Made by a program: the position numbers and the translations under genes. Positions 1 through 64,000 of a DNA stretch of 64,000 nt are shown piece after piece. Each line of letters opens with the position of its first letter. Position 1 is the first letter of the stretch. Below the pieces are notes generated by a model that worked only from the letters and a program-made list of their open reading frames with translations, was not told the origin of the DNA and ran no database searches. The stretch comes from Ilex aquifolium. Lineage: Eukaryota > Streptophyta > Magnoliopsida > Aquifoliales > Aquifoliaceae. Location of the stretch: NCBI GenBank assembly GCA_951799425.1, contig OX637398.1, forward strand, positions 19,354,270 through 19,418,269, written 5' to 3'.

Positions 1-507
1 TGTCATTGCCTGGCCCATTGGTTGAAGGTGAAACCGGAGATTAATCTCAAATGTTATTGTTTTTTCCTTTAGTACCTTATGAAGGTCCTAATCTTTCAAT
101 AAAGGAAGGATAAACAAATCTTCCATTTAGCATACGTGTGAGCAAGAAACAAAGAGGTACAGCAACTCCTTAAATCTTTATATCCTAACTTTTTGGTAGC
201 TAGGGACCAAATCAAATCATGATTATAACTTTCTACTACCCATTAAGCTTCATCTTTTAATTAAAGTAAGAACTATATGATTTGAAATCATATAATCCAA
301 CTTAATTTCGATGTTTTTTTAATCTTGATATCGATGCCAGACCATGTGGAAGTCCATCAAGCTGACCTGGAAACTTGTAGGAAGGCCCCATGTACTTCAC
401 ATCACCAACTGTTTCTGTTGGAAATGGTTGAGAGATCCACAGAAAAGATAACAAAAAAAAAAAAGTTGGTTTTATCTCAAATCCAGCTTCATCTTACCTT
501 TTTCCCA

Positions 508-796
508 TGTGATAATGAGTTTCAATATATTCAAACAAATGAAGACATCAAGTTTTGAAGATAAGACGATAAATCAAAAGAAAGCACATGAATAATCTCA
601 ATCAATTGTAATTTACTCTTTGAGTTGTAACTTAGACCTGAATTACAATTTCACTTTAAAAGGTCATAATTTTGGTAAAATACCTCCTTCGGAAATGTAA
701 TCGTCCTCCATGATAATGAGTTTCAATATTCAAACAGATGAAGACAGTAAGCTTCAATATCCAGACACATGAAGATAAAAAGGGAAAAGCACATGG
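508..796. repeat. Diverged duplication of about 85 bp, two copies
   Basis: The stretch beginning with GATAATGAGTTTCAATAT near 511 recurs near 712, each followed by a shared run containing AAACARATGAAGACA and ending near AAAGCACATG. The second copy also repeats part of itself (TTCAATAT..GAAGA twice). The copies lie about 200 bp apart in direct orientation. Function unknown. Confidence 0.6.
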
Positions 797-833
797 AAGA
801 TTGGAGAGGCAAAAAAGGATCCAATTTCTGTAA

Positions 834-940
834 GAGTCTTTAACTAAAGATATGGTTTCCACTATGCCGAAATTTGATTTTTCTATAGGAGTCTTTAACT
901 GAAGATATGGTTTCCAGTTCCACTATGCTGAAATTTGATT
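834..940. repeat. Tandem duplication of about 50 bp
   Basis: GAGTCTTTAACT, then GATATGGTTTCC, then AAATTTGATT occur twice in direct order (834-879 and 889-940). The second copy has a 6-bp internal repeat (GTTCCA). It looks like a simple local tandem duplication. Confidence 0.75.
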
Positions 941-2319
941 AATTTGCCGACCTCAGCACTGTTGGGATAAGAGGGTGGATTATGCTAATGATGACATGTG
1001 TTCTTGGTGATGATTATAGTCATCATGAGCGACGAATGTTCGAGTTGGATATAGAAAGATAAGGACTAAGTTCCGATTGAATGGTACAAAAGTTCAAATG
1101 CTAATAATCTAGCGCTATTGTTATTATATTTTTTTTTTTTACATAAAATATAATATAACTACGGTTAAAATACGGTTGCAATAAAATATGTTATCTCCTT
1201 ACTATTATTTGGTGATTTGAGAGTTATAATTTGTAATACAATTTTTAGCAATAATTTTAAAACCAAGCAATTGCTACTTTTAAAGAAATATTGGTCGTAC
1301 CAACAAACTGAATATGGCTATTTGAAAGAATGAGAATCAACAATTAACCTATGTCAAGAGTTAGAGTGCAATTAGCCAAGAGATAGGGTAAAAAAATATG
1401 TCAATTTTGAGTCTAAATTAAAGTGAGACTCACTTATTCGTTTTGAGTAAATTTTCATGGATTAGAGGTCTACTTTGCGAGTTATGATGAGATACAATTG
1501 AGAGCTATTTAACGAGCATTAATAGATGAAATTCTTTTTAGATCATAAATGTGAAATATTTAAATTTTGAGGAGTGTAATTTAGAATTAATCCAAATTTT
1601 TTTAACGGCAAAATAGATGACAGTTAGTTTCAAGTGCACATTGATATGTATTTATATCTTTTATGGTGTAAATTAATATTTTTAAATTTTGAGGGTGTAA
1701 ATTAAAATTGGAATGATTTTTTATGGTACAAGTTCAGATTAACCCTTTCTGCTAAAATCAGAAGCAACTTTTCAAGAGCCAAGAAGTTGTAACAGTCGGC
1801 CTCATTTTAGACTAACCTTTCAAGAGCCAATAAGCTTTTACTGTTTTCTGAAATGAACAGCAACCTTTCAACAGCCAAGTAGATGAAGGAATGCTGCACC
1901 AAATAATGAACAGAGTCCTTCATTTAAAAGGGCTTTAGTTAGCAACATTCAACAATTTTTTTTAGCTTTTTCTATTCAAGGAACTATGGATGCCGAGAAT
2001 GTTTCGCAACATCTCTCTACTGGTTCGGACCTGCAGGGTCCAAGCACAGCATTATTTGTGATCGTTATGTTGCTCTATTTTTTACCATCATTGTTCATAG
2101 TTTTTATGAAAAATTTAAGTCACATCCCTTTTAATTTATCATATCTTTAAGGACATTTCATCTATTTTCTGAGTCTTCAATGACACTCTTTGTTATATTA
2201 AAGGTGTTAATTAGAATGTAATTTTACTAAATTGCCCATGATATATTTTAGGAAAAACTTCATCCACACCACCTCTAGATAGACATATCTTCAATGAGAC
2301 CCCTCTATTTTTAAATTTT

Positions 2320-2830
2320 TTGTACGTATTAAAATTCGGGCCCATTAAAATTTAATTCGAGTTAATTAAAATTTAAGTAGATTAAAAATTATATTTTTTT
2401 ACGTATTAAAATTTGAGCCGATTAAAATTATATTCGAGGCTCAAATCAAATTTTAATCAACTCACATTAAATTTTAATCGGTCCAATTTTTGATACATAA
2501 AAAAATATAAATTTTAATTGACTCAAATTTTAATACGTAAAAAATAAATTTTAATCAACTCGAATTAAATTTTAATAAATAAAAAAATATAAATTTTAAT
2601 CGATTTCAAGCGAATTTTAATCGAGACTAGCAGCTCAAGTAGAACTCAAATTGGCTCGAGTTTTAATACGTAAAAGACTTTTAATATGATTAAAATTTAA
2701 TACGTAAAAAAATAAAATTAATAAGTTGAAATCAAATTTTAATATGTAGAAAAAAGAATTTTAGTCAATTCGAATTTTAATATATAAAAAAATAAATTTT
2801 ATTCGGCTCAAATTTTAATTAAATGTTATG
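2320..2830. repeat. Degenerate TTTTAAT / ATTAAAA array
   Basis: About 500 bp in which AAATTTTAAT, its complement ATTAAAATTT, and TACGTAAAAAAATA-like spacers alternate at irregular intervals of about 25-45 bp on both strands. The array is rich in short inverted repeats, so it could extrude hairpins. No coding potential and no recognised transposon end. Confidence 0.6.
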
Positions 2831-3220
2831 TAGAAAGATTGTTTGGAGTTTATGTAAGGGCAATTTTTGATATTTTAAATAATTTATTTTTATTATAAAT
2901 GGTGGCTTAAAAACAAGGGTGTTAGTGATGTTCAAATATAAATTAGAAGGGGTGTCATTGATATTTTTGATAATAGAAATTGTCTTTAAATATATGATAA
3001 ACTAGAAAGAGTGTGGTTGAAATTTTTCCTATTTTTTATCATCATTGTTCATATTTTGGACCAACGTTTTTGGTGACGGGCATGCCTTAGCTTTACTATG
3101 CTCTGTTTTTTTTTTCTTTCTAACTCTTACAAGGGTGAATGATGTTTTTTATTTTCTTGGAAATGTTCGAGTAGTTACGCAGAAGGCTGAGACATTATTA
3201 TGGTGATTTGTTGTTATTAA

Positions 3221-3818
3221 TGATGCAAAAAAAAGTCTCGTACAAGATTAACAGTTGAATGTGTGATAAGTTGTAATTAATAGACAATTAAATAAGCAAT
3301 CAATGACAGTAATGTAAATATTGAGTCAACACACAAATATATAACGTTCGGTCCGGGTGACCTATTCCACTCTGAAAAACGGCAACGGTGGCCGAAAGGT
3401 CTTTATTGCTGAATAAAGGTGAATGGGGAAGAAAGCAATGGTTAGCTCCGAGAGAGATACAATAGCTAGGAGAGAGAGATAAGCTATGTGTGTGTAGAGA
3501 GGTGTAGATGTAGAACTCAATGTGTCCTCTCATGTAGAGAGGACTTACAACTTATAGGCACAGAGTTTTGGTTAAGGCAGTGACTTGGGGGCAAAGGTGC
3601 TAATTCTCCGGGCGTCTACAAAAGGTAATTGCCATAAAAGGTTGCATTGATCTTCGAGAGGGAGTATCCTGATAATTGCTCCCCATGTGCTCTAATTCTT
3701 CTTTGACTCCTTGGAATTTGGGCTGGGTCGGATTTACGAACTGGTTTTGATCTGCCTTTTATCTGACTTGGACTAGCTTGATTTATTGGGCCTGACCCAG
3801 TTAGATTTGGGCTCATCA
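3221..3818 (-). repeat. 3' LTR of the first Tat element
   Basis: Begins TGATGC and ends CTCATCA on the plus strand, and aligns along its whole length with 12195-12791 with scattered substitutions and small indels. It follows the purine-rich tract at 3819-3840 in element orientation. It contains the same run of short GAGAG and GTGTGTGTAG repeats as its partner. Confidence 0.92.
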
Positions 3819-3840
3819 TTTGCCCCGCATGCCCCAAGCC
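3819..3840 (-). promoter_or_regulatory. Imperfect polypurine tract
   Basis: On the minus strand the bases next to the 3' LTR read GGGGCATGCGGGGCAAA, a G-rich but interrupted tract where plus-strand DNA synthesis would be primed. Confidence 0.55.
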
Positions 3841-4149
3841 TCTGATTACTTGCGAGAGAAGGGGGTTTGAGGGCATGAGTTTTTTCTTCACTTGGACGAG
3901 CAGGAGTTTTCTTGTTCCGCACTGTGGTTTCTTCGTCTTCCCCGTTTCACCACTGAACACCCATCGTCCCAAATCGAAAAGAATTCCATGTCCACTGAAT
4001 CTTTTTTTTATTCAGGACAATCCTTACAAGCTCTCCAAGTACCACATAAATAGATCTGAAACCACTCACCCTCCTTGGTCATCCATTTATTGAACTTAAC
4101 ACTTTTTCCCTTTACGCTTTTATACCATAGGAACCTCCTCAAAAGGGAT

Positions 4150-4930
4150 AGAAAATGGAGCTAAGGGGAAATAGGTCACAGTTGAAACCTAGCTTTAACA
4201 ATATCCCGGTGAAATCTGGCGAAACTTCATATCCCCCAAAGGAGGCACTCATCACCGGAGACAAGAGGCAGATCAACATGAGCAGCTTCAGAGTGGCTGC
4301 CCCCACTGGGTTGCTAGACAGAGCAAAGGAAGGCGACGCCATGGGAGGTAAGAGGGGCAGCGCCCATGCCACTGGCGACGCCATGGGAGTCGAAGACAAT
4401 GGCGCCTATGGCGCCGGAGGCCACGCCACAAGGAGCGAGGCAAGAGATGGCTTCCGAGGGGTGATGGGCGACGCCGAGGGCTTGGATGGTGCCAACATCG
4501 CGACGGGTGAGGTCCCGAAAGGGAGAGACGGCGCCATAAGCAGCGTGGGCGACGCCCTGGCTACTTGGGTCTTAGTCTTGGTGGCGGTGGAGGTGAGATG
4601 GACGATGGCACCTCAGTTGTAGGATGTATAGGCGACACCTCAAGCATTGAAGGGGGAACCCAGCTGCAAGGAGGCACCTAAGAGGAGTGGGGTGGCGCCT
4701 ATCATGCTCTGGGCAGAGCCAGCGGCATGCCAGACGGCGCCAGTGGTGCGCTAGGTGGCAGTGGAGGCAGCTTCGGCGGCGCCCCAGGCGCGATTCGAGC
4801 CTCCTTTTGTGAGGCCAATGATGAGGGCGACGGCGGGCGTAGGCCAAGTGGCGGCGCCGAAGAGTTGGACGACGCCGGTGGAGTCTTGGGCGCCCTTGTT
4901 CTTCAAACGGGTAAGATGTTCTTCTGAACT
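4150..4930 (+). other. GC-rich, GGCGAC-repeat block upstream of the antisense gene
   Basis: A G+C-rich island in an AT-rich window, built from irregular repeats around GGCGACGCCATGGGAG-like and GGCGGCGCC-like words. A plus-strand frame at 4155-4622 reads as Gly/Ala/Asp-rich with recurring GDAMG, and the minus strand is also open. I cannot assign a protein. It lies just 5' of the antisense gene and 3' of the 3' LTR in element terms, so it may be leader or promoter DNA of that gene, or an expanded low-complexity insert. Confidence 0.4.
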
Positions 4931-5212
4931 TTGTGGCATACATTCTGAAATTTTCTTTACAGTTTTCATGACATACCCCTAGTATGTGATTTAGAAAATC
5001 GTTTAGGTTTCAGGGGTGCTGCCCCCGAGCCCCTGCCACCTGACCAGGCAGGTCGATCCCCGAAATTCAGTCGAAGAGCAACATGGACATAGCTGGATTC
5101 AAACATAGCTAGACTCCACAACAGTCCAACAAGCACTAATATTCCCTTGACATTGAATTTGATTACGTCTTGGTTCTGTTTGTTGCCAGATACCCACTTT
5201 GACAAGCGCATT

Positions 5213-6194
5213 ATGGGGGAGGCTACTCTAGACATCGAGCGAGGAAAGAGGACTGCTGGAGATAATGGCTCAAATGTGACCTCCATATTTAGCTCCATTG
5301 ACTGCGATGATGATATCGCCCGTATTGTGTCTTCGTACCGCATCCTTCCTACTGTCCTGTGTCGTCGGGCGGAGGAGGACGAGCCAGCTTGTTGTGCCAC
5401 TTCGGGTGAGATTGTTCTCTATGAGGATGCCCTGGAGGCGGGTTTAAGGCTTTCGATACCCGATCCTATCTGTCAGATTCTAGGGCACTTATCGCTGAAT
5501 CCTGGGTGGTTGGCTCCCAACGGGTGGAGGGTGATACTGGCATTCTTCTCATTATGGCAGCTGGTTCATTGTGCTGACGTCCCTCCCCCATTCGAGGAGT
5601 TCTTGGCCACGTATGTGCTTTTGGATAACCCTTTTCCTCATCAAGGGTGGTGTCGTTTCGCCCCGAGGTCGGGCAAGTTCATCACTGGGCTTCCTTTGAA
5701 CTGTCATAGCTCGAAGTCTAAGTTCTTCTTTGTTGGAGGCGAGTGGGCCACCGAGGGAGATCGCGACCTAGTGCCTTCGAGGTGGGACACAGTCTTGAGG
5801 ACCAAGCTAGGTAAGGATTCCACTTTCATCTTTACTTCCAGTCGTTACATATCTGTTCTCACCGTCTAATTGGTTTCTATGTAGTTTCACCCACATTATC
5901 TGCAGAGCAAGAGAGTAGGCTCCAGATAGTTCGTGAGCATTCTTTCAAGGAGTTTTCAGAGATTATGTCCGCATCAGGTTGTCCCAAGGTTTCTCATTGG
6001 CCGAAGAGGAAAGGTACCTGATCCTTCCAATAGACTCTTGATGGTTACTACGTTGTAAGTTCTTGTCTTACACTAAGTTTGTAGGTACTTCTATTGATAG
6101 GGCGATGGTGGAGGCTGTCTACGCTTCTAGGGTGGCGTCTTCCCCTCCTTCTTCTAAGAGGCGAGGTCTGATGCCCCTAGTGTTTCTCGGCTGA
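5213..6194 (+). CDS. Antisense gene of the first Tat element, three exons, C-terminally truncated
   Basis: Runs opposite to gag-pol, between integrase and the 3' LTR. Exon 1 (5213-5810, MGEATLDIERG...) is open for 199 codons. A GTAAGG..TAG intron (5811-5884) and a GTACCT..TAG intron (6014-6084) join exons 2 (5885-6013) and 3 (6085-6194) in frame, ending at TGA 6192-6194. Exon 1 aligns with 22006-21367 of the second element: SYRILPTVLCRRAE, PNGWRVILAF, FVGGEWA, LVPSRW. Introns 1 sit at the same place and phase in both. It resembles the plant family annotated in Pfam as putative gypsy-type transposon (Transposase_28), from memory. Antisense ORFs are known in Tat elements, but their role is not. 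The coiled-coil exon of the second element is missing. An upstream in-frame ATG at 5147 is an alternative start. Confidence 0.65.
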
Positions 6195-6441
6195 GGTCTG
6201 CCGGCCATACTAGGATGAACTCTGGAAGACGATGGTATCTTTGTATTTATGTTTTTATTGCTAGGTTATGTTCTATCTTTTGTAAATGCTTTATGAACTT
6301 CTATGAGATACAACTTTTTGAAAAAATCTTAAGAATTTTTATTTCATAATCCGAAATAAATATTAAGGAAAATTGACCAAAATAAAAATAAATAATCTAA
6401 ATGGTGAATACTGACTTATACACTCACTTCCTTGCCCCCAG

Positions 6442-7722
6442 CTATTGGTAATATTTCTTTAGGTGCTCTGCGTTCCATGGATGGGCCAGAACTTTTCCCT
6501 CGGAATTTTGAATTCTGTAGGTGCTCGGTCTTACAACTTCCGTGACTGTGTAGGGTCCTTCCCAGTTAGGTGCTAGCTTCCCTTCTCGGGAGTCTTTGGT
6601 AGACAAGATAACCTTTTTGAGGACTAGGTCCCCGGGCAAGAAGGAACAAGGCTTCATCCTCGAGTTGTAGTACTTGGTCATGCGACGTTTGTACTCTGCA
6701 TTCCTGAGCATGACTATCTCCCTCTCATCCTCTACCAAGTCGAGGTTGATGCAGAGACCTTCTTCATTACTGGTAGGGTCATGGTGCTGCACCCTAAGGG
6801 AGTGTACCCCAATCTCAACGTGTATGACCTCCTTTGTCTCGTAGGCTAGGAAAAAAGGGATCTCACCCGTGGGGCTCCTTGGTGTCATCCGGTAAGCCCA
6901 CAACACTCCCGGGAGTTCGTCTACCCATCGTCCTTTTGCACTCTCCAATCTGGATTTCAAATTGCAGAGGATGGTTCTGATCGTGACCTCTGCTTGCCCG
7001 TTTGCTTGTGGATGGTCGGGGCTGGAGTGGGGCTGCTTGATTTGTAGATCGACACAGAAGCTGTTAAGGAGTTTGTTGTCAAACTGCTTAGCATTGTCAC
7101 TCACAATGGCGTGAGGTATTGCGAAGCGGTAGACTATACTCCTCCATATGAAGTCTTTTACCTTCTGGTCTATTATCCTGGCTAAGGCCTCGACTTCTGC
7201 CCACTCAGTAAAGTAGTCAATGACTATCACTACGAACTTGCACTGGCCCCGACTCATGGGTAGGGGACCTAGGATGTCGATCCCCCACATGGAGAAGGAC
7301 CATGGGCTTTGAATGGTGGTGGTCTCTTCTGGTGGATGTCTGGGTACAATCGCGAAGCATTGTCACTTATCGCACTTCCTGACGAACTCTCGGGTGTCTC
7401 TAATCAGGCTAGGCCAGTAGTAACCTTGCCTCACTGCTTTGTGGGCTAGTGCACGCCCTCCCGAGTGATTTTCACATATCCCTTCGTGGATTTTCCTCAT
7501 GACGTAATTGGCTTCCTCAGGGGTAAGATAACGGAGAAGTGGAAGTGAGTAACTCTTTTTGTAGAGTGTGTCGCGTAAGATGACTTACCTGGACGCTCTT
7601 ATCCTCAAATTTTTGGCTTCCACTGGGTTGTCTGGGAGAGCGCCCGGATGGGTGTCATCCAGTTGGCTTTCGAGGATGTACAATTAACAGCGTCCTCCTC
7701 TGTCTTGAAGGTGCTTGGCTCA
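6442..7722 (-). pseudogene. Integrase of the first Tat element
   Basis: The catalytic core and C-terminal domain are open at 7290-6442: first Asp in WGIDILGPL, second in HAIVSDNAKQFD, Glu in ANGQAEVTI, then the GPYTVTEV / HPWNAEHLKKYY C-terminus with no chromodomain. The zinc-binding part upstream is broken: the second Cys of the CDKC pair near 7365 is TGA (TGC in the second element), and frameshifts lie further up. Ends at 6442, 250 bp from the antisense gene that converges on it. Confidence 0.88.
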
Positions 7723-7724
7723 AA

Positions 7725-8501
7725 CTAGTGGCCTTTCAGTGCCGGGCCCATGAGTATGTTGGCAGATGCGAATTTGGCGAGGGCGTCTGCCATGGCATTC
7801 TCCTCTTGGGGCACATGGTGGATTTGAAAGTAGGTAAACTTTTTTAACAAAGCATGGACCATTGATAGGTATTCTTGTATTCTTTCCTCATTTGCTTCAA
7901 AGTCTCCCTTTACATGGTTGACTATCAGTTGTGAGTCATTGTAGGCTGTCAAGCAGAGGGCCTCCATCTTCAATGCGAGCTTCAACCCTGATATGAGGGC
8001 CTCATATTCAGCTTGGTTGTTTGATGTAGCAAAGTGGAGGGAGACGGCGTACTTCAGCGGAGTGCCATGGGGGCTGATCAGCACTAGTCCCGCGCCACCG
8101 CCCCCGTAGGTGGAGGACCCATCCATGTAGAGTCTCCAACTTGGTATAGTAGACGGTAGCGAGGGCAAGGAGGGTTCAGGTGGAGTAGGCACAAGGGAGT
8201 TGGATGCCTCTAGTCTCGAAGTGTGGTCTCCCAGGGCCTGTGGAGCTGTCTCCTGGACGTCGGGCCCCCTCGGGGTAGTGTTTGGGCTAGCCTCATGGTG
8301 GGTGAAGGCAGTATGTATTGAGCAGGCGGGCGCAGGGGCACGTGATACTTCCTCTCGGGACTCCTGTGGTGGGGTATAATCCCGGGACTCCTGTGGCGGC
8401 GTAGAATCTTGGGACTCCTGTGGTGGCGTAGAATCCCAGGACTCCGGTGGCGGTGTAGACTCGGCCACAAAGTCCGCAAGTGCTTGTGCTTTGATGGCCA
8501 C
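7725..8501 (-). pseudogene. Linker plus second (archaeal-type) RNase H of the first Tat element
   Basis: 258 codons without a stop. Residues 1-40 are the conserved AIKAQALADFVAES motif followed by a four-fold TPPQES repeat. Residues about 120-250 are an RNase H with all four catalytic acids: D in LYMDGSS, E in NQAEYEAL, D in YNDSQLI, D in NAMADALA. The domain removes the RNA strand after reverse transcription, and an extra copy at this position is the hallmark of the Tat lineage. It is the best preserved catalytic part of this element, but it is fused by frameshift to broken neighbours, hence pseudogene. Confidence 0.88.
8330..8470 (-). repeat. 24-bp coding minisatellite in the RNase H linker
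   Basis: The unit encodes S-x-D-x-TPPQE and occurs four to five times in tandem with few changes (TPPPESWD, TPPQESQD, TPPQESRD, TPPQESRE). It lies between the first RNase H and the second RNase H. The same linker of the second element holds an unrelated, larger repeat (17330-17870). Confidence 0.85.
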
Positions 8502-9690
8502 CCTCGGCTAGTACTGTACATCGAACTCACTTAACTCGACGGCCCACCTGAGTAGTCGGCCGGACACATCGGGCTTTCCCAAGAATTCTTTTGAGTGGTT
8601 GATCTGTAACAACCATGATGGTGTGGCTCTGAAAGTAGTGGTGTAGACGTTTGGCGGCGGTGACAAGTGCGAGAGCCAAATTTTCAAGCTCTGAGTACCT
8701 TACCTCTGCTCCTCGGAATGCCCTGCTTACATAGTACACAGGCTTCTGGATGCCTCCATCCTCCCGGACGAGGACAAAGCTCACGACATAGGGTGAATAA
8801 GAGAGGTAGAGATATAGGGTCTCTCCCGGTACAACATGAGAGATCCAATGTGGTGTGACGAGGTAGGCCTTGAGTTTCTGGAAGGCCTCCTTTGCATCTG
8901 GTCCCCACTAGAAAGACCTGCAGAGGATTTTAAAGAAAGGTAGACACTTATCTGTTGATTACGAGACAAACCTGTTGAGGGCTGCTATCATCCCGTTAAG
9001 GCGCTGGACCTCCTTTACCGAGGCTGGGGACTTCATCTCCAAGATGACTCTGATTTTGTCTGGGTTGGCTTCAATGCCCCTTTTGTTGACCATGAAGCCT
9101 AAGAATTTTCCTGAACTGATGCCAAAGACACATTTTTCAGGATTCAGCTTCATCCTATAGGCTCTTAGTACATCAAAGGTTTCCTGAAGGTGTGTCACAA
9201 GGTCTGCTGCAGCCATACTCTTCACCAACATATCATCTACGTAGACCTCCATAGTCTTCCTCATCTGAGCCTCGAACATCTTGTTCACGAGTCGCTGATA
9301 TGTGGCTCCGGCATTCTTGAGTCCGAAAGGCATCACCCTGTAGCAGTAGGTGCCCTTCGGTGTGATGAATGAAGTTTTCTCCTGGTCTAGAGGAAATATG
9401 CTGATTTGGTTATACCCGGAGTAGGCATCCAAAAAACTTAGGAGCTCGTGTCCCGCGGTGGCATCAATGAGGAGATCGATGTGTGGAAGAGGATAGCTAT
9501 CCTTGGGATAGGCTTTGTTGAGCTCCATGAAGTCCACGCAGAGGTGCCACTTCCCATAGGCCTTCGTAACCATCACTACGTTGGATAGCCAGTCTGGGTA
9601 TGCTACCTCCCTTACTGACCCATTTTTTAGTAGCTTCTCTACTTCCTTTTTCATGGCTTGACCTCTCTCTGTACTTACATTCCTCAGCTT
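8500..9690 (-). pseudogene. Reverse transcriptase and first RNase H of the first Tat element
   Basis: The reverse transcriptase core is well preserved at 9654-8959: LCVDFMELNKA, then DAYSGYNQI, then the MPFGLKNAGATYQ stretch, then the catalytic YVDD box in MEVYVDDMLVKS. A TAA ends the frame right after the thumb (LNRFVS). The connection and Ty3-type RNase H follow (YYVSRAFRGAEVRYSELEN, VVTDQPL). The first catalytic Asp of this RNase H is absent, as is known for Tat elements, where a second RNase H takes over. A one-base insertion near 8565, by comparison with 17195-17205, throws the frame before the linker. Confidence 0.88.
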
Positions 9691-9959
9691 CTAGCGGATG
9701 GGTTTGTACCTGGGATCGACGTTGAGTCGGTGGGAGGCCACTTCAGGGTCGATGCCCTCCAGGTCTTCGTAGGACCATGCAAAGACATCCTTGTTCCACC
9801 TGAGGAAGTCTACCAGGTCGGAGGCTTGCTCCTGGGAAAGTGAGGAGCCTATATAGACTCTCCTCTCTGGAAGGCTCTCGTCCACTGCTACTAGCCGAAG
9901 TTCTGCTGGTTCCCCTCTCTCCAAGGTGTTGTCATCCCTCGGGTCAAGTACTTCGACTT

Positions 9960-10440
9960 GGAGAGTCTCGTGTGGCTTTCTGGCCCTAATAGAAGCCACA
10001 TAACACTCCTGGGCGGAGACCTGGTCTCCTTTGATCTCTCCAATCCCACTGGTGGTTGGAAAATGGAGGAAAATGTGGTAGGTGGACGACACCACCCTTA
10101 AGGTGTTGAGGGCAGGGTGTCGCAGAATAATATTATAGGTAGATGGACAATTAAGTACAATAAAATTTACCATGATGGTGGAACTCATCGGTGCTGTTCC
10201 TGCTGTGACCGGCAGGGTGATGGAACCCAAGAGATAAGCCATTTCCCCCGAGAAGCCAACAAGGGGAGTCCTAACGGGTTGCAATCTCTCCCTGCCCAGA
10301 TGAAGGTTGTCAAAGGCTGGTGCAAACAGAATATCGGCTGAGCTGCCATTGTCGACTAGGATCCTCTTAACCTGGTAGTTGGCTACCATCAGGGTTAAGA
10401 CTAGAGGATCATCATGAGGGACTTGGATCCCCTCAAGGTC
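9960..10440 (-). pseudogene. Retropepsin-like protease of the first Tat element
   Basis: Aspartic protease fold with KRILVDNGSSADILF at about 10375-10330, then hydrophobic strands and NIILRHPALN (usually ILGRPAL, here with Arg for Gly). The catalytic triad reads D-N-G, whereas the second element has D-S-G (15423-15431). Ser/Thr is normal at that position, so this copy probably lacks activity. It is in the same frame as the downstream reverse transcriptase, separated by a stop at 9691-9693. Confidence 0.8.
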
Positions 10441-10649
10441 CCTGTCTAAGAAGGTGATGACCTCTTCCTCCCCGTGCCGGGGTGTCTTCGATGGGCGAGA
10501 GTCATGTGACTCTGCTTGTCTGGCTTTCTGGGTGTGCGCTTTTCTGGCAGAGTTGGAGTCAACTCTTCCTCTAACCCTTTGGTGATAATCTGGATCTCTT
10601 CGAGGGGCTATTGGCGCTCACGATCCTCCTGATTTCGGTTGGGTGGTGG

Positions 10650-12139
10650 AGCCGGTCCTCGACTAGCAATATACTGCCTCAGCTGGCCACACTGAATAAG
10701 CTCCTCGATCTACTTCTTTAACTGGAAGCAGTCGTCTGTGTCGTGGTCGTGGTCGCGGTGGAAGCGACAGTACTTGCTGGAATTTCTGCGATTTGGGTCG
10801 GACTTCATTTTTCCAGGCTAGTAGAGCGTGGGGTCATCCTGTATCTGGAATAAGATGTGCTCCATCGAGGTGTTGAGTGGCGTGAAAGGCTGCCGTTCTC
10901 TCGGGGGTACGGGACTGAGACGGTCCTTGACAAAGACTCTCTCAGTTCTCTTTCTCTTGTTCTCTGCCTCCCGCTTGTCTTCACGGGTATCCTTCCTTTT
11001 TTCCCCTCCTCGGGAGGACTCACCTCGACAGGCCTTGGTGACGTCCTTGGCATTCATGTACTTCTATGCCATTGATAGCAGCTCATGCATGCTGGAGGAC
11101 AGCTTCTTGAGGAAGAGAACATGAAGCTGGAGGAGCGCAGATCAGCAATAAAGGCGGCCAGGGCTACCTTATCGTCTGGCTCCTCGATCTGGAGAGCTTC
11201 CACGTTGAAACGAGTGAGGTAGCTCCTAAGGCTTTCATCCCGGTCTTGCTTGATGGTGAGCAGGTGGGTAGCAGACTTCTGATGTCGGCGTCCTCTAATA
11301 AAGTGGGAGACTAAAGATTTACTCAGCTTTGAGAAGGAGTGGATAGAGAAGGGTTTGATCTTCGCGAACCATTGTCTAGTAGACCCCTTCAAGGTGGTGG
11401 GGAAGGCTCTACACATGATCTCATCAGGCACGTTGTGGAGTTACATGAGAGACTTATAGGTGTCAAGATGATCCAGATGGTCTTTGGTACCGTCGAAGAT
11501 CTCGATGACAGACATCTTAAACTTCGAGGGTAAGGAGTAATTGACAATCTCTACAACGAACGGGGTATTAGTGTGCCTTACTAAGTAATCCACTGTCTCA
11601 AGCGCCTGTGCCTTAATGGCGTTGAGGGCATCACCGAGTTGGTTTTGCACCTCTCTGATCTTCGCGTCCCATTGGTTGGGGGCATCCTCCGTCGGGTTAT
11701 TGTAATGGCTTTCATGATTGGCATACTGGCTTTCTCCCCGTCCTCCTGCGCAGGTAAATGAGGAGAGGGAACATGTAAGCTTTCTGCACGTTGAGGAGGG
11801 ACTCTTGGGCGAGGGGCGCCCGAGGGCGTTCTGGCGCGAGGCTCCATGGTGGGGGGCGGCTTGGCTCCTAGAGTGAAGAGGTTGTAGTGCTTCTCTCGTT
11901 GGAGGGAGTGGTGTTCCTCCTACAGGCTGAGGGGCGACGCCTCCCTGGGCGAACATCAACTGAATGATTTGTTGGTTCTGGTTTACCAGCAGCTGCATGA
12001 TCTGTAAAAGCTGTTTCCTGACCACGGGAGTCGCCGTAGCGGATGGTTCTGAGGGTGCGAGGGGAGGCGGAGCCTCCTCCTAGGGGGTTGGGTTGTTGTC
12101 TCCCGGTTGTTGATTCATCGACTTGGTCGTGATTGCCAT
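10650..12139 (-). pseudogene. gag of the first Tat element, disrupted
   Basis: The start codon is at 12137-12139 (MAITTKSMNQ), matching the start at 13648 in the second element (MAITIRSMNQ). A Pro/Gln-rich N-terminal part is followed by the gag core (EIMCRAFPTTLKGSTRQWF, then SLRSYLTRFN, near 11400-11190). Next come a Lys/Arg-rich stretch and a Cys/His cluster ([15 protein letters not shown], near 10780-10735) that takes the place of a zinc knuckle. Breaks: a TAG about 20 codons in; a TAA in place of the Gln codon read in the second element (LM*LHN versus LMQLHN); a frameshift near 11090 just after SSSFMF; and further stops. The product would be the particle protein. It cannot be made in one piece from this copy. 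Confidence 0.85.
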
Positions 12140-12170
12140 GGAGTAGCAAGGTAGTAGAAAACTTAGTCTT

Positions 12171-12188
12171 TTCCCACAGACGGCGCCA
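12171..12188 (-). promoter_or_regulatory. Primer binding site, tRNA-Asp type
   Basis: Minus strand starts TGGCGCC, complementary to the CCA end of plant tRNA-Asp (which ends GGCGCCA), then continues GTCTGTGGGAA, which matches less well. It lies 6 bases inside the 5' LTR. The second Tat element has the same sequence at 13586-13603. Confidence 0.7.
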
Positions 12189-12194
12189 AACTGA

Positions 12195-12791
12195 TGATGT
12201 ACAAAATAGTCTCGTGCAAGATCAATAGTCGAGTGTGTGATAAGGTGTAATTAATGGACAATTAAATAAACAATCAATGGCAGTAATGTAAATATTGAGT
12301 CAACACACAAATATATAGTGATTCGGTCCGGGTAACCTACTCCACTCTAAGAAACGACAACGGTGGCCAGAGGGTCTTTATTGATAAAGTAAGGTGAACG
12401 GGGGAGAGAGCAATGGTTAGCTTGGAGAGAGATACAATAGCTAGGAGAGAGAGAAGCTATGTGTGTGTAGAGAGGTGTAGAGGTAGAACTCAATATGTCA
12501 TCTCATGTAGAGAGAACTTACAATTTATAGACACAGGACCTTGGTTAAGGCGGTGACTTGGGGGCAAATGTGCTAATTCTCTAGGCGTCTACAAAAGGTA
12601 ATTGCCATAAAAGGTTGTCTTGATCTTCGAGAGAGAGTATCCCGATAATTACTCCTCATGTGCTCTAATTCTTCATGGACTCCTAGGAACTTGGGCTGGG
12701 TCGGATTCACGAACTGGTCTTAAACTTCCTTTTAGCTGACTTTGACTTGGATGATTTATTAGGCCTGACCCAGTTAGATTTGGGTTCATCA
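12195..12791 (-). repeat. 5' LTR of the first Tat element
   Basis: Pairs with 3221-3818. In element orientation it begins TGATGAACCC and ends ACATCA, directly followed by TCAGT and the primer site. Its TATA-like box is at 12531-12539. Confidence 0.92.
12531..12539 (-). promoter_or_regulatory. TATA-like box of the first Tat 5' LTR
   Basis: Reads TATAAATTG on the minus strand, roughly 255 bases into the LTR, a usual place for a core promoter at the U3/R border. The other LTR has the diverged equivalent TATAAGTTG near 3549. The assignment rests on sequence and position only. Confidence 0.5.
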
Positions 12792-13010
12792 ATTATTCTT
12801 CTGATTATTGCAAGTGAAGATATTCAGAAGTCCAGTCCATTAGATTTTATGTTGAGTTTTGGTATAACTCTATACATTAATTGTGCATTACTCTTGAGCA
12901 TGAAGGCGTGTTCTTTAGTGGTCATTGTGCGTTGCTTTTTACAAAGAGATATGCATGCATCGACCTGAAATTTGATTACCTTTTCACAGATTCACTGATA
13001 TAAACATATT
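12792..13010. other. Spacer between the two head-to-head Tat elements
   Basis: 219 bp of AT-rich DNA without a recognised feature. The 5' LTRs of the two elements face it on either side, so both would be transcribed away from it. Confidence 0.6.
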
Positions 13011-13579
13011 TGATGGGCCAGGCCCAAAATGCCCAAAACCACGCTGAAGCCCAATTACAATTAAATGCTCAAACTAATGGAGACCCAGCAGGCCCAATGA
13101 GATCCAAGCCCAACTAAGTTCACCATGGAACTATCTCAGCTTGGCTACAACATCCAGAGAGCACTCAGGACCCTTCACCTTCTCTACCACCTTGGAAGCA
13201 GTCAACATTGACCGGGTCTTATGGAGAGCTCCTCAACGGCCTCACCCGTTGAGGAGAATCCGCAAGCTCCACCTGAATAGCTGGGTAGCTGCCACTTAGT
13301 AGCTCCATTCTATTGGGGAATGACTATAAAATGTAAGCCCCACCAACGCTTGGGGGGCATCACACTCTACTGAGCATTAAACCTCCTCTATATCTCTAGG
13401 CTTGTAACTCTCCGTTCTCACTACTCATCGGAATCAATAAAATACCGGCAACCCTTTGCCATTCCAAAGTGGACATAGGTCATACAGACCGAACCACTAT
13501 AATTTCTCTCTCTACTTTAATTATTGCCTTTATTTCCAATTAATTGACAGGTGGTGTACAAAGTCAATTTTGTGCATCA
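13011..13579 (+). repeat. 5' LTR of the second Tat element
   Basis: Starts TGATGGGCC and ends TGTGCATCA, immediately followed by TCAGT and the TGGCGCC primer site exactly as in the first element. The last 25 bases resemble the first element's LTR end, while the rest does not. Contains a TATA box at 13325 and AATAAA at about 13435. Confidence 0.85.
13325..13331 (+). promoter_or_regulatory. TATA box of the second Tat 5' LTR
   Basis: TATAAAA in the context GACTATAAAATG, about 315 bases into the LTR. AATAAAATA follows about 110 bp downstream and may serve as the polyadenylation signal of the R region. Confidence 0.6.
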
Positions 13580-13585
13580 TCAGTT

Positions 13586-13603
13586 TGGCGCCGTCTGTGG
13601 GAA
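13586..13603 (+). promoter_or_regulatory. Primer binding site, tRNA-Asp type
   Basis: TGGCGCCGTCTGTGGGAA, identical to that of the first element. The TGGCGCC start is complementary to the tRNA-Asp 3' end. It lies 6 bases after the LTR. Confidence 0.7.
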
Positions 13604-13647
13604 TCTGACAAAATTCTCATCTTTTTAGTACTTTCTCTATTGGATCG

Positions 13648-14980
13648 ATGGCAATTACTATCAGATCGATGAACCAACATGAAGACAATCCACCACGAGA
13701 GGAGGAGGTTACTCCTCCACCGGCAAATCCTGTCCCAAGTACGCAGCAGATGCTGGAGACCATGCAAGAGCTTGTGGCCCAGAACTAATAGATCCTTCAA
13801 TTAATGCTTGCTGCGCAGGGAGGAGCACAACCTGGACCTCAAGGGAGAGGAGCTCCACGCCTTGGGCGTCAAGAAGCTCCCCACATGGAGGCACCCCATC
13901 AGGGCGCCAGTTTTGGAGTCCACTTAGGCCCCCAGCCTATGGGAGCCCCCCTGGGCGCCCAGCATAGGGGAGCTCCCCATGAGGGACTCCCACCACCTCC
14001 TCCTCCAACTCCTGCTCCTCACGGTGGAGACCCTCCTCTTCAAGAGGATGAGAGTGAAAACCAGAGCATAGAACATGGGAGCCATTTTCATGACAATTCA
14101 AGAGGAGCTCCCAAGCACTGAGACGAGAAAATTAAAGAAGTACAAAATCAGCTAGGTGACGTCTTCAACGCCATGAAGGCGCAAGGACCTGAGACTGTGG
14201 ACTATCTTGTTAGGCGAACTGACACGCCTTTCAAGCCGAACGTGGCGAACTACCCCCTCCCTCAAAAGTTTAAAATGCCATCGGTGGAGACCTTTGACGG
14301 TAAGAAGGATCCACTGGACCATCTGGAGACTTACAAAACTCTAATGCAGCTGCATAATGTCCCCGATGAAATCATGTGCAGAGCATTCCCAACCACCTTG
14401 AAGGGATCCGCTCGACAGTGGTTTGCCAAGCTCGCTCCAGCCTCCATTGCCTCCTTTGCTTGAGCAGGTCCTTCGTGTCACACTTCATTGGAGGGCACCG
14501 CCACCAGAAGCCCGTTACTCACCTGCTCAGCATAAAGCAAGACAAGGACGAAAGCCTGAGAAGCTACCTCACTCGTTTTAACGAGGAGGTCCTTCAGGTA
14601 GAAGAGCCCGATGACAAGGTATCCATGACTGCCTTCTTGGGAGGCCTCCGCTCGTCAAGCTTCCTATTCTCGGTCAAGAAGCGACCACCAAGGAGCATGC
14701 CGGAGCTACTAGCCAAAGCCCAAAAGTACATGAACGCAGAGGACATCACGAGGGCTAGACGAGGTGAGTCGTCCAGAACAGGGGAGAAGAGAAAGGAAAG
14801 AGACAGAGACGACAAGAAGGAGACCAACAATAAACATAGCCGGACAGAGAGGGTACCCGTCAAGGACTGACTTGGTCCTGCTCCTCAGAGGGACCGACAA
14901 GCCTTCACTCCCCTCAACGCCGCTGTCGGGCACATCCTACTCCAGATCCAGGATGACCCCTCAGTAAAATGGCCTGGGAG
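13648..14980 (+). pseudogene. gag of the second Tat element, disrupted
   Basis: Starts MAITIRSMNQ at 13648. The N-terminal part is Pro/Gly/Gln-rich, with GAP/GAQ runs at 13810-14030. The core follows (IMCRAFPTTLKGSARQWF at 14370-14430; SLRSYLTRFNEE at 14555), then a basic stretch (TGEKRKERDRDDKKE) and a Cys/His cluster at about 15010-15065. Breaks: adjacent TAA TAG at 13786-13791 where the first element reads Gln-Gln; a stop near 14119; a frameshift near 14460; and TGA at 14868 in place of an Arg codon. These are mostly C-to-T changes. After 14868 the frame runs straight on into the protease, so gag and pol probably formed a single reading frame. Confidence 0.85.
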
Positions 14981-14981
14981 G

Positions 14982-17190
14982 ATGAAGTCTCCTCCAAATC
15001 GCAGGAACCCAAGCAAGTACTGTCGCTTTCATCGCGACCATGGTCATGACACCGACGACTGTTATGACCTCAAAAGGCAAATTGAGGACCTCATTCAACG
15101 CGGACACCTTCGCCAGTATGTTGTCGAAAGGGGACAGGCGCCGCCGCCACCTCACAATCAAGAAGATCCACATCCCATTGGAGAGATTCACACCATTTCT
15201 GGAGGACTTGCAGGAGGAGGAGAATCCCTCTCTGCCATGAAGGCTCATGCCAGAAAAGCTAGGCATCTTGATGATGAGCGCCCACCCAAGGCGCCCAAGC
15301 ATGGCAACAACGAAGTCATTTCCTTCTCAGACAAGGACTTAGAAGGAATCCATCACCCCCATGACGACCCTCTAGTGCTCACCATGACCGTTGCCAACTT
15401 CCAGGTACGAAGGATCTTAGTGGACAGTGGTAGCTCTGCAGACATCCTATTCGCAGAAGCTTATGACAAGCTCAATCTGGGCAGGGAGAGACTCCGGCCC
15501 ATAAGATCACCCCTCATTGGATTCTCAGGGGAGAAGGTGTATCCCCTAGGGTCTATCACCCTACTAGTCACTGCCGGCGCTGCTCCCCGAAGCTCTACGG
15601 TCATGGTCAATTTTCTGGTAATCGATTGTCCATCTGCTTACAACATCATACTGGGGCGACCTGCTCTCAACACACTAAGAGCTGTGCCCTCCACCTATCA
15701 CCTCATCCTCTATTTTCCAACCCCTAATGGAGTCGGAGAGGTCAGAGGAGATCAGGTAGCAGCAAGGGAATGCTATGTCTCCTCAATGAAGACCAGGAAG
15801 CCACATGAGGCATTGCAAGTAGAGGTCCTCGACCCCAGGGATGATGCCGCCACAGAAAGAGGAGAACCAATCGAAGAGCTCACCTCGGTGGTCTTAGACG
15901 AGGAACATCCAGACAGGAAGATGTACATTGGCTCTTCTCTCTCTAAAGATCTGGTTCACCAGCTAATAGATTTTCTGAAATGCAACATGGATGTTTTTGC
16001 ATGGTCGCATGCAGACCTTGAAGGAATAGATCCTGAGGTGGCCACCCATCGCCTCAATGTCGACCCTCGCTATAAGCCTGTACGCCAGAAGCTAAGGGGC
16101 ACCTCCACTGAAAGGGCCCAAGCAATGGATAAGGAGGTGGGGAAACTAATAAGAAATGGGGCGGTTAGGGAAGTGGCATACCCGAATTGGCTCTCAAATG
16201 TGGTGATGGTGACCAAGGCCAATGGAAAGTGGCGCCTCTGCGTGGACTTCACTGAGCTCAACAAGGCGTGCCCAAAAGATAGTTATCCGCTACCACGGAT
16301 CGACCTCCTTATCGACGCCACAGCAGGGCATGAACTGCTCACCTTCTTGGATGCATATTCTGGATACAACCAGATCAGCATGCACCTCTCAGACCAAGAG
16401 AAGACATCCTTTATCACTCCGAAGGGGACCTACTGCTACAGGGTTATGCCCTTCGGCTTGAAGAACGCAGGGGCAACCTACCAACGGTTGGTGAACAAAA
16501 TGTTCAAGTCCCAGATCGGGCGAACGATGGAGGTCTACGTTGACGACATGTTGGTGAAGAGTTTTGCCGCAGCAGACCATATTGACCATCTCCAAGAAAC
16601 CTTCAACGTCCTAAGGTCATACCACATGAAGCTGAATCCTGAGAAGTGCGCCTTCGGCATAGGGTCAGGAAAATTCTTAGGTTTTATGATTAATTAGAGG
16701 GGAATTGAGGCGAACCCTGACAAGATCAAGGCAATCATCAACATGAAGTCACCAGCCTAAACCAAGGAGCTCCAACGCCTCAACGGAAGAATTGCAGCAC
16801 TTAACAGGTTCGTTTCCAAGTCTGCAGACAAGTGTCTGCCTTTCTTTAAAATTCTCCGAAGGGCCTTCGAGTGGGGACCTGAAGTAGAGGAAGCCTTCCA
16901 GAGGCTCAAGGCTTATTTAGCTACGCCTCATCTTCTTTCACATGCCACTCTAGGAGAAACTCTATATTTATACCTGTCTGCCTCTTCGTCGGCAGTAAGC
17001 TCAGTCCTTGTCAGAAACAGTGAGGGGGTGCAAAGACCTATCTACTACGTGAGCAGAGCATATAGGGGAGCAGAGGTGAGGTATTCAGAGCTAGAAAAGT
17101 AGCACTTGCCCTGATCTCAGCAGCAAGGTGCCTATGACATCACTTTCAGAGTCACGGCATCGTTGTTGTCACAGACTAACCTCTGAAAAG
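14982..17190 (+). pseudogene. Protease, reverse transcriptase and first RNase H of the second Tat element
   Basis: 571 codons are open from 14982 to 16697. They hold the Cys/His cluster ([15 protein letters not shown]), protease with the normal D-S-G (LVDSGSSADILF, 15420-15455) and NIILGRPALN, then reverse transcriptase (LCVDFTELNKA, DAYSGYNQI, YRVMPFGLKNAGATYQ, catalytic YVDD at about 16540). A TAG at 16695 replaces a Lys codon read in the first element (IN*RGIE versus NKRGIE). A TAA follows near 16757, and a frameshift in the first RNase H near 17100. As in the first element the leading Asp of that RNase H is absent (LYLSASSSA). This is the longest intact pol stretch in the window. Confidence 0.88.
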
Positions 17191-17329
17191 AGTTTTGGGA
17201 AAGCCCGATGTATCCGGAAGACTACTTAAGTGGGCAGTAGAACTTGGGGAGTTTGATATCCAGTATCAACCAAGGACGGCCATCAAAGCACAAGCATTGG
17301 CGGATTTCATTGCCGAGCTTACACTAACA

Positions 17330-17870
17330 AAGGAGCAGCACCCTTCTGGCACCCAGAATGGCGCCCAGCCAGCCTCCATGGGCGCCCAGTACTCTTCCGG
17401 CACCCAGAATGGAGCCCAACTAGCCTCCTTGGGTGCCCAGCCAGCTCCCTCAGGCACCCAACACCCTTCTGGCGCCTAGCCGGCTCCCTCAGGCGCCTAG
17501 AATGGCGGCCAGCCAGCCTCCATGGGCGCCCAGCACCCTTCTGGCGCCCAGAATGGAGCCCAGCCAGCCTCCTTGGGCGCCCAGCACCCTTCTGGCTCAC
17601 AGAATGGCACCCAACCAGCTCCCTCAGGCGCCTAACACCTTTCTGGCGCCTAGAATGGCGCCCAGCCAGCCTCCTTGGGCGCCCAGCGCCCTTCTGGCGC
17701 CCAGCCGGCCTCCTTGGGCGCCCAGCCACCCTCAGGCGCCCAGACTGGCGTCCAACAAGCCACTTTGGGTGCCCAGACCCCCTCTGGCACCCAGAATGGC
17801 GCCCAGGAAGCTCCCTCAGGCGCCCAGACCCCTTCTGGATCCCAGTCTGGTACCCAGGCAGCCCAAACTA
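17330..17870 (+). repeat. Expanded coding minisatellite in the RNase H linker
   Basis: About 540 bp built from units of 27-54 bp encoding variants of SGAQNGAQPAS and LGAQHP, with GGCGCCCAG as the commonest DNA word. At least ten units are visible, a few containing TAG (GCG CCT AGC). It lies in the same linker as the TPPQES repeat of the first element but is unrelated in sequence. The antisense strand is also open through it (17319-17729), a by-product of the repeat. Confidence 0.88.
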
Positions 17871-17914
17871 TGGCCTTACCTCCTCCAGAGACCTTTGCGC
17901 GGTCTTCTCTATCA

Positions 17915-18562
17915 CTCTGAAAACTCTACGTTGACGGCTCCTCAACCAACGAAGGAGGTGGAGCAGGCCTCATTCTGATGAGTCCCGATGGTACCTCAAT
18001 CAAGTATGTAGTGAAGCTTCACTTCATGGCTTCCAACAATAAGACAGAGTATGAAGCTCTTCTCTTTGGCCTGAGGTTGGCAGCTGAGATGGAAGCCCAA
18101 CATCTTATTTCATATAGTGACTCTCAGCTGATAGTCAACCAAGTGAAGGGAGAGTTTGAAGCAAAGGGCGCCAATATGCAGGAGCATCTCGCCCTAGTGA
18201 AGGATTTGATCACTAAGTTCCAATATTTCGAAATCCACCACATCCCAAGGGAAGACAACATGGCCGCAGATGCACTTGCTAGGCTCGCCTCATCTTCCCA
18301 ATACCTCTCAGGACCAGCATTCATCGGCCATCAATTTGAACCAAACAGGTTAGACATGGGGGCCGCGACAGTCAACTGTGCTTCTGCTGAATCAAATTGG
18401 ATGACCCTGATAAGGGCATACCTCCAGGAGGGTACATTACCAGAAAATCCCCTCGAGGCCAGGAAGCTTAGGATGAGAGCTTCCAAATTCACTATCTTAC
18501 AAGACCCTCTACAAGAAAGGCTACTCCTTGCCATTGTTGCGGTGCCTTTCACCCGAGGAAGC
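17915..18562 (+). pseudogene. Second (archaeal-type) RNase H of the second Tat element
   Basis: RNase H fold with all four acids: D in LYVDGSS (about 17930), E in KTEYEAL, D in YSDSQLI, D in NMAADALA (about 18265). It is open from the TGA at about 17918 (a Trp codon in the first element) to 18565. After it comes the linker toward integrase (NWMTLIRAYLQEGTLPE). The shared position and motifs confirm the Tat assignment. Confidence 0.87.
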
Positions 18563-19631
18563 TGACTATGCATTGCGGGAGATCCATGAAGGAATCTGCG
18601 GGAATCACTCCGGGGGTCGCTCTCTCGTCCACAAGGCACTCCGACAGGGCTACTTTTGGCCTAGTATGGTGAGGGACGCCCAAGGGTTCGCTAAGAAGTG
18701 TGACAAATGCCAGCGCTTCGCTACTGTGTCTAGGCTACCTCCAGAAGAACTCACGGTCATCACAAGTCTGTGGCCTTTCTCCAAATGGGGCATCGACATC
18801 TTGGGACCCCTGCCTCTTAGCAAAGGATAGTGCAAATTTGTGGTGGTGGCAGTCGACTACTTCACCAAGTGGGCAGAGGCCGAACCTTTATCGAAAATAA
18901 CAGATGTGAAGGTGAAAGACTTCATCTGGAAGAACCTGGTATGCCGCTTCGGGATACCCCATGCCATTGTTAGTGACAATGCTAAGCAGTTCGACAACAA
19001 GCTCCTCAACTCTTTCTGCTCCGATCTTCAGATAAAGCAACCTCATTCCAGACCAGCACATCCGCAAGCTAATGGGCAAGCAGAAGTCATGGTGAGAACA
19101 GTGCTACGTAACCTGAAGATAAGGCTTGAAAGAGCGAAGGGTCTTTGAGTTGACGAGCTCCCAGGTGTCCTATGGGCTTACAAAACCACGCCAAGAGCCC
19201 CAACCAGAGAGACCCCCTTTTCTCTTGCCTTTGGAATTGAAGCAGTCCTCCCTGTGGAGATCGGGATTCATTCTCTAAGGGTCCAGCACCACGACCCCAT
19301 CACCAACGAGGAAAGGCTCCGCATCAACCTCGACTTGGTAGAGGAGGCAAGGGAAATGGCTGTGGTCCGCAACGCCGAGTACAAGCACCGCATGACGAGG
19401 TTCTACAGCTCGAGGGTGAAGCATCGTTCCTTCCAACCAGGTGACTTGGTGCTCAAAAAGGTGATCCTCGCCACAAAGGACTCACGCGAAGTGAAGCTTG
19501 GACCAAATTGGGAAGGACCCTACCTGGTAACAGAAGTGGTGAGGCCAGACACATACAAGATCCATAATTATGAGGGGAAAGTCTTACTCCATCCGTGGAA
19601 TGCCGAACACTTGAAGATGTACTACCAATGA
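18541..19631 (+). pseudogene. Integrase of the second Tat element
   Basis: The zinc-binding H-H-C-C set is intact here (EIHEGICGNH..CDKC, 18570-18715). Core: D in WGIDILGPL, D in HAIVSDNAKQFD (18960-19000), E in ANGQAEVMV (about 19085). The C-terminus ends NAEHLKMYYQ at 19631. TAG at about 18827 and TGA at about 19146 interrupt it. Both replace codons that are sense in the first element. Downstream to 19890 is 3' untranslated DNA in which the antisense gene terminates. Confidence 0.88.
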
Positions 19632-19890
19632 CACTTGAGAGAGTCAAAGTAATAAACGTTGAGGACTTGGTTTTATTTTCTGCCTTTTTTGGGATTATTA
19701 CCCAGTATTTAATGTACTTTCTTGGGGCTACTACCCGAGATCGCTTGATAAAAGCAAGGGATGAATAAAATTCTCTACATTTTACTCCAAAATGATTTTT
19801 GCATTTTCATTCAATTTCAAAGGAGTATCAATACAAAAGTAAGACTATGAACCGTCTTTTTCCTAAAAAAAAAAAAAAGTCCCCAATACT

Positions 19891-22006
19891 CTAGCTACTC
19901 TCATGGTCGTCCCCCTCCTCCTCCTCCTCATCATCCTCAGCCTCGCCAGAGCCTCCATCACCATTATCAGGCGCCTCAGTCGGCATGAAGCCTGAGACAT
20001 CAATATCAGGATAGACAGCTGAGATCTTCCCTCGAAACTCATCATAACCGTCAATGAAGGCATCTGCAAGACCATTAATCAAATCTCTCTCAGCTGTGAC
20101 AGCCCTTTCCTCAGCCTGCAGAGCTCTCTCATGAGCTGCCTTCACCTCTGCCCCCGCGGCAGCCTCTCTGAGCATGACCCTCTCACGGGTCTTTGCAAGC
20201 TCAGCCTCACTAAGCGTGTCTCTCTCACGGGCCTTCATAAGCTCAGCCTCTCTGAGCGCGTCCCTCCCATGGGTCGCTAAAAGCTCAGACTCAAGATTAG
20301 TAGTCTTCTCACAAGCTTCCTTAAGCTCAGCCTCGAACCTGGCCGCCTTCTCATGGGACTCCAAAAGATCTGTCTCCCTCAACGCGACCCTCTCACGGAT
20401 CGCCGCAATCTCAGCCTGAGAAGCCCTGTTAGCAACTTCTAACTCAGCAATCCTCACTCGAGCCGCAATGAGCTCATTTTGCATAGCATCATGATCTTGC
20501 TTCATCTGGTGATGACTATAAGTCCTTGAAAGTAAGCACATGGATACAGTAGAAGCCTGAAGAAAGATAAAAGTCAGAGGAAGCTTAAGAAAGGACTGGA
20601 GAAAGGGATGCAACTAACCCTTACCTGAGCCAGGCCTTCCAAAAAATTGCGGACAATCCTTTCGGTACCCAGGGCATTAATCCCGATAACATCATCAGAA
20701 AACACAAACCGCCCAAGTCGATCTCTTATGATGGATGCATTACCCAACATGGAGCTGATCAATGGTGCACTTCTTGGAGCTCCCACAGGAGGGGACGAGG
20801 AACCTGGAGCAGAAGGTGTAGTCAAAGAGGTCCCCAGAGTAACAGGTGCAGATGAAGGAGTCGTCGCAACAGGAGGCACTTGATGGGGACACACCCAAGG
20901 AACCACTGAAGGAGTTGCTTGAAGGGAGTTCACCTCGCTCGACACATTTGAAGAAGTCACTTGAGAGGCACCCTCCTTCCTCGCCACCTTGGGAAGATGA
21001 GGGCTCCTACCGGAGAGGCGGGACCCAATAACCCCCCTATACATCTCTGCAGAAATAATAAAGTGTTGTAGATGAAAAACACCAAACGGAGGTGAAAAGT
21101 ACAAAACAATCAGCGTACATTTTCTCTTCAAAGAGGAACCACTAGACTTGGAAGAGGGAGCATCAGCCTTAGCAGGAACCGAAGAGGAAGCTCCGATTCC
21201 TCCATCTTTGAGCACGAGAGTTCCAAAGTCTCGTATAGGATGAGCTCGCACAGCCTCAAGCTTCCACTCCTGACCCTGGGAGAGTGTAGGAGAACCTGCA
21301 TGGAATACGGTGAGTACACAGCTTACAAGGAATGTGGTAAAAGAAGAGTAAAAATATGGGACGTACCAACTTTTTTTGGAGTAACCCATCGTGATGGTAC
21401 TAGTGCCCTATCAACATCCGAAGCCCACTCTCCACCAACGAATATAAAATGAGTTTTCCAGCTATGTCAGTTGGAAGCCAACCCAGTAATCAGCCTGCCT
21501 CCCTTCAGAGTGAAATAGTACCAACCTCAGTTAGGAGTAGGAGTCTCACTCAGGTAATAGGCTGCATGGAACTCAATAGAAGAGGCATCTTCATGATGCA
21601 CCTTTCTCCACAATTCCAGAAAGGCTAGTAGAACCCTCCAACCATTGGGCGTTAGCCGCCTAGGCGTAAGTGAAAAGTAATTCAAGATGCCACAAACAGA
21701 AGAAGGAATGGGGAGCCTGAGCCCAATCTCAAGCATCTCCTCATAAATGACAATGTCACCAGAGGAGTCATCACTAGCGGGCTCGCCTTTTTCTGCTCGG
21801 CGGCACAACACAGTCGGAGGAATGCGGTAGGCGGAAATAATCCGCGAAATATCAGTGTCTGAAATTAAAGTGCTAGTTAGGGTACTTACTTTGGACCCGT
21901 CGTCGTCACAAACAACTTTGCGTTTGTGTTTTTTGCTGCGGAGACGTGAAGGATTACCCAAACTATTGCCAGGATCCTTGCCATGAAAAGTGCCCAGAGT
22001 GCTCAC
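19891..22006 (-). CDS. Antisense gene of the second Tat element, four exons with coiled coil
   Basis: Exons read on the minus strand: 22006-21367 (start MSTLGTFHGK), 21295-21119, 21046-20625, 20556-19891, with GT..AG borders at each junction. Exon 1 carries SAYRIPPTVLCRRAE, PNGWRVLLAF, FVGGEWAS, LVPSRW, matching the first element. It has two stops, in TPN*GW and SN*HSW. Exon 3 is Ser/Pro-rich, then conserved-looking DRLGRFVFSDDVIG. Exon 4 is fully open: a coiled coil of 14-residue repeats (residues about 50-140), AFIDGYDEFRGKISAVYPDI, and an acidic tail (EDDEEEEEGDD). The exon 2/3 join as read makes a TAG, so that border may be off or mutated. The predicted protein would be nuclear or structural by composition only. 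Function unknown. It resembles plant Transposase_28-type proteins from memory. Confidence 0.65.
20145..20397 (-). repeat. 42-bp repeats encoding a 14-residue coiled-coil unit
   Basis: Six imperfect units of the form RER-V/D-x-LREAEL-x-KA, including HGRDALREAELMKA and RERDTLSEAELAKT, run head to tail in exon 4 of the antisense gene. A 14-residue period is two heptads, so repeat gain or loss keeps the coiled coil in register. The plus-strand frame at 20174-20419 is a shadow of it. Confidence 0.75.
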
Positions 22007-22090
22007 CTCCTGCGTTGTGTACCCTGCACCACTCAGTCCAGCACCTGGAGAGGTGCCTGACCCTCTTTGATCGCCTAATGGAGGAATTAT

Positions 22091-23208
22091 GGGTCTTTCT
22101 TGGGGTGGGTATTTATGGACTTCCCATAATGGTCACCCAACAAACACGAGATCTATAGAGTTACACCAACGGCTCCGTGTACGTCGACACACTTTATGAA
22201 CTCAATACTAACTTGGTCCAACTTTCCCGGACCCACGCATCATCCACCAAGAATAGTGTTTGATCAAAACCATGCACACACCCACACTCATGTCACATGC
22301 CCACAAATGTGATGCTTTTCATGCATATGCAATGTAATGTACAATTACAATTTCATATCATTATGCAACTAAGTTTTCAATTACAATTACATCCTCATGT
22401 TCAACATGTCACGAGCACCACATGAACGATTCCACATCCTCAATGTAACTTATATTATAAAACATATAATTACATTCTAATATCATCACAAAACATGTTA
22501 TATCAATTTCATTCAAATAACATATTTAATAAATCATAGGCATTTTATCAAATACCCTAAAGACACAACATCATGTAAGCACATAATCATGCCCAACACA
22601 TAACATTATTCATGAAATTCCCAAATCAAGCAATTTCAACAACACCCAATTCATGCAAAGTTGGCTTTAACCATTTCTATACCCATTTCCACATTTCAAC
22701 TACAATAGGTATGTGCCATACATGAGATTACATCTCTAATGCCTTACCCATTTTATATTTCAACCCTAGGTTGGAAATAAACTTAGTTAGGAGAAAAATC
22801 CTGAAGCGTAAAACGAGTGGTAGAAACTTCAAGAAGCCCAAATCAAGTTTCAAACCTTGATTTTTAAAAACCTCGATCTTGAGACTTTGGCAAAATAACC
22901 GATTTTTGGTACGTAGACATAGCTCTCATCATGTAGATTGACTTTTGTTCTTGGCCCTAGTGGCCCTAGATCACAAAAAAAAAAAAAGATGGAAAAACCA
23001 GCAACAAATGGGGGAAAAATCTAATTTCTCCCCTTTTTATACCCCTTAGATACTTGGCCAACAATGCGCCACACACCCATCTTTTTATGATCTGATTTTA
23101 TGTTGAATCAATTAAATCTCATTCCGTGTTAGATTCACTATATTTTATTTGAACTAACTTTAAATTATTTTTCATGTTTCGAAATTTAATCCCGATTGAG
23201 TTTATTTT
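22091..23208 (-). mobile_element. Chromovirus family-B LTR fragment, left part
   Basis: Matches, in minus orientation, the inner and promoter parts of the LTRs at 31558-36549 and 41558-44163, including CACACCCACACTCATGTCAC, the CTTTTTATACCCC TATA region near 23035, and the CGATTTTTGGT..GTAGAC stretch. Its outer end (GACGCCCC side) is missing, the edge falling at about 22,090 against the second Tat element. About 40 bp near 22132-22172 are not in the other copies. Continues at 25579-25807 after an inserted solo LTR. Confidence 0.8.
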
Positions 23209-23441
23209 TGTAAAACCTGGAAAAATTTGAATTTTTATGAAAAGGGCAAAATGATAATTAGCCGCTACGGTACGGGTTGAAAAATCGGATATAACATGCT
23301 ATTTCAAATAAAAATAGTTTAAAGTTAGTTCAAATAAAATATGTTGAACATAACACGAGACGAGATTTAATTGATTCGGGATAAAATGAGATCAGGAAAA
23401 GACAGGACGTGTCACACGTTGTGGGCCAATTATTCAAGGAG

Positions 23442-23450
23442 TATAAATAA
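23442..23450 (+). promoter_or_regulatory. TATA box of the plus-strand family-B solo LTR
   Basis: GAGTATAAATAAGGG about 230 bp into the LTR. The equivalent in the full element is CTTTTTATA (minus strand) at 43766-43774. The downstream pyrimidine-rich TTTCTCTCC suits a transcription start. Confidence 0.55.
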
Positions 23451-25058
23451 GGGAGAAAAATAAGATTTTTCTCTCCATTACCCAAAAAATTTCGGAATAG
23501 AGAGTGAGGAAGAAGAGAGGGAAATTCAAGTGTTTCATCTTCTTCTTGCAATCTAGGGCCAACCGTTCGTCGAAACGCTTCAGGCCAACAAAAAAGTTGA
23601 TCTACGCGACAAGAGCTACGTCTACATACCAAAAATCATGGATTTTACCGAAATCTCAAGATCAATATTTTTGGAAGTCAAGGTTTGAAGCTTGATTTGG
23701 GTTCTTAGGAGTTTTTACCACTCGTATTACGCTTCAAGAGGTATGATTCTTCTCCTAGCTATGTTTATTTTCAACCTAGAGTTTGCATATGAAATGAGTA
23801 GTTTGATTAGAGATGAATTCTCTTATTTGATGTAATCCTAGTGTAACTAGAGTATAAGAAATGGGTAGAAATGGTTAAAACCAATTTTGCATGAATTGGG
23901 TATTGTTGAAATTGCTTGATTTGAGAATTTCATGGATAATGTGATGAATTGGGCATGCTTATGTGTCACATGATTTTGTGCCTTTTGGGTGTTTCATAAA
24001 ATGCCTTGAATGGAATGAGCATGTTATTTGAATGAAATTGATATAACATGTTTTTGATGATGTTGTAAATTGTAATTATATGCCTATGATATAATTGAAA
24101 GTTGGGAATATTAGTTAGATGAAGTATTGTTCATATTGTGCTCATGACATTTTGAACATGACATGAGAATTGCAATTGTACATAGCATTGCATATGCACG
24201 GGAAGCATCACATTCATGGGCATGTGACATGAGTGTGAGTGTGTGCATGGTTTTGATCAAACACCATTCTTGGTAGATGATGTGTGGGCTCGAGAAAGTT
24301 GGACAATGGTTCGACTGAGTCACACGGGTTTGCATTGAAAATAGGGTCGGGGTTAGGAAGAATGGCTAAATTATTCATCGGGTGCAAGACCCGGTGATTT
24401 GAATACACACTTCGTTGATGTTGAGTCCATAAAGTGTGTCGGCGTACGCGGAGCCGTTGGTGGAAGTTCATAAATACCCACCCAAGAAAGACCCGAGATT
24501 TATAAATGGTCATTGGATGTGTAACATCAATGGCGGGGGCTTGGAATGCCTGGATGCATAAGCATGACATTACACGTGGTATGGGAGCCGGTGGAAGGCT
24601 CGGGTTGTATTGCATGTGTGAGTCTCATTTCATAACATGGCATAACATTGTGACATTCATTTCTTGAAGTTTTATGTTCTTGGATGAATGCTTGTTTGAT
24701 TGTTGAATTACATGTGAACATTTCAAATGCATCTGGGTTGGGAGGTAGCCTCTTTAGGAGATACCCTATTGAGCGTGATGGGAACAATATTTTAAGTGCA
24801 GGACAAATGCCGGTGGATGACTCTCACTTGGGCCCTTGTTGGTGAAGAAAACTGAGTTGTGGCTTTAAATTACATTTTTTGTAAAACAATCGTGTAATTG
24901 GTTTTGGACTTGTGATGTTGTATAAAAGATTGTGTAATGAACTCACATGGATTATATTTTGTGTAAAATTAGATGCTATGTGAGTTTGGGTAAATTTTGC
25001 ATGAGATTGGGTGAGTTGAAATTGAAAAAAGATTGAATTGGCGAAAAACTGGGCCCTA

Positions 25059-25244
25059 TTATCGGTAGCACATTGATTAGCTACCGGTAGCAGAATTGCA
25101 GTGGGAAGCTACTGGTAGCTCGGTTCACACATACTGGTAACTCGGGAGCAGTGGGCTTAACTATCGGTATCTAGGTTCACAGCTACCGGTAACTCGCTGG
25201 CAGAGAGCTTAGCTACCAGTAGCAAGTACACGAGCTACTAGTAG
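25059..25244 (+). repeat. Array of CTACCGGTAG-type palindromes in the solo LTR
   Basis: About eight 10-bp near-palindromes (CTACCGGTAG 25081, CTACTGGTAG 25109, CTATCGGTAT 25161, CTACCGGTAA 25183, CTACCAGTAG 25213, CTACTAGTAG 25235 and relatives) spaced 22-30 bp apart, near the 3' end of the LTR and downstream of its TATA box. Confidence 0.85.
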
Positions 25245-25578
25245 TTCATCCAAAATTTTTAAAAATTTAAAATAACTTTGCCAAGCCTTTGGGCCTTGAG
25301 TCCTTTTGTTCAAAGGATGTAAAGAGAGTAATATTGATGAAAAATTGATGGATATGGGACCTTGGAATGGTTAGGTGATTATATGTCTACAGGTTATGCG
25401 TTTGTGAGTGCTCCGGTACAAGGGAGATTCTGTTCGAATTATGTGTTGGTTACGATCCTGGTGAAGGGGACGTGATGATGTGGTGTCAGGTCATAAGATA
25501 TACACGGGTATTTTAACGGGTTGATAGGTGATCAACGGGTTGATAAAGGACCCTCGAATTTAGGGACGTCACAATTTT

Positions 25579-25807
25579 AATCGTGCAGCGCCAGATTGTA
25601 CCATAAAATGCGAAAAATCCGACAGTTTCAGAATTCAATGAAAATTGACTAGGTAACTAGATTTCGTGAGAATAATCTAACGGTGAGGTCCGTTTTTTCA
25701 TCCGAGTTCTAGAAAAATTCGAGTTTTCAACCCGTACTATAGCGGCTAATTACCGTTTTGCCTTCTTTTTTTCTTCATAAAAGTAAAAATTTTTCCCGGG
25801 TTTTACA
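25579..25807 (-). mobile_element. Chromovirus family-B LTR fragment, right part
   Basis: Resumes the LTR broken at 23208 and runs to the LTR terminus GGGTTTTACA at 25807 (TGTAAAACC on the minus strand). It matches 43960-44163 throughout, e.g. TTTCAGAATTCAATGAAAATT. No internal element sequence follows, so this was a solo LTR or deletion remnant. Confidence 0.8.
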
Positions 25808-28800
25808 CAAATAGTTCAGGTGCAACGCGTGTGTGCACCAACTTGTATCTATAAATATCTAGAATTCATTAAACATTCAGTATTTTAACATTAGTCGTTA
25901 CAATAGTCATTACAAATTAAATTATGTCATTAGAGTATTCATTCCAAAGAGTACGAAAAATAGTTTTAGTTAGCTAGATACAAGATATCACAGTGCTTTC
26001 TTTTGTGTATGTTCGATCATAGTAACCTAGGAGGCAAATGCTCAATGAGATCCATAAGCACTAGTGTGGGGGACGAAATCTGTCATAAGGAGATAGTGTC
26101 AAACACTAAATTTGATCAAATTCAATATCAGTTCTGTAATCGGGTTAGTTTATGTGTTTATTACTATTCTTTAACATGAATTTTAAATTTCAATAAGTAT
26201 TATGTCAGATATGATACGTCCTCCCAAAAATATTAAGACAATTTTTTTTTTATGATTACTTATTGTATTTTTGATTAGTTTTATAATCTTTATATACTGC
26301 AAATGTTAAGAATTTAATTTTTTACAATCAATTGTATTCTTGTTATTGTCTATACTTTTGATATCTTGTTTAATATTTTAGAAAATTTGAATACATTGTT
26401 TATTGGAATTCTTGTATTCATAACTAGTTATTGCAAAACATGTACTAGTTACTAGTATGGTTATTAGTTTTATGTTTTTGAAGTATTTTAGTTTGCAACT
26501 TTGTTTATTAGAAATGGTAACAAATGAGAAGAGTTAACTTATTTTAATTTCATCTCATTTTTCCTCATTGGTGATATTTTTGCATTGCATGGTGCCTTTA
26601 GGCATATGGGTATTAGCTAGGTAAATTGTTGTGTTGTGTTTGTTGGTAAATTGTTGTTTGGAGGAAGGATTGTGATATGAATAGTTAATATTATGATGTT
26701 GATTTGGGTATGATTTTGAGATATATAACTTTTGTATACATGTTGATATTTTCTGGGCTACTATTTTTGATTTTTTTAAAAAAAATTCAAGGGGACTAAA
26801 TTGATTTCAATTTCTTTAGTTAAAGTAAATGAAGGAAAAATTAGGTTTTTTTTTTATTTAAAGTTGCAAAGTTCATTTGGATTGAATACAATGACATTCG
26901 GGGTCGTGATAGAGAGAAAGTTAGATGAACTCAATGATGGATGACTCATTTTGATAAACTAGATTAAAAAATGACCAATTTTGCAAGTGTACTGCAAAAT
27001 TACGTTTTGTGATCATTCTTTAATCTTATTGTGTTAGTTGGTAAATAGTTGGTTTTAGGCAATACTATAGGTTAACTTTATTATGCTTTTTGTATTAGTT
27101 GGTAAATAGTTCGAAATAGGCAGGACAATGGTTATTATTATTGTGTTTTTTTTTGTTGGTAATTGGTAAATAGTTATGTTTAGGCATGATGATGGTTAAT
27201 ATTATGATGTTATTGGGGTAGTCAGTAAGGCAACATGATGGTAAAAAAATATTATGTTGGTGTGGTATTTGGCACTTAGTTTGAGCTAGAAATGCATATG
27301 GCATAGTTTGGGTATGATTATGAAACATATAAGTTTTGTAGACAGGTTGATATATTTGTGGTATCATATTTTTAAGGGATACCCTGTCGAAAATTTGAAA
27401 GTTTCTTACATTGATTTCAATTTTTTTCATTAATATAAAGCAAAAGGGAGCTTGGTTTTGGAATTGCGCAAATTTTAGAATGACCCAAAATATAATTCAA
27501 GTGTATATAATTTTGAATTGGACAAAACTTGGTTTTGTTCATTCATTGAGGTAGAGATTTATTTAGAAGTAGTTTATGTCATTTTTTTTGGTGATTAAAG
27601 TTGTATGTGATTGAAAAATTTTATGGGTTTATTCTAATTTTTTAAGAAAACGGTGGTATCATAGAATCTTATGTTTTGTCTATCACTTTTACAAATATTC
27701 ATATAGTTTTTCGTGTAGGAATAATGATTTTCTATTGTTTTAGAAGCATAAATTGTTGTACAAGCACGTACATTTTACTTAGTATTTTATTGATTGTCTA
27801 TATAGGTTGATAATTTATTGTGATCCTATTTTTAGGGAAAATTTTGTCTAAATATTTTTAAAAGACCAAAATAAATTCTTTTAGATTAAATATTAACAAT
27901 TTTTGTTTAGCATACATGGTATATTCAGGCTTTAATATTCCTTTTAACAATTGAAACGAAAACATTTTGACCCACTTTATTTCACCAAAGTCATGACATT
28001 AAAAATGCAGTTTGGACTTTCAGCTGAATGTGTGTCTATGTTCAATGTTTGATTGTTTCATGTTCAATAACAATGTTCATTTTTTTTAATTGCACAGTGT
28101 CTTTAGGGACGGGTTATGGGGACAGTTTATACTTTCAGTTTAGTATACGTCCAAGTTCGGCACTTAATTATTTCGTGCCCGAATTCAACACTTGATTTTG
28201 TTTGAATTGCATCGTGTCTTCAGACACGGGTTATCTCTAGTATTTTGATATAGTTATAATGAATCACATTTTAACTATATCAAAGTTTTTAATGAATCAC
28301 ATCTCGATTACTTTGATATAGTTAGAGCAACAAAATTTGTGTAGTTTTCAATTGATTCTATCTTGAATTTATTTTCTTTGTTACTGCATCTTTACTGTCT
28401 TTACCCCCTTTGTCTGTTACCTAACAAACACCAGACAATTACCATTATAGAAAGGAATCGAGATGGATGGCTCGACTCCCCGCTATCCCGTTATGTATGG
28501 TGGCTAATGGTGATTTGTTATGTAATATCAGCCTCACATTGAACAATTTTTTGATTCATCATTCAATTGTTTAGAAAATGTGCCACTTGACTAACTTTTG
28601 TCCCACTAGTGGTTTCTCAACTTTCATTTATCACGTCTGATTTGAGAAAAGACTGTAAATTGGTCAGTGAAACTTGGTAGGAAGTTTCTTGCATGAAATA
28701 ACCGTTCATGCGCTCATAGATAAAAATTTCGTTTCGGTGCATATATTCAGTTAGCTTGGAAACAAAATTTTTTTGAAAAACAAAATATAATCAAAGAAAA

Positions 28801-29514
28801 ATTTGAAATTTTAATTCTTAGACATTGACATTGATATACCGAAATATCCAAAAATAGTCCGAAACATGGGCATTTCGTTGGTTCAATTTGGTTTCGAACC
28901 AAAACCGCAATGCTTTGGTCGTTTCGGTAAAAACAAATTGAATCTTAATGCTTATATTCACTGGAAATCTTCTTCAGAGATGAGTATGCAGGAGATTTGG
29001 GATTGGGGCGATTAGTTTGACGTCTAGTTTTGAATAGTTCGTGGAAATGGTTTCTGATTCCCCTCTTAGATAGGTCAAATAGTCTAGCCTCTAGTTTTGA
29101 AGGTTTTCTTTCTGCCAGCAAATGGTTTCGGATTCCTGCTAGGTGTTACTTCCAATATCAAAAAGATTATTAGGTGTGATACATCCAATTTTGTGGATTT
29201 GCATCTATTACTGATTTGGATTTCAAATCCACCGTTAAATTTCACACAAAACGATAAATGTATTATCAAGTTTCTATTGCAATTTTACATCTACAAGCTT
29301 TCTTGTCCATAAGGACGTTCCTATGAGGGAAATATAGATTCACTGCATTTGTTTTTTGAAAAATTGTTATCCATCTATCCTTTTGTTGTACTTGTGTATT
29401 GGAGCAACCAGTGGATGTGTCCTTGCTTATTAGTATTGGTTGACTCTGTCCATTTCACTTTTGGTATGCTAAGCAGAATAGTTTGTTCTAATGTTGTTTT
29501 TGTTCCTTTCCTAG
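25808..29514. other. AT-rich non-coding DNA
   Basis: No exon or transposon protein recognised. It includes a hairpin-like terminus at 25809-25848 (GGTGCAACGCG..TGCACC), loosely repeated blocks at about 26600-26830 and 27160-27450 sharing GGTATGATTWTGA and GATTTCAATTT, and three copies of TTGGTAAATAGTT (27040-27180). It also has an approximately 110-bp duplication at 28013-28230 and a hairpin of TTTGATATAGTTA with its complement near 28235-28290. It may contain the upstream introns of the HIT4-like gene, but no upstream exon was found. Confidence 0.5.
28013..28230. repeat. Diverged tandem duplication of about 110 bp
   Basis: Two successive copies share ACTTTCAG near the start, a GTTCAA/GTTCGG run, and at the end TTGCAYMGTGTCTTYAG followed by the ACGGGTTAT word. 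Function unknown. It could be the sub-terminal part of an old DNA transposon. Confidence 0.55.
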
Positions 29515-29594
29515 ATTTCTACCAGCCTCTTCAGGAATATGAATTTGAACAGAGCACTGTTGTACAAATCATATTTCCTACAAAACCAAAACCA
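29515..29594 (+). pseudogene. HIT4-like gene fragment, exon a
   Basis: Exon bounded by TTCCTAG and GTAAGC, encoding FYQPLQEYEFEQSTVVQIIF and then PTKPKP. This resembles the FYQP..EQST.VQI.FP block of plant HEAT INTOLERANT 4 (HIT4) proteins, plant-specific nuclear proteins reported to be needed for heat-induced chromocentre decondensation. The identification is from memory of the family. The next exon joins with one extra G as read, so the gene may already be frameshifted. No upstream exons are visible. Confidence 0.6.
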
Positions 29595-29829
29595 GTAAGC
29601 CATTTGATAGCCTATTTTGAATGGCACACAATGCTCCAATTTTTGCACAATGACTATATAAGATTCTAGTAGCCAACTACTAGAAGTTAGGACCGATACT
29701 AAGTTGTGATGGCATCGACTACTTCACTGTATCTTAAATTATTTGGAACTCCCCAAATAGGATCCATTATAGCTGCACTTTACTGAAATGTGTGTAAATT
29801 AACTTCCTTTTTGCTTGATTTTTCTTTAG

Positions 29830-29872
29830 GGTTTTCTGCGAGTTTGATTGGGAGCTTGATGATGATCTTGAG
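29830..29872 (+). pseudogene. HIT4-like gene fragment, exon b
   Basis: Bounded by TTTCTTTAG and GTATGC. It encodes VFCEFDWELDDDLE if read from the second base. The CEFDWE..D.L block follows directly after the FYQP block in HIT4 proteins. The extra G at 29830 would shift the frame relative to exon a unless the splice site differs from my reading. Confidence 0.6.
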
Positions 29873-30281
29873 GTATGCCATAACTTTTTATTTTTGCTTT
29901 TCACCTTGTCATTTGTTTTAATCATCCACATTGAGCGACGAAGGTTGCTTGCCAACATGTTCAAACTTTATATAGGAACACATATGCCTGTGCATACGCA
30001 CACATACATATACATTCATATGGATATATATATATATCTATGGATGGCCAGAAAATACATAAAAATCTTGGTAGTCCACATTAGCTGGTTTCATTTATTG
30101 GCAGTCTTTGGGTTGAGCTGTTGTATTTCGGGAAGAATGGACAATTGACCTTATTTTGCAATCCTCTTATGACTGATTGATGTACTTTGACATATTTGAT
30201 AATCTATTAGCATATGTATAAATGCTAAACAAGTGCGTTGACAAAAACCTCCTATTACTAAATTAAACTACAACTCTCTAG

Positions 30282-30344
30282 GAGTTCACGACTAAACTCA
30301 TTGAGGCGGAGGAATTATCTGAAGATCAGAAGGATGCCTTCAAG
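30282..30344 (+). pseudogene. HIT4-like gene fragment, exon c
   Basis: Bounded by TCTCTAG and GTAAAC, 63 nt in phase 0, encoding EFTTKLIEAEELSEDQKDAF plus K. It continues exon b in family order. The next exon expected (DFVKEKVREA...) is not downstream. It is found at 56341-56294 on the other strand, again in phase 0. Just after the donor site comes a 25-bp motif (GTTGGTGCACATGTGCGTTGC) that is the inverse of one at 25,822-25,845. Confidence 0.62.
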
Positions 30345-31557
30345 GTAAACTTTTAATAAATTAGTTGGTGCACATGTGCGTTGCACATGAACCATTTTGA
30401 ATAAAAAATAGTACCATTGGAGTTGTGTATCAATTTTCCCATACATGGGCATCGTTATATTATTCTGTTGCTATTACACTTGAAAATCAGGTCAAAATTT
30501 GATAGTTATTTGTATTGGAGATCTCCCAAATTTCTTTGTCGTAGATTGGAGCTTGTATGAATCTCAATGGGTAGATTTTCAATGTCGCCCCAGGTATTAT
30601 AGTATCGATTTGTGCCAAAGCAATGACATAACTATCTTAGATGCAGCACCTAGATCTAAGCCATTCAAATGGTATTTGCAACCAGCAATGAAAAACAATA
30701 ATTTGAATCTTAGGCATAATTTCGGAACTCCAAAGAAGAAGCCAAAAGTATTTTTTATAAATTGACAAGAACTTTATATGCGTTTAATTCTTTCAAGTCT
30801 ACATAGCTACATATATATAGTTCACCAACTCAATATCCATGATAATTTTCCTAACAATCAGTAAAACAACTTTCCTAGAATTAAGCAATCACTAAAGCCT
30901 ATATTTCATAATTGGTTTAGACTGAATTCCAAACAATATAGAGACAGAGGAAGCGAAAGCAGTCTTGTCTTAGAAATGGAGTTTACCAAGAAAGAGGATT
31001 TGCAATTCCACAGATAAAGTAATGAACCCAAATGATTGCTACTTCAATTCCTTAAAGGCCTCTGATTTCTGATATGTAAAAACAGAGAAGTATGATAATC
31101 CATTCTCACCAAAAGTGGTTGAAGGAAAACATGCCAGGGAGAAAAGTAACAAAAAGCACACCTGGAAGCCTAATGGTATGGTTTCAGACCATGCTTGGGG
31201 CGCTTCCTCCTTAGTCAGTGCTTTTGAAGTATCCGTTAAAATCTCTTTTTCAGTGCCCAATTTTCACAAAGCATTGCCCTTCGTAGCTGCATTAGGAGAC
31301 ATTAGATAGACTCCAGTGATACTCAAAGAGAGTCGGCTAGGTACACAATGAGGATTCCATCCCTTGAATGAGCAACTCATGAATGCTGCCATGTCGAACG
31401 AGCCAACAACTCGAATGCGTTTGGTTTGTTTTTTGAGCAAGAAGCAAAGCATTAACTTATCTCACCATGCTACGGACTCCAAGTTCTTATGGTAGAGCAA
31501 GAGAAGATTTATTATCAATATAATGATGGGAATGGAAACCAGAAACACGATTGGATC
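30345..31557. other. Non-coding or unrecognised DNA before the family-B element
   Basis: Starts inside an intron of the HIT4-like fragment. A plus-strand frame at 30499-30765 (88 codons) has no recognised motif. A candidate minus-strand exon at 31192-31452 is listed separately. The right edge (GGATC, 31553-31557) is the target duplication of the 31.6-44.2 kb element, so 44,169 onward is its original continuation. Confidence 0.5.
31192..31452 (-). pseudogene. Unrecognised exon-like reading frame with one stop
   Basis: Minus strand, open from 31452 (MLCFLLKKQTKRIRVV...) except for one TGA at 31264-31266, then KLGTEKEILTDTSKALTKEE to PLGFQ. It is followed by a good donor site (CAG|GTGTGC, near 31192). 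Amino-acid composition looks protein-like. I do not recognise the family. It could be a relic of a host exon. The sequence after the donor is AT-rich, as expected for an intron. Confidence 0.3.
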
Positions 31558-31886
31558 TATGACGCCCCTAAAACTGGGGGTCCTTTGTCAACCCGTTGAT
31601 CACCCATCAACTTGCGGAAGCACCCGTGAATGCCGCATAACCCGGCACCACAGTATAAGATCCCCTTCACCGAGATCATAAACAACACAGAGTTTGGGCA
31701 GAGTCTCCCTTGTACCGGGCACTCCCAAATGCATAACCTGTGTATATTTCAATCACTTGACCATTCCAAGGTCCAATATACATCAATTTGTTCTTAATAT
31801 TACTCCATTTACATCCTTTGAACAAAAGGACTCAAGGTCCGAAGTCTTGACAAGATCATTTTAAATTTCTAAAAATTTAAGAGGAC

Positions 31887-32023
31887 CTACCGGTAGAAAA
31901 TCAACGTTCTACCGATAGAAGAGCTCTCTGGAATTCTTCTACCGGTAGATAATCAACAATCTACCGGTAGAAAAGCTCTCTGAAAATTTTCTACCGGTAG
32001 ATAATTCAATGTTCTACTGGTAG
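31887..32023 (-). repeat. CTACCGGTAG palindrome array, left LTR
   Basis: Six 10-mers (31887, 31909, 31939, 31961, 31991, 32014), arranged as pairs in a unit of about 52 bp (TTCTACCGGTAGATAATCAA, then a second palindrome, then GAGCTCTCTG). GAGCTC in the spacer is itself palindromic. Palindrome centres vary (CCGG, CGAT, CTGG). Confidence 0.88.
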
Positions 32024-33349
32024 AAAAGCCCAGTTTGCCCCCAATTCAATCCTTTTCAATTCCAACTCATCCAATCTCAAACAACAACCACCCAAACTCA
32101 TATAACATCTAATTTTATACAAAACATAGTTCATATAAGTCCGTTTTACAATCTTTTATACAATATTACATGTCCCAAAACTAAATTTACACATTTGTTT
32201 TACAAAAACGTAATTTAAAGCCACAACTTAGCTTTTTTCATCAATGAGGGCCCAAGTGAGAGCCATCCACAGACGATTGTCCCGTACCTGAAATGTTGTT
32301 CCCATAAAGGGTGAGTCACGCTCAATAGGGTATCTCCTAAAGAGACTACTCCCCAACCTAGATGCATATGAAATTCTCACATGCAATTCAACAATCAAAC
32401 AAACATTGATCCAAGAGCATACAACTTCAAGAACGAATGTCATGTTATGAGGTGAGACTCACACATGCAATGTAACCCGAGCCTTCACTGGCTCCCATAA
32501 CACATGTCATGCCATGCATATGAATCCGGACATTTCAAGCTCCAGTCATTGATGTTACACATCCAATAACCATTATAAAATGAACCATGTGTCTTTTTTA
32601 GGTAAGTAATTTCTTGGACTTGCACCAACGGTCCACCACACCAACATTAATTTTGGTATCCCACCTTCGGTTCCGCGTACACCAATACACTTTTTTGGAC
32701 TTTCACCGTCGAAAATGTATAAACCAGTAACCGGGTCTTGCACCCGAGAGAGAGTCTATCCCTTCTTGCTATACCTGACACAAGTTTTTCATGCAATCTG
32801 TGTAACTCTGTCGGACCTATGTCTAACCTTCCCGAGTCCACACCTCAACTAGCAAAAATGGTGTTTGATCCAAAAACATGCACACACCCATACCCATGTC
32901 ACATGCCCACGAATGTGATGCTTCCCATGCATATGCAATGTAATGTACAATTGCATTTCATATCATTATGCAACCGAGATTTCAGTTGCAATTCCAGTGT
33001 CATGCTCATCATATCATGAGAGTAACATGATATACACCATTTTCATAATTTCAATTATATCATGAGCATATAATTACATTACACAATTTCCACCAAACAT
33101 GTTGCAACATTTTCAATGAAACCAACATGCTAAATCAACATAGACATTTTATCAAACACCTTCAAGACATAAATGTAAACACATAGCATGCCCAATCAAC
33201 ACATTTCTCATGAAACTACCAAAACAAGCAATTTCACATAATACCCAAATCATGCAAAAATTGGTTTATACATTCTTATACCATTTCTCATACTCTAGTT
33301 ACACTAGAAATACATTTAGACAAGAGATTTAATCTCAATTCATGCTACC

Positions 33350-35802
33350 GGTGAGACCTGAACATGCATTGCATGCATATTAGCATAACTATGTGGGCTA
33401 AATTGCAACTATGTGAAACTATTAAAGGGTTAATTAAAGTAAACCCTTCATAGCCATGATGTGTGTGAGCATTCATCGGGTAGGTGGACCGTGTGAGTGA
33501 TGTATTAGTGAGACCCATTTATAGAAATTTCATGTGTGAAAATACTAGTGGGTTGATTTCGAAATCACTTAAGAACTTGGGGGGAGGCAAGCATAATTAC
33601 CCAATTAGAATGAGTCATCCTTACATGTGTAGAACTATGAGGTGGGTGAGTCAAATTAAAAACTAGGTGAATGTGTGTGTGTGTGTGTAAGTTAAGGTGT
33701 ATTAGTGTGTGTGTTTAAAACATGAATCAGTGTGTGTGTGTGTGTGTGTTCTTTCTTTACTGAAACCGTGAGTGAGGGAGAGCAAGAGAGAGAGATGAAA
33801 AGGTATGTGTGTGTGTCTCTTGAGCCGTGAGCAAGGAAGGAGAGAGGTAGAGAGAAAGTCAAGCTTTGGTGGGTGTTTTTAGTTCCAACTGAGAAGGAGA
33901 AGAAAGAAAGAAAAAGGTAAGAACTTGGGGAAAACCTCCATGCCAAACCGAGAGTGAGAAAGGGCAAGAAGAAGGTGGGGAAGAAGAAGGAAGCAAGAGA
34001 AAGGTATAAGGGGGTGTGTGTGATTAATTTTAAGCATGTGTGTGTGTGGACTGTTTTATTTAGATTTTAAAAGAGACTTTGTGTGAGTCTAATTAAGTGT
34101 GTTAAGCATAATTAAAGGGTTGTTAAGAAAATGTTTTAAATGGGTATTCAACCGGGTGTGAGGAAAGTGTGAAAAAAAACATTTGAAATGTTCGGGATGC
34201 TTTTAGTGGGCTGGATTGAAATCGAGATTTTCGGTGAGTGTGTGAGTTTAAGTGTGGCTGTTTTAAAAGAAAAGTGTGATAAATGTTGAAAATGGGTGCC
34301 GGTAATGTTGAAACCCTGATTTATGAATATTATTATCACATGTGTGAATTTTGATCCAATTGACTCAAAATTTTGCATGCTTCATTCTTATTTGATGCTG
34401 GATGTGATAATGTAAGTTTCGAATGCAAATGAATATAATATCCAATGCGAAATGTATGAAATGTCGGAAGTGAGGTTTTTAGGTTTCGGGGTTGAAATGT
34501 GTGAAAATGGGTCCCTGGTCAATGTGTTTGACCTACTTATTCCTAATTGTGATTAATGTGAAAGATTTTGGAGATTTGAGGAGGAAATTTGATCCCTAAA
34601 TCTAATGTGTCGGTGTGTGAGCGGACAGTGCGGTAACCGGGGCACTTTGGGTTGAATCATCTTGCATGCATTAGTGCATGATTAATTATTAAATGTGATA
34701 AAAATATTGATATTGTAATTACAAATTTTTTAGGTGGAACATGTAGGACAGTCGGTGTTGAGACAAATACAGTAACACCGAAGGGATCTACCGGTAGGTC
34801 CGAAGGCCCATAAATCTGTACACTTGAGGTGGGTATATATTTTTTTATGTTTTGGAAATGCTATTATAAGATGATAGTAAATGATAGAATTTAATAGCAA
34901 TTCTCCAGGATTATGTGCTACGTGCTTATATGATTGAATGATGTTTTGTGCTGTGTATTGTGTATTGTGGAATGTGGCGCACTGTCTGAGACAGGAACGT
35001 CGATGCCTGATCACTGGGCATGCAGTGGTGTGCTAACACTGTGGTGTTCCCGGGAGGTTCGGGACACATGGATCCATGTGGGATCGATTACCCGATGAGG
35101 GGTAGTATAGATGTGTGGTGGCTTGTGCATTCTTTGGATTTGGATTGATGTTATTGTTTGATATGTGTATCAACGTAGTATCTACTTACTTCTGTGTATT
35201 ACTATCATTTCCATTTCATATACAACATGTACACTCACTGAGCGCGTGGTTTAGCTCACACCCCTATAGTTTATCTTTTCCATGTACTATCGAGGGAGTT
35301 GCAGATCAGTCCACTGTCTAGTCGGTTTAGTATTATCTCGTGGAGTTGAATTCAATTCGGAGTAGTCCAACGAAGTTGGTGTGATATTACTCAGGTTGTA
35401 TGTCCATTAATTATGTATTTAGTTTTAATGAGTGAGTGATACAGGTTGAGTGTTTGTATAATTATTTGCTGGGTTGTATATTATATTGAGTGAGAGAATA
35501 TTATAGCAGGTTAATAGTGTATAATTTTAAACAGACTCAACAAGCATACTTTGTGATGTATGCTATGTGGGTGTGGGATTTTGTATATGTATATGGCTTG
35601 GAAAAAGAAATGGTACATGTGTTAGATATGGTACATGTTATGAGTCAGGTATTACCATCATGTTTAATGGTTAAGGTGATTGGCGGTGTTGTTGCACCTG
35701 TGAAATTATTTAGTGTTTTATTAATCTAGATTATATATGTAAACAGGTGTATCAAAAATTTAGTCGCATCTCATCCTTGGAAGACCAGGATGGGGCATGA
35801 CA
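33350..35802 (+). mobile_element. Solo LTR of another chromovirus-like family (family D)
   Basis: 2,453 bp inserted into the 3' LTR of the family-B element. CTACC at 33345-33349 and 35803-35807 is the duplicated target. The right end is GGGGCATGACA, like the GGGGCGTNACA ends of families B and C. The left end reads GGTGAGACC, two bases off the expected TG start. Rich in TGTGTG runs (33670-33760) and GA-rich stretches. GGTATATATTTTTTT near 34834 is a possible TATA box. No protein-coding part was found: the minus-strand frame at 33692-33967 is a microsatellite shadow. Orientation is inferred from the end sequence. Confidence 0.7.
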
Positions 35803-36549
35803 CTACCCATTTCATATGAAACCCTAGGTTGAAAATAAACCTAGTCAGGAGAATAACCATACATCTTGAAGCATAATACATGTAGTAAGATGCTCCCAAG
35901 AACCCAAATCAGGCTTCAAACATTGATTTCCAAAAATCTCGTATTTGAGGCTTCGTTAAAATCCCCGATTTTTGGTTCGTAGACGTATCTCTCGCTGAGT
36001 AGATGAACTTTAGTTTTTTGCCCGAAGGATTCCAACCAATGGATGGCCCTAGATCGCAAGAAGAAGAAGAAACACTTTATTTTCTATCTTCTCCCCCTCT
36101 CTCTCCAACGAAATTCAGCAGGCCAAATTGGGGGAAAAATCTAATTTTCCCCCTTTTTATACCCCTTGGATGCTTGGCCCATAACGTGCCACACATCCCA
36201 CCTTTTACTGATCCAATTTCTTTCCGAATTAATTAAATCTCGTCCCGTTTTAAGTTCAACATATTTTATTTGAACTAAATTTAAATTATTTTTCACTTTT
36301 TGCAATGAATTCCCGATCGCGTTTATTTTGGTCATGCAACACTAGTCGCCTTGTAACACGTGAAAAATTTGACTGTCTTGAAATTCAACGAAAATTGAGT
36401 GGGTAACTAAATTTCGCGAGACGAATCCAACAATGAGGGCCGTTTCATCATCCGAGTTCTAGAAAAATTTGGGTTTTCAATCCGTACCGTAGCGATTAAT
36501 TACCGTTTTGCCCTTTTTCTTAAAAATTCAAAATTTTTCGAGTTTTACA

Positions 36550-36570
36550 TTATTCCCCCCTTAAAAGAAA
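36550..36570 (-). promoter_or_regulatory. Polypurine tract of the family-B element
   Basis: The minus strand directly before the 3' LTR reads TTTTAAGGGGGGAATA, a typical chromovirus plus-strand primer tract. Confidence 0.75.
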
Positions 36571-36599
36571 TTTCGTCCCCGAAATTTACACACACATGC

Positions 36600-36865
36600 A
36601 CATTCAACTACATGCATATGCAACAGTAATATAACACTTAATGACCATAAGAATGTACATCCATCTTCGAACAAGAACAGATAACTGGTACGTATAGTGT
36701 CCTCATGCTCACATGTCGCCTCCTCCACACCACAGGGCTGCCACAACACATTCACCAGCCTTACAGTCTTACCTCACAAAACCTGCTCTCAGCTATCCAT
36801 GATACGCAATGGTCCTTCCTCAAAGGTCTCATCCGCGTCAACAATCAGCTCACCCCAATCAACCA
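36600..36865 (-). pseudogene. Chromodomain at the integrase end
   Basis: DADETFEEGPLRIMDS, a stop, EQVL, a stop, then VNVLWQPCGVEEATCEHEDT to the LFLFED end at about 36660. Order and residues fit the CHDCT-type chromodomain of plant Tekay/Del chromoviruses, thought to steer insertion to heterochromatin. This is the key evidence for the lineage. Confidence 0.8.
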
Positions 36866-36869
36866 CATG

Positions 36870-37830
36870 TGTCGGATTCGGAGTGTACTTACGAAGCATG
36901 GAGACATAGAATACCGCGTGAACACCTGATAGATTTGGTGGTAACGCCAACCGGTAAGCGACTGCACCAACCCTCTTGAGTACCTCGAAGGGCCCGATAT
37001 ACCTCGACGACAGCTTTCCCTTATTCCCGAATCTAACCACTCCTTTCTTGGGTATCACCTTCAAGAAGATGTGACCTCCGACCTCGAACTCCAGAGGTCG
37101 TCACCGTCTGTCGGCGTAGCTCTTCTACAGGTTCTGAGCCGTAAGAAGACGCTTCTGTATCAAGTCCACCTTCTTCGAGGTGTCTCTAATCAAATCTGGA
37201 TCCGTAGAGAATCTCTCTCTAACCTCCGTCCAACAAACTGGAGAACGACAAGCCTCCCATAAAGTGCCTCATAAGGTGCCATCTGTATGCTCGCCTGCTA
37301 ACTATTGTTGTAGGCAAACTCCACTAAGGGTAAGTGTTTTTCCCAATTACTATTGAGATCAAGGACGCATGCATGTAGCATGTCCTCTAAATTCTGGATG
37401 GTCCTCTCTGACTGAATGTCCGTCTGGGAATGAAAACTTGTGCTCATCATCAGCTGTGTCCCCATAGTCTGCTGGAAACTCTTCCAAAAATGGGTCGTGA
37501 ACCTGAGATCCCGATTCGATACTATAAATACGAGTACCCCATGTAATCACACTATCTATATACAATCTATAGAATTCCTCTAGTGTGAAGGTCATCCGCA
37601 CGACCAAGAAGTGTGCCGCCTTCGTAAGCCAGTCCACTATCACCCATACCGCTTCATGCCCTCGCAATGTCCGTGGCAAGTGGGTCAAAAAATCCATCAT
37701 AACGTGCCCCCATTTCCACTTAGCCACCTTCAAAGGCTGGAGCAATCCTACTGGTCTCTGCTGCTCAGCATTGACCTATTGACACGTGAGACATCGACTA
37801 ACAAAGTCCCTGACATGTCTTTTCATCCCA
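36870..37830 (-). pseudogene. Integrase of the family-B chromovirus
   Basis: Open at 37745-37359 in mixed frames: LLQPLKVAKWKWGHVMMDFL (first Asp), VIVDWLTKAAHFL. In the second frame IVSNRDLRFTTHFW gives Asn at the second catalytic position (SDRD expected). QSERTIQNLEDML keeps Glu. The C-terminal GPFEVLKRVGAVAYRLALPP and HAVFYVSMLRKY follow at 36990-36890. Inactive. Confidence 0.87.
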
Positions 37831-38039
37831 CTCCAATACTACTGACGGCGAAGATCATGGTACATCTTCGTGCCACCTGGATGTACAAAAAAATAGGAAC
37901 AATGAAACACCATAAGGATCTCCTCTCTCAGATCTGAAGATTGGGGAATCACAACCCTTCCACTGAATCGAAGATTACCATCCGCGTGAATGGCTCAGCC
38001 CTCGTCACTTGTACCTGACTGTACCCGGTCTTTGATGGA

Positions 38040-38660
38040 TAATATCTATGTGTCCTGCCCCTGGGACTTGATCACCCTGCTCAGTAGGGAAGGCGTAGCC
38101 ACCAAACTCTCCAAAGTGCCCTGAGCCTGACCTATGTAGTGTAGCCCGAACTGCCCCACAGTCTCGAGCATCTGCCACTCCCGAGAAGCCACACTAGCCA
38201 AGACTCCCCGTGAATTCCGGCTGAGTGCATCACCCATCACGTTTGCCTTACCGGGATGGTAATGCAAAGTGAAGTCATAATCCTTCAGGTACTCCATCCA
38301 CCTGCGCTACCTCATATTGAGGTTCCACTGCGTGAAGATGTACTTCAGACTTTTATGATCTGAAAATACCTCAAACTGATCTCCATATAGATAGTGGTGC
38401 CATGCCTTCAAGGCAAAGACAATGACCGCCAACTCCATGTCATGCGTGGGGTAGTTCTGCTCGTGACTCTTCAATTGCAAAGAACCATAAGCTATCACCC
38501 TCCCAGACTGCATCAAAACACACCCAAGTCTGTCCTTGGAGGCATCACAATACACTGTGTACCTCTGTCCCCTTGCCGGAACTATCAAAATCGGAGCTGA
38601 AGTAAGCCTATTCTTCAACATTTGGAATGCCCTCTCATACGAGTCATCCCACTAAAACTT
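38040..38660 (-). pseudogene. RNase H of the family-B chromovirus
   Basis: [16 protein letters not shown] (first Asp present), then [20 protein letters not shown] (Glu), then [12 protein letters not shown] (Asp) at 38560-38340, then the WMEYLKDYDFTLHYHPGKAN tail. A stop at 38304-38309 (NLNMR*RRW) separates the two open parts. No second RNase H is present, unlike the Tat elements. Confidence 0.87.
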
Positions 38661-38699
38661 GACCTCATTCCGTGTCAATCTATTCATAGGTGCAGCTAG

Positions 38700-39500
38700 T
38701 CAGGAGAAGTCCTCAATGAACCTTATGTAATATCCCGCCAACCCCAAGAAACTGCGTATCTCAAAGACTGACTTCATCCTTTCCCAACTCATGACTGCCT
38801 CAACTTTCTCTGGGTCCACGGATACACCCAAAGTCGACACCACGTGTCCCAAATATTTCACTTCGATTAGCCAAAATTCACACTTACTAAACTTAGCGTA
38901 CAACTGATGGTCTCTCAAGGTCTGGAGAACAACCCTAAAGTGACCCTCATGCTGCTCCTCAGAGTTGGATTAGATTAGGATGTCATCAACAAAGACTACA
39001 AAAAATTGATCTAGGTAGTGTTGGAACACCCTATGCATGAGATCCATGAATGTTGCCAGGGCATTTGTTAATCCAAAAGGCATCACAGTGAACTCTAAAT
39101 GCTCATACTGCGTCCTAAACACTATCTTAGGGATATCTACCACTATAATCCTTAACTGATGATATCCCGTGCGTAGATCTATCTTGGAGTAGACCCGTGT
39201 CCCTCTCAGTTGATCAAACAAATCATCAATTCACGGTAAATGGTACCTATTCTTGATAGTAACCCGATTCAACTGCCAGTAATCTATACATGGCCGAAGG
39301 GTCTTATCTTTCTTCTTGGCAAATAACACTGGAGCACCCCAAGGTGAGATACATGGTCTAATGAAGCCCTTGTCCAACAATTCTTGCAACTGGAACTTGA
39401 GTTTTTAAAACTTTGCATGTGTCATTCTATGCGGAGTCATAGAAATAGGGGATGCACTGGGTTATAACTCAATGGTGAAGTCTACATCCCGATGTGGAGG
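38700..39500 (-). pseudogene. Reverse transcriptase of the family-B chromovirus
   Basis: Recognised by [46 protein letters not shown] and the catalytic FVDD (VVFVDDILI, about 38985). Stops at about 39400, 39219 and 38968 interrupt it. The thumb follows with [19 protein letters not shown] at about 38880-38830. Confidence 0.88.
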
Positions 39501-39581
39501 TAATCCGGGTAACTCGTCCGTAAAAATATCCGCATACTCACAAATCACCCGAGGTAGACCTAACTTCTATCTTGCCTCGTC

Positions 39582-40075
39582 CTACAGGGTAAGGCTCGCA
39601 AGCCAACCCATCAACTTCCCATGCCAACAGGCATCATATACTACTTGGGGTAAAAAAATGTGCTTTTGCCCCTGAAACTTGAAACAAACACCCTCCGATG
39701 TGTAGGCAATGACCCTCTTCCGATCACAATCGATGACGACTCGGTGTGCCATCAACCATTTCATCCCAAGGATGACATCAAACTCCTACATGTCCATAAC
39801 CCTAAGGTCCACGGTGAGTAGAATCCCTGAGATCTCTAACTCATAATCCCGACATATCTGATCAATGCATACCCTAGCCCCTAGGGGAGAACTCACATGC
39901 AATGGCTCTTCCAAGGTCTCAAACTCTAAGCCCAAATCTCTTACACATGATGCAAGAATAAATGAATGCGATGCACCAAAGTCAAATAATACCCTTTCCA
40001 AAAGCGAGAGAGTAGATAACCGACTGATCCACTGGTTTAATCTGAGTAGTGATGGCGTAGACTCGACGGCGTAGA
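39582..40075 (-). pseudogene. Protease of the family-B chromovirus
   Basis: VLFDFGASHSFI at about 39995-39960 corresponds to the DSGAS active site, with Phe in place of Ser. Then FDVILGMKWL (ILGMDWL in the family, here Lys for Asp) at about 39780. A stop at 39786 splits the domain. Inactive by sequence. Confidence 0.8.
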
Positions 40076-40202
40076 CTCGACCCTAGGTCCAGGCTTGTAA
40101 ACCCTGTCCTCGGCCTCGTCCCATGCCTTGGCCCATCTAGCCTGATTGTGGAGGCCCCCCTTGTGAAGTAGTAGGGGTCTGCGTAGCACCCTAGAATTGA
40201 AA

Positions 40203-41204
40203 CTAGTTTCCCTGGTCCATGGTGGGGCAGGGAGGAGTGAAGAAAGTCTGTGGATGCCCCACCGATGATTGAGACTGAGATGCCCCATAGCTCTCGGATC
40301 CTTGCCTCTGAGGACAATCCCGCTTCATGATGCCTGGTTGGTGGAATATGAAACAAGTCCTCTGGCCTGCCTGGTAGGAAGTCCTGAAGTTTCTCCCGCC
40401 TTGGGAGGATTGATCTTGGCCTTGGCCTTGATAGCTGCGACTCTGTCCTTGATACCCATGTGGGGTAGAAGTCTTTTGCTTCTTCCCCGAACTAGAAGAA
40501 GAGGATTGACCCTCCTTCTTCTTGTCCTTAGCACCCGCCTCCCGGATGCCCCTTACAACTTCCACCTCTCTCTTAGTGGCTATAGCCATCTCGACCATTG
40601 AGTCCAAATCTTATAGGCGGTGACCCACAATCTTTTCCCGGATTAACAATTTCAAACCATCCTCAAACCTCCTTACTTTGGCCAAGTGTGTGACCACATA
40701 ATCATTGGCAAAATGGGCTAACTCGGTGAACTTAGCCACGTATTCCATCACTGTCATACTCCCTTGTTTCAAATCTAAGAATTCCCGGGCATTCTCTTGC
40801 CGAACAGTTGACGGGAAATACTTGTCCATGAAGAGCTCTCGGAACTCTCTCGATGTCATTGCCTCTAGGTTCTTCGAGGCCTTTGCCCAATCCAACCATA
40901 GATAGGCCTCTCTTTCAAGCTGGAATACAGCTAGCCTTATCTTAGTGGCACCGGATGTGATCTACATAGCCTCTAAGATCTTATCCACTTGTTGGAACCA
41001 ATGATCGGCCACTATCGGATCCGCCCCTCCCATGAAAGTCGGTAGCTTGTGTGCCTTAAACTTTTGGAGGTTATTTGAGCCTTGTGGACTCACATTGGCG
41101 CTACCTTATGCAAAGGTAGCCGCTATTGTGCCTATAGCCTCCATAAAAGCTTGTTTCTGTCCACATTCTCGGTCGTTCTGGTGTCCTATTCCTCTATTTG
41201 CCAT
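40203..41204 (-). pseudogene. gag of the family-B chromovirus
   Basis: Start MANRGIGHQN at 41202-41204. Gag core at 40895-40611 (SREFRELFMDKYFPSTVR, MEYVAKFTELA). The C-terminal part is rich in Ser/Gln/Gly, with a CCHC knuckle at about 40365-40325. The knuckle reads CFIFHQPGIMKRDC, so its second Cys is Phe and its His is Ile, and it cannot bind zinc normally. Stops at about 41106, 40957 and 40610 break the frame. Confidence 0.85.
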
Positions 41205-41539
41205 CTACACCCATGTCAAATAGCGATAGAGTACTAACTTAGCATCTCAAGGTAGGAATCAAGTGGATACATTGAGATTTATCTCCTTGTCTCACTAATA
41301 GAGTGTGCGCCACCCACTAGTGGACATCTATACCATGAACGTCCCGTTCTTTCTCTTTCCGACCCTCAAGGTTATGTCCTCTAACCCTAATGTCTATTTT
41401 TCATATACATTTAATCATGCATTTTGTTCACATAACACATAACACATAACATGTAGCATTTACAGTGCATAACATGTAACGCACAATGGATGCAATGGTC
41501 TAAAACCATGCCCTGCAAGCCCTAGGTAAATCGAAAACC

Positions 41540-41557
41540 TAGGCTCTGATACTAAGA
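41540..41557 (-). promoter_or_regulatory. Primer binding site, initiator tRNA-Met type
   Basis: The minus strand after the 5' LTR reads TCTTAGTATCAGAGCCTAGG, close to the TGGTATCAGAGC primer site used by most plant chromoviruses, with G-to-A at the second base. Confidence 0.75.
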
Positions 41558-41886
41558 TGTGACGCCCCTAAAATCGGGGGTACTTTGTCAACCAGTTGAT
41601 CACCCATCAGCCCGCAGAAGTACCCATGAATGCCGCATAACCCGACACCACAGCATAACATCCCCTTCACCGGGATCATAAACAACACAACGTTTGGGCA
41701 GAGTCTCTCTTGTACCGAGCACTCCTAAATGCATAACATGTGTACATTTCTAACACTTGATCATTCCAAGGTCCAATCTACATCAATTTCTCCTTAATAT
41801 TACTCCGTTTACATCTTTTGAACAAAAGGACTCAAGACCCAAAGGCTTAACAAGATCATTTTAAATTTCTGAAAATTTAAAAGAAC

Positions 41887-42030
41887 CTACTAGTAGAAAA
41901 TCAACGTTCTACTGGTAGAAGAGCTCTCTGGAATTCTTCTACCAGTAGATAATCAACGTTCTACCGGTAGAAGAGCTCTCTGAAATCCTTTTACCGGTAG
42001 ATAATCAACGTTCTACCAACATAAGAGCTC
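41887..42030 (-). repeat. CTACCGGTAG palindrome array, right LTR
   Basis: CTACTAGTAG 41887, CTACTGGTAG 41909, CTACCAGTAG 41939, CTACCGGTAG 41961, TTACCGGTAG 41991 and a degraded one near 42014, in the same 52-bp unit as in the left LTR but with one more unit beyond. Different palindromes of the array are intact in the two LTRs. Confidence 0.85.
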
Positions 42031-43765
42031 TCTGAAAATTTTCTTCCTGTAGATAATTCAATGTTCTATGGGTAGAAGAGCTCAGTTTGCCCCTAATTCA
42101 ATCATTTTTCAATTCTAACTCATCCAATCTCATATAACAACCACCCAAACTTATATAACATCCAATTTTACACAAAACATAGTTCATATGAGTTCGTTTT
42201 ACAATCCTTTATACAATATTACATGTCCAAAAACTAAATTTACACATTTATTTTACAAAAATGTAATTTAAAGCCACAACTCAGGTTTCTTCATCAATGA
42301 GGGCCCAAGTGAGAGCCATCCACCGGTGCTTGTACCTCACCTGAAATGTTGTCCCCACAAAGGGTGAGCCACGTTCAATAGGGTATCTCCTAAAAAGGCT
42401 ACTCCCCAACCTAGATATATATGAAATGCTCACATGCAATTCGACAATCAAACAAACATTCATCCAAGAACATACAACTTCAAGAACGAATGTCATAATG
42501 CCATGCCATGTTATGAGGTGAGACTCACACATGCAATGTAACCCGAGCCTTCACCGGCTCCCATAATACATGTAATGTCATGCGTATGAATCCGGGCATT
42601 ACAAGTCATCGCCATTGACGTTACACATCCAATGACTATTTATAAAATGAACCATGTGTTTTTCTTGGATAGGTGATTTCCTTGACTTGCACCAACGGTC
42701 CACCACACCGACACGGATTTTGGTATACCACCTCCAGTTCCGCATACACCAATACACTTTTTTGGACTTTCATCGTCGGAAGTGTATAAACCAATAACCT
42801 GGTCTTGCACCTAAGGGAGAGTCTAGCCCTTCTTGCTATACCAGACACAAGTTTTCCATGCAACCCGTGTAACTCAGTTGGACCTAGGTCCAACCTTCCC
42901 GAGTCCAAGCCTCAACCACCAAGAATGGTGTTTGATCCAAAAAACATGCACACACCCACACCCATGTCACATGCCCACGAATGTGATGCTTTGTGTGCAT
43001 ATGCAATGTAATGTACAATTGCATGTCATATCATTATGCAACCAAGATTTCAGTTGCAATTCCAATATCATGCTCATCATATAATGAGAGTAACATGACA
43101 CACCATTTTCACAATTTCAATTATATCATGAGCATATAATTACATTCCAAAATTTCCACCAAGTATGTCACAACATTTTCAATGAAACCAACATGCTAAA
43201 TCAACATAGATATTTTATCAAACACCTTCAAGGTATAAAATGTAAACACATAGCATGCCCAATCAACACATTTTTCTTGAAATTACCAAAACAAGCAATA
43301 TCACCCAAAATCACATTCATGCAAAAATTGGTTTTATATATTCTTATACCATTTCACATACTCTAGTTACACTAGAAATACATTTAGACAAGAGATTTCA
43401 TCTCAAGTCAAGCTACCAATTTCATATGAAACCTTAGGTTGAAAATAAACCTAGGTAGGAGAAGAACCCAACCTCTTGAAGCGTATTACACATAGTAGGA
43501 AGCTCCCAAGAACCCAAATCAAGCTTCAAACCTTGATTTCTAAAAATACCGTCTTTGAGACTTCATCAAAATCCCTAATTTTTGGTATATAGACGTAGCT
43601 CTCATTGAATAGATGAATTTTATTCTTGGCCCGAAAGATTCCGACCAAAGGTTGGCCTTAGATCGCAAGAAGAAGAAGAAGAAACCCTTGATTTTGTGTC
43701 TTCTCCCCTCTCTCTCTCCAACGAAATTCAGCAGCCCAAATTGGGGGAAAATTCTGATTTTCCCC

Positions 43766-43774
43766 CTTTTTATA
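43766..43774 (-). promoter_or_regulatory. TATA box of the family-B 5' LTR
   Basis: TATAAAAAG on the minus strand in GGGGTATAAAAAGGGGG, about 390 bp from the LTR start. Conserved in the left LTR and, as TATAAATAA, in the solo LTR at 23442. Confidence 0.65.
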
Positions 43775-44168
43775 CCCCTCGAATACTTGGCCCACAACGC
43801 GCCACATGTCCCACCTTTTACTGATCTTATTTCGTCCCGAATCAATTAAATCTCATCCTGTTTTAAGTCCATCATATTTTATTTGAACTAACTTTAAATT
43901 ATTTTTCATGTTTCACAATTAATTCCCGATCGTGTTTATTTTGGTCACGGGACACTCGATCACCTCCTAAAACGCAAAAAATCTGATTGTTTCAGAATTC
44001 AATGAAAATTCAGTGGGTAACTAGATTTCGCGAGACGAGTCCGACGGTGAGGTCCATTTTGTCATCTGAGTTCTAGAAAAATTCTTCTTTTCAACCCGTA
44101 CCGTAACGGCTAATTACCGTTTTGCCTTTTTTCTTAAAAATTCAATTTTTCCCAGGTTTTACAGGATC

Positions 44169-44506
44169 TCAAGTAAAAACCTTCATGAGTTGTGACCAAA
44201 ATTTGGAAGAGCATATTTAGCTGGGATGTCTAGAGATTCTTTGGAGCTGCTACTTGAGAGATCCCTTCATGACGTAGAAGTTGGAAATGATGTGAATGGG
44301 CATAGAGTTTGACTACCGCTATATGGTTTGTTCAGAATGTCATAGTATGTCTAAGGATGCAGAATCATTAGAGCAATCATGAAAGTTTGAAGAAAGTTGT
44401 ATGGAAAAGGGAGTTCTTTTTATTTATTTGAACATGAGTTTCTGGATAAGGAAACGTGTTGTGAAATGCAGGAAGTGTTAGTAATAGGACCACCTTTTTT
44501 TTTGAA
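44169..44506. other. Unrecognised DNA right of the family-B element
   Basis: Original continuation of the DNA left of 31557. The frame at 44397-44645 has no recognised motif and crosses into the CACTA-like segment. I see no copia domain here although a copia fragment follows at 44,845. Confidence 0.5.
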
Positions 44507-44844
44507 CACTAATAGGAGCAATTTCAAAATTGGTTTTTTCATCAATTATTATTGGGTTTATTTGTTGCCAAGGCATATTTTCCTAAAAGAGGACTCCCGC
44601 TATTTTTCCCAACGTATTGAAGCAATTAGCCGCAAAATCTCATAATAATTCCCCACAATTTATTTATTCACCAAAATGAACATTTATCGAGGAAAATAAT
44701 TTTTTGTCGGTATATACTTTCCCCAACTAGCATGCCTCGACCAACAGGGCGACAAAAAAATTCCTTGAGCAAATTCATTACCGATTAATTTTTTGGTTTT
44801 AGCGAGGAAAATGTTCTTAGGGAAAACCCCAATTTCTTGTAGTG
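44507..44844. mobile_element. Small CACTA-type element, right end clear, left end tentative
   Basis: The right end AATTTCTTGTAGTG is the reverse complement of CACTACAAGAAATT, the widespread plant CACTA terminus. Inside it are GAGGAAAAT and GCGACAAAAA sub-terminal words. The copia reading frame resumes directly after it, with PFPKEKAWRVESS. A CACTA at 44507 could be the left end, but its next bases match poorly and no 3-bp target duplication is seen (GAA versus ATC). No transposase. Confidence 0.5.
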
Positions 44845-45670
44845 ATCCTTTTCCAAAAGAAAAAGCTTGGAGAGTCGAATCATCATTAAATTTTTTCACA
44901 CCAATGTATGATGACCATAAAAAATTTTTTCTCATAGAGGTAACAAACACTTCATAATCTTTGTTGATGATTTTTCAAGAATGACTTGAGTTTATTTTAT
45001 GAGAAAAAAATCTGAAGTTTTTCAAGTATTCAAGAACTTTCAAATGTTTGTTGAAAGGAAAATAGAATATTACATTAATGTGTTGAAAAGTAATAGAGGT
45101 ATTGAGTACAACTCTAATGAATTTAATAAGTGTTGTGAAGATATCAGTATGTAAAGACAATTGATTGTTGTGTATACTCCACAAAAAAATGGATTGGCTG
45201 AAAGAAAGAATAAAATCATTGTTGAGATGACAAAATCGATGTTTATGAGAAAGGATTACTTAAATCATTTTGCGCCCTAAGTGGTATACACAATGGTTTA
45301 CTTGATGATTGGATGTTCAACAAAGGCTTTGGAGAACCCAAATCCAATTGAGGCATTGTGTGGAAGGAAGATGTCGGTGAACCACTTGAAAGTTTTTGGG
45401 TGCATTTGTTTTCCACATGTTTCTAAACAAGTGATGTACATGTTTGATGAAAGTAGTGAAAAATACATTTTTGTGGGTTATAGCTCAAAATAAAAAGGGT
45501 TATAGACTCTTTAGTTTGAAGAGAAATAAAGTGATTATTTGTAGAGATGTTCTCTTTAATGAGAAGGACTCTTGGAATTGGAAAGCAAAGAATGTTCAAA
45601 ATCAAGTTGTTGTTGCAAATGAAGATTATGGAAGCTTTGAGCATAGAAGAAAAAGTTGAAATTCCACCAC
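44845..45670 (+). pseudogene. Ty1/copia integrase core fragment
   Basis: Order: FPKEKAWRVESS, FIIFVDDFSRMT (first Asp), LKSNRGIEY (second catalytic Asp is Asn), TPQKNGLAERKN (Glu), then VNHLKVFGCICF, EKYIFVGYS, and the WNWK linker. Stops at about 44988 and 45152, plus others, and two frameshifts. The frame is lost at 45670, where the LINE target duplication begins. It continues at 55534. Confidence 0.87.
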
Positions 45671-45867
45671 AAATGTGTTCAACACAAATTTTTTTTTGGT
45701 GAATCTCGATGGTGCGAGAGAAATTTATTGATTAAAAATTAAATTACACCTAGCCAGGGGGGACGTATGTACCTTACCCCTCGATGCATTCTAATTACAA
45801 GTGAAAGATTAAAACAGGTAAAATATGCATGCTTAGTACAAATCAAAAAATGAAAATTAAGAAAACC

Positions 45868-48386
45868 TGTAACGCCCCAAATACCACCCTGGACGGCATT
45901 ACATTCTAAAACCATTCATAACATGAGGGCAACTAATAAAAATCCATAAATGACCGGGGGTCCCTAATTTAACGAAATTTGGGCAGAGTCTCCTTTGTAC
46001 GGGAAGCTCTACCCAAAACACAACCTGTGCAATTATATTAACTTGACCACACAGGGTCCATTTAACCATCCAATAACAATAAAATTTCATTTACCATCTA
46101 TACTATCCATAATGTTATCCCAAAAGAATAGGCCAAGTATGGCAGTTACATTCCCAAAAGAATTACATGAATATACTGCAGCGGAATTTCAAAAGAATCT
46201 AGACTTTACATTGTTCAGAATTAAATCTCCTAGTCTAGAACAAAATAAGCTACATCTCTAGATGTCCCACTCGGGATCTAGGTACCCCTCCAATGAGGCG
46301 TCTCCAAGGCCCGGCTCATTAGCGCCAAGCTCCTCCTCTATAGCATAATCTGAAAAAGGTTAGCGGTAGGGGGTGAGCACGAAGCTCTGTAGAAAATTTA
46401 TCCCAAACCCAAACAAGGTTTAGAAAACATATAAAACGGGTCGGTCTCATTTCACAAATAACATATATAGTATTTGAAGTAAAACGAGGACATTTAATTA
46501 GATCCCAAGTTTACGCATCAACAATAATTTAATGAATAAATGAAACCAATATACAATTCATAAGTAATTTCCAAAACATAATCCATCCCACCATACACCA
46601 TTTCCACAAGTTCTTGTGGCATCCCATACTACCCCAAAACTCTTGTAGAAACCGTCTATGGTAAAGTGAACAATAACCCATACTAGATGTCCGACACTAC
46701 CCACGTTACTAATCCGTTATCATTAGTGCTAGGAAATGTTCGTACCCACACGGCGTACAAAGACGTCTACCCACACCATGTGGTAGGAAAAGTTCATACC
46801 CGCGTAGCATACAAAGCCGTCTACCCACTACATGATACCCGGTCAATAGTAAACCATGTTAGTATCGTACAACCCCTCAAGAGATAACATACCAACAAAC
46901 ATCTCACATTACCACCAATACCATAAATCTCCAATTTTTCCATCCCACCTCACATGTAACATTTCAATAAAACAATTTAGGAAAAACACATGAGATCATC
47001 GAAATATCATTTTATTACTCAACACATAACACTAAATTTCCTTTTTAAAACAAGACAAAAGAGTATCCAAGGAGAATCCACACTTCATGAATAAATAGAG
47101 TTTTGAAGTGAGGACATGTGAATGTTGGGTTAGGATATCAAGGGCCAATGGATGTAAAGCTTGAAATCAAGAACAATTAAACACAAGGTCTTGAAATTAA
47201 GAATAAAGGAATAACAAGGTGGGTCATCAATGACAAAAGAACAATCAAGCCTTGACGTCCATAGCAACAAATATCAAGCTTGGGAATCCAAAAGTGAAGG
47301 AACAATCAAGTTTTGTCATTTATAACAACAAACATTAAGATTAGACCTCATGAACAAGGGGGAAATCAAGAGGAACCCAATTTCCTTACAATTAGAATTT
47401 CGAAGGCACACCAAGAGATTTAGCGATTACCCAAGCACAACATAGTTTAGAACATGTAATATTTAAGGTTAGGAATCAAGAGAAAAGGAGAAATCAAAGA
47501 AAACACAATCTCCTTGAAAATTTGGGGTTTCAAAGGCATACAAGGGATTTATGGCTATCAAGCCCTAATTTCGTTCATGATATGGTAAGGGATTACAAGA
47601 GCAACAAGAAATAGAGATTCCATAACATACATATAAGATTTGGAAGCAAAACATACATAAATATAAACCCTAACCTCAATGTAAGAGAAAAGGAAGAAAT
47701 TCCCTACCTTAGATCAAGACTTTAAACTTAGAACCCAAGTTCTTGTGATCTCCTCCTTCCCTTTTCTCCCTTCTTGATCTTCCTCTAGAGTCCTAAGAGA
47801 AGTGGGTTGAGAGTGGAATGAGAGAAATGAGGAAAAATGGGATGAAATGGTGTTATATTTCGGCCAAATCCCGATTTTTACTGTTCACAGTCTGTTTTGG
47901 GGGTTCTCCGAACTTACTGTTTTCCTTATTTTTGACCATGATACACTTTGAATCTGAAAAAGTGAAAAACATGAAAGTTGTAGATCTAGATGTCTTCGGC
48001 ATTGTGTCAAAATTTCAGCTCAATCTGACCATTGTAGCAAGAGTTATGACAATTCTACGACAACTGGTCCGGAGTAGGCAGCATACCAGGAGGCGCGCCT
48101 CAGCGCCCATTTGGGCGCCCCAGCGCCCACATTCTGTCCAAAATGGCTCCCCTTGTCATTTCCAATCCAATTTTAACCCTTCCAACTCTAATCCTAACTT
48201 ATCCCACATACTTTTCTACATCAACCTAATTAGTTCAAGTTCTATTATGATTTATTTTGTACATTTACATACCGAAACTAATCTTTAACTACTCTTTCCT
48301 TGAGTTATACTATTTTAACATTTCAAATGAAATAGTTACTAAACACCTATGTCTTTTATTTTTATATACGCATGTGGGGTATTACA
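45868..48386 (-). mobile_element. Solo LTR, family C, perfect target duplication
   Basis: 2,519 bp, TGTAACGCCCC..GGGTATTACA on the plus strand, flanked by AAACC at 45863-45867 and 48387-48391. It resembles the solo LTR at 59368-61600 at both ends and in the GGGGGTGAGCA stretch near 46370. The GGGGCGTTACA end on the minus strand, like family B, suggests a chromovirus read on the minus strand. Weak TATA at about 47852. G+C palindromes at 48091-48120. Confidence 0.85.
48091..48129 (-). repeat. GC-rich palindrome cluster in the family-C LTR
   Basis: AGGCGCGCCT (48091-48100) and GGGCGCCC (48113-48120), with CAGCGCCCA on both sides, about 240 bp upstream of the presumed TATA box. It is a G+C island in AT-rich DNA. 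Confidence 0.7.
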
Positions 48387-48391
48387 AAACC

Positions 48392-49756
48392 CTAAGCATA
48401 CTACATGTGAATAGCATAAATAACATAAGTATTGGTAGTAAAATTAAGAGCGCATTTATGTTGCAAGAGTTGCAACTTAAATGAGCAGAAACGAGAGCTG
48501 AGAGAAGGATTGAGTAGTCCTTATTCGTAGCTTGGATGAACTGAGAGCAGAGCTGGAATGAGCTGATGGGGAGATGCTGCGCTTGCTAGCAAGCTGAGAG
48601 ATGTTTTGAGCTGGGGAGAGCTGAGTGATTGATTGAGTTGAGCCTACATTGAATTTGAGCTAAAGGTAAATTGGATCTGGGGTGCAGATGAAGAGTCATC
48701 AGATAGGGCAGTTGAGAGGATTGCCTTCGGGAAATGAAAAGCCAGGAGATAAGTCAGCCTGATATGCCAAAGCGCCTATTGAAAGGTACATCCTCTTATC
48801 TGATAAGGAAGATGAATGGTCCTAGTAATAAAAGCAGAGGTGTCTCTGCAATTCTACACAGATCAGAGAGAAAAAGAGACTCTGCCTGAGAGCCTTCACG
48901 TCCAACATATTGCAGATCCAAACTCCTCATCTCTAACGAAGAACAACCAAAGAGATGAACATGCCAAAATTGGGGATCAAATCGATGATCCCCATTCTTG
49001 TTGCAATCCAGATTCTGAGTCTATGGGAGAAGATGAATATCCAACGTCTTCAAGAAGATCCTCCAAAGAGCAAGGTAGATTGAAATCCAACCAGAAGGCC
49101 AAGGGACCAAAAGAGAGAAGAAGTTCAGCCTCAGTAAGAGAGAGTATAACCATCCAACCACACGAGCATAGAACTCCTCCTCACTAGCACAGAATAGGAT
49201 AAGTCCCCTGTAACAGAACCAGCCAAGACCTTCCTTGCAGAACAACATGCGAAGCAGATGGAACAAGATCAGAACCTGAATGACGAAGCTACCCCAAGAC
49301 TAGTAGAGGCCCTGACACTGATCATGAGGAAGAAAAGAAGACAAACAAGTGCCTGTAGTGCTATTCCCTTGTAGTTTTTCTTTGCTTTTGATAAAAATAT
49401 CCCACATGTTTACGGATAAGTATGTAAACTGGACTGTATAAATGGACTGTGGTTTTAAAATGGATTGTAATATGGATTTAATCCTTCTGTTTGAGATCTT
49501 TTGCTTTCCCCATATAGATGATTCCATAGAACAGTTAAGAAAATAAGATAGAAATAGGTAGAGAACCTCTTTGTGAATTGCCTTGATCCCACGCTGATCA
49601 AGCTGCTGAAAAAGCCTGATGTAAAGTGTGAACTGCATACTTGAATGTTTCATGTTTGGACCATAAAACACAACCTCTACGTAACTATTGGAGAATTTTA
49701 ACCTTAGAGCGCATGGATTTAATTTGATGCTGGTCCTGTAGTAGGAGTTGCCTCGT
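48392..49756 (-). other. LINE 3' untranslated region, partly unexplained
   Basis: Between the ORF2 end and the solo LTR. At 1.36 kb it is long for a plant L1 3' region. On the opposite (plus) strand 48816-49187 is open for 123 codons of hydrophilic, charged sequence ending in a basic stretch. I do not recognise it. It may be another inserted fragment. Confidence 0.45.
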
Positions 49757-52700
49757 TTATGGATTTAGAGTGTTGTGAGAAGTGTGAGTGTGAGAGACTT
49801 GGTCACAGACTCCTTGGTTGGCTAAAGAGTATGCAACCGCATTCCTTCTCTAAAGGAATGATGTATTTGATATTCAAAGCTTTGGAGAATATTAAAAATT
49901 TTACGAGAGAGGGCCCAAAACTTCCAAGCTAACATAGATTGCTGCTTAATCAGGTCCACAAGGACTTGAGAATCTGTCTCAATAATTAAGGGATAAAACT
50001 CCAACCCATAATTCTTCACAAGAAGTAGGCCATCCAGGAGAGCAAGAATTTTTGCTTCCATATTGGAACAAATTGCATAGAAATATGATCCAGCTAAAAC
50101 CATCTCACCCCATTCATTACGTAGTACCACACCACCACCTGATTGACCTGGGTTGCCCTTTGAGGCGCCATTTGTATTTAGTTTAAGAGTACCCTTAGGA
50201 GGAAAGTTCCAGCAAATACATTTAACACTCTTGAAAACCTTTGTTCACAACCTCACATTAAGAGTCTAGAGCATAGACTGACCACTAGCAAAATCCAAGA
50301 CTTTGGGTTTAAATATAATTGCTTGTAACCTAAGCAGATGAATAATAAGAGAAAATAGAGAGTTAAAGACCCTGTAGCAACATTCTTTCCATATCTTCCA
50401 GTAAACTAGTAGGGGTATACTCCTCATTATAGAATGACTCACGGACTATTTAGGATAAGCCCTACATAATCTGAGAAACCTGGATGTTGGAGACTCTGCG
50501 GAGAACACCTGAAAACCAAACAGACTTGAAATTTTGCACCAAAGTTGAAAACTGTAATTGCAAGAGATAAATAGATGAGAAGCAGATTCCTCCTCACAAC
50601 AACATAAAGGGCATCTACTTGCCAAAGCGACTCCCAAACTCCTGAATTTTAAGTCTAGAGGGAGTGCATTCTTCATAATCTTCCATCCAATTAACTGTGC
50701 ACTAGGAGGAGAGCATTGCTTCCATATGCTAATGGCCTGATCATCTAGCATGTTATCCCTCCTAGACAATTTCCATGCTGTTTTGATAGAGAAGTTCCCT
50801 AATGAAGTGGGCTGCCAAATTAGCTTGTCTTGTTGTTCAGTCAGGATGACCCCAGAAGAGTGAACCTCATGGAGAAGATTCTGATCTAACTGGTGAAATA
50901 CACTTTGTAGCTACCATTGATCTTGAATAAGCAACTCTGACAACTTAGGAAAATGAACTGGTGTAGTTGAATTCCTAAGAAGGAGAGGGCCTCCACCTGT
51001 CCAATTATCACACCAAAAATCCACACTAGAGCCAGAACCAACTAACATCTTTGAATTATTAATGATGACTTCAAACCATGGAGATAGCACTTTGAGGCAC
51101 CTGGGCTAAACTTGACTATTGAAACGCAACAAATGATTCCCTTTTAGATACTTAACTGAAAAGAATGTGGAACACAGGGAGCTATTCTACAAAAGATTCC
51201 AAACCTGCTTCATTCTAAATGAATTCTACACTTCCTCCAATTTTTGAATTCCCAAACCCCCTCACTTAGTGGCATTGTAACTTTATCCCATGAAACCAAA
51301 TGCCTTTTCTTTACATTTGCCTTATTAGACCACATAAAAGAAGACATAACGGAGTTCATTTTTGCGATGATCCCTTTAGGCTGGTTCAAGGAGGCAAGCA
51401 GATGAATGGGTAGTGAACATAACACAGATTTAATAAGGACTATTCTGCCCATATTAGAGAGGAGCTTAGCGTACCAGCCCTCCAATCTTGATTGAAATTT
51501 CTGCAGTATCTCCTCAAACTAGATCAACTTAACCCTCCCCTTAATAATTGGGCAACCTAGGTATGTAAAAGGACTTTGCTTAAGGGGGATATTAGCAACC
51601 TGTGATAGGCTATGTCTCCTCGCAACTGTAATTTTAGAAGAGCAATATAGGGAACTTTTATGTTTGTTTACTCTCAGGCCAGATGACTGCTCATACCTGC
51701 CCACAAACTTCAAGAGGTTAATCATAGACCTCTTATGCCCTCTCAGGAAGATGAGAGTGTCATCTGCAAACAATAATTGGCTTAGAGGCCTTGAACCTCT
51801 TCCTGCGTGATAACTTTGGATTAAACCCTGCTCAAACTGGGATCTCAATCCCCTACTCAATACTTCCTCGGCTAAAATGAAAAGAGAGGGTGACAAAGGA
51901 TAACCCTGTCTTAAACCTCTAGAGATGGGAAAAAAACCATGTCGAACACCATTAATGGATAAAGAAATATTCTGATGACTGAGGCAGTTAGAAATAATGG
52001 CTATGAAGTCTTCAGAAAAACCAAAGTTGTTCAAAGTATGTTTCAAAAAATCCCACTCCAATCTATCGAATGCTTTCATCATATCAAGCTTAACAATAAC
52101 ATTCCCAGCATCAACCTTACAGTTTAGATCATCCATCATAAACTAGGCAAGAGCAATGCTATCGCCCATAGATCTTCCTTTGAAAAACCCATGATGTTCG
52201 GCTGATATTAGCTTCGGCAGCAACACCCCCAATCTATTTGCTAGCAATTTTTTGAAGATTTTGTATAAAAAAGTACAAAGACTAATGGGTCTAAAATCAA
52301 CAAATGTGGATGGAATGTCTTTCTTAGGGATCAAAGACAAAATAGTAGTGTTTACTCATCTTGGAATCACCCCACCTTGAAGGAAAAAATTGACTGCAAT
52401 CAAAAGGTCATTTTTAATAATTTCCCAGGTAGTTTGGAAGAATTTACCTGAGAATCCATCAGCTCTTGATGCACTGTGCGTAGACATGCCAAAAATAATA
52501 GATTTGAGCTCCTCTAAGGTGGTTGGGGAAGTAAGCATTGTATTTTCTTCAAGAGAAACCAGTCTGGGAATGTTGTTGAACAAATCATAATCAATAGAGT
52601 GAACTTCAGTGTTATAAAGTGTAGAAAAGAAAGCCACTGCACAACTAGCAATAGCCTCTTCCTCCTCTAACAAGTGTCCTTCCGAATTCTTGATTCTTGA

Positions 52701-53825
52701 AATTTTTTTCCTCGCAACCTTGCCTCTAGCAATGGCATGGTATAGTTTGGTGTTTCTTTCCCCCTCAAGGGCCCATCGTATGTTTGCTTTCTGCCTCCAA
52801 TACAATTCCTCCAGTCTAAGAACCTCATCTAGCTCCATCTTAGCATCATTCAAAGCTTGAACATTAGACTCAGAATCGTCCTCCTCCAATTTTTTTTCAG
52901 CTTGTTGCAATTGCCTTTCTTTCACTTTGATATTATCGAACACATTACCAAAAACTTCTTTGTTCCACCTTTTTAAATGAAATTTCAAGTACATTAATTT
53001 CAAAAACATATTCTCAATTGGGTTATTGGAATAGTTTCCCGTCCAGTAATTCTCTACTAACTTTAGAAAACCCGAGTGCTCCGTCCACATATCCAGAAAT
53101 TTTTAATAAGATATCCTCCTTGGAGCTACATTATTAGAAAATCTACAGATAAGAGGACAATGATCAGAGTGAATTCTGCCAGCATGCTCAACTTCCGTCT
53201 TCTCAAATCTATCTCCCCAGTTTACGTTAACCAAAGCCCTATCGATCCTTTGCCACATGCTAGAAAAGCCTTGATGATTATTACACCAAGTGAAGGACGT
53301 CCCAGAGAAACCACAGTTTTACAAACCAACTTGATTTATGAAGGACACAAATTCATTCATCATAGCAAGAGAAGGAGAAGCTCCACCCTTTCTCTTTGTA
53401 GAAGAAACAATCGCATTGAAGTCACCTACTAGCATCTAGGGCGCATCAGAAAATTGTATATCAGCCAAATGAGACCATAATGGTCTTCTGAGTAAATGAT
53501 CACATTTTGCATAGACAAATCTAATAAAGAACGACAATGAACCCAAGAAAGACACCTCAACCGTCAAAGCCTGCTCATGCACTGCAATCACATTAAATTT
53601 CACTTTGTGATCCCAAAGGACCCAAATATTTTTTTCAGCTAGCGGGTTTGCCATATAAGAAGAAAATCCCAAACTAACACATAAACTTTGCAATTTGGAA
53701 GGCAACAACTTTGGTTCAAGGAGAGATACTAAACAAACATCATTCAACTTAACAAGTTCCTTAAGTCTAATTCTGGAAGCCTCTTTATTCACTCCCCTCA
53801 CGTTCCAAGAAATTGTATTAATCAT
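49757..53825 (-). pseudogene. LINE ORF2: endonuclease, reverse transcriptase, RNase H
   Basis: Start MINTISWNVRG at 53825, overlapping the ORF1 end. Endonuclease motifs: SWNVRG, LLEPK, VGDFNA (a Trp codon just before it is now TAG), SDHCPL. RT at 52340-51520: VDFRPISLCTFLYKI, VKLDMMKAFDRLEW, GLRQGYPLSPSLF, catalytic FADD. A Cys/His zinc finger at 50660-50580 (CPLCCCEEESASHLFISC). RNase H at 50130-49757 (MEAKILALLDGL, ETDSQVLVDLI), ending NTLNP and TAA in a shifted frame. In-frame stops at 53436, 52356, 52143, 51519 and more. All RT and RNase H signature residues seen remain. Confidence 0.87.
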
Positions 53826-55427
53826 TAGAAATTTGGGGTGTAGACTGCTTCCTAGATTTGGATCTAGTAACAATGCCTGAATGGGTATAATCCTCCACTT
53901 GCAAGTCAATTTCAAAACTCTCATCATTATCTAAATTAATAGATTCAATTTCAACACATGCAAGATTAGTAGTAACCTCATCATCAGAGTGGAAGCCTTT
54001 ATTAGACGGTTCCTTGGCACAATGTAGACCTCTGTCATCATCCAAAACTGAACCATTATTACCAGCACACACATACTTATGATCTATGAGGAAAGTGAAA
54101 TCCAAAGCCAATGAGATTTGGTTATTCAGTAGACACGGTCCAGTAGACTACTCATTAGATTTCTCCATAGTTGAAGCTTCAATAGTTTCCTTCCTGGATT
54201 CCTGAATTACCTCCGTCGAAACAGGTGGGACTGCGCAAGTTGTATCCAAGTCAGTATTGAAACTTACCAAGTTTAATTCGGCATCTTCCTGAATTGAGTG
54301 AAAAGCGGTATCCTTCCCAGAGTGGTCCCCCACTTCGGTTATTCTAGCTGTGCCAACAATATGTGTCTCCTTAGCGAGATCCCTGATTCCTTGGAAATTA
54401 CCCAAAGTTTCCTTCTGACCCACTGTTTGTTTCTCCTTATATTGAGGTTTCCAAATGCCCTTTGCCTTCTGAGTTCTTTCCTGTCCATTGTTCTCCGTGG
54501 ATTGCAGAATCTGTTGACCATTATTCTCCAAGATTTGCTGAGCATGCTTCCCTTTAATGTTCTCAATACCTGCCTTAGTAGCCTTAGCCTATTTAGAAGT
54601 AAATCATTGCTTTGAATATCCTCATACGGTTTTCTTTTACGACATTCTTCTTCGTTGTGACCTTGCTTTCTGCAGGCTTTGCAAAATTTCTTATTCTTCT
54701 CATACACAATACGTTGCCATTGAGCTCCTTCATCCCCTATGTCCAGCCAAGTTCTGGATGGATTATTGGCTAATAGGTTGACCTCCATACTTACTATTGC
54801 AACACCCGGTCTTGATAATGATAATGTAGCTTGATCAAAAGCCAAGAATCTCCCAATAGGTTTGGTTAAGAACTCTAATTAATTCTTCTTAAAGAAATTC
54901 AGAGGCAGGCCTGGTAAAGATATCCACATGGGAACAATCGAAGGCTCGATCCCTGGTACGAAACCTGAGAACCATTTGAAGAACCAAAACAAATAATCTT
55001 TGATCAGCGTAGCATCCTTCAACCATGTCTTCACATAATCTTCTTGAAGTTGGAACTGAATAAGTATATGTCTTTGATCCATTGAACCCACTTCAAAATC
55101 TCCTTTGAGTTGCCATTTGGATCGTATTACCTCCTTGATTACTTCCAGAGACGGCCTGCCATATGAGCATTTACCAATCAAGGAATATTGCATGGATTGA
55201 CAAGAGTCATCAATTTCTTCATTGGTGAAGTAGAAGGCCGGTTCACCTTCATAGAATACCACTGGTTTCTCAATCTTGGGTAAAGAATCATCAAACTTAG
55301 GTTTGGTTGGATGTTTAAAGAGGGAATCAAAGGTTGGTTGCATTGTTGGTTGTGCTGCTGGGACATTTGTAGGTTGTAAATTTGGTGGTTTTGGTGGAAT
55401 ATGGGAAGAACTTGATCTTGTAGTCAT
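53818..55427 (-). pseudogene. LINE ORF1, disrupted
   Basis: Start MTTRSSSSHIPPKPP at 55427. Residues about 50-180 are the DUF4283-type domain of plant LINE ORF1 (KCSYGRPSLEVIKEVIRSKW, IVPMWISLPGLPL). A stop at 54879-54881, then SRPGVAIVSMEVNLL and a CX2CX4HX4C zinc knuckle (CKACRKQGHNEEEC, about 54665-54625). The Gln/Glu-rich C-terminal part lies in another frame (54531-54148 and 54111-53818). ORF1 would bind the RNA in the particle. Confidence 0.82.
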
Positions 55428-55533
55428 GAACTTGGGAATTCGGGAGAGAAGACAGAGCTTCTCTCTCTAACAATCACCAAACGTTGACTTTTTTTGTCAC
55501 AATTATGAAATGTGTGTGTGTCCAACACTAAAC

Positions 55534-55917
55534 TCTACTTCATATCCTTCTAATTTATCCAGTTCAAGCACTTTATCTCCAAGTTCAACTCCAAAAAAAA
55601 TGAGAAGCGTTAGTGATGTGTTTTCATAGGAATCTTTATGGTTCCCACTCCCTCCTTCCCAGCTAGATGCAATTTTTTCCCTCCTTCTCGGCTAGATGCA
55701 ATTTTTGTGTGGTTGAACTTGAAAGTTTTGAAGAGCAATCAAACAAAAAAAAAATGCTTGGAAGAAAGCAATGGAAGATAATGAGATTCAAATCAAATAT
55801 TGTAAGACCGAAAATCAAGTGGTGGGTATTTTTACCAAAGCACTTCCTAAAGATAAGTTTGAGTTTCTAAGAGATATGTTGAGAGTTCAACAACAAAATA
55901 TTAAAGGCAAGTGTTAA
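55534..55917 (+). pseudogene. Copia fragment, continuation with internal deletion
   Basis: Starts with the Ser/Pro-rich linker (TSYPSNLSSSSTLSPSSTPK, then KMRSVSDV) that follows integrase in copia, then the first residues of the RT region (SFEE..AWKKAMED). It jumps at about 55780 to the extreme C-terminus of RNase H: IKYCKTENQVVGIFTKALPK, FEFLRDMLRV, NIKGKC and TAA at 55915-55917. The RT and most of RNase H, about 2 kb in a complete element, are gone. The LINE separates it from the integrase part. Confidence 0.82.
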
Positions 55918-56075
55918 AAATAGCATATAAGATAATGCTTAGTTGTTAAGTGTATGTAGTTAACTTGGGAATACAAATAGTTGAGTCTTGAGATATATGC
56001 TAGAAATTATGAAATACAAGTATGAAAAATTATTCCTAAAGACTTGTTTATATTGTCTTTATTTTTTCTATTACA
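55912..56075 (+). repeat. Possible copia 3' LTR
   Basis: TGTTAAAAATAGCATATAAG begins inside the last codons of the copia frame, a usual overlap. A CTATTACA end at 56075 is a guess. No second copy was found to confirm it. HIT4-like exon sequence starts about 30 bp further on. Confidence 0.35.
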
Positions 56076-56099
56076 AATATACAAAGGATGAAATTATAG

Positions 56100-56198
56100 C
56101 CAACAGACACAACATAGAATTTGACAAATGTCATATTCTGGAATGCAGCCTTTGTCTCCTCTCATTTCTTCTAAAGCTTTTCTTTGGGCCTCCCTTGC
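56100..56198 (-). pseudogene. HIT4-like gene fragment, exon e, frameshifted
   Basis: Starts after TTTTTTAG. AREAQRKALEEM, then a 2-base deletion, then ETKAAFQNM in the next frame, then FVKFYVV, after which similarity ends. The last part of the gene (the usual C-terminal block) is not seen. The copia 3' end lies just beyond, so the gene was probably cut by that insertion. Confidence 0.58.
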
Positions 56199-56293
56199 CT
56201 AAAAAACATTGAATTTTCAAAACTCGGAAAATGCATAATATACATATATATCATGCAAAACAATCATAGTTACTGAAATCTTCCACAAAGTAC

Positions 56294-56341
56294 CTCACAA
56301 TTAGCTTTTCTTGCTTCTCGGACCTTCTCCTTCACAAAATC
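56294..56341 (-). pseudogene. HIT4-like gene fragment, exon d (opposite strand)
   Basis: 48 nt between TTTCTAAG and GTACTT, phase 0, encoding DFVKEKVREARKANCE. This continues exon c (30282-30344, ending KDAFK) as in HIT4 proteins, where the block reads as a basic helix. The Cys stands where family members usually have Arg, a change a C-to-T mutation would give. No copy of exons a-c is found upstream of it on this strand. Confidence 0.62.
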
Positions 56342-59300
56342 CTTAGAAAAAAGAAGTATATTTCAGGATTATGGTTGAAAACATGCATATATAAGTTTTT
56401 TCTTTTTTGGTATACGGAGACACAAGTTACTTGCATCTATCTATACTACTTTAAAATGCCAACATAGTTGAGAAACTTTTTTTCCTTTTTTATCCTCAAA
56501 TAATACAATTAGAACAGTAGCAACCCATGTTCTCTTTCTTTTAATTCTTCTGTTGTGACTATACACATTACTTGAATTAATGTGCAAAATGAAAATAAAT
56601 GCACCACTCCTAAGAAATCCCCCTAGTTCATATTTAGCATCGTCAACCAGTACACAGTGTTCTGCTTGCACGACCATCAATGTTCTGTTTCATTAGGTAA
56701 TGAGTATCTATTAAAAAAGTCTTCTCCTAATGTCTGGGGATAGTCATCATCCTCTTCTAATTTTATACAATTTGTATAGAATAACTCTTCTTCTTTGAGC
56801 TTCCCATCGCTAGACGAGCTCCATCCATTCCCTCTAACCAGGTAACACTTATCATTTAGGTGCTGATCTTCTTGTAATTTGTGTTCAACAATTTCTATAC
56901 TTGAATATGTCAAATCTATGTGCTAAATTTGCTATTTGTTTCAATATGTTGAATGATTTTTTGCTTGTTTCCCTGCTAATTTTTCTAAGGGGACTCTTAG
57001 TTAAAGCATTAAAACCAAGTTATTTCCTGGGTAGTGAAGTTGTTTTTTACACTGTTGTTAGATTAGATACCGTAAAATTTAGGGTGTGTTGGCAAGGGAG
57101 GAATATGAAAAAACCCAGAAGAATTTAAACCCATTTTCTTAGTTTAAATGGAAGTAGATCTAAGAATTTTGGTCAAAGTAGATTGAGGAGAAGAAAGAAT
57201 TGAATGGAACTCCCAGATAATGGTTAGAGGATTGATTTTTTGGCTAGTTGGGAAGGTAGTTGGGAAGGTAGAGAAAGAAAGAGAGAACGGTGGAGGGAAA
57301 TGGAAGATGCGGGGATGCCAGAAGGGTTGTATTAGATTTATGGGAAATAAATGGCAGACAAAGAAATAAAAGCTGAGGCCTAAATCATTTGCCTGCTGAA
57401 ATGGTTCTACATGTTTTTGCCGGATTTCTGTGTTCTTTTAATTATTTTCTGCCAAAAAATTGTAATGTTTCAGTCACACGCCCAACGATGTATTTCAACA
57501 GTTTGGTTTGCTAGCGTTTATAACCGAAGAGTTAGCATGAAATTGTTTCATCTGATAAGTGCGGCTTTAATTACTCTTCCATTTTAAAATACCAGAGATA
57601 AAATTAAATCTCTAGAATTAAAAATTTGCAAATTTTGTAGAACAACACAAGTCTGCATCAATACTACTTAACACAACACAAGCTGAACCATGACCCTCAA
57701 TTTCTAATCCTATTACTATTGTAGCTTAATTGTATCTTTGAAATTATTGTGTTTATGGTTGACTAAGTTGTCCCTGTAAAGCACTTGTTCGATGTTTTCT
57801 AATCTTTCACATGAATGGGGGAATAAACAAAAAAGAGCATCTTACTACTTCAGAAGTATCAAATTGCACTGACAATTGATTAATACCTGCACGTCATGTA
57901 TGACACCACCGTTTATGGAGTTATGAATTTTGATATGAAGTTTTGGAAAGAATGGTTTGGACAAGATTAAGGCTTAAGTAAAAAATCACCAATGAAGGGG
58001 AATTGTCCTGCTGCTGTCATGGATTCAAAGGTAGTAAACAAGAGTTATTCATCAGATATTACAGTGATAACAGACAAGTAATATTGGGCAATTTCAAATT
58101 CTGAGAACATGTGAATGAAACAAACAAGCTTCCAATCATAGTAGACTCAGATTGAGGATCACCCTTCTCTTTTTTCATTGACTATGAATGGATTAGATAG
58201 TTACACTTAAATTGGTATTGTTATTGTCTTACTCACAAATTAGTAGATTTCAAAAGATGTAATGTTTGTTGTTTTATTCATAAAGATAGAGTGTAATACT
58301 ATTTTTAGGTAGAACCTTTGGAAGATGCTTTGAATTCTCAAGGTTGTGGATAAATAGGACCAAATGGAATGTACAGTACAATGTAATGAATTAGTAGATT
58401 GTGAAAGGTGATTATCTGGTGCTCTTTCTGGTTCATTTTTCATATTCGAGGGATTCTAGACAAATTCTTGAATCAATTATCTATCGGGACTGGAGGCACG
58501 AGAGATGATTCTTCTTAATATGAAGGTAAAGTGCAAATGCAGTGTAGCTTGGAAAGTAGGATATGGTGGTTATAAGATTATCTTTACTCTTTTAGTACAT
58601 AATAATGTCTGGTTGTGCTAAAATGAGGATGTGGAGTTTTTTTTTTTTTTTTTTTGTGTGGAGATGTTTAGGTCGTATAATTTTGCATCTAAAATTATCA
58701 AAATTTTATGTGATGACAAAGGTTTCCTCCCTCAGTAAATTTCAGTGTATTCTGAAATATTCCCTTGTAATTGCTTTGTGCTTTTGATGTTCTATAGCAC
58801 AAAAATTAATATGAGTTTTGAACTATTTTGTTATGTTCCTGAGTTCTTATTCTTGGATTACCAGTTCATTTCTTGTGTTAAATAGTCATCATGTGAGTGG
58901 GATTTGTTTTAAAGCTTCCATTCTATTCTTTGTTTGTTTTCTACATTCCTCAAAGCGCGCATGTAACAATTGAAAGGAACCTTTTAGATAAAGTCTAATT
59001 ACTATGGAGGTAATTTGTGCTCATATGGATCTGAACAACACTGATTGCCAAAAAAAATTAAAAAAAAAAAATTCTGATTGAAACTTAGCTCAATCTGGTT
59101 GAAAACATGCAGATGTTGTCTCAACCCCACCTACTGATCTAGGAATTGGATAGGCCTAATCGAAAATCTTCCTTTAGTGTGGGGAAAAGAGCCTCCATGA
59201 GGTTGCAGATTTAGGTCCCTACTACACATCAGTTAGAAAGACATAGAGCAACCACGAGCACACAGGATACTGACATGAAATTTGGATAAGAAAAGCCTAA

Positions 59301-59367
59301 TCATCAGTACTAACTCTTTGTATTTAAGGAGTTGGATGGTGACTAAAGAAAAGAAACACATAGATAA
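56342..59367. other. AT-rich DNA without a recognised gene
   Basis: Contains T-rich runs (58620-58645) and a minus-strand frame at 56677-56913 (78 codons, acidic and Ser-rich: GNGWSSSSDGKLKEEEL, KLEEDDDYPQTLGEDF). The composition looks protein-like, but I cannot place it and no splice sites or start support it firmly. Nothing else supported. Confidence 0.45.
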
Positions 59368-60947
59368 TGTAACGCCTCAAAATCCACCCTGGAAGACATT
59401 ACTATCTAAAAACCATCCAATCGTGAGAGCAACTACAATCACCATTAAATAATAAATCATTCATTCATCCATCCAACTGACAAAGAATAAATAATAAAGT
59501 CAATAAAACATTAGAACATTTCCAACTTACAATTCAAAACCAAATAATATCTAGTAGTGGAATAATTAAACTAATTGAAACATTTTTTTTATAGAAATCC
59601 CTCAAACTCTAAACCGAAAAGAAAACAACTCTATTCCCCTAAGACAGGGTCCACATCCTGATTCTCCAACGGCTCGTAATCAACCTGCTCATACACATCG
59701 ACATCCTCTTCTATGCCAAAACCTGTAAGTGTGTGATTGTAGGGGGTGAGCAAAAGCCCGTAGGCAATCCCTTTGAAATCCTAACAAGGTTTTAAAACAA
59801 CATAAAGAAGACAAGTCTCTTTTGAAAAATAACATATATAAAATTTTGAGAATAAAACCATGATAGTTGTAATGATCTCAAGTGCACGGAATACAAATAA
59901 ATCAATCATAGGAATAAACATGCAAGAAACTAAAACAATCAATAAATAACTCAATAGCATCATCTCATATTCTTATGTATGTTGGTTGCTTCTTAGGAAT
60001 CTACACAACGATTCTACCTCGTGTACCCACCATAAACCAAGCAATTTCAATCATTCACCGCAGGGTACATCACAAACCACTTTAGGAAGGGCGTATACTG
60101 TCTCCCACGACATTGACAATCCTTTCCAGGAAAGGTATACCATCCCTCAGCCTCGAACCTACATGAACAATAGTGGTTGCTCTCACAAACAAAAATTCAC
60201 GACAAGCGCTAGGTAACCATCTCACCTCCATTGGGATAGACTAACCTCTAACACTCTACGTCAGCTCTCGATGGCAATTCAAGTCCGTTACACCCAAGCC
60301 ATACAAGAGATGAAACCATAATTTTTTGAACAACCACAATATTAACCAATCACAATTTCCATAAAAACTCAAGTATAAAAATTGCACAATTCTCAATATA
60401 CTACAATAATAAAGGAATTAAAATATGCAAGAGATCATATCAAGAATACCTTCACAATTTTGATACCAAAATTCTAGGGTTTTGCCAAAAAATCATAATT
60501 TCTTGGAACAAGAACAAATATTAGATGAAAACATGATTTAATCAAGAATAGTAATTTAGAAATCAAGAATCCATATATTTTTCACAATTCAACATGTTTT
60601 TAGAAAACTAGGGTTTTGGAAATTCAAGAACAAGTATTCATTGAACCCAAACATGTATTTTGTTCAAAACTATTGTTCAATGATAAAGAAACCAAGATAT
60701 CATAAGTATTTATCATATAACTATCAAGGAGAATGAAAACATACATATATAATACCCTAAGTCTCAATGAAAGAACTCAAGAAGAATCATCTACCTCAAT
60801 CCGATGTTTGAAGATAGCCCTAACGTGTTTGAATCAATCTCAGTGCGAGAATCCTTTTTGGATCTTGTGTTTTCTCCTTCTCTCTCACTCTTTAGGGTTG
60901 CCTAGCATTGAAAACTGATGAAACATGACTAAAAGAACGCCATTATT

Positions 60948-60956
60948 GTATTTATA
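60948..60956 (-). promoter_or_regulatory. TATA box of the second family-C LTR
   Basis: CCCTATAAATACAATAATGG on the minus strand, about 645 bp into the LTR. The TCCAGACGG repeats lie 55-175 bp upstream of it. Confidence 0.6.
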
Positions 60957-61010
60957 GGGTGAAAAACAGAGAAAAACCCTAAAACTGATAAGGTCCATTT
61001 TTAGGGTGGC

Positions 61011-61120
61011 ATCCAGACGGTGTTTGGGTGTCCAGAAGGTGCAAAGTCGCTGGTTTTTATGAAAAAGAAGGTTTCGTGGTAGGGAGTACCGTCTGGATGG
61101 TGCTTGGGGCGTCCAGACGG
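61011..61120 (-). repeat. TCCAGACGG direct and inverted repeats in the LTR promoter region
   Basis: TCCAGACGG at 61012 and 61112, and its complement CCGTCTGGA at 61089. GGTGTTTGGGTGTCCAGA near 61019 recurs as GGTGCTTGGGGCGTCCAGA near 61099. The pair CCGTCTGGA..TCCAGACGG forms a 9-bp hairpin stem with a 14-base loop. Confidence 0.75.
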
Positions 61121-61605
61121 AACCAACTTTCTATCCCAATTTCCGGAGCAGTTTTCACCTATTTAGAAGCTGACTCAGGAAATATTCGTGAAATTCACTT
61201 TTGTAGCCCTTGAAGTCAATCGGAGTTCGGAGTAAAAAATTATGGCTAAAATACTAAGGTAGTGTCAAATTCCTTCCTACGCAAATCTTTCTAAAATGCG
61301 TTTTAACTCTAGAATACTTCCTAACTTCTAATACACTTCATATTACGTCTCCCAAGGTTTATCGACCTTCCGGATCCAATGGAGGCCTTTTTGTGACCTA
61401 AAAATATTTAGAAAATTTCACCATTTTCAAGCTTAAACAACTTCAAAACTAAGTTTGATCCGAAAGTCATTTCGTCCAAAACTTAAACTTCATGATCAAT
61501 CTTTTAACAATGATTTGAGGTTTCTACAATCCTTTTATTCATTCGAGGAGAAATATTAATACAATATTATTATTATTTAATTCTAGTATAGGGTCTTACA
61601 AATAA

Positions 61606-64000
61606 ATGCATCTTATTCATGGATATTGTTTTTTTTTTTTTTATGTTAGAGTTGACTTGAGTTTGAATTGTTTTAATTTCCATTCTCAGGAAAGTCCCCA
61701 CAACAACTAGTCTGTTTTTTTTTTTTTTTTATCAAAAAAAAGTGGGTTGAGCTTGCAACATTTTTTTATTTTATTGTTCCGATACATGGTCTTATAATTT
61801 GTAATAGTGGCTAACACAATCCAAATGAGATGGTAACATGTGGTAAGCTAAATAAGAAAGGAAATCATTTTTGCAATTCATCTTTCCTATGTATCTCTCC
61901 TTGAAACAGAAAAAGAGGGGAAAATCCAAAGATTATTATTTTTGCCCCAAATGCCTAAACTACTACCTCCAATACTCAGCTGGGTGAAAACTTTCATATA
62001 GCATTAATGATGGTAAAACATCAATCATATGCTTCTGTGAGATGCAACTTTTTGGTTTGTCCCCAAATTCTGTATTATCTCTGCTATTCATTCCATGTCC
62101 TAATTTATAACAATTCTACATTTTTTTTATATAGGGACAACAATTTTGCATTTCTATTTGGCATGTGTTGTGTTTGTATTCTCATTCTGGAACTAAAGTT
62201 GGGTTAGTTATCTCTAGTGGTTATTAATTCATTATCTGTACAGTTTGTAAGTTAACTAAAGGAATCGAATCATCTTCATTACATTTTATGCCAATTTTGT
62301 TTTTATGCATGTTGTGCCAAAGGATATCTACTTATTGTTTTTATCTACTAAACAAATGATGAAAAACATTTATATATTTTTTGATCTATACCTTGATTAA
62401 TAGTTAGGTTTTCAATGAATTCCTTCAATCGAATCAAACTAGTGACCCTCCGATGAACAGTTAACAATCTTTCTTTGAGGATCTATATTATTCAGTCTTC
62501 CACCAAAAGATTTGCCAAGAGAAAACTACCTATTAAAATGGAGATAAACTCTTTTATATTTGCACAATATATGATTTCTTCTTGTTCTATTTAAACGTTG
62601 TGATGCAAATGTCATTGTTGCAACATCTATTCATGAATTTATTCTTTGTAGTTCCTTTTCCTCATTTAGATGTGGTTATTTCCCCTAACTTTATCTTTAA
62701 TATTGAAGGATGAGGTTGCAGGAAGAGTTTCAACTGACATTATTCACAACAAACAAGAAAGAGAGCTTATTTGCTGATCGGTTGTGTTTTTCTTAAAATT
62801 TGTTATATTTAGTCTTCAGATTACCATTCACTTGTTGATAGCATTTTACTTAGTCGACACATTCCACCAATTTGACTTAGACCTAGGGATAGATAATTTA
62901 ATGGATGATCAACAAAAAAAAAAAGAGAGAGACATGAAAGGTCACTCAACAGATAAAAATATTTTATAATGACTACAAAACCTTATTCCAACTATTAGGG
63001 ACCGTCTACAACTACAACCAATAAATTTTAGAAATCCAAGTTAAGCAGCCATATAAGAATACAATCTGGCAGTTGGCACACAGACATTGAGAGGTGAGGG
63101 TGATGAATCCACATCATTAGAATCCCAAATCTATTGAGATCTCAACAAATAAACCTAAACTGGGAGTCCTATTTTAGGGATCACTTAATTGCCAAGGAAT
63201 ATTTTCCTTGGAGATAGTCTCTTTTCCCGAGGAAATAAGTTTCTGGGTGAAAGTCAATTTTAGCCAGAAACTTATTTCCTCGAGAAAGCCTATTTTTATT
63301 TATTTTTAATGATAATTATATTCATCAAACCACTATACCACAAAACACAATTACACAACCACCCAATATATCTGATAAATCATAAAAAAAAATTATATCA
63401 AACTCTAAATTTCAAAAACTAACAATTAAACTTCATACATCCTATTAGTAGAAAATGTACACTATTCATTACATTCATGAGCACAAAAATATAATCCATC
63501 AAATTTTTCGTTCAATAGTAACAAAAAATGTTCACTTTTCATTACATCCATGAAGACAAAAATGCAATACATCAAATGTCTATTCAATAGTGACAACAAA
63601 CAAGTAATCTGCAAAATAAAACATAATAATGAGTTAGAGATAAACATGTCTTTATGCTTAACAACACTAATGACAATAAACCAGAAAATGTTGGCAAGAG
63701 TCAAGAAACACTCAATAAAAAGATTAAAGAAGAGAAAAGTAATGCAAACATGCATGTATGTGGATTGCATTATCATGCATAATCCTTTTAACCTATCTCA
63801 CCTTAGCCTCTAAACAAGAAAAAAAAAGTATCAACTTAAATGACCATAACAAAAAGAAATTGGCCATTCCAATTCACAAGTCCAAATTCTGAAATTTTAA
63901 AAGCAACTCGACAGCACCCCAAAACCATTTATTTAACCAAAAACAAAAAACAAAGAGAGGAGAATAGTTTAGAGTACCCAATAGTGTAAATCCTTAAGAA
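61606..64000. other. AT-rich DNA without a recognised gene
   Basis: Only low-complexity open frames. It holds the two hairpins at 63192-63282, which share a word with the CACTA-like segment at 44.5 kb. Nothing else supported. Confidence 0.5.
63192..63282. repeat. Two adjacent hairpins, CACTA-related
   Basis: CCAAGGAA..TTCCTTGG (63192-63211, 4-base loop), then a perfect 19-bp stem CGAGGAAATAAGTTTCTGG (63228-63246) with its complement at 63264-63282 (17-base loop). TTGCCAAGG-ATATTTTCCT near the first also occurs at about 44570 in the CACTA-like segment, so this may be a remnant of the same family. Confidence 0.6.

What the first reader, a model, noticed from the sequence alone, without database searches (positions are those of the whole stretch)
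19891..22006. Antisense, intron-containing gene at the 3' end of a Tat retrotransposon, better kept than gag-pol
Seen: minus-strand exons with GT..AG borders whose joins, except the exon 2/3 join, keep frame, running opposite to a gag-pol full of stops. Exon 4 is completely open. Known: Tat-lineage elements can carry antisense extra ORFs of unknown role. Inference: the intron structure means the sequence arose or is used as an antisense mRNA, independent of the genomic RNA. A retrotransposon keeps introns only if they are antisense to its own transcript, which this arrangement allows. It may code for a regulator or a captured host protein.
Basis: partly seen in the sequence, partly recalled or inferred. 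Interest (0 to 1): 0.75.

Follow-up and report, generated by a model that had tools for sequence, protein, structure and literature searches.

The report
Spliced antisense gene in plant retrotransposon
A broken copy of a plant jumping gene carries, on its back strand, a four-exon gene of a known but unexplained family whose introns are kept in dozens of related copies, which suggests that it was once made as its own spliced message.

Summary
On the minus strand, 22086-19891, is a four-exon gene, antisense to and downstream of the gag-pol of a Tat-class Ty3/gypsy element (B). Exon 1 carries Transposase_28 (TRP28, PF04195); exon 4 is a coiled coil with an acidic tail. The introns (71, 72, 68 nt) lie at the same places in 38, 37 and 39 of 39 copies from the same genome; splice dinucleotides are kept at 96%, against 78-80% for other GT/AG. 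A much diverged second element (A) in the window has introns 1 and 2 at the same place and phase. Annotated Cinnamomum relatives join at the same residues. This is the known antisense TRP28 gene of Retand elements, so the kind is not new. What the surveys I could read (ORF finding without splicing) do not describe is that TRP28 and coiled coil are exons of one gene. 'Better kept than gag-pol' is not supported: disruption rates are alike and RT is more constrained. This copy is dead: exon 1 cut off near 22086, two stops in exon 1, a stop at the exon 2/3 join, no 3' LTR found. Transcription and splicing could not be tested. Best guess: a nuclear, self-associating regulator of the element.

The parts
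13011..13579 (+). 5' LTR of element B (TGATGG...GCATCA, 569 bp)
   Evidence: Termini read; a match of about 81-96% lies above the antisense gene in 12 of 14 copies whose upstream stretch was fetched, as their 3' LTR; no second copy in the window (blastn)
13586..13603 (+). Primer binding site, begins TGGCGCC
   Evidence: same stretch at the corresponding place in element A (97% over 37 bp)
13640..19631 (+). gag-pol of element B, broken: in-frame stops at 13786, 13789, 14119, 14868, 16695, 16758, 17135, 17177, 17918, 18828, 19146, and about 3 frame changes; start approximate
   Evidence: pieces compared one by one; gag, RT, RH, additional RH, integrase
21367..22086 (-). Antisense gene, exon 1 (what is left of it), two in-frame stops; upper end is where B leaves its relatives
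21602..21751 (-). Transposase_28 (TRP28, PF04195) match in exon 1
   Evidence: E 8.3e-10, 39.2 bits against cut-off 26.2
21296..21366 (-). Intron 1, 71 nt, GT..AG, phase 1
   Evidence: donor GT in 37 and acceptor AG in 37 of 39 copies; 1 gap each
21119..21295 (-). Exon 2
21047..21118 (-). Intron 2, 72 nt, GT..AG, phase 1; open if retained in this copy
   Evidence: (35 GT and 35 AG of 39, 2 gaps each)
20625..21046 (-). Exon 3 (Ser/Pro-rich linker); the codon shared with exon 2 reads stop in this copy
20557..20624 (-). Intron 3, 68 nt, GT..AG
   Evidence: (38 GT and 37 AG of 39)
19891..20556 (-). Exon 4: long coiled coil, acidic tail, stop codon at 19893-19891
   Evidence: coiled coil from weak tropomyosin/lamin resemblance and the predicted helix 576-739 of relative P0001
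22087..23211 (.). DNA of another repeat family at the cut end of element B (22199-23211 is a truncated LTR of it; 22087-22199 probably belongs to it too)
   Evidence: of the 53 stretches searched 22087-22199 matches only one (L036, a rearranged copy without exon 1), by a match that runs on past 22199
3221..12791 (-). Element A, second Tat-class element, minus strand; LTRs about 3221-3821 and 12194-12791 (88% identical)
5213..5810 (+). Antisense gene of element A, exon 1 with ATG and PF04195, open
5811..5884 (+). Element A intron 1, 74 nt, same place and phase as in B
5885..6013 (+). Element A exon 2
6014..6084 (+). Element A intron 2, 71 nt, same place and phase as in B
6085..6190 (+). Element A, remnant of exon 3; the rest of exon 3 and exon 4 not found (end approximate)

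Best explanation
It is a dead copy of the antisense gene that Retand-lineage (Tat) Ty3/gypsy elements carry between pol and the 3' LTR. In its undamaged form the gene has at least four exons and codes for one protein: variable N-terminal region, TRP28 domain (exon 1), Ser/Pro-rich linker (exons 2-3), long coiled coil and acidic tail (exon 4). SHOWN here: the exon-intron anatomy; its conservation in the genome and, for two introns, in a diverged second element; purifying selection in the lineages that gave rise to the copies; decay and truncation of this copy. INFERRED: in active elements the gene is transcribed from its own promoter, opposite to the genomic RNA, spliced and translated. Introns persist because the element moves through its sense RNA, in which they are read backwards and are not spliced out. 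INFERRED, weaker (about 0.45): the protein enters the nucleus, associates through the coiled coil, and binds DNA or chromatin through TRP28, regulating the element's own expression or integration. The confidence below is for identity and gene anatomy, not for the role.
For: PF04195 in B and A. Additional RH between RH and integrase, the Ogre/Retand arrangement (PMC6317226, passages). Antisense TRP28 ORFs in 97% of clusters of recent Retand elements (PMC11963269). In 12 of 14 copies whose upstream stretch was fetched a copy of B's LTR lies above the gene, so it sits between pol and 3' LTR. Introns in the copies; splice dinucleotides kept in 196 of 204 cells against 0.78 (117 other GT) and 0.80 (173 other AG) (34 copies). 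Introns 1 and 2 at the same place and phase in element A, although their sequences align no better than shuffled ones. Of 13 relatives with the exon 1 end motif (of 19), 9 of 9 annotated proteins go straight on into exon 2 and 4 of 4 unnamed single-frame entries do not (P0016 ends four residues on); at the exon 3 end 11 of 12 annotated join as in B, 2 of 2 unnamed run on. Divergence by codon position is 0.118/0.089/0.230 in exon 1 and 0.126/0.089/0.180 in exon 2. Omega falls from about 0.70 (dS below 0.1, 7 pairs) to 0.33-0.41 (dS above 0.2); exon 1 about 0.20 in deep pairs. Nuclear localisation and own promoter of the Grande antisense gene, as told in PMC7264820.
Against: No RNA evidence could be consulted. 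The exon 2/3 join reads stop in 9 of 35 rows, so part of the family spread with it, or splices otherwise. The coding signal of exons 3 and 4 alone is weak: codon-position divergence 0.131/0.131/0.171 and 0.077/0.088/0.115, hardly steeper than the chance differences between the three phases of the short introns (up to 1.3-fold), and omega about 0.57 and 0.46. Between A and B only exon 1 DNA exceeds every one of 100 shuffles; exon 2 does not (37% at protein level). Structure models are poor (mean pLDDT 51.7 and 54.3) and Foldseek gave nothing at E 0.001, so DNA binding gets no support from here. No RT tree was made, so Retand rather than a close Tat sister rests on TRP28 and domain order.
Confidence: 0.88

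Rival explanations
1. The antisense transcript, not the protein, is what matters: it pairs with the genomic RNA and feeds small-RNA silencing or interferes with reverse transcription.
For: The gene lies inside the stretch that the sense genomic RNA must cover, between pol and 3' LTR. PMC7264820 and PMC12786077 discuss such roles (passages).
Against: Codon-position divergence in exons 1 and 2, omega well below 1 and conserved splice sites point to a protein product in the past.
Confidence: 0.1
2. The protein acts outside transcription: suppressor of host silencing, or helper of nuclear or cell-to-cell passage of the element.
For: TRP28 has no known biochemical role; coiled coil plus acidic tail fits many functions.
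Against: Nothing specific; no other Pfam family reached its cut-off in the exons scanned or in P0001, P0012, P0016, P0019.
Confidence: 0.3
3. A captured host gene or fragment carried by chance in this copy.
For: It has introns, as host genes do.
Against: Same structure in the copies examined, a diverged homologue in element A, relatives in Cinnamomum and wheat; PMC11963269 reports no TRP28 outside transposable elements.
Confidence: 0.03
4. Chance open frames and splice-like signals in decaying DNA.
For: This copy has three stops and a truncated exon 1.
Against: Family match, introns and splice sites conserved between copies, third-position divergence in exons 1 and 2.
Confidence: 0.01

Closest known systems
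Antisense TRP28 (PF04195) ORFs of Retand-lineage elements (Vicient 2025, PMC11963269)
   Same: Position between pol and 3' LTR, antisense, PF04195, Tat-class pol; 11 antisense 'Smc' domains are reported from that region too
   Different: That survey used ORF Finder; the word intron does not occur in its text and splicing only in a cited title (parts 1-3 of 5 read). Here TRP28 and coiled coil are exons of one gene. It found recent Retand elements only in eudicots and Liliopsida; relatives here are in Cinnamomum, a magnoliid (its criterion was identical LTRs, so no contradiction)
Grande gene23 and Retand ORF4 antisense genes (as described in PMC7264820, parts 1-2 of 3 and word searches; originals not seen)
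   Same: Antisense, 3' of pol; transcription detected, for Grande from its own promoter, with a nuclear protein
   Different: PMC7264820 reports no introns for them and asks that spliced antisense transcripts be looked for; whether gene23 is spliced I could not check; no sequence comparison made
Cinnamomum micranthum CKAN_ 'Transposase (putative) gypsy type' proteins
   Same: P0001-P0010 are 44-55% identical over 90-98% of the spliced product, P0011 and P0013 45% over 64-65%; same order of parts, same joins
   Different: Named as hypothetical proteins; their genomic setting was not seen
HTLV antisense gene HBZ (mentioned in PMC11963269)
   Same: Antisense gene of a retroelement with a nuclear product
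   Different: No sequence relation tested; analogy of layout only

Membership tests
Retand lineage (Tat, Ty3/gypsy) | Additional RNase H between RH and integrase (Ogre/Retand arrangement, PMC6317226) | tested here: met
   RT_RNaseH_2 in 16761-17099, RVT_3/RNase_H in 17921-18562, rve in 18831-19145
Retand lineage (Tat, Ty3/gypsy) | Antisense ORF with TRP28 between pol and 3' LTR (PMC11963269) | tested here: met
   B; A; 3' LTR above the gene in 12 of 14 related copies, missing in B
Retand lineage (Tat, Ty3/gypsy) | LTR 315-1194 bp and internal region 7380-12869 bp (ranges in PMC11963269) | tested here: met
   B 5' LTR 569 bp; A LTR about 600 bp, internal about 8.37 kb
Retand lineage (Tat, Ty3/gypsy) | pol-to-3'LTR stretch 2933-6566 bp | tested here: inconclusive
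   About 3.6 kb in one related copy by coordinates (L009/L082, assuming B's spacing below exon 4); A has about 2.6 kb but has lost exon 4 and part of exon 3; B is cut off
Retand lineage (Tat, Ty3/gypsy) | RT sequence falls in the Retand clade | not tested
   no reference RT set was aligned
Retand lineage (Tat, Ty3/gypsy) | Aspartic protease domain | tested here: inconclusive
   no Pfam protease hit in 14871-16694 at E 0.05, where it would lie
Antisense gene expressed as spliced mRNA | Spliced antisense reads | not testable with these tools
   no RNA data held
Antisense gene expressed as spliced mRNA | Introns and splice sites conserved between copies | tested here: met
Ogre lineage | Plant mobile domain ORF (57% of Ogre elements in PMC6317226) | tested here: inconclusive
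   no PF10536 in the pieces scanned; the region 5' of gag was not scanned and 43% of Ogre elements lack it

The most novel reading that the evidence does not exclude
The separate antisense 'TRP28' and 'Smc/coiled-coil' ORFs reported for Retand elements are exons of one ancient spliced gene, kept with its introns throughout the lineage, perhaps since before magnoliids, monocots and eudicots parted (a wheat TRP28 protein, P0019, has the same order of parts; its introns were not seen). Surveys that used unspliced ORF finding have split and under-counted it. Retand elements would then be two-transcript elements with a dedicated, spliced antisense gene, as in complex retroviruses, and in part of this family the product may depend on retention of intron 2.
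Probability: 0.5. Interest if true: 0.6.

Novelty: new member of a known kind. Interest (0 to 1): 0.42.

Why it matters
The antisense genes of Retand elements have been known for years without a function, and PMC7264820 asks for a search for antisense and spliced transcripts. The anatomy here gives exact junctions to look for in existing RNA-seq, a full protein model (TRP28, linker, coiled coil, acidic tail) instead of fragments, and a possible reason why surveys found these ORFs heterogeneous. It does not by itself reveal the function.

Tried and rejected
Structure: AlphaFold2 on P0001 with 18 relatives (mean pLDDT 51.7) and on the TRP28 piece P0016 with 13 relatives (54.3); Foldseek against PDB and BFVD had no hit at E 0.001. 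PDB sequence search gave only weak coiled-coil hits, lamin and tropomyosin, E 0.15 and 0.81. Relatives in viral contigs and in prokaryote genome contigs: none confirmed. A second protein search gave no new relative, a third five more. TRP28 count in the own genome (PF04195): no answer.

Considered and rejected: lack of an ATG as a sign of an odd start. Rather, B is cut off at about 22086: 28 of 36 copies stay open more than 20 codons beyond it, 25 of them with an ATG, and 12 of 14 have a 3' LTR further up. 'Exon 4 open, hence selected in this copy': at the gag-pol damage rate 222 clean codons have probability about 0.21. Low dS in exon 4 (0.21 against 0.84 in exon 1, far pairs) as hidden constraint: the copies were chosen by similarity to exon 4, so I draw nothing from it. 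One search contains one badly aligned row (L036, 23 frame breaks), left out.

Literature: 10 searches. None listed, by title or abstract start, a paper on introns in a Retand antisense gene. The papers on Grande gene23, Retand and extra ORFs (Gomez-Orte 2013, Kejnovsky 2006, Steinbauerova 2011) I know only through citations; I tried to open only the last, which is not held. So I do not claim that the splicing is unpublished.

Full report
What is there. Window 13011-22086 (+) is a damaged Tat-class Ty3/gypsy element (B): 5' LTR 13011-13579, primer binding site from 13586, gag, RT, RNase H, an additional RNase H and integrase in that order. The pol frame ends at 19631. From 19891 up to about 22086, on the minus strand, lies the antisense gene. 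Its introns are 21366-21296, 21118-21047 and 20624-20557, each GT..AG and 68-72 nt. Exon 1 carries PF04195 (E 8.3e-10); exon 4 is an open coiled-coil frame that ends in an acidic tail.

Is it more than chance? First, element A on the other strand (3221-12791, LTRs 88% identical) has the same antisense gene at 5213-6190 with introns 1 and 2 at the same place and phase. The exon 1 proteins are 52% identical, exon 2 37%. At DNA level only exon 1 exceeds all of 100 shuffles; exon 2 and both introns do not. Second, annotated Cinnamomum micranthum proteins are 44-55% identical to the spliced product over 90-98% of it (P0001-P0010; two more over 64-65%) and go from exon to exon at the same residues: 9 of 9 at join 1, 11 of 12 at join 3. 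Unnamed single-frame entries leave the exon there instead: 4 of 4 (one ends four residues on) and 2 of 2; that these are unspliced genomic frames is my inference. Third, the genome in which the window lies returned 41 rows for exon 4, from 40 scored of 482 candidates, a lower bound. Apart from the window itself and a second piece beside one copy, these are 39 copies; I fetched all 39 gene stretches, 75-95% identical to B.

Introns in the 39 copies. Intron 1: donor GT 37, acceptor AG 37, one gap each. Intron 2: 35 and 35, two gaps each. Intron 3: 38 and 37. Both flanking exons align in 38, 37 and 39 copies; of these the intron is 60-90 nt long in 35, 37 and 39, the rest being intron 1 of 1024, 44 and 56 nt; none is cleanly lost. 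In 34 copies splice dinucleotides agree with B in 196 of 204 cells (96%), against 78% for 117 other GT and 80% for 173 other AG sites (5 of 39 copies dropped as partial or badly aligned).

Selection. Divergence at codon positions 1, 2, 3 is 0.118, 0.089, 0.230 in exon 1 and 0.126, 0.089, 0.180 in exon 2; exons 3 (0.131, 0.131, 0.171) and 4 (0.077, 0.088, 0.115) are also highest at position 3, but hardly more than the unsystematic differences among the phases of the short introns. Pairwise dN/dS of the gene is 0.70, 0.48, 0.40, 0.35, 0.41, 0.33 with rising dS (one bad row included), as expected when copies decay freely after insertion while the lineages that produce them are constrained. Against RT, in the 25 rows that have both parts (24 copies and B; of 34 RT stretches 10 were partial or without a hit, and for 5 copies none was fetched), omega in the two deepest bins is 0.16 and 0.12 for RT, 0.35 and 0.35 for the antisense gene, and by exon about 0.20, 0.35, 0.57 and 0.46; in the closest bin it is 0.55 for RT and 0.46 for the gene. 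Mean dN of the antisense gene is 1.36 times that of RT, while its dS is lower (0.28 against 0.58 in the deepest bin), which is likely in part a result of picking copies by exon 4 and makes the comparison of omegas rough. The TRP28 exon is thus the most constrained, somewhat less than RT; linker and coiled coil are looser. A versus B: pN/pS 0.42 (0.35-0.52) for exon 1, 0.62 (0.43-0.88) for exon 2, 0.29 (0.23-0.34) for pol, with silent sites near saturation.

'Better kept than gag-pol'. In B, at least 11 stops and about 3 frame changes in about 2000 gag-pol codons against 3 stops in 617 antisense codons: no difference. Over the 25 rows, stops per 100 codons are 0.27 (antisense) and 0.35 (RT), frame breaks 0.28 and 0.41: slightly fewer in the antisense gene, but events are shared between copies and copies were chosen by exon 4. 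I take the claim as not supported.

State of this copy. Exon 1 has two in-frame stops; the exon 2/3 join reads a stop, a state found in 9 of 35 rows with B. B leaves its relatives at about 22086. In 12 of 14 related copies whose upstream stretch was fetched, a copy of B's 5' LTR (about 81-96%) lies further up, so that the gene sits between pol and 3' LTR. In B there is instead DNA of another family: 22199-23211 is a truncated LTR of it, and 22087-22199 matches only one of the 53 stretches searched, a rearranged copy without exon 1 that has the same foreign family above it. No 3' LTR of B was found in the window. Start region and any promoter are therefore gone, and this copy cannot be expected to make the protein. 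Some other copies carry no stop in the compared part (7 of 36 rows); I single out none.

How it works. Shown: a protein-coding, intron-bearing antisense gene under past selection. From established biology: a retrotransposon that moves through its sense RNA does not lose introns that lie on the other strand. From reports on Grande and Retand (PMC7264820): own promoter and nuclear protein for Grande, weak expression for Retand. Committing myself: a nuclear regulator that self-associates by its coiled coil and contacts DNA or chromatin by TRP28, probability about 0.45. Basic residues before TRP28 (KKHKRK in B) look like a nuclear import signal; the motif is recalled and was not tested. PMC11963269 predicts DNA binding of TRP28; my models were too poor to test that.

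Relation to the known. PMC11963269 (parts 1-3 of 5 read; word search): antisense TRP28 ORFs in 97% of clusters of recent Retand elements, 11 antisense Smc domains, ORF Finder used, no mention of introns. PMC6317226 (passages): TRP28 in 23% of Retand elements, extra ORFs of at least 250 codons predicted with getorf. That low figure and the separate TRP28 and Smc ORFs are what one would expect if a spliced gene is read by unspliced ORF finding; this is inference. PMC11728184, PMC12786077 and PMC9289625 were seen in passages only. Ten literature searches listed no paper on introns in this gene, but key originals were not seen, so I claim no priority. Novelty: a new member of a known kind, with a gene anatomy that deserves to be tested family-wide.

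Noticed in passing
21119/21046 junction in B and copies: In 9 of 35 rows (B included) the codon across the exon 2/3 join is a stop, yet intron 2 is 3n long and open in 8 of these 9, so retention would give an unbroken frame there. Either a subfamily spread without the spliced product or it uses intron 2 differently.
   Followed up: partly
window 17308-17914: Tandem 51-bp units (39-bp once) inside pol, between the two RNase H domains, coding a Pro/Gln/Ala-rich linker; PMC11963269 finds Retand repeats most often between pol and the 3' LTR.
   Followed up: no
window 3221-12791: Second, older Tat-class element A on the minus strand with both LTRs (88% identical), flanked by ATTAA / ATTAT (4 of 5 bases alike); exon 4 of its antisense gene was not found.
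   Followed up: partly
window 31560-36549 and 41560-44163; fragments 22199-23211 and 23310-25807: LTRs of about 2.6 kb of another family (84-86% alike, one interrupted by about 2.4 kb), and rearranged, partly inverted fragments of it next to the cut end of element B.
   Followed up: no
L036 and L095: A related copy that lacks exon 1 and has the same foreign repeat family above it as B: similar damage at two places in the genome, by chance or shared origin.
   Followed up: partly
proteins P0001-P0010: Cinnamomum micranthum, a magnoliid, has at least ten annotated TRP28 proteins of this type, although recent Retand elements were reported only from eudicots and Liliopsida.
   Followed up: partly
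39 copies, exon 1 to exon 4: Synonymous divergence of distant pairs falls along the gene (0.84, 0.50, 0.37, 0.21 from exon 1 to 4). Probably because copies were picked by exon 4; recombination between subfamilies is the other possibility.
   Followed up: partly
window 4152-4622 (+): Gly/Ala-rich open frame of 156 codons upstream of the TRP28 exon of element A, by eye similar in composition to the variable N-terminal part of the Cinnamomum proteins; perhaps part of a longer first exon or an upstream exon.
   Followed up: no
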